Positions 1 to 34,256 of a stretch of 34,256 nt of DNA are shown in pieces (within the stretch, counting starts at the first letter, position 1; the number at the start of each line of letters is the position of its first letter). The stretch comes from Lentisphaerota bacterium (lineage in GTDB: Bacteria > Verrucomicrobiota > Kiritimatiellia > RFP12 > UBA1067). A program made the translations under genes and the position numbers. The stretch spans positions 1 through 34,256 of the forward strand of contig SUWC01000030.1 in NCBI GenBank assembly GCA_015061665.1, written 5' to 3'. The notes beneath the pieces were generated by a model, which searched no databases, was not told the DNA's origin, and was given only the letters and a program-made list of their open reading frames with translations.

Positions 1-925
1 CGTTGAACGATCCCGCAAGCACCGCCAGCGACGCATGCGCCTCTGGATTTAGAGTCATCAGTATCGTCCTGGGAAGTGCGTTCATCTTCTCCAGCGCGTT
101 CAGGAACGCTGCTATCGCCGCAGGGTCGACCGATGCGCGCATTCCGGCGAATCCTCCCGCAGGCCCCGCCGCCGCACGAAGGCGTGAAGACGTCTCACGC
201 AGAGCGCCGAGGTGCAGCAGCATAGTCCAGCCGTGTGCCGCGGCATACGCCGCAACATTTAAAAGTTGAGAGTTGTGGGTTGAGAGTTTGGCGACATCGT
301 CGACAGAAATATCGACTACGCGGCATCCGGCCGACTTAAGCTTCTCAAGCGTCGCTAAACCTATCGCATCATCTACGTTCATGCGAAGAGAGGGGGCGAT
401 TCGAGGAGAAGACTTCGGACTTAGGACTTCTGACTTCGAATTGGATCCTGCTTCCCGCGCATTCTGAAGTCTGGCGTCCGAAGTCAGAAGTCCTTCCAGT
501 TCCCCCACTCCCACGCACGGGCTCAAATACTCTACGCCAAACTTCTTCAACATCTTCGACGGTGTCCATTCGGCAAGCGAGACGTTCTCTACGCTCTTCC
601 ACCATTTCTCGGACGCAGAGGAACCCGTTCCCCGCAGGAACGCGAGTTCCTGCCGCGCCCATGCGAAAAGCGGATTGCCAACGAGCTTGGGCAGCGTCCT
701 CGTCCATGCAGCCCACTTCACCCCTTCGCTCGCATCGCCGGTAATCACGTGCTCTGGCTCGCCACAGATCCTCATCGCGCGATGCTTGTATGGATCGGCT
801 TTCACCCAGACTTCGTAGAGCGAGCCGAGCGGCTTGTCCTCCGCGAGTGCTGACAAGTCGAGGTGATTGTGCCAGTCGACTATCGGCAAATCCTTCACCC
901 AGGAGTATAGAACATTAAAGTTCAC
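1..925 (-). CDS. uxaC: Glucuronate (uronate) isomerase, 3' end beyond the window
   Basis: This enzyme isomerises D-glucuronate to fructuronate (or galacturonate to tagaturonate), the first cytoplasmic step of uronate catabolism. About 308 N-terminal residues are visible; the family is usually about 470. Recognisable stretches are VDWHNHL (metal-binding histidines near residues 19 and 21), KADPYKHRAMR, ITGDAS, MLLHLGALR and PRTILMTLNPEAHASL. The GTG start at 925 is chosen because AGGAGG lies 9 nt upstream; it overlaps the symporter's end by 11 bp, so the two are co-transcribed. The N-terminus is shorter than usual by about 20 residues. Two segments (roughly residues 144-174 and 210-222) are encoded by short dispersed-type repeats rather than normal family sequence, and the usual TTDDP region is replaced by SPCVGVGELEG. 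Family assignment is strong; whether the enzyme is active is less sure. Confidence 0.88.
   Translation of the reverse strand, partial: MNFNVLYSWVKDLPIVDWHNHLDLSALAEDKPLGSLYEVWVKADPYKHRAMRICGEPEHVITGDASEGVKWAAWTRTLPKLVGNPLFAWARQELAFLRGTGSSASEKWWKSVENVSLAEWTPSKMLKKFGVEYLSPCVGVGELEGLLTSDARLQNAREAGSNSKSEVLSPKSSPRIAPSLRMNVDDAIGLATLEKLKSAGCRVVDISVDDVAKLSTHNSQLLNVAAYAAAHGWTMLLHLGALRETSSRLRAAAGPAGGFAGMRASVDPAAIAAFLNALEKMNALPRTILMTLNPEAHASLAVLAGSFN
259..287. repeat. Short heptad-type repeat inside uxaC
   Basis: The motif TTGAGAGTT appears twice, separated by GTGGG, within AT-richer sequence than its surroundings. It is read in frame by uxaC as a piece resembling LSTHNSQLLN. It looks like an inserted dispersed repeat, but only one window is available to judge. 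Confidence 0.5.
411..493. repeat. Inverted short-repeat element inside uxaC
   Basis: A perfect 15-bp inverted pair, GGACTTCTGACTTCG at 424-438 and CGAAGTCAGAAGTCC at 479-493, is extended outward by GACTTCGGAC (411-420) against GTCCGAAGTC (476-485). The element is built from variants of ACTTCNGACTTAGG. It keeps the uxaC frame open and encodes a serine/lysine-rich insertion (around SNSKSEVLSPKSS). It probably belongs to a dispersed repeat family; further copies would have to be found elsewhere in the genome. Confidence 0.7.
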
Positions 926-2357
926 TGAAGAGCGCCTCCTTCGACTCTGCCTCTCGTTTAGAAGTTCCCAATAGCGCGCCACCAAAGAAACCGGCGAAGC
1001 AGACTCCTATCTGAATCAAGGTGCCGGTCTCCCACGAAAGGCCGCCAAAACACGTTTTCTGCACTACTCCAGTCGCAACGCCAAACGCAAGACATAGATA
1101 GGCACCCTTTGCGTTCGGTCGCTTCCAGAGGATTCCAAACACTGTCGGTATGACAATCGGAACGCCGAAAAGCGCCATCAGGAGCTTGTTCGCCTCAAAC
1201 GCGCCGCCAAGATGGGAAACGTAGAGTGCGCCAAACGCGATGAGCGAAGCGACGAGGATTGTTCCGAGGCGTGCCACGACCAGCAACTCTCGCTCCGAGG
1301 CGTTCTTGCGGAATATGCGGCGATAGATGTCCGTGGCGAGGACGCTTGAGGTCACGTTGAACTCCGCCGCGAGCGTGGAAAGCGAGGCCGCAAGCATAGC
1401 TGCGACCATCAAGCCCAGCATCCCGTGCGGCAGGAGCCGTGTACACATTTCGATGTAGCAGCGTTCGTGCATTTCAGGTGGAAGATCCGGCAGATACACG
1501 CGGGCGGCGACGGCAGGCAGCACGGCAAGAATCGGAAACACAAAGAATATCGCAGAAGAAAAAATGCCCATTTTCACCGCGTCCCGCTCGTTAGGCACGG
1601 AAGAAAGACGCTGTACAAACGACCATGAACCATTGTACTTGATGAAGACGATAAGATAGTAGGTCGCAAGGAAGTAGAACGTGCCGCGATGTCCGCCAAA
1701 AAGAGAGAAATGCTCCGGGACGGCGCGGTAGAGCGCACCCAGTCCGCCTACGGCATTGAGCGAGAGAGGAAGAACCGTCAGCGCAACCACGATGAGGACG
1801 GCACATTGGATGATGTCCGTCACAAGCACGCTCCATATTCCGCCCATAACGGTATAGACGAGAACAACCGCCGCGCCAAGGGCAATTCCCGTCGAAAGTG
1901 AAACACCGAGGAACTGCGATGCGATTATGCCAAGCGTGTACAGGCGCACGGCATTGTCGATGATGCGGAACACGACACCGCTCCAGGAAAGCACCTGGCG
2001 CACGCCTGAACCATACCGACGCTCGAGGTATTCAACAGGAGTCGCAAGATTCGCCCTCTGCCAACGACGGGCGAAGACGAACGTTCCAATGAGTATTGCG
2101 AACGCCGTTGACCAGAATACCGTGAGCCCCACAAGACCGTCCTCGTAGCCGATCTGCGCGTATGCGATGAATACAAAGCAGCTGATCATCGCCATGTAGG
2201 AGCTAATCGCGCCCATCCACCACGGGACCTTCTTGCCGCCAGCGAAAAAGTCGCCCGCGTTCTTGACTTTCTTTCCCATGACAAGGCCAACGCCGATAAG
2301 CAGCAAGGCGTAAACGCCAAGCACGGCGATATCTAAAGTCGTCAATGGAATATTCAT
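915..2357 (-). CDS. Sodium:solute symporter (SSS family), probable uronate/sugar importer
   Basis: A polytopic inner-membrane transporter of about 480 residues, the usual SSS length. The first helix starts DIAVLGVYALLLIGVGLVMG and is followed by the typical DFFAGGKKVPWWMGAISSYMAMISCFVF segment. About 12-13 hydrophobic helices follow, including the LAASLSTLAAEFNVTSSVLATDIY region that is typical of the sodium-binding part of the family. It is likely a sodium-coupled importer of a uronate, inferred from its operon with uxaC (11-bp overlap). The ATG at 2357 is used; a GTG at 2363, 6 nt after the -10 box, would give a leaderless mRNA and is equally plausible. A longer upstream reading (to 2414) would run through the promoter and is not believed. 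Substrate is inferred only from context. Confidence 0.88.
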   Translation of the reverse strand: MNIPLTTLDIAVLGVYALLLIGVGLVMGKKVKNAGDFFAGGKKVPWWMGAISSYMAMISCFVFIAYAQIGYEDGLVGLTVFWSTAFAILIGTFVFARRWQRANLATPVEYLERRYGSGVRQVLSWSGVVFRIIDNAVRLYTLGIIASQFLGVSLSTGIALGAAVVLVYTVMGGIWSVLVTDIIQCAVLIVVALTVLPLSLNAVGGLGALYRAVPEHFSLFGGHRGTFYFLATYYLIVFIKYNGSWSFVQRLSSVPNERDAVKMGIFSSAIFFVFPILAVLPAVAARVYLPDLPPEMHERCYIEMCTRLLPHGMLGLMVAAMLAASLSTLAAEFNVTSSVLATDIYRRIFRKNASERELLVVARLGTILVASLIAFGALYVSHLGGAFEANKLLMALFGVPIVIPTVFGILWKRPNAKGAYLCLAFGVATGVVQKTCFGGLSWETGTLIQIGVCFAGFFGGALLGTSKREAESKEALFSEL

Positions 2358-2369
2358 GTTCACGCAAAC

Positions 2370-2434
2370 AGTATACCAAAGTTCACTCGAGGATAGCATC
2401 CCTTTGAGGAACACTATTGCATCCCGTTAAGGAA
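2370..2434 (-). promoter_or_regulatory. Promoter and direct-repeat operator of the symporter-uxaC operon
   Basis: The -10 box reads TATACT on the minus strand (2370-2375). Upstream lie two 16-nt direct repeats, GCATCCCTTTGAGGAA (2396-2411) and GCATCCCGTTAAGGAA (2419-2434), 14 of 16 identical and offset by 23 bp, about two helical turns. This is the classic layout for an AraC/XylR-type dimer. The distal repeat overlaps the -35 of the divergent regulator gene, which would allow autoregulation. Confidence 0.75.
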
Positions 2435-2446
2435 AGATGATATAAT
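2417..2446 (+). promoter_or_regulatory. Promoter of the first XylR-type regulator
   Basis: TTGCAT (2417-2422), an 18-bp spacer and a perfect TATAAT (2441-2446). Only 7 nt separate the -10 box from the ATG at 2454, so the transcript is probably leaderless. The -35 lies across the distal operator repeat. Confidence 0.75.
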
Positions 2447-2453
2447 GCAGTCA

Positions 2454-3620
2454 ATGGCTACGATACTATACTTTCAACCTGCGGCAAAGACCTTCGCGCC
2501 CGAAAAGCTCGCTGGTGTGCGCGACATCATCGAGAAACGGCACCATCGCGTGCAGACAATCGAGGAAAAACCGACTTCGCGGCTCGTAAATGAGCTTTGG
2601 GCGCTTTGGAACCCGCTTGGCGCGATAATAGACTGCGGCGGCGAATACAACGACATAGACACCGGCATTTTCGGCTCGCATCCGGTAGTCTTCATCGGGC
2701 ACAATCCAGACACTCTCCCGAAATCGTGCCTGCTCGTGAGCAACGACCAGTGCGAGACTGCGCGAGCGGCGGCACGGGAACTGCTGGCCACCGACTACAA
2801 GAACTTCGCATTCGTGCACAACGCCGAGTGCAAGAAGTGGAGTAAACTCCGCGAGCGCGGCTTTTCCGATGCACTCGCGAGCAACGGCAGACGATGCGCC
2901 GTGTTCCGTCCGCCCGCCGCTCAAAGCGGCAGTGTCGAATGGATGAAGGAACTGCGACACTTTCTCGCGACCTTAAAGAAACCCTGCGCAGTCTTCGCGG
3001 CCAACGACAAGACGGCCGAGGGCGTCATCTCTGCAGCAACCTTAGAGGGCTTCAGTTTGCCAGGCGACATCGCTGTCATGGGCGTAGACAACTATGAACC
3101 GATCTGCGAACACATAACGCCACGGCTTACCAGCATAGAGCCGGACTTCAGACGCGGTGGACGTCTCGCCGCGACCATGCTTCTCGGGCTAGCAATGTCC
3201 AAGGGAAAATGGCGCGGCGGCCGCATCCAGACCTTCGGACCGCTCAGAGTAGTCCGACGTGAGTCGACTCACGTCCTTGTCGTGCCAGACAAAGCGGTGT
3301 CAGATGCGCTGGACCTCATTCGACGCGAGGCCTGCAACGGCCTTCAGGCCGTCCGTGTCGCAAGGCTCTTCCCCTGTTCGCGCCGCCAGGCCGACAACCG
3401 CTTTCGCAGGGCGACTGGACGATCGATTCTGGAAGAAATCCACGCCGTACAGCTTGAGCGTGCAAAAGAACTTCTACGCGACACGTCCATCCAGCTGAAG
3501 GCGATTTCCGACTTCTGCGGTTTCACCAATCCCAACTCGCTTAGAAAGTTTTTCCTCAAGGAAACCGGAATGACCATGACCGCATGGCGCGACTCATTTG
3601 CACACACCGAGACATCCTGA
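2454..3620 (+). CDS. XylR-type transcription regulator (LacI-like sensor plus AraC HTH)
   Basis: A 388-residue cytoplasmic regulator. The first ~270 residues form a periplasmic-binding-protein-like sugar sensor, with the LacI-type signatures AVFAANDKTAEGV, GDIAVMGVDNYEPICEH and LTSIEPDFRRGGRLAA. The last ~100 residues are a double helix-turn-helix AraC domain (LDLIRREACNGLQAVRVARLF, then ISDFCGFTNPNSLRKFF and TGMTMTAWR). This order matches E. coli XylR. An upstream ATG at 2445 lies inside the TATAAT box, so the ATG at 2454 is used. The gene is divergent from the symporter-uxaC operon and probably activates it in response to a uronate or related sugar, by binding the 23-bp-spaced repeats; ligand and role are inferred. 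Confidence 0.88.
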   Translation: MATILYFQPAAKTFAPEKLAGVRDIIEKRHHRVQTIEEKPTSRLVNELWALWNPLGAIIDCGGEYNDIDTGIFGSHPVVFIGHNPDTLPKSCLLVSNDQCETARAAARELLATDYKNFAFVHNAECKKWSKLRERGFSDALASNGRRCAVFRPPAAQSGSVEWMKELRHFLATLKKPCAVFAANDKTAEGVISAATLEGFSLPGDIAVMGVDNYEPICEHITPRLTSIEPDFRRGGRLAATMLLGLAMSKGKWRGGRIQTFGPLRVVRRESTHVLVVPDKAVSDALDLIRREACNGLQAVRVARLFPCSRRQADNRFRRATGRSILEEIHAVQLERAKELLRDTSIQLKAISDFCGFTNPNSLRKFFLKETGMTMTAWRDSFAHTETS

Positions 3621-3713
3621 AGATTAACCTCGACAAAACACCTCTAAAACTCTTCATATCAGAAATCATCTTAACCTAAACAAAGCCAGGCACGACGGTT
3701 CTACAAAGTAAGG

Positions 3714-3748
3714 ACACCGGAGCCTGGCACAATGCCAGGCTCCGGTGT
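3714..3748. terminator. Long perfect hairpin between convergent genes
   Basis: A 16-bp perfect stem (ACACCGGAGCCTGGCA against TGCCAGGCTCCGGTGT) with a CAA loop lies between the ends of the regulator (+) and fucU (-). It probably ends both transcripts, but neither side has a strong T-run, so intrinsic termination is not certain. The rest of 3621-3759 shows no gene. Confidence 0.6.
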
Positions 3749-3759
3749 TGGATGCAAAC

Positions 3760-4182
3760 TCAGGCCAGAACAGGCGTGACGCCCTTCTTGAGGATGACGT
3801 TGCCGTACTTGGCCGTCTGTCCCGTGATGACGACAGCGTAGGCCTTCTTCGCCCTCTCGTAGAAGGCGAAGCGCTCCTCGCGCTGGATCGTGCCGTCGTA
3901 GCCAAGCGCCTTGCGGTACGCAGCCTCGACAGCGGGATCAAGCGAATCGCCTGGCACGGCCTCCATCATAACGACGGGCGTCGCGTAGGCGTCGAGCTCG
4001 AAGAGCGGGATCACCCCCGCGAGAAGCGCCTCGGCGGAAACGCCGTCGGCGCGTATGACGCGGGAATTGAACGTATGGGCTGGGAAATGGGCGTCCGAGA
4101 AGACAATTTCGTCCCCATGGCCCATCTCCGCAAGCGTCTTGAGAAGATCCGGCGAAACTACCGGCGATATTCCCTTTAGCAT
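3760..4182 (-). CDS. fucU: L-fucose mutarotase (RbsD/FucU family)
   Basis: A 140-residue protein, the usual FucU length, that interconverts alpha and beta anomers of L-fucose to feed the isomerase. The opening [35 protein letters not shown] carries the catalytic histidine (His22) and the conserved GHGD and DAHFPA motifs; [24 protein letters not shown] and [13 protein letters not shown] complete the family pattern. The start follows a GGAAGGA ribosome site. It sits 18 bp after fucI and is surely co-transcribed. A ribose pyranase (RbsD) role is the alternative, but the fucI partner argues for fucose. Confidence 0.93.
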
Positions 4183-4200
4183 TTCGAACGATTCCTTCCC

Positions 4201-6000
4201 TTAGTTGGTGCCGTAGAGCGGACCGAAGTTCTTGCACGCGCGGTAGTCCGCGCCGGTCGGGTCGTCCGATGCGCCGAAGAGTCCCCAGCAGTGCGGCTGA
4301 AAGACCTGCTCCTCCGGAACGTTGTGCATCGCGACGGGGATGCGGAGCATCGAGGCGAGCGTAATGAGGTCCGCGCCGATGTGTCCGTACGCAATCGCGC
4401 CGTGGTTCGCGGCCCATGCGTTCATCACGGAGTAGACGTCCTTGAAGAAGCCCTTGCCCGTGAGGCGCGGCGTGAACCATGTGCACGGCCACTCGGGGTT
4501 CGTGCGCTCCATCAGCGTCTTCTGCTGCTTCGCGTCGAGCTCGACGGACCAGCCCTCTGCGATCTGCATGACGGGGCCCTGTCCCTTCACGATGGAGATG
4601 CGGATCATCGTGAGCGGCATGCCCTTCGGCGTGAGGAACGAGCTGGAGAAGCCGCCGCCGCGGAAGTACTCGACTCCGGCGGGGACCCACTTCGTCGCCT
4701 TGAGCGTGGCGTCGATGTCCTTCTGCGTGACGTCCCACCAGTTCTTGAACACGCTCTTGCCCTTCTCCTTCATCTCGCCCGCGGCGTCAAGGCAGCAGGA
4801 GCCCGAGTTGAGGAGGTGGATGATGCCCGCCTTCGCGTCCTTCGGAAGCCCCTTGCCGGTCGCGCGCTTGACGGCCGAGTCGCTCCAGTAGGTACGGACG
4901 TCGGCGAACATCGAGGCCTTGTTGGTGAGGAGCCACATGAAGAGCATGCAGATTCCGTTGAGCGAGTCGTTCTCCGTCGCGAGGATCTGCGGCATCTTCT
5001 TGCCGTTCCAGTCGAACGACGTGTTGCACATCACCTCGGCGACATCTCCGTTCGGCCAGTGGTCGGTCCACTGGCGCTGCCCCTGGAAGCCGCCAGCGAT
5101 CGCGTTGCGTCCGACAGCCTCCTCTCCAAAGCCCATCTCCTTGAGCTTGGGGTTGCCGGCCATCATGTCGCGGACGATTATCGCCATCTTCGCGATGAAC
5201 TCCCAGTCCTTGTCCTTCGCCTCGCGCGACTTCTGGATCTTGGGCGGGTTGTAGTCCTTGCCTTCCTTGAGGTTCTTCCTCATCCACGCGAGCGCCTTCT
5301 CGTACTCGTCCTTGTCGTAGATGCCCTCCTCGATGCGGCGGAGAATCTCGCACTCGTCCATGTTCTCGGGCGCGATGCCGAGGTAGTCCTGCATGAAGTC
5401 GACGTCGACGAACGAGCCGGCGATGCCCATCGCGCTCGAGCCGATCGAGAGGTAGCTCTTGCCCTTCATCATGGCGACGGCGAGGCCGGCCTTCGCGAAG
5501 CGGAGGATCTTCTCGGCGACGTCATCGGGGATCTTGTCGGACTCGTCGCGGTTCTGCACCTCGTGCCCGTAGATGCCGTACGCAGGCATTCCGCGCTGCG
5601 CGTAGCCCGCGAGCATGCATGCGAGATAGACCGCGCCGGGGCGCTCCGTTCCGTTGAAGCCCCAGACGGCCTTCGGGATCTGGGGGTCGAGGTCCATCGT
5701 CTCGGTGCCGTAGCACCAGCAGGGCGTGACGGAAAGCGAGACGCCGACGTTGTTCGCGGCGAACTTGTTCGCGCACTGCGCGGCCTCGAACCTGCCGCCA
5801 ATAGTCGTGTCGGCGATGACGCATTCAACAGGCGTACCGTCGGGATACCTGAGGTTGTCGGAGATCAGCTTCGCGGCGGCCTGCGCCATCGCCATCGTCT
5901 GGTCCTCGAGCGACTCGCGGACTCCGCGGCGGCGTCCGTCGATGATCGGGCGAATGCCCACCTTGGGGAACGGGTTGTGCGTGAATACTGTCTGGTTCAT
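4201..6000 (-). CDS. fucI: L-fucose isomerase
   Basis: A cytoplasmic ketol isomerase of 599 residues (E. coli FucI has 591) converting L-fucose to L-fuculose; family members also take D-arabinose. It is similar to FucI throughout: [66 protein letters not shown] and ATENDSLNG. Expected Mn ligands are Glu343 (in ATENDSLN) and Asp367 (in FADVRTYW); the third ligand is probably His533. The start at 6000 fits the family N-terminus and has AAAGGA upstream. A longer reading to 6312 would translate the REP repeats and the promoter, so it is rejected. No fuculokinase or fuculose-phosphate aldolase is in the window. Confidence 0.96.
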
Positions 6001-6040
6001 TTCGGGGTCCTTTCGTTGCATTAAGCTTTCACTTGCAAGC

Positions 6041-6104
6041 ATTATACCACAAGGGCAACGGCAATTCCTGCTTTTTCGTCCAGAAATTATCTGCTTTTTC
6101 GTCC
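6041..6104 (-). promoter_or_regulatory. fucI promoter with tandem direct-repeat operator
   Basis: The minus-strand -10 box is TATAAT (6041-6046). Two identical 14-nt repeats, read on the minus strand as GGACGAAAAAGCAG, lie at 6068-6081 and 6091-6104, offset by 23 bp; the proximal one abuts the -35 position. The same array lies at the same distance from the -10 box of the hydrolase at 7109-7996. It is a likely AraC/XylR-type activator site, plausibly for the regulator at 8229-9407. Confidence 0.75.
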
Positions 6105-6115
6105 GAAACTTGTTT

Positions 6116-6320
6116 GGCACGGCGAGACGGTGCACCTCCGGAGGTGGAGCTTCCAGCTCCGCCCTCCCACTCGTGGCGCACCGAGACGGTGCACCTCCGG
6201 AGGTGGAGCTTCCAGCTCCGCCGCACCCACTCATGGCGCACCGAGACGGTGCACCTCCGGAGGTGGAGCTTCCAGCTCCGCCACCCCACCCCCACGTGGC
6301 GCGGCGAGACACCGCACCTC
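6116..6320. repeat. REP-like palindromic repeat cluster A
   Basis: Three full units of about 60 bp and one decayed unit stand in tandem. Each has a first hairpin (for example GCACCG-AGA-CGGTGC at 6178-6192), the palindrome CACCTCCGGAGGTG, and a second hairpin GGAGCT-TCC-AGCTCC, followed by CCCACTCAT-like sequence. Together with the operator and leader of fucI it fills the gene-free stretch 6001-6327. It lies just downstream of the RAYT gene. Confidence 0.88.
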
Positions 6321-6327
6321 CTTGCCG

Positions 6328-6954
6328 CTACACAACGAGCAAGTCTTCAAAACCCTTCTTTATGTACACCGGCACATCTGACCCGCCAGGGTTGCGCGCG
6401 ATATATCGCGCGACACGCGCGAAATGAACCGCATCGCGCACAAGGCGATCCCAGCTCTCGTGCTGCCAAAGCTGTCCATCCTTATTCGACCGCCTGTTGA
6501 TCTCCTTCGCCGTAAAGCTCTTCCAGGAGTGGAGAATCGCCGACATCTCATGGCCATGTAAAGGACGAAACAGCACATGCACATGGTTACCCATGACGAC
6601 AAACGCGTAGACATCATATCGCGCCCCGTCAAAATGGAGGATGGCATTCCACACAATCTCGCGATTCTCCTTTTCGCCAAGGATACACGATCCGAATCCA
6701 GCATCCAGCCACTTGTCTAAACGCGCACCGAACTCGCGCCCATACTCCTCCGCCTCTGCGTCCGTCCAGGGGCGAGGATGCGCTTCAAGCCACACTTTGC
6801 GATCATCCTCCCATTGCGCGAGCTTCTCGGCAGGGAGCGAGTCGGCAAGACGAAAAGTAACAAAGACGCAAGTCTCCTCCTGTTTCCAATGGGGAAGGTG
6901 GTGCAAAGACTTGTCGATTGCGCCAGACGGCGAAAGAAAACGTGGGTATTCCAT
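6328..6954 (-). CDS. REP-associated tyrosine transposase (RAYT, Y1 family)
   Basis: A 208-residue HUH-type single-strand DNA nuclease relative. The fold signatures are CVFVTFRLADSLP near residue 29, YDVYAFVVMGNHVHVLFRPL with the HxH metal pair (His124, His126), and ESWDRLVRDAVHFARVARYIARNP with the candidate catalytic tyrosine Tyr184. RAYTs are thought to mobilise REP palindromes, and this one is bracketed by REP-like clusters on both sides, as is typical. The frame appears intact. The start is 6 nt after a TATAAT box with no ribosome site, so a leaderless mRNA is likely. It is unrelated in role to the sugar genes around it. Confidence 0.9.
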   Translation of the reverse strand: MEYPRFLSPSGAIDKSLHHLPHWKQEETCVFVTFRLADSLPAEKLAQWEDDRKVWLEAHPRPWTDAEAEEYGREFGARLDKWLDAGFGSCILGEKENREIVWNAILHFDGARYDVYAFVVMGNHVHVLFRPLHGHEMSAILHSWKSFTAKEINRRSNKDGQLWQHESWDRLVRDAVHFARVARYIARNPGGSDVPVYIKKGFEDLLVV

Positions 6955-6960
6955 GAGTCA

Positions 6961-6966
6961 ATTATA
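6961..6966 (-). promoter_or_regulatory. -10 box of the RAYT gene
   Basis: A perfect TATAAT on the minus strand, 6 nt before the ATG at 6954. No good -35 is seen at 16-18 bp; a TTGACG lies too close. Confidence 0.5.
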
Positions 6967-6995
6967 GCATAAGCGTCAAGCCGCCCAAGTATACG

Positions 6996-7106
6996 CTTCC
7001 AGCTCCGCCCTTCCTCGTGGCGCGGCGGGACGCCGCACCTCCGGAGGTGGAGCTTCCAGCTCCGCCGCCCCCACTCATGGCGCACCGAGACGGTGCACCT
7101 CCGGAA
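6996..7106. repeat. REP-like palindromic repeat cluster B
   Basis: One partial unit (6996-7018), one full unit and one truncated unit. The full unit has the variant hairpin GCGGCG-GGA-CGCCGC (7022-7036); the next carries GCACCG-AGA-CGGTGC (7082-7096). The last unit stops at TCCGGAA, which pairs with TTCCGGA at 7113-7119 inside the end of the hydrolase gene. Confidence 0.87.
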
Positions 7107-7108
7107 TT

Positions 7109-7996
7109 TTACTTCCGGACGTCAAAGAAGGAGACGATGCTGGACGTCTTGTCGGGATCCTCGCCATGCGGATGGTGGCCGTAGAGAGCGCGGCGGCGGA
7201 TGTCGATCTTGCCGCCTGCCGCCTTGAATCTTTCGGCGAACAGTTCGCAGTTGCTGGCCGGTGGCACGGTCGCGTCCTGTCCGCCATACAGAAGCAGAAT
7301 CGGGATGCCCGCCTTTGCAATCTGATCGGCCATGTTAACCGGCATCCTGGGATCGGCGGACCAGTCGCCGCCCGCGGGCGGCATCGTCGCCCAGGGCCCG
7401 ATTTGCGCGGCATTCTCGGTCGGCGTGCCGCCGACCTTGGCGAAGCCATCGAAGTTCATAAGCGGCGCGTCTAGGTAAATCTTTCCGACGCACTCGGGGA
7501 ACGCGGCGGCGTAGCGCGTCGAGAAGAATCCACCCCAGCTCATCCCCACGAGGTTCGCCTTTTGCGCGAAGCCGAGTTCCTCTGCAAGGAACTTCTGGAA
7601 CGCGCGGCTTACGCGAAGCCCCTCTTCGTCCATGCGGTGACGGAACGTGTCGATTGTCACATGGTGCCAGCCTTTCGCGAGAAGGTCGAGGACACCCGTC
7701 CTGTCCACGTACGCCTCGGCCCACTGCATCGTCCATGTCCAGGGCAGTCCCGCGGCAGGCTCGCACTTAGGCGACACCACCCAGGCCTCGTGCCCCTCGA
7801 AGTCGAACACTGTCCGCTTGTAGCCATACCATGTGTCGCTGCGAAGCACCTTCTTCGTTGCGGAGATGCGCGCGGCCAGCGCGGGGCCCGGTTTCGGAAC
7901 CGCGCCGGAAGAACTGACGGAAAGCGCCGACGCGGAATGCGACGCCGATAAAAGCGCCGCCGCCACGACCACTAAGAGCTTTTTTCGAATTGTCAT
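7109..7996 (-). CDS. Secreted alpha/beta hydrolase, probable carbohydrate esterase
   Basis: A 295-residue protein with a signal peptide (MTIRKKLLVVVAAALLSASHSASA), so it acts in the periplasm or outside. The nucleophile elbow is GMSWGG (Ser153); GGQDATVPP supplies the likely acid and YGHHPHG the likely histidine. WVVSPKCEPAAGLPWTW is seen in sugar-related hydrolases of this kind. The start at 7996 is chosen for the signal peptide and a GGAAGGGG site upstream; earlier in-frame codons run into the promoter. Its promoter shares the fucI operator, so it may act on fucosylated or acetylated glycans (inference). Substrate unknown. Confidence 0.8.
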   Translation of the reverse strand: MTIRKKLLVVVAAALLSASHSASALSVSSSGAVPKPGPALAARISATKKVLRSDTWYGYKRTVFDFEGHEAWVVSPKCEPAAGLPWTWTMQWAEAYVDRTGVLDLLAKGWHHVTIDTFRHRMDEEGLRVSRAFQKFLAEELGFAQKANLVGMSWGGFFSTRYAAAFPECVGKIYLDAPLMNFDGFAKVGGTPTENAAQIGPWATMPPAGGDWSADPRMPVNMADQIAKAGIPILLLYGGQDATVPPASNCELFAERFKAAGGKIDIRRRALYGHHPHGEDPDKTSSIVSFFDVRK

Positions 7997-8035
7997 AAGC
8001 TTGCCCCTTCCGATCATGCAGAACATTCTGACGTG

Positions 8036-8099
8036 ATTATACCATAACAACGGCCGACATTTCTATTGTTTCGTCCAGTAATTATCTGCTTTTTCGTCC
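8036..8099 (-). promoter_or_regulatory. Hydrolase promoter with fucI-type direct-repeat operator
   Basis: The minus-strand -10 is TATAAT (8036-8041). The distal repeat GGACGAAAAAGCAG (8086-8099) is identical to those of fucI and lies at the same offset, 50 nt from the -10 start; the proximal repeat (8063-8076) is degenerate, keeping GGACGAAAC. Confidence 0.7.
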
Positions 8100-8108
8100 G
8101 AAGCTTAT

Positions 8109-8192
8109 TTGGCGCGGCGGGACGCCGCACCTCCGGAGGTGGAGCTTCCAGCTCCGCCGCCCCCACTCATGGCGCACCGAGACGGTGCACCC
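8109..8192. repeat. REP-like palindromic repeat cluster C
   Basis: One full unit with hairpin GCGGCG-GGA-CGCCGC (8114-8128), palindrome CACCTCCGGAGGTG and hairpin GGAGCT-TCC-AGCTCC, then a truncated unit with GCACCG-AGA-CGGTGC (8174-8188). It lies between the divergent hydrolase and regulator genes. Confidence 0.87.
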
Positions 8193-8216
8193 CATGCACG
8201 AAACTCCGGGATTTGA

Positions 8217-8222
8217 TATAAT
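8217..8222 (+). promoter_or_regulatory. -10 box of the second XylR-type regulator
   Basis: A perfect TATAAT with the ATG (8229) only 6 nt further on and no ribosome site, suggesting a leaderless transcript. The -35 position (about 8193-8199) is weak. Confidence 0.6.
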
Positions 8223-8228
8223 TGCCGT

Positions 8229-9407
8229 ATGAACAACATCGCTGCGCATTCGGAGGTGAGGAAGGTTCTGATCTCGCCAAAGCTGGAGGGGAAGGCCGGG
8301 CGGGAGCATCTGTCCGGGATACTCGGATTCCTCGACGCGGGCCACGTCTGGGACGTGCGCATCGCGCGCTCCGCCTCCGAGCTCACGCCCGACGCGGTGA
8401 GGCGGGCCCTGACGGACGGCACAGAGGGCTTTCTCCTAAGCGTCGCGTCCCCGAAGGGCCAGAAGGCCGTCCTCGACATCCTCTCCTCCGCGAGGGTCCC
8501 CGTCGTGGTCCTTGACAACCACGATGCGCGCGCGAAGGGAGGAAGGTTCTCCTACGTGCGCTTTGACACGGACGCGATAGTCGCGGCAGGCCTAGACCAC
8601 CTCGGGAAGGTGATGCCCGGGGCGGACGTTGCGTTTGTTCCGGACCCCTCGCGCGAGGCATGGTCCACGGCGCGCGAGAAGGCCTTCAGCGCGATCGCGA
8701 GGAAACGCGGCCTCGCGCGCCACGTCTTCAGCCGCGGAAGCGGCGCCGACCTCGCGGAATGGCTGCGCGCGCTGCCAGTCCCCACCGGAATCCTCGCCGC
8801 GAACGACCTCACCGCGCTCCAGGTCGTAGAGACGTGCGCGGAGGCGGGTATCGCCGTGCCGGAGCAGCTCGCCGTCCTCGGAATCGACAACGACGAGCTC
8901 ATCTGCGGACACGCAAGGCCCCCGATCGCGACGGTCGAGCCGAACTTCTACGGCGCGGGGTTCATCGCCGCGGCGACGCTCCAGGAGATGATGGAGGGAC
9001 ACCGCGCGCCGCGCGTGGTGAAGGTCGGCGAAAGCGTGAACAGGATAGTCGCGAGGCAGTCCGCAAGGCCATCGTCCGGCGCGCCGACGCTCGTGCGCCA
9101 GGCGATGGACCTCATCCGCTCCAACGCCGCGAAGCTCGACGTCGTCAGGCTCGCGCACGCGCTCGGCGTTTCGCGCACGAAGCTGACCGACGCCTTCGCG
9201 AAGAGCGGAACGTCCGTCGCCGTGGAGATACGCGAGGTCCGCTTCGCGAAGGTGATGGAGCTCCTCGCCGACCCCCACCAGGCGATAGGCCCGATCGCTA
9301 ACTTCTGCGGCTGGCGCTCGGAGACGCACCTGATGCACGACTTCAAGCAGCGAATGGGAATGACGATGCGCGAATGGCGTCGCCGCCACTTCGCCACAGG
9401 CAGGTAG
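8229..9407 (+). CDS. Second XylR-type transcription regulator (LacI-like sensor plus AraC HTH)
   Basis: A 392-residue relative of the regulator at 2454-3620 with the same order: sugar-sensor domain (GILAANDLTALQVVETC, VPEQLAVLGIDNDELICGHARP, IATVEPNFYGAG) then AraC-type HTH (LDVVRLAHALGVSRTKLTDAF, IANFCGWRSETHLMHDFKQRMGMTMREWRR). The two share CGxxxxxxLxxxFxxxxGMTMxxWR at the C-terminus. It is much more GC-rich than its counterpart. Position next to the hydrolase and fucI promoters, which share a direct-repeat operator absent from the uronate promoter, suggests it controls fucose use; the ligand is inferred. It converges on the hemicellulose operon, with 33 bp between stop codons. Confidence 0.87.
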   Translation: MNNIAAHSEVRKVLISPKLEGKAGREHLSGILGFLDAGHVWDVRIARSASELTPDAVRRALTDGTEGFLLSVASPKGQKAVLDILSSARVPVVVLDNHDARAKGGRFSYVRFDTDAIVAAGLDHLGKVMPGADVAFVPDPSREAWSTAREKAFSAIARKRGLARHVFSRGSGADLAEWLRALPVPTGILAANDLTALQVVETCAEAGIAVPEQLAVLGIDNDELICGHARPPIATVEPNFYGAGFIAAATLQEMMEGHRAPRVVKVGESVNRIVARQSARPSSGAPTLVRQAMDLIRSNAAKLDVVRLAHALGVSRTKLTDAFAKSGTSVAVEIREVRFAKVMELLADPHQAIGPIANFCGWRSETHLMHDFKQRMGMTMREWRRRHFATGR

Positions 9408-9440
9408 GCTCCCCTACGCAACCGGGAAAGGCTGGCGCCG

Positions 9441-10361
9441 TTAGAACTGTAGCACGCGCTTTAGCCACGTTCCGGCGACGTCAGGCCACGTGTCGTTGTC
9501 GCGACCCGTCCTGCGCGAACCGTAGCCGTGACCGCCCTTCGGCCCCAGCAGCATCGCGGCGTTGACGCCGCACTTCTTGCAGGCAAGGTAGTACGCCAGC
9601 GAATTCTCGACCTGGCAGAAGTCGTCCTCCGTCTGCGTGATGAACACGGGAGGCGTCTCCTTCGTGACGATGTTCTCTTCGTTCAGCGCAAGGTCGGGGG
9701 TAGGCGCCGCGCGGAAGCCGCCCTTGAGAAGTCCGCCGGGGTATATGAGCAGCGTGGCGTCCGGACGGCTGCTCGCCGAGTCAACGGCGTCGATCGCGTC
9801 GTACCTGCGGCTGCCGAAGTTGTTGGCCGTGCGCGCGGTCAGGTTCGCGCCGGCGGAGAAGCCGATCTGGGCGATCTTCGTCGGGTCGACCTTGAGCTCC
9901 TTCGCGTTCGCGCGAATCCATGAAACAGCCCGCTGCGCATCCATGAGCGCGACGCCGCCGTCATTCGGGACGCGGTACTTGAGGATGAACGCATCCATTC
10001 CAAGCGAATTCGCCCACTGCGCGATCTCCATTCCCTCATGGCGCCAGGCGAGCAGGAAATAGCCGCCGCCGGGACAAATCAGCATTGCGGGGTGGACTCC
10101 ATCGCCAGGCGCGCGGCGGATCGTGATCGTGGGATGGCTGACGTTCTGGTAGTTCACGTCGCCGTCGGGCTTGCCGCGGTCGAGTATCTCCGCCTTCGTC
10201 GTCGCTTCGCCTGGCATCTTGCCCTCGGGCCACAGGTCGACGACTTTGCCGAACGCGGCGACTTCGGCCGCATATGGATTCTCGGCTGCCTGCGCCGCGA
10301 GCGCAGCGCCTCCGACGACGCTCGCCAAAACTGCGACGCGAAGAATGAATCTACTGTTCAT
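9441..10361 (-). CDS. Secreted alpha/beta hydrolase, acetylxylan-esterase-like
   Basis: A 306-residue protein with a signal peptide ending AALAAQAAE. It has the hormone-sensitive-lipase-like layout common in gut acetyl-xylan and related esterases: VDLWPEGKMPG near the N-terminus, ICPGGGYF for the oxyanion hole, nucleophile Ser169 in GFSAGA, acid Asp246 or Asp247 in QTEDD, and His278 in GGHGYG. It probably removes acetyl (or feruloyl) groups from xylan. It is the last gene of a four-gene operon and its start overlaps the GH5 stop by 4 bp. Confidence 0.85.
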   Translation of the reverse strand: MNSRFILRVAVLASVVGGAALAAQAAENPYAAEVAAFGKVVDLWPEGKMPGEATTKAEILDRGKPDGDVNYQNVSHPTITIRRAPGDGVHPAMLICPGGGYFLLAWRHEGMEIAQWANSLGMDAFILKYRVPNDGGVALMDAQRAVSWIRANAKELKVDPTKIAQIGFSAGANLTARTANNFGSRRYDAIDAVDSASSRPDATLLIYPGGLLKGGFRAAPTPDLALNEENIVTKETPPVFITQTEDDFCQVENSLAYYLACKKCGVNAAMLLGPKGGHGYGSRRTGRDNDTWPDVAGTWLKRVLQF

Positions 10362-12166
10362 CTCCTTGTTCCTTTCGTTTTTCTTGAGTTTTCATCTGGC
10401 TGGATGTTGAAGCGGGTGGGGTCGAACTCGTCGCGGGAAAGCGCCTTCCAGACAACAGGCCTGTCCGAAAGAGCGCCGTCGACGCCAGATAGATAGCGCC
10501 TCGGCTCGGCTGAGCTCCGGAACGTGAAACCGCCCTTCACGGCTTGCGCGACCCACACGCCGCCGTTCTTCACATCCTCGCCGTACGGCACGCGGGAGGT
10601 CGAGACTGCCGGTGCAAGGAACAACCTGTCCCCGCTAGACGAGACGTTCACCGAATCGCCGTTCATATTGCCCATCCAGCTAAGGCGGAGAATGCCGTTC
10701 GGCCAGTAGCAGCGGAGGCGTCCCGCGACTTTGTCGCCCTTCTTCCTGATGGGCTGGAACAAGAAAAGCGAACAGTATTCCGCCTGCTTCGACGCCTCGT
10801 TCGCCTTGACGAACCTCAGCTCGGGCGAATAAGCGTCCGCCGCGCCCGCGCAGAGCGAAAGCGTCTCGGTGTTCACGAGGAGGAACGGATGCGCGGAGAG
10901 CTCCCCAAGGGTGGAAAGCGCACGGCGCTTTGCCGACGGATGGTGCGGCGCATCAGCTTCGGCGACGGTAAGCGGTTTCATCTCGTCCCACTCCTTGTAC
11001 CATTTGAAGGCAAACTCGGAGAACGCCTCCGGCACGCCGAAGAAGCGCGGACGCACCTTGCCCTCCTTGAGGTAGAGGTCGACGTCCATGTATGTCGACG
11101 CGTCGCCGAGAAGCGACGAGATGTTGCCGAAGTAGTCCATCATGCCCTTGTAGGCAACGCCCCACTTGGACGTCGAAGCCGTCGCCCAAGTGCCGTGGTT
11201 GGCCTTGACTTCCTGTCCGAATTCGTTCAGCCTGGACGCTCCTGGCTTCTCGGGACTCCAGTCGCACTCCGTGACCACTATCGGGGCTGTCTTCACCACG
11301 GGAATCTGCCTGATGAAATTCGCGATAAAGCGTCCGGTATCCGCGTTGCTGTCGCTCTGACCGTACCAGCCTGGGTAGACGTGGACCGCATAGCCGAGGT
11401 TGCCGTCCTTAAGCGGATGTTTGATGTACGGCTCGTACCAGGACTGATAGCCGAGGCCAGGCGCGAGTATGACGCCTCTGAAGCCGCTTTTCCTGATGAC
11501 GTCGACGAGCGGCTGCATGAAGTCGGTAAGCGCCGACTCGCTCTCCTTGCCGTCCGCGCCAAGTATCTTCGTCGGCTCGTTCTGTATCTCGAAGAGAAGC
11601 CGCCCCCCAAGCCGCTGGAGGCGCTTGTTGGAGGCCATTATGCTCCACTCCTTCTCGAGGTGCTTCTGGAAATCGCAGCCTACGCTCGTCTCGCCAGGGT
11701 TGTTGTAGGATGGACGGATTATGACGTATATTCCGTGGCGGACCGCATTCTCGGCAATCGGCGCGAGCACCTTGTCGACGTAGCGCCTGTAGCGCTCCCA
11801 GTCGCAGGCGTAGAAATGCGGATCCGACTTGTTCGGCTTGAGCTTGTCGTCGTTGCTCCAGTGCCCGTCGTCAGTCATGCGGATCATGTTGCAGTAGCTT
11901 CCCTGAGAATGGTCCGCCATCGCCTTGAATATCTTCTCGTAGAAGTCGTAGCAGCGCCTGATCGTGTCGTCGTCCGTGCCCCAGCCCCAGCGTCCGCCGT
12001 TGAAGAACGGATGCGGACCGTACATGAAGCCGCGCAGACGGACGCAGTATCCGTTTTCGTCGACAAGGTGGCGTCCCTCGACGTGGAGCGGCGACGGTGC
12101 CTTGGGGGCTGCGAACGCTGCAGCCGAGAAGGCGCCGACCAGCAGAAATGTCAAGGCATATCTCAC
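10358..12166 (-). CDS. Secreted glycoside hydrolase family 5 enzyme with C-terminal extension
   Basis: A 602-residue protein with signal peptide (MRYALTFLLVGAFSAAAFAA). The catalytic (beta/alpha)8 region covers about residues 25-370: the general acid/base is Glu197 in LFEIQNEPT, the nucleophile Glu300 in IVVTECDW, with NMIRMTDD and AVHVYPGWYG between. This is the GH5 (cellulase superfamily) pattern, with the usual beta-glycan substrates (cellulose, mannan, xylan, glucan); the exact one cannot be told. Residues ~420-602 form an extra domain with beta-rich sequence (FTFRSSAEPRRYLSG), possibly carbohydrate-binding. It overlaps both neighbours by 4 bp in the operon. Confidence 0.86.
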   Translation of the reverse strand: MRYALTFLLVGAFSAAAFAAPKAPSPLHVEGRHLVDENGYCVRLRGFMYGPHPFFNGGRWGWGTDDDTIRRCYDFYEKIFKAMADHSQGSYCNMIRMTDDGHWSNDDKLKPNKSDPHFYACDWERYRRYVDKVLAPIAENAVRHGIYVIIRPSYNNPGETSVGCDFQKHLEKEWSIMASNKRLQRLGGRLLFEIQNEPTKILGADGKESESALTDFMQPLVDVIRKSGFRGVILAPGLGYQSWYEPYIKHPLKDGNLGYAVHVYPGWYGQSDSNADTGRFIANFIRQIPVVKTAPIVVTECDWSPEKPGASRLNEFGQEVKANHGTWATASTSKWGVAYKGMMDYFGNISSLLGDASTYMDVDLYLKEGKVRPRFFGVPEAFSEFAFKWYKEWDEMKPLTVAEADAPHHPSAKRRALSTLGELSAHPFLLVNTETLSLCAGAADAYSPELRFVKANEASKQAEYCSLFLFQPIRKKGDKVAGRLRCYWPNGILRLSWMGNMNGDSVNVSSSGDRLFLAPAVSTSRVPYGEDVKNGGVWVAQAVKGGFTFRSSAEPRRYLSGVDGALSDRPVVWKALSRDEFDPTRFNIQPDENSRKTKGTRR

Positions 12167-13527
12167 TTGTTCTTGGCCTTTTCAGCGAACTTCTGGTTCT
12201 GCGAATAAGTCCTGGGGTCGTCGTAGTGGTCGCCGCCTTGTCGGAACTCGATCTCCTTGTCGCCGCGCATCACGTTGTAGAGGACGGCGTGAGTCGAAGG
12301 CGGCGCGATGTAGTCGCCAAGCGCGGAGCGGAAGATCTCCTTCTTCTGGCTGGGGCGCAGCCTCTTTGCGACGTTTACGGGATCGAAGTAGCCAAGCGCC
12401 TCCGTTCTGCGGGGCCTCCACCCGCCCATGCGCCCAGCATCGATTCCGCCAAGGTCGCAACACCACGGAACGTGTATCCGCAGGCAGCTCACGCCCTTCA
12501 CGAACGCCGCGGCCCATGTCGCCTGAAGTCCGCCCTGGCTTCCGCCCGTCGTGACAAGCGTCTTGCCGTCCCACTCGGGACGCGTCTTCGCGAACTCGTG
12601 CATGAACGTCGTAGCGGAAACGGCGCGCATCGCCATGCCGAAGAAGTACGCCTTCTCGAAGTCCTCGTTGTCCTCGTCGTTGAACGCGTACCCGCTTCCG
12701 CGCGCTTCGATCACGTCGCGCCTGAACGCCTCGAACTCGTCTCCTGCGAGCGTGAGCGGTCGTATCCCGTGCGCATTGACGTGAAGGTCGATCCATTCGG
12801 GGTCGGCGCACCACGGACGCACCTGGCGGTACACCCCATAGCCGTCGAACGACACCCTAGCCTTCAGGGAACCGGGCTTCGCGTTCTTCGGCATCGTGAG
12901 ATACCCGGTCGCCCAGCAGTCGGTCCTGCCGGGGCCGTAGCTCGGGACTTCCACTTCGAGGCAGATGAAGTCAAGCCCCTCGCAGGCCTCGCGCGCAAAG
13001 CCGCCTATCGTCTTCGCGTTGACGGGCTTGTCGCGGAGAAGCTTCGCGAGCGCGCCCTTCCAGCGCGCGTTGAAGTCCTTCGGCTCTGGCACGCCCTGCT
13101 CGATCTTGCCGATGTCCGCTCCCGCGCCGCCGGTAAAGCTTATGCTTTCGCTTCCTGTGCAGCTGGCCTTGGCCTTTTCATCGCGTTTCACCCTTTCGCC
13201 GTTCGCGTCGGCAACCCACGCCTCAAGATGGACAAAGCCAGGACGCCCGAGAGACGTCTCGACCTTCATGCCGTCACGGCGGAGCGGAACCGAGCCTTCG
13301 TCGGTTACCGCGTCGTCGCCGCGCCGCTTCCACTTGAGCTGGAGTCCGTCGAGCGCCTTCGCGTCCGCAGGCGCGTCGTCAAGGGAGAACGTGAAGACGA
13401 TCTTCTCGCCGACCTTGTACGAACACGGATCCTTGTCCGTCACGCCCTTAAGTATCGTAGCGTCCAGCGCGCCGGCATTCGCCGCAAGAGCCAATGCAGA
13501 TGCAATCGCCGCAAGTAAAGACTTCAT
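12163..13527 (-). CDS. Secreted acetylxylan esterase, CE7/AXE1-like, with N-terminal beta domain
   Basis: A 454-residue protein with signal peptide (MKSLLAAIASALALAANAGA). Residues ~22-130 form a beta-sandwich-like domain (YKVGEKIVFTFSLDD, PGFVHLEAWVAD). The alpha/beta hydrolase domain then follows the CE7/cephalosporin-C-deacetylase pattern: RVSFDGYGVYRQVRP, nucleophile Ser330 in TTGGSQGGLQA, acid Asp405 in ALGDYIAPPST and His434 in GGDHYDDP. Such enzymes deacetylate xylo-oligosaccharides. It is second in the operon, 18 bp after the GH43 fusion gene. The N-terminal domain is extra relative to the compact CE7 enzymes. Confidence 0.86.
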   Translation of the reverse strand: MKSLLAAIASALALAANAGALDATILKGVTDKDPCSYKVGEKIVFTFSLDDAPADAKALDGLQLKWKRRGDDAVTDEGSVPLRRDGMKVETSLGRPGFVHLEAWVADANGERVKRDEKAKASCTGSESISFTGGAGADIGKIEQGVPEPKDFNARWKGALAKLLRDKPVNAKTIGGFAREACEGLDFICLEVEVPSYGPGRTDCWATGYLTMPKNAKPGSLKARVSFDGYGVYRQVRPWCADPEWIDLHVNAHGIRPLTLAGDEFEAFRRDVIEARGSGYAFNDEDNEDFEKAYFFGMAMRAVSATTFMHEFAKTRPEWDGKTLVTTGGSQGGLQATWAAAFVKGVSCLRIHVPWCCDLGGIDAGRMGGWRPRRTEALGYFDPVNVAKRLRPSQKKEIFRSALGDYIAPPSTHAVLYNVMRGDKEIEFRQGGDHYDDPRTYSQNQKFAEKAKNK

Positions 13528-13545
13528 ATCACCGTCTCCTTGGTT

Positions 13546-15693
13546 TTACTGTGCCTTCCACCAGTCGAAGTCGACTAGCGCCTTGTCCCCCGCCGCATTC
13601 GAGCGGAACACGAAGTAGAGGTCGCGAACGCCCTTCGCGCCCTTAAGCGCAACGCGAAACTCCTTGACCTTCTGCTCAGGCCTGGCAAAGGAAGCCTTGC
13701 CGACGAGCGGACCGTCCTTCGCGTCGAGGCGAATCTCTATGGATGCTCCAGCCTTGTTCGGCTTCGCGGCGACAACAAGAGTCTTCGCGCCCTTCTTGAA
13801 GTCGACTCCCCTGACGAGGATGTGTTCCCCGTCGTCAGCATCTGTAACGATCTGGTTCCAGCGCTCCTTCGACGTTTCGGGCGAAGGCTTCGTCTTGAGT
13901 CCGTATCCCCACGCCATCGTCTCGGCCTCGACGCGGCGGAACGGATTGAACGGCTCCACCTGGCGAAGGACGCCCGACTTGAAGTAGGGAAGCTCGGGAA
14001 TCGTGCCGTCGGCATTGTACTGCATCTCCTGCACCGAGACGGAACGGCGCTCGCTGTGTTCGCGCGTGAAAAGGCGGAGAACGTCGTAGTTGAGCCCGAA
14101 GCAGTAGCTGTGTCCCTTGTAGTCGATGATGCCTGGATGGTTTCCGCGCGTCTTTGGAGTATGGTTCATTATGTGGCCCTTGTGCGTCCACGGGCCAGTC
14201 GGGCTGTCCGACATGGCGTAGCCGATGCCCTCGGGACAGCACGTCGAGGCGAAGGCGAGGTAGTACTTTCCGCTGCGCTTGTAGAGCCAAGGCCCTTCCT
14301 GGTAGTCCTCGATGTGCGGGAGCTTGACGATGTCGCCGGAATAGGAGATCATGTCCTCGTTCAGCTTGACGTAGTAGACGTGCGGGTTGCCCCAGTACAT
14401 GTAGGCCTGTCCGTCGTCGTCGATCCACACGGTCGGGTCGATGTCGTCCCAGTGTTCACGCTGCCAGACGAGCGGCTTGCCGAGGGGGTCCTTGAACGGA
14501 CCGTACGGCGAGTCGGAAACGAGAACGCCGATTCCGTTGCCGTGGAGCGGACAGTACATGTACCACTTGCCGTTGCGTTCGACGACCTGCTCGGCCCAGG
14601 CGCCGTTATCCTTGTTGCGCGCCCACTCGAAGTCCTTGAGAGACGCCACGGCGCCGCAGTCGCGCCAGTTGACCATGTCTGTCGAAGTGTAGAGGAGCCA
14701 GTCCTTCATCTTGAAGTTGCCCGCATCGTCCTCGTCGTGCGTGGTGTAGAGGTATACGACGCCGTCGTGGACATAGGGCGCCGGATCGGCCGTGAACTTA
14801 GTCTGCACGACGGGCATAAGCGGCTGCCCGAAAGGCGTGTCGCGCGAGATGAATTCGCCGATTGTCATGCAGGTGTCGTGGAAGTACTTGCTCAGGCCGT
14901 GGTCGTCGTCCTTGAGCAGATGCAGCTCGCTGTAGGCGTAGTCCCTGTGGAACTGCTCAGCGTGCGCGGTGCGCGCTATCGGGTCGCCTGTTCCGTGGAT
15001 TATGCAGACGGGTCCGGTGAACTTCTTAGCCGTCTCGAAAATAGGCAGGTCGTACGCGGTCTTGATGAATTCGCGTCCGATGACGTTTCCGCCCGGAAGC
15101 TTCACCTCGTCCGGAGGATTCTTCGGATCGTACCGCGCGCCGAATGTGCATCCATTGCGCACGTCGTCCTTCAGTACGCACGCAGGCGCGAGAAGCACGA
15201 CGCGTGAGACTTCCTTCGCGCCGAGCTCGCCGGCGGTCATGGACGCGACCACGCCGCCCTGGGAGTGTCCGATCAGCGACACTTTGCCGCTGCACCACGT
15301 ACGCGACTTCGCCCATTCTACGACCTTCTTGGCGTCCCCTATTTCATTGAGGACGGTCATGTCGCGCATGGCGCCTTCGCTCTCGCCATGTCCGTTGAAA
15401 TCGAAGCGGACGGACGCCACGCCGCGCTTGGCCAGTTCGTCCGCGATGTCCTTGAACATCCCCCACTGCTCGCACTTGTTGCCGCTGAAGCCATGGCAGA
15501 TGACGGCGATCGGGTACTTCGCGCCTGGCCGCTGGTCGTCGGGGAGTCGGAGGACTGCGGAGAGGCGTCCCTTCGAACCCTGGATCGCGAACTTGCCCTC
15601 ACGGTCCTGAATGCCGTCCTCGGCCAGCGCTGCGCCGGCTGCGAGCACGGACAGAACGCCCGTCGTGATGATTGCCACAAGTTGTCTTTTCAT
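13546..15693 (-). CDS. Secreted esterase-GH43 fusion (hemicellulase)
   Basis: A 715-residue bifunctional protein with signal peptide (to about AALAED). Residues ~35-285 are an alpha/beta hydrolase: Ser144 in GHSQGG, Asp237 in HGTGDP, His265 in DDDHGL, and AVICHGFSGN near the oxyanion site, resembling feruloyl or acetyl esterases. Residues ~295-590 are a GH43 five-bladed propeller: catalytic base Asp303 in TADPAPYVHDG, Asp419 in DDIDPTVWIDDDG, and acid Glu466 in YQEGPWLYKR. The last ~120 residues look like a CBM6-type beta-sandwich (RRVEAETMAWGYG onward). It would remove esters and arabinose or xylose from arabinoxylan. First gene of the operon; GGAG precedes the start. Confidence 0.9.
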   Translation of the reverse strand: MKRQLVAIITTGVLSVLAAGAALAEDGIQDREGKFAIQGSKGRLSAVLRLPDDQRPGAKYPIAVICHGFSGNKCEQWGMFKDIADELAKRGVASVRFDFNGHGESEGAMRDMTVLNEIGDAKKVVEWAKSRTWCSGKVSLIGHSQGGVVASMTAGELGAKEVSRVVLLAPACVLKDDVRNGCTFGARYDPKNPPDEVKLPGGNVIGREFIKTAYDLPIFETAKKFTGPVCIIHGTGDPIARTAHAEQFHRDYAYSELHLLKDDDHGLSKYFHDTCMTIGEFISRDTPFGQPLMPVVQTKFTADPAPYVHDGVVYLYTTHDEDDAGNFKMKDWLLYTSTDMVNWRDCGAVASLKDFEWARNKDNGAWAEQVVERNGKWYMYCPLHGNGIGVLVSDSPYGPFKDPLGKPLVWQREHWDDIDPTVWIDDDGQAYMYWGNPHVYYVKLNEDMISYSGDIVKLPHIEDYQEGPWLYKRSGKYYLAFASTCCPEGIGYAMSDSPTGPWTHKGHIMNHTPKTRGNHPGIIDYKGHSYCFGLNYDVLRLFTREHSERRSVSVQEMQYNADGTIPELPYFKSGVLRQVEPFNPFRRVEAETMAWGYGLKTKPSPETSKERWNQIVTDADDGEHILVRGVDFKKGAKTLVVAAKPNKAGASIEIRLDAKDGPLVGKASFARPEQKVKEFRVALKGAKGVRDLYFVFRSNAAGDKALVDFDWWKAQ

Positions 15694-15723
15694 TCTAGTT
15701 CTCCAAAAAGAGTTTACAAGTCA

Positions 15724-15769
15724 ATTATATCATCTTTGCCCATGCCATGCCATTACCCGAAAGGTTAAT
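15724..15769 (-). promoter_or_regulatory. Promoter and 18-bp palindromic operator of the hemicellulase operon
   Basis: The minus-strand -10 is TATAAT (15724-15729). The operator, read towards the gene, is ATTAACCTTTCGGGTAAT (15752-15769), exactly 22 nt upstream of the -10 box. The -35 position is weak, consistent with activation. Three other promoters in the window match this arrangement. Confidence 0.8.
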
Positions 15770-15781
15770 CCTCGGGGAAGC

Positions 15782-15814
15782 GCCATGCCTGCGTCGCCTG
15801 CTGCGCGGCATGGC
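15782..15814. terminator. GC-rich hairpin, possible terminator
   Basis: Arms GCCATGCC (15782-15789) and GGCATGGC (15807-15814), with extra pairing inside the 17-nt loop. There is no T-run, so the role is uncertain. Confidence 0.35.
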
Positions 15815-15850
15815 AAGGGGAATATAGCAAAGTCCGCCGCGGTGCGATGG

Positions 15851-15890
15851 ACCCCCTGGTGTTTGGGACTGTTAAATGACATCAGGGGGT
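15851..15890 (-). terminator. Hairpin downstream of the 1083-residue repeat protein
   Basis: Arms ACCCCCTG (15851-15858) and CAGGGGGT (15883-15890) with a 24-nt loop, just past the stop codon at 15933. It probably ends that transcript; no T-run follows. Confidence 0.4.
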
Positions 15891-15932
15891 TCCGTCACTC
15901 CGCCGGCGGAACATGATCGCAGGCGCAGCGCC

Positions 15933-18900
15933 TCAGCGAACGCTGATTGCGAATCCAGAATCGCGGCGGGCGCAAATGTAGTCGTCGAGGTATCTCACCT
16001 TGACCTTCACGTTGCTGTCGCCGACGCAAGCGGAGAACTCTCCCGAGATCGAATTGAACGCAACGACGTTGACCGTGCCCTTAGTCGGGAGGTTCTTGGC
16101 TCCATTCACGACGAGGCGCGCATTCTCGCCAAGCACGAGCTTGTCGAAGGTCGGAGCGACGACGGACTGGTCGGGATTCACCGTCACAATGAGATCGCCG
16201 TTCAGCACGACCGTTCCGTCGACGAACGAGCCGCTGCCGGATAGCTTCTCGAATGTGCGAGTCGCACCGCCGAGATCCACCTGAGCATTGACGACCAGGC
16301 TGTCGAACACCGGCATGACATTCTGGGGATCGAGCCACTTTGCCTTCAGATACAAGCGGACGGCCTCGGTCTCCGCCGTTGTGAGTGCATTCGTGAAGAC
16401 CAGTGTCTCGCCGAGAAGGCCCTCGCTAGGGACGGGATTCTCAAGCCGCTGGCCGAGGATGACCTTGAGGGACTTCTCGTTGTTGTTCTGGTCAAGCTGC
16501 GAGAGGTGCGATTCAGTATCCGTCCCGGGTTTCACCGTTCCGTCTGCTCCGCACGACCAGCCGCCAATCCACATGTTGGTGGCATAACCGCAGAGAATAT
16601 AGGTCGTATCGGCCGAATTGCCGCCGCCGAATTCAACTTTTTCCTCGCGAGTGCCGCCGATGGACTGATCGTCATTGACCTTCTCCGGATCGTAATAATA
16701 CGTCCGAAGATGAGCGTTGTACCAAGGCCACTGGGAAAGCGCAAATGCGCCAACGCCGTCCCAATCGCCGCCCGCCTGCAATTCGACTGGGAACATCTGC
16801 TGGCAGTCTTCCTCGGTCAAATCGGGCTTGCGCTCCGTTACCGTGAAGAGCGTCCGGTCCTGTCCGCTCGTAATCGAAATGGGTTCGGCGGAGATGTAGC
16901 CGCGATTATTGACGAACATGAGTGCCTGGCGTCCACCGGAGGTGAAGGCACCGTCAGCCGTGGCGCAGTTGTCGGAGAACTGGGCGTTGGCATTAAGCGC
17001 TGCGCCCGCCGTGCCCTTGTTGGCAATTCCCGTCACTTTGCCCGCATCGTCCAGCGTGAGCGTTGCATCGTCTGACGGATCGTACCATGCAACGGCGGTC
17101 TTCACGACGGCGGGTACGGCATATCCCTCGGAGAGAAGATCATCGGCAATTACCCTGGTAACGTTCTCGAAGCCCGCGAAGGATGGGACTCCGTCCGTAT
17201 AGTCCACCTCGATCGGAGTTGCCGCTGTGATCGTCTGCTCGTACATGACGCGGCCGTTCTGGTCGTAGGCAATGTAGTTCTTGTTGTTGAAAAGATCGCC
17301 GTCCTCGGCAGCACCAGTCCAGACTGCCTTGGTCACGACCTTGGTCTCTGAATCTGCCTCGACCGTCACCGTTCCGTTGATCGTACCCTTGTTGTCCAAG
17401 ATGCGGCATGTAACGGCGGACGGCAACGTCAGAGTCGCGCCCTCCGCAACGCGGATGATGTCTATGAATTCCGGTAATGTGACTTTGCTTGAAAACTCTA
17501 GCGTTCCTTCCTCGACGTAAATCGGGCCATTATAGGCGCAGGATTTTCCATCGGACTCGCTCGGATCAAAGGTAAATGTTCCAGAGCCACGCTTGGTGAT
17601 GCCGCCGCTGGCCTCCTCGCATGTTACATTTCCGCGGAATTTGGCATCTGAACCATTGGTGTTAAACACCATTCCACCAGCGAGGATGCGAACTGAATGC
17701 TGCTTGTCGATCAGTTCGGACCCCACCCATGGATGATTTCCGCTCTTGACGAATTCTCCACCATTGAATTCAATCATGCCATTCGCTTCGTTGTCTCGGA
17801 GAATCGAATGGGTGCGTAGCTTGCCGCCCTTGTTAAGCCGAATCGTGCCGCCCGCGCCGCCGAAGCACATGTATTCGGTGCTGGTGGAATCCATCACGAC
17901 GACTCCCGTGCCGCCGACGGTCAAGACGCCCGTACCGCCGTTGACACCATCCCACGCCTTGTTTCCGATACAGAAACGCTTCTCCGAGTAAAACTCTCCA
18001 CCCGTGACTGTCAAATTGCCTGTCGACCCGTCGGAATCTCCAACGCGCACATAATTTGCCGTATTCGTCCAGGCACCTCCAGTAATCGTGAGACGACCGA
18101 GTGCATTGGAGTTGCAGCTAATCCTCAAGGACCTGTCGTTGTAGACAACACCACCAGAGACGGTCACCTCGCCACTTGAATACGAGCCATTGGCGATATT
18201 GAAATCTCCATCAGCCGTAACCGTAAGCTTTCCGCCCGTCATAACGACCTCGCCCATCGCAATGCCGTTATCATTCTTGCCCTCATGCCCGATGGAGAAA
18301 CCGCGGTTGGCGATGAATTCACCACCTGATATTTCTAGCCGACCTGTTGCATTTTGCGAACGACCAATTGCAGCATGCTGTGCGCTGATTGTACCGCTCT
18401 TGAGCTGAGCAACACCTGCTGCTTTATTGCCCCAGCCGAGATTGAACGAACCCCACCAGCCCGTATTGTTCACCGTAAAGGTTCCGCCGTTGACTACGAG
18501 GACGCCGTATCCCGCGTCACGACCGACATGGACACATCCGCCTGTGATAGCGCCGCCGGTGAGTTCAAGACGGCCTTCGCCCCTTCCATCGGTGTCTAGA
18601 CCGATGAACATTTCATTGGCAAACGTGAACGAACCACCCCGCATGTCGATGAGACCCCGGCTAGCACGCCCGTGGGCAATTGAGGGACTGCCCGCATCGG
18701 TGATTTCACCGCCGAGGATGCGCAACGTACCGACTGCATTCTCGTGCACACGCCACGCGTCGGTATAATACCAAATCCCCGCCAAGCGAGCGATGTAGAG
18801 GCCCTCCCCCGTCATGTTGATCTTGCCACTGACAACTTCAACGACACCGGTCGAATAGTCCTCGCTTGCGATGCGGACGCGATCGCCGGCAGAAAGAGTC

Positions 18901-19184
18901 TTCCCCTCTGCTACACTCAGTCTGATTGCATCTGCACCATTCAGGAAACTGAGGCTGGAAAGCGTATAGTCCTTGTCGACAACCGAATCTCCGCTTGTTC
19001 CATATGGGTATGCTGCAACGCCAGACGATTCGTCGACAGCAACGTCCCAGTTCTCAGCGGTAGACCAGTTGGCGTCGGTGCCCGATCCAGTCCAGTTGCT
19101 GGCCTGCGCCGCGACTGCTGCGGACAGCGAAAACGCACAGCAGGCGAGTTTTGCGAATCTTTTCAAGACAGTTTTTGTCGACAT
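15933..19184 (-). CDS. Large secreted beta-strand-repeat protein with LamG-like domain
   Basis: A 1083-residue exported protein. A signal peptide (to about AAVAAQAS) is followed by NWTGSGTDANWSTAENW, the aromatic W-x-G-x-G motif seen at the start of many autotransporter-associated beta-strand-repeat proteins. Residues ~60-570 hold many repeats of the form GxLxVTGGxF/VxxxxxxxIG, which suggests a long right-handed beta-helix. Residues ~690-930 look like a concanavalin/LamG-type domain (AVVKTAVAWYDPSDDATLT, ALMFVNNRGYISAEP, MWIGGWSCGAD). It ends in GFAISVR, like two other proteins here. No beta-barrel domain is evident, so it is not a classical autotransporter. It may bind glycans or the substrate surface; function not established. 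Confidence 0.8.
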   Translation of the reverse strand: MSTKTVLKRFAKLACCAFSLSAAVAAQASNWTGSGTDANWSTAENWDVAVDESSGVAAYPYGTSGDSVVDKDYTLSSLSFLNGADAIRLSVAEGKTLSAGDRVRIASEDYSTGVVEVVSGKINMTGEGLYIARLAGIWYYTDAWRVHENAVGTLRILGGEITDAGSPSIAHGRASRGLIDMRGGSFTFANEMFIGLDTDGRGEGRLELTGGAITGGCVHVGRDAGYGVLVVNGGTFTVNNTGWWGSFNLGWGNKAAGVAQLKSGTISAQHAAIGRSQNATGRLEISGGEFIANRGFSIGHEGKNDNGIAMGEVVMTGGKLTVTADGDFNIANGSYSSGEVTVSGGVVYNDRSLRISCNSNALGRLTITGGAWTNTANYVRVGDSDGSTGNLTVTGGEFYSEKRFCIGNKAWDGVNGGTGVLTVGGTGVVVMDSTSTEYMCFGGAGGTIRLNKGGKLRTHSILRDNEANGMIEFNGGEFVKSGNHPWVGSELIDKQHSVRILAGGMVFNTNGSDAKFRGNVTCEEASGGITKRGSGTFTFDPSESDGKSCAYNGPIYVEEGTLEFSSKVTLPEFIDIIRVAEGATLTLPSAVTCRILDNKGTINGTVTVEADSETKVVTKAVWTGAAEDGDLFNNKNYIAYDQNGRVMYEQTITAATPIEVDYTDGVPSFAGFENVTRVIADDLLSEGYAVPAVVKTAVAWYDPSDDATLTLDDAGKVTGIANKGTAGAALNANAQFSDNCATADGAFTSGGRQALMFVNNRGYISAEPISITSGQDRTLFTVTERKPDLTEEDCQQMFPVELQAGGDWDGVGAFALSQWPWYNAHLRTYYYDPEKVNDDQSIGGTREEKVEFGGGNSADTTYILCGYATNMWIGGWSCGADGTVKPGTDTESHLSQLDQNNNEKSLKVILGQRLENPVPSEGLLGETLVFTNALTTAETEAVRLYLKAKWLDPQNVMPVFDSLVVNAQVDLGGATRTFEKLSGSGSFVDGTVVLNGDLIVTVNPDQSVVAPTFDKLVLGENARLVVNGAKNLPTKGTVNVVAFNSISGEFSACVGDSNVKVKVRYLDDYICARRDSGFAISVR

Positions 19185-19235
19185 AGACAGCCCCCTCGGA
19201 TTCCAGGCGAGACCATCCCGCCCAGTTCCACCAAT

Positions 19236-19281
19236 ATACTACCATCTTCAGAATTACCACACCATTACCCAAAAGTGTAAT
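19236..19281 (-). promoter_or_regulatory. Promoter and 18-bp palindromic operator of the 1083-residue protein gene
   Basis: The minus-strand -10 is TAGTAT (19236-19241). The operator, read towards the gene, is ATTACACTTTTGGGTAAT (19264-19281), with 22 nt between the two. The box is identical to that of the 1677-residue protein gene, and GAAGATGGTA before the -10 is shared as well. Confidence 0.8.
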
Positions 19282-19322
19282 GCGGTGGGTGCACCTGAAG
19301 GAAACAATACAGACATGATCGA

Positions 19323-19351
19323 AGGGGGCCGTCCCACAGCGACAGCCCCCT
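19323..19351 (-). terminator. Hairpin terminator after the 1677-residue protein gene
   Basis: A stem AGGGGGC (19323-19329) against GCCCCCT (19345-19351), with partial further pairing inside, lies 24 nt past the stop codon at 19375. A short TTC follows on the minus strand; a moderate terminator. Confidence 0.5.
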
Positions 19352-19374
19352 GTAGTGTTGCGAATTGACGCAAA

Positions 19375-22300
19375 CTACCGAATCTTTATCGCAAATCCGG
19401 CGGCGCTTAAGTCTCCCTCAAGACTGACGGTGCCATTGGCGTTCTCGACGAGCCGCAGTGCGCAGACGCGCGACTTGGAGCGGATCTTTGTCGGCCAGTT
19501 CTCAATCTTGTCTGCCGTCAGGACAACGACATGCGTCCCGATCTCAGCCGTGTCGAACGGCGAGAGGTCTATCGTCGCGCCCTGCGCGAACGTCACCGTG
19601 CCGCCAACCGTAAGACCTGCTTCGAGCGACCCCGTGACCGTCACGTTTGCCGTCCCGATCGTGCCCGCGCCCTTTACAGTGTCAAGCGTCCAGTCGCCGC
19701 CTCCGAAATCAAGCGTCGCAGCCTGGGCGATTTCAAGGCAGCCTGGTACAATCTGCCGCTCAATGGAGCCGAGCCACTTGTTGCCGAGATATGTGCGCAT
19801 CGCCTCAAGCTGGTTATCGGAGAGCGCCGATCCAAACATGAACGCCTCAGCGATATCTCCACAGGATGACTGATATCCGTTCCTTGGCATAACGCCGATA
19901 AACAGTGCGCATTCGGCAGGAAGAGACATCTCGCCAACACTTTCTGGACCGAAGGCCGTAACCTCACCGTCCATTCCACAACGAGTGGCAGAAACCTCGT
20001 GCGTCGCAGGATCGTAGCGCAAGGTCCAGATATTCCACTCATTCAGCGGACTCTTCGTGACACCGCCCATTTCCACGTTTGCCCCGTACTTCACGCTGCT
20101 GCTGCCGGAACCCTTGTCATCCTCGATGCTGAAGCTGAAAGTGCGGTTCGGGCTACCTCCGTCGTTGACGATGCCCATCGTATACATTCGCGTCACCGTT
20201 TCTGTTTCGCTCTTCACCTTGGGCACATTCCGAGAGAGGACGACAAGCGTCATTGCCTCGGAACCGGCCATGGCCGTGTTAACGCTTCCTTTCGGAGAGG
20301 AAAATCCGAACTCTTCCTTCATCGCAAGCAGATTGCGCCACCGCTGGACCTTCTCGCCGTATTTCGAAGGACCAACGGCGCAAGTCGCATTCATCACCGA
20401 TCCGGCAACGCCCTTGTTGCTAATATTCGTCAGACGCGAATCTCCGTTCACAGTCACAGTGGAGGCATCTGCAAGGTCATACCACGCCAGTGCGCTTCTT
20501 GCAAATTCTGGGGCAGCGGCGGCGATTTCGTCCGGCGCGGCAAAACGAGCGTCGCTTTCGACAACAACCTTTATGCTCCTGCACTGTATCGAAGAACAGT
20601 CCCTTGCAAATCCATCATAGACAACAACAACATCCGTGTCGGTTGTGGGCAACATGTCAAAAAGCACATCGCCTGACGCATTCCTCACGATCCAGTTGTC
20701 GGCATTAGCAAAATCTCCATCTCCGGCAAGGTTTCTCCACTCGCCCGCAACGGGAACAAGTGCCTCCGCGGAAAGAACACGTATCGTTCCTCCCTGTTCG
20801 TGATACGTACCTGGCAGCTGGCTGTCTCCGGCTACCCTGTATGTCCTCACGGTCACCTGCGCCCCTCCAAGGTCGAGCTTGCCATCTTCGTAGACGGATA
20901 TCTCCTTCATATCCGCCAATGCTATCGCGCCGCTCTGGAACGCAAGCGCTCCACCTTCGACATTGATGCCCCCTCTGCAACTGAAGGCACCCTTTATCGT
21001 AAGTGTTCCTTCGCCAAGCTTGTTGAATGCGCCAACGCCCGACAGCGACAGGGATATCGAATCGTCGGACGATGAATTCTCCGATTCGTAGTACGCACCA
21101 TTCGCCCCTACGACAACCTTCAGCGGACTCTGCGCACCTTGGGCGCTTACCGCCGGAAGGACGTCGTTTACATGTATGAAGCCGCTCGGCTCCCTCATAA
21201 GCCTGCCGCCGTTCCAGTTCAGCGTTGCGTTGTTGTTTACGGCAACGAATTCAGTCGTTTTGATAAGTCCGCGCTTAGTGCCGTCTCCGTTGAGGTTGAC
21301 AACAGACGGTCCTCCCGTTCTGTTTCCTACGTTCACGGAGACTGAGGTGTCAAACACACCATTAACATTCAATTCGGCATTCGCGCCCATGTAAAACGCC
21401 CAGCTCGTGACAAGAGAGCAATCTGCGCCGATGTTAACCACTCCGGTTCCGCCGTTCTGCGTAATGTTTAACGTATGTATCGTCGCTGATCCCGACCTTA
21501 AATCTACGACAGCATTTGCTCCGCCGCCGTTGCATACGTTAAGATCGTGATCACCGCTGAGTTCGAACGTTCCTCCATCTAGAACAAGCGTCGCCGAACC
21601 CGCGTAGCCGACGACAAAAGTCTTGGGGCTTGAGTAAGTGGCGCCATTTATTATGTTCATCTCGGAAATACCGCCTGCATCAGCAGAAAGCCGAGTTTCT
21701 TCGCCCGTTGCCTCGAACACCGTTCCCTCTCCTGAAATGTTGACGACATCCCTACGCGTACCGTCAGCCCTGCCCGTGCCGGTGCGGAGCCTTTTCACAC
21801 TGACGCGTCCTCCCGTGATATTTACAACATTGCTGACAGAGGAAGCATCCGCGCCTACGATGAAGTCATTCGTAACGGAGAGATTTCCACCAGAAACATC
21901 CAGTCTTCCGCCAGGATTGTTTGCACCGCGACCAACATAAAGGTTCGCGGCAGAAACAGAATCGCCGACCTCGAACGTCGCGACCTTGTCTACACCTTTA
22001 TTGAGGACGAGAGTGTCTATCTCTACATCCGACATCGAGCTCGGCGCCGGATCCCACGACTCGACGCGATTGAACTTCTCGCTCTCGCCGTTTCCATCCG
22101 CCCAATACCTTGTCTTGGGCGAGTTGTCCACGCTCCAAAGCGCATAGACAACTGCAGTTCCGTCTCCGGTATCGATTTCATTGTCAGTATCCCAGCCACC
22201 GAACAACCAGCCCTCGCGCGAAGGGGTCGCCGTCGGGAGGATGTGCTGCCCCGCAGCAAGGCGGTGCATCGCGTTTGTCGTCGAGGAGCCCTCATAGGGA

Positions 22301-24408
22301 ACGTAGCTGACGGTGCGGAAATTATTGGCTGTTTCGTAGGCATCGACGCGCTCGAGAACCTCCGAAGGCGTTTCCCCGGAAAGCGCCTGCGTGATGTTGG
22401 CGATTTCCTCGCTTGTCACGCCGCACATTTCGAGATAGGCGCGGCAACGCGCGGCGATCGATCTGCCGTAATCATTGTCGCTGTACACATATTCGCCTCC
22501 GTTGCGGCACCATCCGCGATGAAGGTGTCCCAAGCTTGTTTCGAGTGTCGTCGGAGAAACCAGTCCAGACTCAAGCTTCGCGAAGTTGCTCATGAGATAG
22601 TCGCGATAGAGCGTCTCTTCCTCGACGCCCATAAGACCGAGGACAAGCAGCCCCACTATGCCGGTCCGGTCGCGTCCGATGCGGCAGTGGAAATAGCTGG
22701 GCAGCTTGCCCTGCGTGCCCCACGTCGAAAACACCTTGCGGATCATGTTCGTGAAGTTGCCGCTGTTGCCGGAATCGAGCTGAGGCCCGCCGTTGTAGCT
22801 CATGCCGCAGTCCACATATTCGCAGTCGTCTGCGGCGAAAGAGGCGGTTGCACCGCTGTAGAAGGACGGCTGGTCGACGCCGACAGGCCTGAGTTCTATT
22901 TCAGTCTTGAGACCGATCCGGGAAAGGAAGCTTGCAGACCTCTCCTCGGCCGTCGCATTCTGGAAGCCGTCGAGGTTTCCGCCGCGGAAGAGGACGTTTT
23001 GATTCATTCTCTTGCCATCGAGGGATTCAAGCGGCCAGCTGCCGACATCGCGCACGTTGGCGACGGTCGTCCCGTCCGGCGCCTCAATCTTGATCGTGCG
23101 CGGAGCGACAGCCTTCGTCGTGAAGGAATATTCCACACCGCCAAGCGTATCTTCATACGTTTCGCCTGTCTTGAGGTTGGTCCAGTTCTTAACCTCCGAT
23201 CCTACGGTGAACGTCAACGACTCGGGCATTTCATAAGATGCAGTCCCGTTCGCAGTTGAAGAAGAAAAATGGGTAAAGTTCAGTGGAGCTTCCAGCCATG
23301 ACTCCAACTTGTTGCCGTGAAGCGCGTACGGTCCGTAGCTTCCGCCTGCCGAAACGTCGATGCCGATTGGTCCGGCGTTCTGGGTGTAGGTTGTCCCGCC
23401 GACTATCGCCGTGCCTTCGTAGACGATGACTTCAGTAAACTTCGAAGCATCCGCAACGGTCAACGTACCAGCGCCCTTCTTGATCAACGGACCAGAGCCC
23501 GTAAACTCGTGCGCTATGCCGACATTATAGCCAGCCGTATCGACCACAAGCCCGCCGGACTGAAGAACGCACGAAAGGTTGGGATTCGTGGCGATGTAGT
23601 CATCTTGATTGCGCGTTGCCTTGAGTGTTCCGCCGTTAAACACAATTGTTCCGGTCTCTGTTGAGCCAAGTTTGTCGATACGGAACTTCGGCGTGGTCAG
23701 GACGCCCCCGTTCAAGGTCACTTCTGCGACAGTGCCGTCCGTATCATGGCAAATACAGAAGCCATATCCGGAATCGACCATGGTGAACGTCCCGTCGTTC
23801 ATAGTGAAACTGCCCGTTCCGCCCTCTCCCAAATAGAACACATCCTTGTTGACGATAATATCGCCGCCGTTCAACACGAACTCGCCTTCCGTACCGGCCT
23901 TGTAGCCGACATAGCAGTTGTCGGAAACAGTAAGCTTCCCGCCGTTGAACACAAACCGTCCATACGCCCCCGACGCTTCCTTGCGTGGTACATAAACAGC
24001 CGCCGCGGAATAAGTCCCGCTCTCGATTGTCAGCGCCCCAGGGGTACTATCCGCGCCAACACGAATCTTGCCGGTCGTCGTCAGCCCGTACGAAGGTTCC
24101 GACGCACTCCACACAACGGGTTCGCTTGAAGTCCCGGAATTGATCTTCACGTCGCTGCTGCCGATGTTGCCGCCGGCATTGAAGACCAGCGACCCGGAAT
24201 TGTTGAAGTACACAGTGCCACCGGATGAATCCGGCACATTTGCTCCGCCTGTCGTACTCGTTGAGTCGGAAGCCCATTTTGCTGTATCCAGCCAATATCC
24301 GTCGCCTCCCAGCCAGTATCGCCCGGCCAGGGCGGTTGATGCGGACAATAACAACGCTGCGCAGGATGCCATGCGCAGAAGACAATTTACAGGCTTCAAC
24401 GACTGCAT
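19375..24408 (-). CDS. Giant secreted repeat protein with embedded tyrosine-phosphatase domain
   Basis: A 1677-residue protein with signal peptide (to about ASTALAG) then RYWLGGDGYWLDTAKW. Residues ~60-350 are beta-helix repeats (FNGGKLTVSDNCYVG type). Residues ~447-665 match the Y_phosphatase3 family of tyrosine/lipid phosphatases: VRDVGSWPL, NVLFRGGNLDGF, LSRIGLKTEIELRP, and the active-site loop HCRIGRDRTG with Cys575 and Arg581. Residues ~697-758 resemble an InlB-type repeat (GWLFGGWDTD...YALW). A second W-x-x-G-x-G module starts near 768 (RYWADGNGESEKF), followed by more beta-helix, a LamG-like domain around 1330-1570 (ARSALAWYDLADAST) and the end GFAIKIR. AAAGGAGG precedes the ATG. Confidence 0.85.
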   Translation of the reverse strand: MQSLKPVNCLLRMASCAALLLSASTALAGRYWLGGDGYWLDTAKWASDSTSTTGGANVPDSSGGTVYFNNSGSLVFNAGGNIGSSDVKINSGTSSEPVVWSASEPSYGLTTTGKIRVGADSTPGALTIESGTYSAAAVYVPRKEASGAYGRFVFNGGKLTVSDNCYVGYKAGTEGEFVLNGGDIIVNKDVFYLGEGGTGSFTMNDGTFTMVDSGYGFCICHDTDGTVAEVTLNGGVLTTPKFRIDKLGSTETGTIVFNGGTLKATRNQDDYIATNPNLSCVLQSGGLVVDTAGYNVGIAHEFTGSGPLIKKGAGTLTVADASKFTEVIVYEGTAIVGGTTYTQNAGPIGIDVSAGGSYGPYALHGNKLESWLEAPLNFTHFSSSTANGTASYEMPESLTFTVGSEVKNWTNLKTGETYEDTLGGVEYSFTTKAVAPRTIKIEAPDGTTVANVRDVGSWPLESLDGKRMNQNVLFRGGNLDGFQNATAEERSASFLSRIGLKTEIELRPVGVDQPSFYSGATASFAADDCEYVDCGMSYNGGPQLDSGNSGNFTNMIRKVFSTWGTQGKLPSYFHCRIGRDRTGIVGLLVLGLMGVEEETLYRDYLMSNFAKLESGLVSPTTLETSLGHLHRGWCRNGGEYVYSDNDYGRSIAARCRAYLEMCGVTSEEIANITQALSGETPSEVLERVDAYETANNFRTVSYVPYEGSSTTNAMHRLAAGQHILPTATPSREGWLFGGWDTDNEIDTGDGTAVVYALWSVDNSPKTRYWADGNGESEKFNRVESWDPAPSSMSDVEIDTLVLNKGVDKVATFEVGDSVSAANLYVGRGANNPGGRLDVSGGNLSVTNDFIVGADASSVSNVVNITGGRVSVKRLRTGTGRADGTRRDVVNISGEGTVFEATGEETRLSADAGGISEMNIINGATYSSPKTFVVGYAGSATLVLDGGTFELSGDHDLNVCNGGGANAVVDLRSGSATIHTLNITQNGGTGVVNIGADCSLVTSWAFYMGANAELNVNGVFDTSVSVNVGNRTGGPSVVNLNGDGTKRGLIKTTEFVAVNNNATLNWNGGRLMREPSGFIHVNDVLPAVSAQGAQSPLKVVVGANGAYYESENSSSDDSISLSLSGVGAFNKLGEGTLTIKGAFSCRGGINVEGGALAFQSGAIALADMKEISVYEDGKLDLGGAQVTVRTYRVAGDSQLPGTYHEQGGTIRVLSAEALVPVAGEWRNLAGDGDFANADNWIVRNASGDVLFDMLPTTDTDVVVVYDGFARDCSSIQCRSIKVVVESDARFAAPDEIAAAAPEFARSALAWYDLADASTVTVNGDSRLTNISNKGVAGSVMNATCAVGPSKYGEKVQRWRNLLAMKEEFGFSSPKGSVNTAMAGSEAMTLVVLSRNVPKVKSETETVTRMYTMGIVNDGGSPNRTFSFSIEDDKGSGSSSVKYGANVEMGGVTKSPLNEWNIWTLRYDPATHEVSATRCGMDGEVTAFGPESVGEMSLPAECALFIGVMPRNGYQSSCGDIAEAFMFGSALSDNQLEAMRTYLGNKWLGSIERQIVPGCLEIAQAATLDFGGGDWTLDTVKGAGTIGTANVTVTGSLEAGLTVGGTVTFAQGATIDLSPFDTAEIGTHVVVLTADKIENWPTKIRSKSRVCALRLVENANGTVSLEGDLSAAGFAIKIR

Positions 24409-24436
24409 ATTGGATACCTCCTTTGTTGACTTTAAT

Positions 24437-24482
24437 ATAGTACCATCTTCACAAAAGTCACGCTATTACCCAAAAGTGTAAT
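24437..24482 (-). promoter_or_regulatory. Promoter and 18-bp palindromic operator of the 1677-residue protein gene
   Basis: The minus-strand -10 is TACTAT (24437-24442). The operator ATTACACTTTTGGGTAAT (24465-24482) lies 22 nt upstream. The stretch 24483-24550 beyond it shows no clear feature. Confidence 0.8.
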
Positions 24483-24550
24483 ATGTGTGGCAGATCAATA
24501 AACTCCAGGTGCCTAGAAGCCAGGTTAAGGCCCGGAGCGACGCAACCCAG

Positions 24551-25393
24551 CTACCGGCTTTGCAGAGGATGGCGCTTGAAGAATTCCCAGAGCTCGTGCG
24601 TCGTGCTCGTGCTGTGCGCGGGGTCCTCGGAATGCCAATGCCCCTTGCCCTCAAGGGCAAGCAGGCCGATCTCGACTTTCGAACCGCGCTTCTCCCATGT
24701 CGTCAAAGACGCGTGGGAGTCCTTGCGGGGATAGTGCGCCTTCTCGGTCTTGAGGTCGAGGCCCTGGTGCTTCGCCCATTTGCCGACATATTCTGGGATA
24801 AACGGATAGCCGCCTGCAGGATGATTGAGGTCGCCCTTCCACCAGAAGACGTTGTCGCCCGTTCCGTGAACGTGCAGGAACGAGACAGGCCTCTCCGACT
24901 TGGGCGGACGATTATCGAAGCGCACGCCGCTCACGGGGCCAAACGCCGCGACTTTAGCGCTCAGGTGCTCCATGCACTGGTAGGTCATCATCGCACCCAG
25001 CGAAAAGCCGGTGACGTATATGCGCTTGCGGTCGATCTTGTAGCGCTTGGACATCTCCTCGATCACCGCCTCGATGAACTTGACGTCTCGCATCCCGCCG
25101 ACGTCCCACCACGTGTCGATGCCGTTGGGATAGACGACGACAAATTTGTTTTTGTCCGCGCATTCGTTCCAATGCGTCTGTCCCCGCTGGAAGAATGCGT
25201 CCTGACGAAACCCATGGAGCGAGATCACCAACGGCGCGTCCGCCTTCGGGAGGCCCTTCGGCGCGTAGACGAGCATCGTCCGCTCCTTGCCGTCGACGGT
25301 CAGCTTCTCCAGCTGGTCGGGGGGCTTTTCCACCGCAAAGGCAGTAACAACCATGCAGGCACTGGCTGCAAAAAGAAGATGAACACACTTCAT
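24551..25393 (-). CDS. Secreted CE1/PHB-depolymerase-like esterase (feruloyl esterase-like)
   Basis: A 280-residue exported esterase (signal peptide to about VTAFAVE). The fold opens with RTMLVYAPKGLPKADAPLVISLHGF, typical of the LpqC/feruloyl-esterase group. Catalytic residues: Ser131 in VTGFSLGAMMTY, Asp180 in HVHGTGDNVFWW, and His252 or His254 in GKGHWHSEDP. It likely cleaves ferulate or acetyl esters from hemicellulose. It starts 19 bp after the larger fusion gene and is probably co-transcribed with it. It is a clear paralogue of that gene's central domain: both share IDRKRIYxxGFSxGxMMTY. Confidence 0.87.
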   Translation of the reverse strand: MKCVHLLFAASACMVVTAFAVEKPPDQLEKLTVDGKERTMLVYAPKGLPKADAPLVISLHGFRQDAFFQRGQTHWNECADKNKFVVVYPNGIDTWWDVGGMRDVKFIEAVIEEMSKRYKIDRKRIYVTGFSLGAMMTYQCMEHLSAKVAAFGPVSGVRFDNRPPKSERPVSFLHVHGTGDNVFWWKGDLNHPAGGYPFIPEYVGKWAKHQGLDLKTEKAHYPRKDSHASLTTWEKRGSKVEIGLLALEGKGHWHSEDPAHSTSTTHELWEFFKRHPLQSR

Positions 25394-25412
25394 TTCAAAA
25401 ATCCCTTCCTTG

Positions 25413-28400
25413 TCAACAGAGATGGATCACAAACCCCTTTATCAGGGAATGCCTGTATACGCCTTCAAGATAGATAGTCTGTGGCAGGTACGGTCCCAGG
25501 GCAACGAGGGCAAGCTTAGGCAAGACGCCGGACTCGACGACGGAAGCGTCCAAGTCAAGCCTGTAGCCGCTCGCCCCCTCAGGGATGCGGACGTATCCGT
25601 CGACGCGATCGAGCGCCAGGCCCCAGCCAGGCCCCACGGGCTCGGCGAACCTGAGCATCAGGTAGTCGCATCCGGTTACTGCGATGTTCTGCCGTTCCCA
25701 GAGAGTCTGGAGAGTAGCCGTCCCGTTGTAGGTAGCCCCTGCGGCAATGCGGTGGAACCGCCCCCTGTCGACTATGGCTGCGGGGACGTCGTCCACTTCG
25801 TTCTGCGCCGGCACCTTGTACACTCCCTCGACCTTGATCTGATGCGTTGGAGCTGTTCCCCACGGCGACGTTAACAACGTGATTTCCGGCAGATTGCCGC
25901 TTGCGCGAATGGAGTCGTCAAAATAATAACTATATTCCGTTGCCCCCTTTGGCAGATCAGTGAAGGATAGATTGCCCAGAAACGCGAGACCCCAACCTGA
26001 ATCGGGCACAGGCTCGGCGAACTTGACTTGAATGGACTCGTAGCCCGTCACGTCCACGTTAAGCATCTTGAACGCAAACTGCAAGGTTCCGCTTGGCGTA
26101 TAGCCCGTCCAGCCGTCGCCGTTTTCCGTGGAGTCAACCGGAGCGTCGTCACTATCGCGAGTCTGGGGGATCTCGACCAAGTCTACCGGCTGGGTGACCG
26201 CCCGTACATGCGCCTTGTAGACGCCCGCGACCTTGATCTGATGCGCGGGCGACGTTCCCCACGCCGCCGTGAGCAACGAGCACTGAGGCAAACCGGACGA
26301 TCGGTCGCTCTCCGTGGGCGTGTAGACATACTCCGAGACCCCTTTTTCCAAGTCCTCCCATTCGTTGTTCGACCAAAATGACACCCACCAACCGGAATCC
26401 GGCACGGGCTCGGCGAACTTGATGCACACATACTCACAATCCGAGACATCGACGTTTAGCATTTTGAACGCGACCTGCAAGTTTCCGCTTGCCGTATAAC
26501 CCGTCCAGCCGTCGCCGATTTCCGTGTTTTCAACCGGAGTGTCGTTGCCCTCGCGAATCTGCGGAATCTCGATGAACTCGAGCGTCGTATAGTCGATGGC
26601 GCCTGCCGACGTGCTGGGGCCGCCGGAATGGATGGCGATTTCGGTAATAGCGTCCGCTGCGTTTTCCTTGACGATCACAAGCTTGCACTGGCGATAGGAA
26701 TCCACGGCGATGACGAAATTGGCGTCGAGGCCGATCTTGGCGGAGCGGCACAACAGGACGCGCGACTCGTCCGTGACGTCGACAAGCTTCACGAAGTACT
26801 TGTCGTTGACGATGCCGTTGCTTTTCAGCGTGAGTGTGTACGTTCCTTTCTCGAGCTGGATGGCACGGTAGATGTTGCTGTCGCCGGAGGTTTTGCCTGT
26901 ACCATAGGAGAGGTTCGTTCCTTCGCCGGCCGCCGTCTCCGTCCAGCCGCGGTCAGCGGACGTAGAGTCCATCCGCATCTTAAGGGTCTTGTCGCAGGCG
27001 GCGTCGAGCGTGTACTGGCTCATGAAATTCCACATCGTCTTGCTGGAATCCCCGTCCTCAGTATGTGTGGTGTAGTCGTTGTGCCCCATGCCGTCGCATC
27101 CGTACATGACATACGGGAAACCGCCTTCTCCAGCGGCGTAGACGCTTTTCGTGTAGCGTCCGTCGACATTCGTCACGGTCGGAACGGAATCGCATCCGTT
27201 GCGCGCGACCATCATGTCGCGGATCGTCGGCAGCCTTGCGTAGGGGACGAAGTCGTCGCCCTTGCCGTGGATATGCAGGAAAGGCACCGGACGCGAGCCT
27301 GTCGCGCGGAGGTGGAACTCGTTCAGCTGATAGCCGGATATGGACGCGAACGCGGCGAAGGTATCGGAAGCGAGAGTCGTCGCCGCGTATGTCATCATGC
27401 CGCCGTTTGAAAATCCGCAGCAGTAGATGCGCTTGCGGTCGATCTGGTAGTTCGCGGCGACGTCCTCGATGATGGCCTTGAAGAAGTCGATGTCCTCCGT
27501 GCTCTCGGCGTCTGAGAGCCAGCCGTAGATCTGCGAGCCAAGCAGGGCCCGCTTGAGCCCCTGCGGATAGACGACGATGCAGCCCGCCTCGTCCGCCGTC
27601 GCGAGCTTGAACGGTGAGCGGTCGTTGGGTTCGGCGTAGACGCCCTCGTCTTCGGAATTCTCCTGCCCTACCTTTGTTTTGACTCCGTTGATGTCCTTGT
27701 AGAACGAGTAGATGGTCCCATACGCTCCGTGAAGGGAGAAGACCAGCGCAGGCTTCGCCTTTATTTCTTTGGGGACGTAGAGCGCATAGGACCGCTGTAC
27801 GTCATCGACTGTGACAAGGCGTCGTTCGTGGACCGTAACGGGAACCGAGTCGCCATAGACTTTGCCTTTCGAGTCGACGACAGATCCCTCATCTACCTTC
27901 AACTCGCCTGTAAACCGCCAGGGCGCGCCAACCGTGAGGACGCCCTTGCCTGCCTTGGTGAGCCCGCCGTCAGTTCCGCCCTCTACGCCGGTTTCAATCG
28001 CGAAGTCGTTGAAGTTGACGTCATAGCCGTTCGTGTCGAACGTGCCGCCGTTTGCTCCGATTTTGAGATGAATATAATTGCCCCCATATTGCTCGCAGAA
28101 ATTCCCCCGCGCGGCAGTTGCCTTGATCGTGCCGCCGTTCAGGAGGAACGTGCCGGTCGAGCTGCTCATGACCGAGCCAAAGACGGGAATCGCCAGTGTG
28201 CCGCCGGTAAGTTCGTAGTAGCCGGTTGAACCGCCGCCGGCAAACCCGAGCTTGAAGGCCTCGGCATCGTTGTCCGACGCGATCACGGTTCCGCCGGACT
28301 GGTAGACCCAGCCATGTCGATCGCCGTCTCCCCAGTTCTTGCCGCCGACCTGGATTCGCGTCGCCGTGATGTCCGCGCCGTCTGTTACGCGAAGGACGCC

Positions 28401-28832
28401 TGGCAGGTTCTCATCGCATCCTACATAGAGTTTGCCGCCCAGCACGCACGTGAGGCTCACCGTGAGCGTGGCGGCATCGGTCTCCGCTCCGACGTACCAG
28501 CTGCCGCTCGTCGAGATTTTCTTTCCGTTGGCGGAGGCCAGCGTGTAGCTCTGCGAGCCCGTGAAGGTCAGCTTGTCGAATTGTTCCGTATCGACGTCCA
28601 CGTTGATCGCATTGCCGCCTGCGCCGGCAGTGGTGTTGGTGAGGACGACGCTGTCGCCGCTTTTTGGAAGGCGGTCTGCCGTCGCGCCATCCTTGAGCCA
28701 GTTGCCAAGGCTAGACCAATTGTTGTCCTCCCCTGCGCCCGTCCAGGTGAAAGTACGGGCCATGCATGCCAGCGAAAGACAGCTGGCGACGATGAACAAA
28801 AGCGATTTAGGTGAAAAGGACATCGTTTTCAT
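25413..28832 (-). CDS. Secreted repeat-protein/esterase fusion with tandem C-terminal modules
   Basis: A 1139-residue protein. The signal peptide (to about SLACMAR) is followed by TFTWTGAGEDNNWSSLGNW, the same W-x-G-x-G opening as the other two large proteins. Residues ~45-325 are beta-strand repeats; ~330-610 are a PHB-depolymerase/feruloyl-esterase domain with Ser475 in GFSNGGMMTY, Asp526 in HGKGDDFVP and His584 in GMGHNDY. Then comes a ~140-residue beta domain and, at ~770-1139, three tandem modules sharing GxxGWTGYTxSGxLQxAFKMLNVDV and FAEPVPDSGW; these are likely carbohydrate-binding. It ends GFVIHLC. The start at 28832 is chosen because it lies 6 nt after the -10 box. Confidence 0.85.
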   Translation of the reverse strand: MKTMSFSPKSLLFIVASCLSLACMARTFTWTGAGEDNNWSSLGNWLKDGATADRLPKSGDSVVLTNTTAGAGGNAINVDVDTEQFDKLTFTGSQSYTLASANGKKISTSGSWYVGAETDAATLTVSLTCVLGGKLYVGCDENLPGVLRVTDGADITATRIQVGGKNWGDGDRHGWVYQSGGTVIASDNDAEAFKLGFAGGGSTGYYELTGGTLAIPVFGSVMSSSTGTFLLNGGTIKATAARGNFCEQYGGNYIHLKIGANGGTFDTNGYDVNFNDFAIETGVEGGTDGGLTKAGKGVLTVGAPWRFTGELKVDEGSVVDSKGKVYGDSVPVTVHERRLVTVDDVQRSYALYVPKEIKAKPALVFSLHGAYGTIYSFYKDINGVKTKVGQENSEDEGVYAEPNDRSPFKLATADEAGCIVVYPQGLKRALLGSQIYGWLSDAESTEDIDFFKAIIEDVAANYQIDRKRIYCCGFSNGGMMTYAATTLASDTFAAFASISGYQLNEFHLRATGSRPVPFLHIHGKGDDFVPYARLPTIRDMMVARNGCDSVPTVTNVDGRYTKSVYAAGEGGFPYVMYGCDGMGHNDYTTHTEDGDSSKTMWNFMSQYTLDAACDKTLKMRMDSTSADRGWTETAAGEGTNLSYGTGKTSGDSNIYRAIQLEKGTYTLTLKSNGIVNDKYFVKLVDVTDESRVLLCRSAKIGLDANFVIAVDSYRQCKLVIVKENAADAITEIAIHSGGPSTSAGAIDYTTLEFIEIPQIREGNDTPVENTEIGDGWTGYTASGNLQVAFKMLNVDVSDCEYVCIKFAEPVPDSGWWVSFWSNNEWEDLEKGVSEYVYTPTESDRSSGLPQCSLLTAAWGTSPAHQIKVAGVYKAHVRAVTQPVDLVEIPQTRDSDDAPVDSTENGDGWTGYTPSGTLQFAFKMLNVDVTGYESIQVKFAEPVPDSGWGLAFLGNLSFTDLPKGATEYSYYFDDSIRASGNLPEITLLTSPWGTAPTHQIKVEGVYKVPAQNEVDDVPAAIVDRGRFHRIAAGATYNGTATLQTLWERQNIAVTGCDYLMLRFAEPVGPGWGLALDRVDGYVRIPEGASGYRLDLDASVVESGVLPKLALVALGPYLPQTIYLEGVYRHSLIKGFVIHLC

Positions 28833-28838
28833 GCCAAT

Positions 28839-28884
28839 ATTGTAGCACGGGCGCACAAAGTCAACAATTCCCCTAAAGTGTAAT
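28839..28884 (-). promoter_or_regulatory. Promoter and 18-bp operator of the esterase fusion operon
   Basis: The minus-strand -10 is TACAAT (28839-28844) with a possible -35 TTGTTG at 17 bp. The operator ATTACACTTTAGGGGAAT (28867-28884) lies again exactly 22 nt upstream; its gene-proximal half has one mismatch. The ATG follows the -10 by 6 nt. Confidence 0.75.
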
Positions 28885-28922
28885 ACGGGGGTGCAGCCAA
28901 CTCACCACGATTGGCGTTCCGC

Positions 28923-30041
28923 CTATCGGCAAAGGGCGGATACGACGCGGACGAGGTCGGCGTTGGACATTCCCGAGCCCGATGGTAGGCAGATGCCGCG
29001 CTCGAAAAGCGATTCGGAGACAGCTCCTCCGACCGTCCGGCAGCGGGGCCTATCACCCGCAAAGTGCGGGGCGAAGACCGGCTGGAGGTGCATCGGCTTC
29101 CAGACGGGGCGAGCCTCGATGTTCGCCTCCGCAAGCCGCGCAAGGGCCGAGTCTCGCTCCTTGGACGACTCGGCGAGCGCGACGGTAAGCCAGTGGTTCT
29201 CGCCCTCGACAGGCGGAAGGAACTCGAAGCGGCCCGCCAGTTCGCGCATGTAGAACGACTTGATCTCGCTGCGACGTGCAATGAACGAATCAAGCTTCCC
29301 AAGCTGAGAGATGCCGACGGACGCGAGGATGTTGCTCATGCGGTAGTTGTATCCGATCTCGCGGTGCTCGTACCAGACCGCGCGCTCCCTGCTCTGCTGG
29401 CTCCGCTTCCGCGCCCTCTCGGCAACGCCTTCGTCGTCCGTCAGCAGCGCGCCTCCGCCCGAAGTCGTGACGATCTTGTTGCCGTTGAAGGAGAAAATCG
29501 CCGCATCGCCCGCGCCTCCAGCGGGGACAGACCCCCGCTTCGCGCCGACAGCCTCGGCGCTGTCGCAGAGGAAAACGGCGCCGCTCGCGCGGCAGAGCTC
29601 CGCTATCCGCCCGTAGTTGCAGGGGCGTCCGTAAAGATCGACGCCGACAACAAGACGGCGTCCTTCACCGCGATCGGCTTCAAGCGCCTTGGCAAGAAGG
29701 TCCGTGTCGATGTTCCCGGTCTCGTCGGAATCAACGAAGACAAGTCTGGCGCCGCGGTGCCAGGCTGGGCCAATCGTCGCAACGAAGGTAAGGGTCGGGA
29801 CAAAAACCGTCCACTCCGAATCTACGCCCCACTCCGCCATCGCAAGGTCAATCGCCGCAGTTCCGGCGCTGAGCGCAACTGCGTGGCGCCGTCCGGCCAG
29901 CGCAGCGAGGCGGCGCTCCAGCTCGTCGACCATCGGACCGCACGGCGCGACGTATCCCGAATCGAACGCGCCCATCACTGCCTCGCGCTCCGCCGAGTCT
30001 ACGCACGGGGGAGAGAGGAAAATCCGCTTAGTTTCGGACAT
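28923..30041 (-). CDS. DegT/DnrJ/EryC1/StrS-family PLP aminotransferase
   Basis: A 372-residue cytoplasmic PLP enzyme that usually transfers an amino group to a nucleotide-linked keto-sugar for surface polysaccharide or glycoprotein sugars. Motifs: SAGTAAIDLAMA for phosphate binding, FLCDSAEAVGAKRG with Asp160, AIFSFNGNKIVTTSGGGAL with the Schiff-base Lys189, and EIGYNYRMSNILASVGISQL. The SFNGNK form is common in the PglE/bacillosamine-type branch. The start at 30041 has GGAGG upstream and overlaps the preceding gene by 14 bp; longer readings would duplicate that gene's coding region. Sugar substrate unknown; no partner dehydratase is in the window. Confidence 0.9.
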   Translation of the reverse strand: MSETKRIFLSPPCVDSAEREAVMGAFDSGYVAPCGPMVDELERRLAALAGRRHAVALSAGTAAIDLAMAEWGVDSEWTVFVPTLTFVATIGPAWHRGARLVFVDSDETGNIDTDLLAKALEADRGEGRRLVVGVDLYGRPCNYGRIAELCRASGAVFLCDSAEAVGAKRGSVPAGGAGDAAIFSFNGNKIVTTSGGGALLTDDEGVAERARKRSQQSRERAVWYEHREIGYNYRMSNILASVGISQLGKLDSFIARRSEIKSFYMRELAGRFEFLPPVEGENHWLTVALAESSKERDSALARLAEANIEARPVWKPMHLQPVFAPHFAGDRPRCRTVGGAVSESLFERGICLPSGSGMSNADLVRVVSALCR

Positions 30042-32052
30042 CGCCCGCCTCCAGTTCTTCCTTGCGCGCCCAGCCGATGTGTCCGTTCGCCTCGATCCTG
30101 CACCAGCCGCGGCATTCCTCAAGGGGAATCGTCCCGACGACATCCGACGCCATCGCCACGGCGACGGCAGGGGCGTCTTCGCGCGGCGAGAACCGCAGCA
30201 TCACTGTCTTGTGCCCTTCCGCCCCAGGCTTTTCCCCCTTCGCGTCGATCGCGACGGACGAAGCGGCATCGTCCGAATCGCCAGCCGTATACCGCAGGCG
30301 CATCTTCGGGGCGGTGACGCGCGTGTACTTCTTGGTTGTGGCGTCGTACCAGCAGAGAGACTCCTCGGGAATCTCAGGCGATCCGTCAGCCACGAAGTAG
30401 CTCTGCCATGTTAAGACATTCGCCCTCGTCGGATTGCCCTCCTCGCGCGAAATCTCGTCCGGCACCGCGCCTCGCGGCACGTAGCCGACGTATTCAAGCG
30501 TATGCCGCAGAGTGACAACGTCATTCGTCGAAACGCGGTTCCGGTCGGCGCTGCGCCTTAGCGCGAACATGCTGCCGATCGCCCCGGAGAAGTCCTCGGG
30601 CTGGTTGTCAGTCGGCAACGGCTTTACAGATACGCGAAGCGGAGCCGCCTGCGCGGCGAAGTTCTGGGAGAAGTTGAACGTCATTCTGCTCGCACCGGAC
30701 CCGGTATCGCGCCGTCCGCCAACCATTCCGCGCACGGTGAAAATGACGTCGCCCGTGAATGGGACGTCGTACCGCACGGGGATGGACATGCGGCGAATGA
30801 CGTTGGAGGGATTCGCGGACTTGGCGTCCGTCATGTTCTCTACCGGCCCGAGGACGGTCAGTCCGAACTTCTGCGAGACGTCGATCTGTACGTCGGATAT
30901 CGTCGACGTCTTCGGGCTCTCGAGCGAAAGGATGTACTCGAACGGGTCGCCGACCGTGATCGCGTCCTTGGACAGGGCGGCCGACGCGGTGACCTTCACG
31001 GGGTCCTGCCGCATTCCGTTGATTGTAAACGAACTTCCGCCGCCCATTCCGCCAGGCATGGAGTTGAACATCTGGTTCATGTGCTCCTCCTGCTGGCGCA
31101 TCATCCTCTCAAGCTCGTCGAATAGGCTGCCTGCCGCCTCGGCGCGAAACGGCGCGCCGAGCGCGAGAAGCACGACCGCAACGCACGCCAGCGCGCGGAT
31201 GATGCGCCCCGACAGCCACATCACCGCAGAAACGACGGCAACCGCCGCTAGCGCAAGGAGGATTCGCCCGCCCCACGCATGGCGAAGCCACGGACGCGCA
31301 ACCTGCCGCCAGGCGGGGAGGTCCTGTCCGCTGTCGCCTAGCTTGCGCGCCAGCGCGGCGATTATGCCGCGCTCGACGGACGGGGTCTGCCCGATGCGCC
31401 ATTCCAGCGTCCTGTAGATTCTCAGCGCCCTCGCCCAGTTGCCTTCGACAATGGCGCACGCGGCCTCGTTGAGGCGTCCCTCCGGAAAGGCGAACTCCTC
31501 GAACGCCTTTGCCGACGGACTGTTGCACGCCTTGCGCCACGCGAAGAGCTCATCGTCCGTCAACTCTCGTTCGCCCAAGTCGACGATGATTCCGTCCGGC
31601 ATCGGCATGGACGAGGCGTCGGCCTCTTCCAGACCGGCGAGCACGGCCTGATCGCCTGCGCGGGCGTGTACGGGCATCGCGCTCGTCAAGACCTTCAGCG
31701 GTCCGCGTCCGTTCGTCCCCTCGTATGTGAACTCCAGCGACGGGAACCGGAGCAGGCCCTCCTTCATAGGGCGCACCCTGTAGACGAGGCGCCTTGCGTC
31801 GCGGTAGGTCTCCGTCTTTGCGCTGGCATCGTCTATCTTCCAGACGGACCTGTCGACTTCGCGCGAAAGCGCCGGAGGATGGAGGTCGAAGAACTCTGCC
31901 TCGCCGATGAAGTCGATCGTCAGGACCATCGGGTCGCCGACGCGGACATTGTGCGCGTCGAAATACGCGCGCGCGGAAAGCTCCTCGCCGGTCACTCCGG
32001 CGAGCGGGATTGCTGAAAGAACTGCATTGAAAACTGCGGCAAGAAGAATCAT
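30028..32052 (-). CDS. BatD-like membrane protein with SH3-type C-terminus
   Basis: A 674-residue envelope protein. Residues ~20-130 are an immunoglobulin-like BatD-type domain after a signal segment (MILLAAVFNAVLSAIPLAG). A TPR-like helical stretch (GNWARALRIYRTLEWRIG) leads to two hydrophobic segments (~262-281 and ~284-300). After AEAAG comes a methionine-rich linker, then a second BatD-type beta domain (SAALSKDAITVGDPFEYILSLESP) and a bacterial-SH3-like end (AMASDVVGTIPLEECRGWCRIE). BatD proteins belong to Bat systems with MoxR and VWA proteins, which are absent here. An ATGA overlap links it to tonB. Confidence 0.75.
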   Translation of the reverse strand: MILLAAVFNAVLSAIPLAGVTGEELSARAYFDAHNVRVGDPMVLTIDFIGEAEFFDLHPPALSREVDRSVWKIDDASAKTETYRDARRLVYRVRPMKEGLLRFPSLEFTYEGTNGRGPLKVLTSAMPVHARAGDQAVLAGLEEADASSMPMPDGIIVDLGERELTDDELFAWRKACNSPSAKAFEEFAFPEGRLNEAACAIVEGNWARALRIYRTLEWRIGQTPSVERGIIAALARKLGDSGQDLPAWRQVARPWLRHAWGGRILLALAAVAVVSAVMWLSGRIIRALACVAVVLLALGAPFRAEAAGSLFDELERMMRQQEEHMNQMFNSMPGGMGGGSSFTINGMRQDPVKVTASAALSKDAITVGDPFEYILSLESPKTSTISDVQIDVSQKFGLTVLGPVENMTDAKSANPSNVIRRMSIPVRYDVPFTGDVIFTVRGMVGGRRDTGSGASRMTFNFSQNFAAQAAPLRVSVKPLPTDNQPEDFSGAIGSMFALRRSADRNRVSTNDVVTLRHTLEYVGYVPRGAVPDEISREEGNPTRANVLTWQSYFVADGSPEIPEESLCWYDATTKKYTRVTAPKMRLRYTAGDSDDAASSVAIDAKGEKPGAEGHKTVMLRFSPREDAPAVAVAMASDVVGTIPLEECRGWCRIEANGHIGWARKEELEAGDVRN

Positions 32053-32900
32053 TGCGGCTTGACCTCGAAACTTACTGTGACAACGGGATTCGCCCTCAGG
32101 AACTCCGGCGAAAGACCCGCCACGTACTTCACTACATTGCCGACGTCGCGGACCGACCGGTCGGCCGCGGCGTCACCCGAGCCCCTTATCAGCCTCGTGG
32201 AAACCACGCGTCCGCCCGAGTCGAACCTGACCTCGAGCTGCATCGCGCTGAGCGACGGGCTGTACGGCGGCGAAACCCACTTTTCGTAGAACGTCCTGTA
32301 GATTAGCGAAATGCAGCGCGTGGCCTCGTCGGGGGCGAGCTGTTCCGTGCGCCCCGCGCGCGCGCCGGAGGCTAAGAGCTTCGCGATTTCGGCGTCGGAA
32401 AGGGTCTTCCTGCCGGTGCGTCCGTTCGGCTGGGGCTTCTGCTGCACGGGCTTTTCGCTCTTGACCGCGCTAAGCGACTCGCGTATCTCCCTAAGCCGTT
32501 CCTCGCGCGTCTTCTCCTTTGGCTTCTGGACCTCGGGTTTCTTCTCCTCGACCTTCGCGACCTCGTTCGTCTTCGGAGTTTCCTTGATGACGGCGTCCGG
32601 CGGCTTCGGCGGCTCGGGCTTGGGCTCCGGCTTCGGCTGGGGCTTCGGTTCTGGCTTAGGCTCCGGCTTCGGCTCGGGGGGCTTGGGAGGAGGCGGCTCG
32701 ACTGGCGGCGGCTCGTCCTCGTTGCCGTCGAGGTTCTCCTGCACTACGACCGTGAGGTCGATCGGAATTACGGTTTCCTTCTCCTTCATCGGGATCGCGG
32801 CCAAGAAGCAGAGCACGAAGAACAGGATGTGTATGACGGCGGAAGTCAGGACGCTTGGCGCGCCCAGCACCTTTGGTGACTTCTCGTGCCGTTCGAACAT
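32049..32900 (-). CDS. TonB-like energy transducer
   Basis: A 283-residue protein with one N-terminal membrane helix (VLTSAVIHILFFVLCFLAAIP), a proline/lysine/glutamate-rich rigid spacer (repeated PKPEPKPE, about residues 57-100) and a C-terminal TonB/TolA-type domain (TRCISLIYRTFYEKWVSPPYSP, LEVRFDSGGRVVSTRLIRGSG). It would carry proton-motive energy from ExbB/ExbD to the outer membrane, or act like TolA. The start at 32900 has AAAGGA 9 nt upstream; the longer reading overlaps exbD. Confidence 0.87.
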   Translation of the reverse strand: MFERHEKSPKVLGAPSVLTSAVIHILFFVLCFLAAIPMKEKETVIPIDLTVVVQENLDGNEDEPPPVEPPPPKPPEPKPEPKPEPKPQPKPEPKPEPPKPPDAVIKETPKTNEVAKVEEKKPEVQKPKEKTREERLREIRESLSAVKSEKPVQQKPQPNGRTGRKTLSDAEIAKLLASGARAGRTEQLAPDEATRCISLIYRTFYEKWVSPPYSPSLSAMQLEVRFDSGGRVVSTRLIRGSGDAAADRSVRDVGNVVKYVAGLSPEFLRANPVVTVSFEVKPQ

Positions 32901-32919
32901 CGGTCGCGTCCTTTCGCCG

Positions 32920-33333
32920 CTAGTTGCCCAGCGTAACAAGCGCCATGCGCCTAATCTTGGCGTCGTACACGATCTTCACGATCTGCATGACGGACCCGTA
33001 GTCAAGGCGCTCGTCGCCTCGAACAAGCACGGGGACGTCTGGATCCTCGGCGGCCATCGCTGCGAGCGTGGCCTTGAGGTCCTCCTGCGAAATCGGCTTG
33101 TCGTTGAGGAAGAGTCCCGTCGGATATGCGACCGAAATCGAATTGGCCTTGTTGTCCTTCGTCGGCAGCTCGTCCGTCTTCGCCTGCGGAAGGATGATGC
33201 TGACGCCCTGCTCCAGCGCGGGAAGAGTGACGATGAACGTGACGAGGAGAAGGAAGGTCAGGTCGATCAGCGAATTCATGTCGATCTTCGCCTCGGGTGC
33301 GCTGCCGCGCCGTCTTCTGTGCCTGGACAGCAT
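32920..33333 (-). CDS. exbD: ExbD/TolR-family protein
   Basis: A 137-residue inner-membrane protein of normal ExbD length. A basic N-terminus (MLSRHRRRRG) precedes KIDMNSLIDLTFLLLVTFIVTLPAL, the single helix with the conserved proton-path aspartate (Asp24), then a periplasmic domain with VLVRGDERLDYGSVMQIVKIV. It pairs with the upstream exbB; only 4 bp separate them. TolR cannot be excluded, but the neighbouring protein has a TonB-type proline spacer. Confidence 0.9.
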   Translation of the reverse strand: MLSRHRRRRGSAPEAKIDMNSLIDLTFLLLVTFIVTLPALEQGVSIILPQAKTDELPTKDNKANSISVAYPTGLFLNDKPISQEDLKATLAAMAAEDPDVPVLVRGDERLDYGSVMQIVKIVYDAKIRRMALVTLGN

Positions 33334-33337
33334 CGCG

Positions 33338-34054
33338 CTACGCTCCCCTTCCCTGGTACTCGTTCGCGATGCGTCCCGTAAGCTCGTCGGCAAACCCCTC
33401 CATGTCGCTCGAAAGCGCACGGATTATCCCGTTCATGTGGTTGAAGAAGACTACGCCGATGATCGCGACGATGAGTCCGACGACCGTCGTGACCAGCGCC
33501 GAAGAAATGGACGGCGCGATCGTCGCAAGGTTCGCGCTCTGCGCGGCCCCCATGTCGGCAAATGCGTCCAGAACGCCCCACACCGTGCCGAGGAGCCCGA
33601 GCATCGGCGCCATCGAGACGACGGTCTGGATTATGCCCATGCCCTTTTCTATCTTGAGCTCCTCCTCCTGGAGCGCGTGCTCGCACGTGCTGCGGACAAG
33701 CTCGATTTCGTGGGGACTGAGCGCAGACGGCTGGGGGCTTGGCTGCACGCCGCCCACGACGCGAAGCTCCGGCGTTATCATGCGTATAAGGCGCTCGCAC
33801 GTCTCCTTGTAGATCGTCTCTATTCCGTCAGTGATCGCGGGACGGCGCTTCACGTAGTAGCCGAGAACGTCGCCGAACGTCGAGAAGTCGCGCAGAAAGC
33901 GGCGCGTTATGGACGTAAGGAACGCCAGCTCGCGCCACTTGCCGATTATGACGGCAATCATGACGATTGAGCCAAGAACCTGGATGGCGACAATCGCCTG
34001 CCCCATCAGATTCGACTTGAAAAAGCCCTCTACAAGTGAATTTGCAATCAGCAT
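33338..34054 (-). CDS. exbB: ExbB/TolQ-family proton channel protein
   Basis: A 238-residue inner-membrane protein with three helices: near residues 17-39 (GQAIVAIQVLGSIVMIAVIIG), then KGMGIIQTVVSMAPMLGLLGTVWGVLDAF and the last, SSALVTTVVGLIVAIIGVVFFNHM. LGLLGTVWG and ISSALVTT are family signatures. GGAG stands 8 nt before the ATG at 34054. The cytoplasmic region holds QPSPQPSALSPH, encoded by a heptad-like repeat. First gene of a five-gene operon exbB-exbD-tonB-batD-like-aminotransferase. Confidence 0.92.
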   Translation of the reverse strand: MLIANSLVEGFFKSNLMGQAIVAIQVLGSIVMIAVIIGKWRELAFLTSITRRFLRDFSTFGDVLGYYVKRRPAITDGIETIYKETCERLIRMITPELRVVGGVQPSPQPSALSPHEIELVRSTCEHALQEEELKIEKGMGIIQTVVSMAPMLGLLGTVWGVLDAFADMGAAQSANLATIAPSISSALVTTVVGLIVAIIGVVFFNHMNGIIRALSSDMEGFADELTGRIANEYQGRGA

Positions 34055-34082
34055 CTCGTTTCTCCGGTACTCAATTGACTGT

Positions 34083-34088
34083 ATTATA
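34083..34088 (-). promoter_or_regulatory. -10 box of the exbB operon
   Basis: A TATAAT on the minus strand, 28 nt before the ATG at 34054. No good -35 is seen; neither palindromic nor direct-repeat operators of the sugar promoters are present here. Confidence 0.55.
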
Positions 34089-34134
34089 CCACAATTCGGG
34101 CGGAGAATGTATGCCAATCGCAAAAACTGTACGG

Positions 34135-34196
34135 CCAACGCATTAAAAGCCGATCCTTCCCCTTCGGGGCCCCTGGATCGTTTTTTAATGCGTTGG
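34135..34196. terminator. Long inverted repeat, bidirectional terminator or mobile hairpin
   Basis: Outer arms CCAACGCATTAAAA (34135-34148) and TTTTAATGCGTTGG (34183-34196), a middle stem CGATCC/GGATCG and an inner CCCC-TTC-GGGG make a 62-bp hairpin. On the plus strand GGATCG is followed by TTTTTT, as in an intrinsic terminator; the AT arms would serve the minus strand as well. The remaining 60 bp to the window edge show only a CAGCAGCCAGCAG repeat. Confidence 0.6.
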
Positions 34197-34256
34197 AAGT
34201 GTCTCAGCAACCAGCAGCCAGCAGCGCAGTGTCCAATCCGAATGGTCGTGGCGCGT

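Follow-up and report, generated by a model that had tools for sequence, protein, structure and literature searches.

NarL heptamers follow the consensus TACYYMT. Another well-known layout is that of Escherichia coli XylR, in which a LacI-like sensor is joined to an AraC HTH and which activates a pentose regulon from a position near the -35. Direct repeats are the usual binding sites of AraC-type proteins. At the E. coli ogt promoter, NarL acts from an inverted repeat centred at -44.5 and abutting the -35, its operator having a 7-2-7 layout according to the relevant part of PMC7419079. In Bacteroidota, the hybrid two-component systems (HTCS), as presented in the corresponding section of a review (PMC10766802), bring together a membrane sensor kinase and a regulator to control arabinoxylan-type CAZyme genes, and neither NarL nor LuxR occurs in the main text of that review. 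Closer in phylogeny, Pontiella agarivorans (Kiritimatiellota) has kinase/regulator genes near GH and sulfatase genes, with the same Pfam kinase (PF07730) and receiver domains near CAZymes as here, but the portion of PMC10880615 concerned gives no operator, regulon or promoter geometry. Searches of open-licence papers brought up no operator or regulon described for the phylum of the Kiritimatiellae.

The window analysed here, i.e. the whole stretch of 34,256 nucleotides from a Lentisphaerota bacterium, carries four 18-bp palindromes on the minus strand, which is also the strand of their genes, and the distance from each of them to its -10 hexamer is exactly 22 nt, each -10 fitting TANNAT. The single orientation and the invariant spacing, both put forward in a preliminary description of this DNA, are thereby confirmed at all four promoters:

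15752..15769, minus strand: putative operator palindrome ATTAACCTTTCGGGTAAT of the GH43/esterase operon (pattern match; matrix score 41.4)
15724..15729, minus strand: -10 TATAAT with TGA upstream, 22 nt from the palindrome (promoter pattern)
19264..19281, minus strand: putative operator palindrome ATTACACTTTTGGGTAAT (pattern and matrix)
19236..19241, minus strand: -10 TAGTAT with TGG upstream, 22 nt from the palindrome (promoter pattern)
24465..24482, minus strand: putative operator palindrome ATTACACTTTTGGGTAAT (pattern and matrix)
24437..24442, minus strand: -10 TACTAT with TGG upstream, 22 nt from the palindrome (promoter pattern)
28867..28884, minus strand: putative operator palindrome ATTACACTTTAGGGGAAT (pattern and matrix)
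28839..28844, minus strand: -10 TACAAT with TGC upstream, 22 nt from the palindrome, ATG 6 nt later (promoter pattern; putatively leaderless)

When the window was dinucleotide-shuffled 100 times, with up to 3 mismatches allowed, the mean was 0.07 matches and none of the 100 shuffles reached four. The genes served by these promoters, and two regulator genes to which we return below, are as follows:

13546..15693, minus strand: GH43, alpha/beta hydrolase and CBM6 protein, first gene of the operon (Pfam)
9441..13527, minus strand: likely remainder of the GH43/esterase operon, judging from strand and spacing
12163..13527, minus strand: AXE1 acetyl xylan esterase, likely in this operon
10358..12166, minus strand: GH5-like gene, likely in this operon
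9441..10361, minus strand: alpha/beta esterase, likely the last gene of this operon
15933..19184, minus strand: giant repeat protein of 1083 aa, signal-like start (by eye), no Pfam family at 0.001
19375..24408, minus strand: giant repeat protein of 1677 aa, signal-like start (by eye), internal Y_phosphatase3 domain
25413..28832, minus strand: giant repeat protein with an alpha/beta-hydrolase (esterase-like) domain
24551..25393, minus strand: PHB-type esterase, likely co-transcribed with 25413..28832
8229..9407, plus strand: XylR-type regulator (Peripla_BP_3 and HTH_18), rival candidate binder
2445..3620, plus strand: second XylR-type regulator (Peripla_BP_3 and HTH_18), rival candidate binder

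For the fourth promoter, the ATG at 28832, 6 nt past the -10, is the more likely gene start over an earlier GTG.

At the scale of the 3.44-Mb genome, the pattern ATTACCC-N4-GGGTAAT-N22-TANNAT with at most 3 mismatches gave 24 matches versus 0 for the reversed pattern, two of the 24 being second-strand readings of palindromes already counted (C18:32542 and C41:6162). Together with the window shuffles, this control rules out a chance motif. The matrix was built on 20 sites, leaving out these two readings, the near-duplicate C90:1353 and C174:33829 (spacing 20); the resulting consensus is AT[T/C]ACCC-NTTT-GGGTAAT, with a final triplet AAT in 13 of the aligned sites and GAT in 4. All 20 contain TGNTANNAT, the TG before the -10 not being part of the search pattern, and in all 20 the operator adjoins the -35 and lies 22 nt from the -10, a distance set by the pattern's design. 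When inverted repeats upstream of TGNTANWAT were scanned without any motif, on loci mostly selected for holding sites, their offsets peaked at 22 (22 of 130, against 0-7 at other offsets), 21-23 being less prominent in the relatives' loci (7, 6 and 6 of 76; others up to 5).

The genes downstream of the sites mostly relate to hemicellulose and pentose use (GH43, GH10, GH127, AraA, FGGY kinase, transketolase) or encode giant secreted repeat proteins, and counterparts of these targets in relatives, such as the transketolase, symporter and FGGY kinase genes (named by eye), have sites as well. The loci behind the site and gene-content scans were likewise mostly chosen for holding sites, and genes were called by a simple script based on length and GC3, some of whose calls are wrong. 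The suggestion that hemicellulase genes are tied to those of giant secreted repeat proteins is borne out in the window and in relatives alike. These data support a real multi-promoter regulon with fixed geometry. Sites outside this theme lie at a kinase gene on C174, on C90, at a 102-aa frame on C63 and, on C129, at an 824-aa protein with no Pfam match.

Concerning promoter architecture, the poor -35 hexamers had been taken as pointing to a class-II-type activator. In the loci read, however, a weak -35 combined with an extended -10 is usual: the -35 hexamers of 59 promoters without a site are no better or worse than those of the 20 with one (P = 0.40), and a weak -35, being common to site-free promoters, is therefore no argument for activation and was rejected as a sign of it. 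What stands is the position itself, since a centre near -43.5 is plausible for an activator. In the same line, an ATG lies 6-7 nt past the -10 at 11 of 29 sites, but extended -10 boxes and leaderless starts were rejected as regulon-specific traits because 22 site-free genes also have TGN-TANWAT 6-7 nt before their ATG.

The motif, which the preliminary description did not recognise, has TACCC/GGGTA half-sites that resemble those of NarL, with a centre 2 bp shorter: the 20-site consensus is TACCC-N4-GGGTA, whereas the half-sites of the NarL 7-2-7 operator are N6 apart. Besides, the candidate pairs described below combine, like NarX/NarL, a receiver and GerE HTH regulator with a HisKA_3 kinase, and the predicted targets concern hemicellulose and pentoses rather than the nitrate of NarL. 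The centre near -43.5 also compares with the -44.5 of the ogt site in the part of PMC7419079 that describes it. Control of arabinoxylan-type CAZyme genes by a kinase and a regulator, as proposed here, recalls the HTCS described in the cited section of PMC10766802, but kinase and regulator are separate here, the output domain is GerE and not AraC, and targets are scattered; neither the C63 nor the C174 pair is a kinase-regulator fusion with an AraC HTH.

The palindrome is likely the operator of a trans-acting activator, most likely of the NarL/FixJ family, for a scattered arabinoxylan/arabinan and pentose regulon, and on sequence grounds its binder is probably a sensor-controlled activator of the NarL type. 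Two kinase/regulator pairs fit, one on contig C63 (regulator 33917-34528) and one with its regulator at C76:86-694. The C63-type regulator (L183:8915-9529) has Response_reg and GerE domains, and the C63 kinase has HisKA_3, its gene overlapping that of the regulator (same operon); the C76 kinase lies off the C76 contig in this genome and was seen by eye in L202, L203 and L220. In five loci of relatives (L156/L208 from G030, L202, L204, L205 and L207), the space between a GH43-like gene and a divergent GH43-like-kinase-regulator operon holds a single palindrome; its distances to the two -10 boxes are 22 and 23 nt, and the box at 23 nt lacks TG. In this genome, the end of C147 carries this palindrome together with the start of the divergent gene, and the end of C63 carries the kinase and regulator genes; judging from L202, these two ends presumably abut. 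Sites scoring above 20 occur in 6 of the 7 loci retrieved by regulator protein at 90% identity or more, two of the six (L203 and L208) having been chosen earlier for their sites, versus no site above 17 in the 8 other loci of the same scan (at most 47% identity). In addition, a site follows the end of the C76 regulator gene at 70 nt and that of a G009 regulator gene (C24) at 4 nt, and in G008 a site lies upstream of a kinase-regulator operon. The earlier statement that no candidate regulator is encoded beside any site is therefore not supported, given these pairs and the two XylR-type genes of the window. Nevertheless, GAT is the final triplet of the three sites at the C63/C147 locus, which counts against this reading, and since the genome encodes 24 GerE-type regulators and the C63 and C76 types are 43% identical, the binder may be only one of these two, or neither.

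Among 57 relatives, C63-type regulators (at least 67% identity) were found only in G008, G030 and G032, and C76-type regulators (E up to 1e-60; at least 84%) only in G008, G009 and G019. The genomes with either type are the five of 34 genus-mates with most profile hits (27, 10, 10, 8 and 7; E up to 10), the other 29 comprising one with 7 hits and the rest with at most 5 (P = 2e-4, the union of the two types and the 67% cut having been chosen after the data were seen). Counted per megabase, these five do not exactly fill the first five places (P = 8e-4), G020 having 4 hits in 0.9 Mb. Strict filters were applied in the survey of relatives, among whose hits weak ones (E up to 10) are numerous; as profile R1 derives from this genome, its own 44 hits were excluded from the test. 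Phylogenetic closeness was rejected as the cause of the co-occurrence, since SecY identity does not correlate with hits (rho 0.23, P = 0.24) over 28 of the 34 genus-mates, in which it ranges from 70 to 81%; three genus-mates without a match and three with a partial match were left out. Each regulator type is missing from some site-rich genomes, the C63 type from G009 and G019 and the C76 type from G030 and G032, so that neither alone accounts for all. For the check proposed earlier, co-occurrence with one regulator family, the NarL family is the best candidate, with its two types taken together; G011 has a strong site (38.4) with neither.

Other readings have to be weighed against these data. 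That the binder is a different global regulator, of the LacI, CRP or some other family and with its gene at a distance from the sites, would suit a dispersed regulon that includes central pentose metabolism, and an 18-bp palindrome fits many dimeric regulators; this is nonetheless unlikely in view of the NarL-type pairs repeatedly linked to and co-occurring with the sites, and of the paralogous operator that adjoins the C174 pair. It is also quite unlikely that the palindrome, which abuts the -35 region, is a repressor operator blocking RNA polymerase there until released by sugar: the usual weakness of the -35 here is no proof of activation, but the strict spacing and upstream-only position suggest contact with polymerase, and in none of the 20 aligned sites does the palindrome extend as far as the -10, as the search pattern dictates.

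Finally, the XylR-type regulators of the window share their domain architecture with E. coli XylR, itself a near--35 activator of a pentose regulon whose function would suit pentose sensing. One of them (8229..9407) is separated from a site by 6.3 kb, and its end from the last gene of the GH43/esterase operon by 33 nt. Of the 16 HTH_18 matches of the genome, one on C147 and one on C18 have a site at about 4 kb and about 12 kb, respectively. Yet the operator is palindromic, unlike the direct repeats usual for AraC-type proteins, and neither XylR-type gene of the window is preceded by a site. Moreover, relatives of the 8229..9407 protein at E up to 1e-60 are limited to G008 (77%) and G034 (40%), and it is therefore absent from G009, G019, G030 and G032 despite their sites; this one of the 16 HTH_18 proteins thus does not occur wherever sites do. 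This window regulator is accordingly disfavoured, and an XylR-type binder seems very improbable.

Under the preferred NarL-type model, the presumed periplasmic N-terminal sensor of the HisKA_3 kinase would detect an inducer, and the kinase would phosphorylate the NarL/FixJ-family regulator (receiver and GerE HTH), whose dimer would bind the palindrome at about -43.5. At these promoters, with their extended -10 and weak -35, it would make contact with RNA polymerase and, acting by activation rather than repression, would switch on arabinoxylan/arabinan breakdown, pentose use and the giant secreted repeat proteins together.

A paralogous kinase/regulator pair on C174 lies next to a putative operator variant of its own. 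Across 58 genomes, TTACACTTTGGAGTAA with 0-1 mismatch gave 4 matches, all on the two contigs bearing the C174 regulator, while over all mismatch levels together the reversed control (37 matches) exceeded the pattern (24). This pair was rejected as master regulator of the regulon, given its own operator variant and a 96% ortholog in G009 only (next best 56%). More tentatively, and with slightly less than even chances, an expanded set of NarL-type pairs in these Kiritimatiellae (24 GerE regulators in this genome) may take the role that HTCS and ECF arrays have in Bacteroidota, each pair reading its own variant of TTACnC-TTT-GnGTAA at 21-23 nt from an extended -10, so that a few base positions would form a specificity code, and the pairs may move horizontally with operator-tagged islands.

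The regulon supplies a testable putative operator and a short list of candidate regulators. It also gives the giant secreted repeat proteins, for which no role is known, a functional tie to hemicellulases. Should every kinase/regulator pair turn out to read an operator variant of its own, the substrate ranges of uncultured fibre degraders would become readable from promoter sequences.

The four palindromes ATTACCC-N4-GGGTAAT of the window were confirmed at the positions assigned to them in the preliminary description (15752, 19264, 24465 and 28867), all on the minus strand and with 22 nt between every palindrome and a TANNAT hexamer, the chance level being 0.07 matches on average per shuffled window with up to three mismatches. 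The window makes up the whole of contig C71, one of 177 in the draft genome G000 (3.44 Mb), and the scan of this genome that had been proposed, with the 22-nt spacing included (ATTACCC-N4-GGGTAAT-N22-TANNAT, up to three mismatches), gave 24 matches versus none for the reversed control. Alignment of 20 of them, four being dropped, reveals invariant C7, G12-G14, T38, G39, T41, A42 and T46, the TG at 38-39 being conserved though absent from the search pattern. When a 26-position matrix was run over the 298 kb that hold the aligned sites, scores of at least 32 came from the 20 training sites and a copy on contig C90, two more plausible sites (AraA; GH5) scored 25.6 and 25.0, and all remaining scores were at most 17. 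At C53:16483 and C90:1353, on separate contigs, near-identical promoter copies are found; one lies upstream of a GH43 gene and the other about 190 nt ahead of a gene that, judged by eye, is citrate-synthase-like and that has its own -10.

Genes behind the sites of G000 (first downstream genes by Pfam, unless stated)
Glycosidases: GH43 (several), GH10, GH95, GH97, GH127, GH5, GH2
Sugar enzymes: AraA, L-fucose-isomerase C-terminal protein, FGGY kinase, transketolase, aldose 1-epimerase
Others: mannitol-dehydrogenase family, Gfo/Idh/MocA, sodium:solute symporter, GDSL esterase
Further site-bearing genes: three giant repeat proteins (window); sensor kinase (contig C174)

The gene classes behind the genome-wide sites, whose inspection had also been suggested, make the regulon mainly one of hemicellulose and pentose genes, with some exceptions. 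In the relatives, with genes named by eye from sequence starts, sites also accompany transketolase and FGGY kinase (G030), the symporter (G030 and G009) and giant proteins (G008, G009 and G030). One giant repeat protein of the window (19375-24408) contains a tyrosine-phosphatase-like domain (Y_phosphatase3, 3e-19).

An ATG lies 6-7 nt past the -10 in 11 of the 29 own-genome sites scoring above 22, and 5-7 nt past it in 13 of 28 sites of the relatives (29 sites, start found for 28), 12 of these 13 at 6-7 nt. Transcripts starting so close to the ATG would be leaderless, and this proximity supports the use of the -10 boxes and sets the palindrome centre near -43.5, compared to the -44.5 from which E. 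coli NarL is active at ogt (PMC7419079). Extended -10 elements and leaderless starts are also frequent at genes without a site, and leaderless genes look common in G000: TANWAT 6-7 nt before ATG occurs in 32 cases for 258 genes (G000 loci, 390 kb), 28 of them with TGN and most without the palindrome. The poor -35, earlier considered a mark of these promoters, does not distinguish them, as its quality did not differ between 20 promoters with a site and 59 without one (P = 0.40).

Among the regulators of G000 (24 GerE and 16 HTH_18 matches), several candidates of the NarL type lie near sites: the C76 regulator ends 70 nt from one, the C111 kinase/regulator pair is near another, and the kinase gene of the C174 pair starts 6 nt past the -10 of a site-bearing promoter. 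In G030, the 36 kb examined of a 40.6-kb contig contain seven sites scoring above 20 around a kinase/regulator pair, and the regulator shares 91% identity with the C63 one of G000. When named genomes were scanned at the protein level, the C63-type regulator turned up, at 90% identity or more, at seven loci (L202-L208; records titled as RUG isolates, Kiritimatiellae, Verrucomicrobia or Lentisphaerae). Six of the seven have sites above 20, L203 and L208 being the G008 and G030 contigs chosen earlier for their sites, and L206 ends before the kinase promoter; no site above 17 was found at the eight other loci of the scan (regulator at most 47% identical). The arrangement of a GH43 gene diverging from a GH43-kinase-regulator unit is complete in L202, L204, L205, L207 and L208 (also read as L156), and their shared palindrome stands 22 nt from the -10 on one side and 23 nt from TATAAT on the other. 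In G000, contigs C147 and C63 each appear to carry one part of this layout at their end. G032 has a weaker site (19.8), flanked by a GH127-like gene and the pair, with the spacing absent on the kinase side. In relatives (L202; L203 with G008:C268), C63-type and C76-type pairs are found tail to tail. At L060 (G000:C108, HTH 19334-19495), the 669-aa frame of a NarL-type regulator continues, as read by eye, without stop into GH43-like sequence with a signal-like start, which may represent a fusion or a lost stop.

Among 57 relatives, the C63 type (at least 67% identity; next best 54%) is found in G008, G030 and G032, and the C76 type (E <=1e-60) in G008, G009 and G019. The five genomes with either type have the most profile hits among 34 genus-mates (27, 10, 10, 8 and 7), the remaining 29 having at most 5 apart from one with 7 (E <=10). 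On the co-occurrence with one regulator family that was to be tested, the two NarL-type regulators together give P = 2e-4 (per megabase P = 8e-4, the five then not being strictly the top five); the joint C63/C76 grouping was chosen after the data were seen. Singly, the two types give P = 0.005 and 0.002. As for the XylR types of the window, the nearer one (8229-9407) has its relatives at E <=1e-60 confined to G008 and G034, the latter at 40% identity. Since SecY identity is nearly equal across most genus-mates, regulators at 84-96% identity suggest that these genes may have moved horizontally.

Variant operators were also observed. Three promoters near the C174 pair carry [TC]T[AG]C[AT]CTTTGGAGTAA at 21 nt, as does one promoter of a G009 locus with a 96% identical regulator (GGAGTAA half-site; L048 8620, 5631 and 338; L184 9326). 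In 58 genomes, TTACACTTTGGAGTAA has 24 matches with up to two mismatches: the four with 0-1 mismatch are all on the C174 and G009 contigs bearing this regulator, while the other 20, with two mismatches each, include a further site on C174, one on C61 and two in the window. The rest look like noise, since the reversed control has 37 matches, counted for all mismatch numbers together. The variant ATTACACTTTGGTGTTAT follows the C61 regulator, and ATAACACTTTATGGTWAT occurs twice on C129, a contig also containing a regulator. These few cases suggest that operators and regulators are paired. At L055 6890, an extended -10 that is followed by an ATG after 6 nt has, at a distance of 22 nt, a TGCCCCCCGTGGGGGGCT palindrome, perhaps the operator of another regulator.

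The main text of a review of hemicellulase gene control presents HTCS, ECF and catabolite repression as the common systems and contains no mention of NarL or LuxR (PMC10766802), and a study of Kiritimatiellota describes kinases (PF07730) and regulators in the neighbourhood of CAZymes (PMC10880615); the search results for open-licence papers showed no operator work in the phylum. The kinase combines HisKA_3 with, by eye, a signal-like start, a sensor region and a membrane stretch. Beyond the DNA anatomy of the sites, we infer that this kinase would respond to a saccharide outside the cytoplasm by phosphorylating the regulator; a dimer of the latter would then bind at -43.5 and touch the polymerase, with the C63-type and C76-type regulators, singly or jointly, as candidate readers of the window sites.
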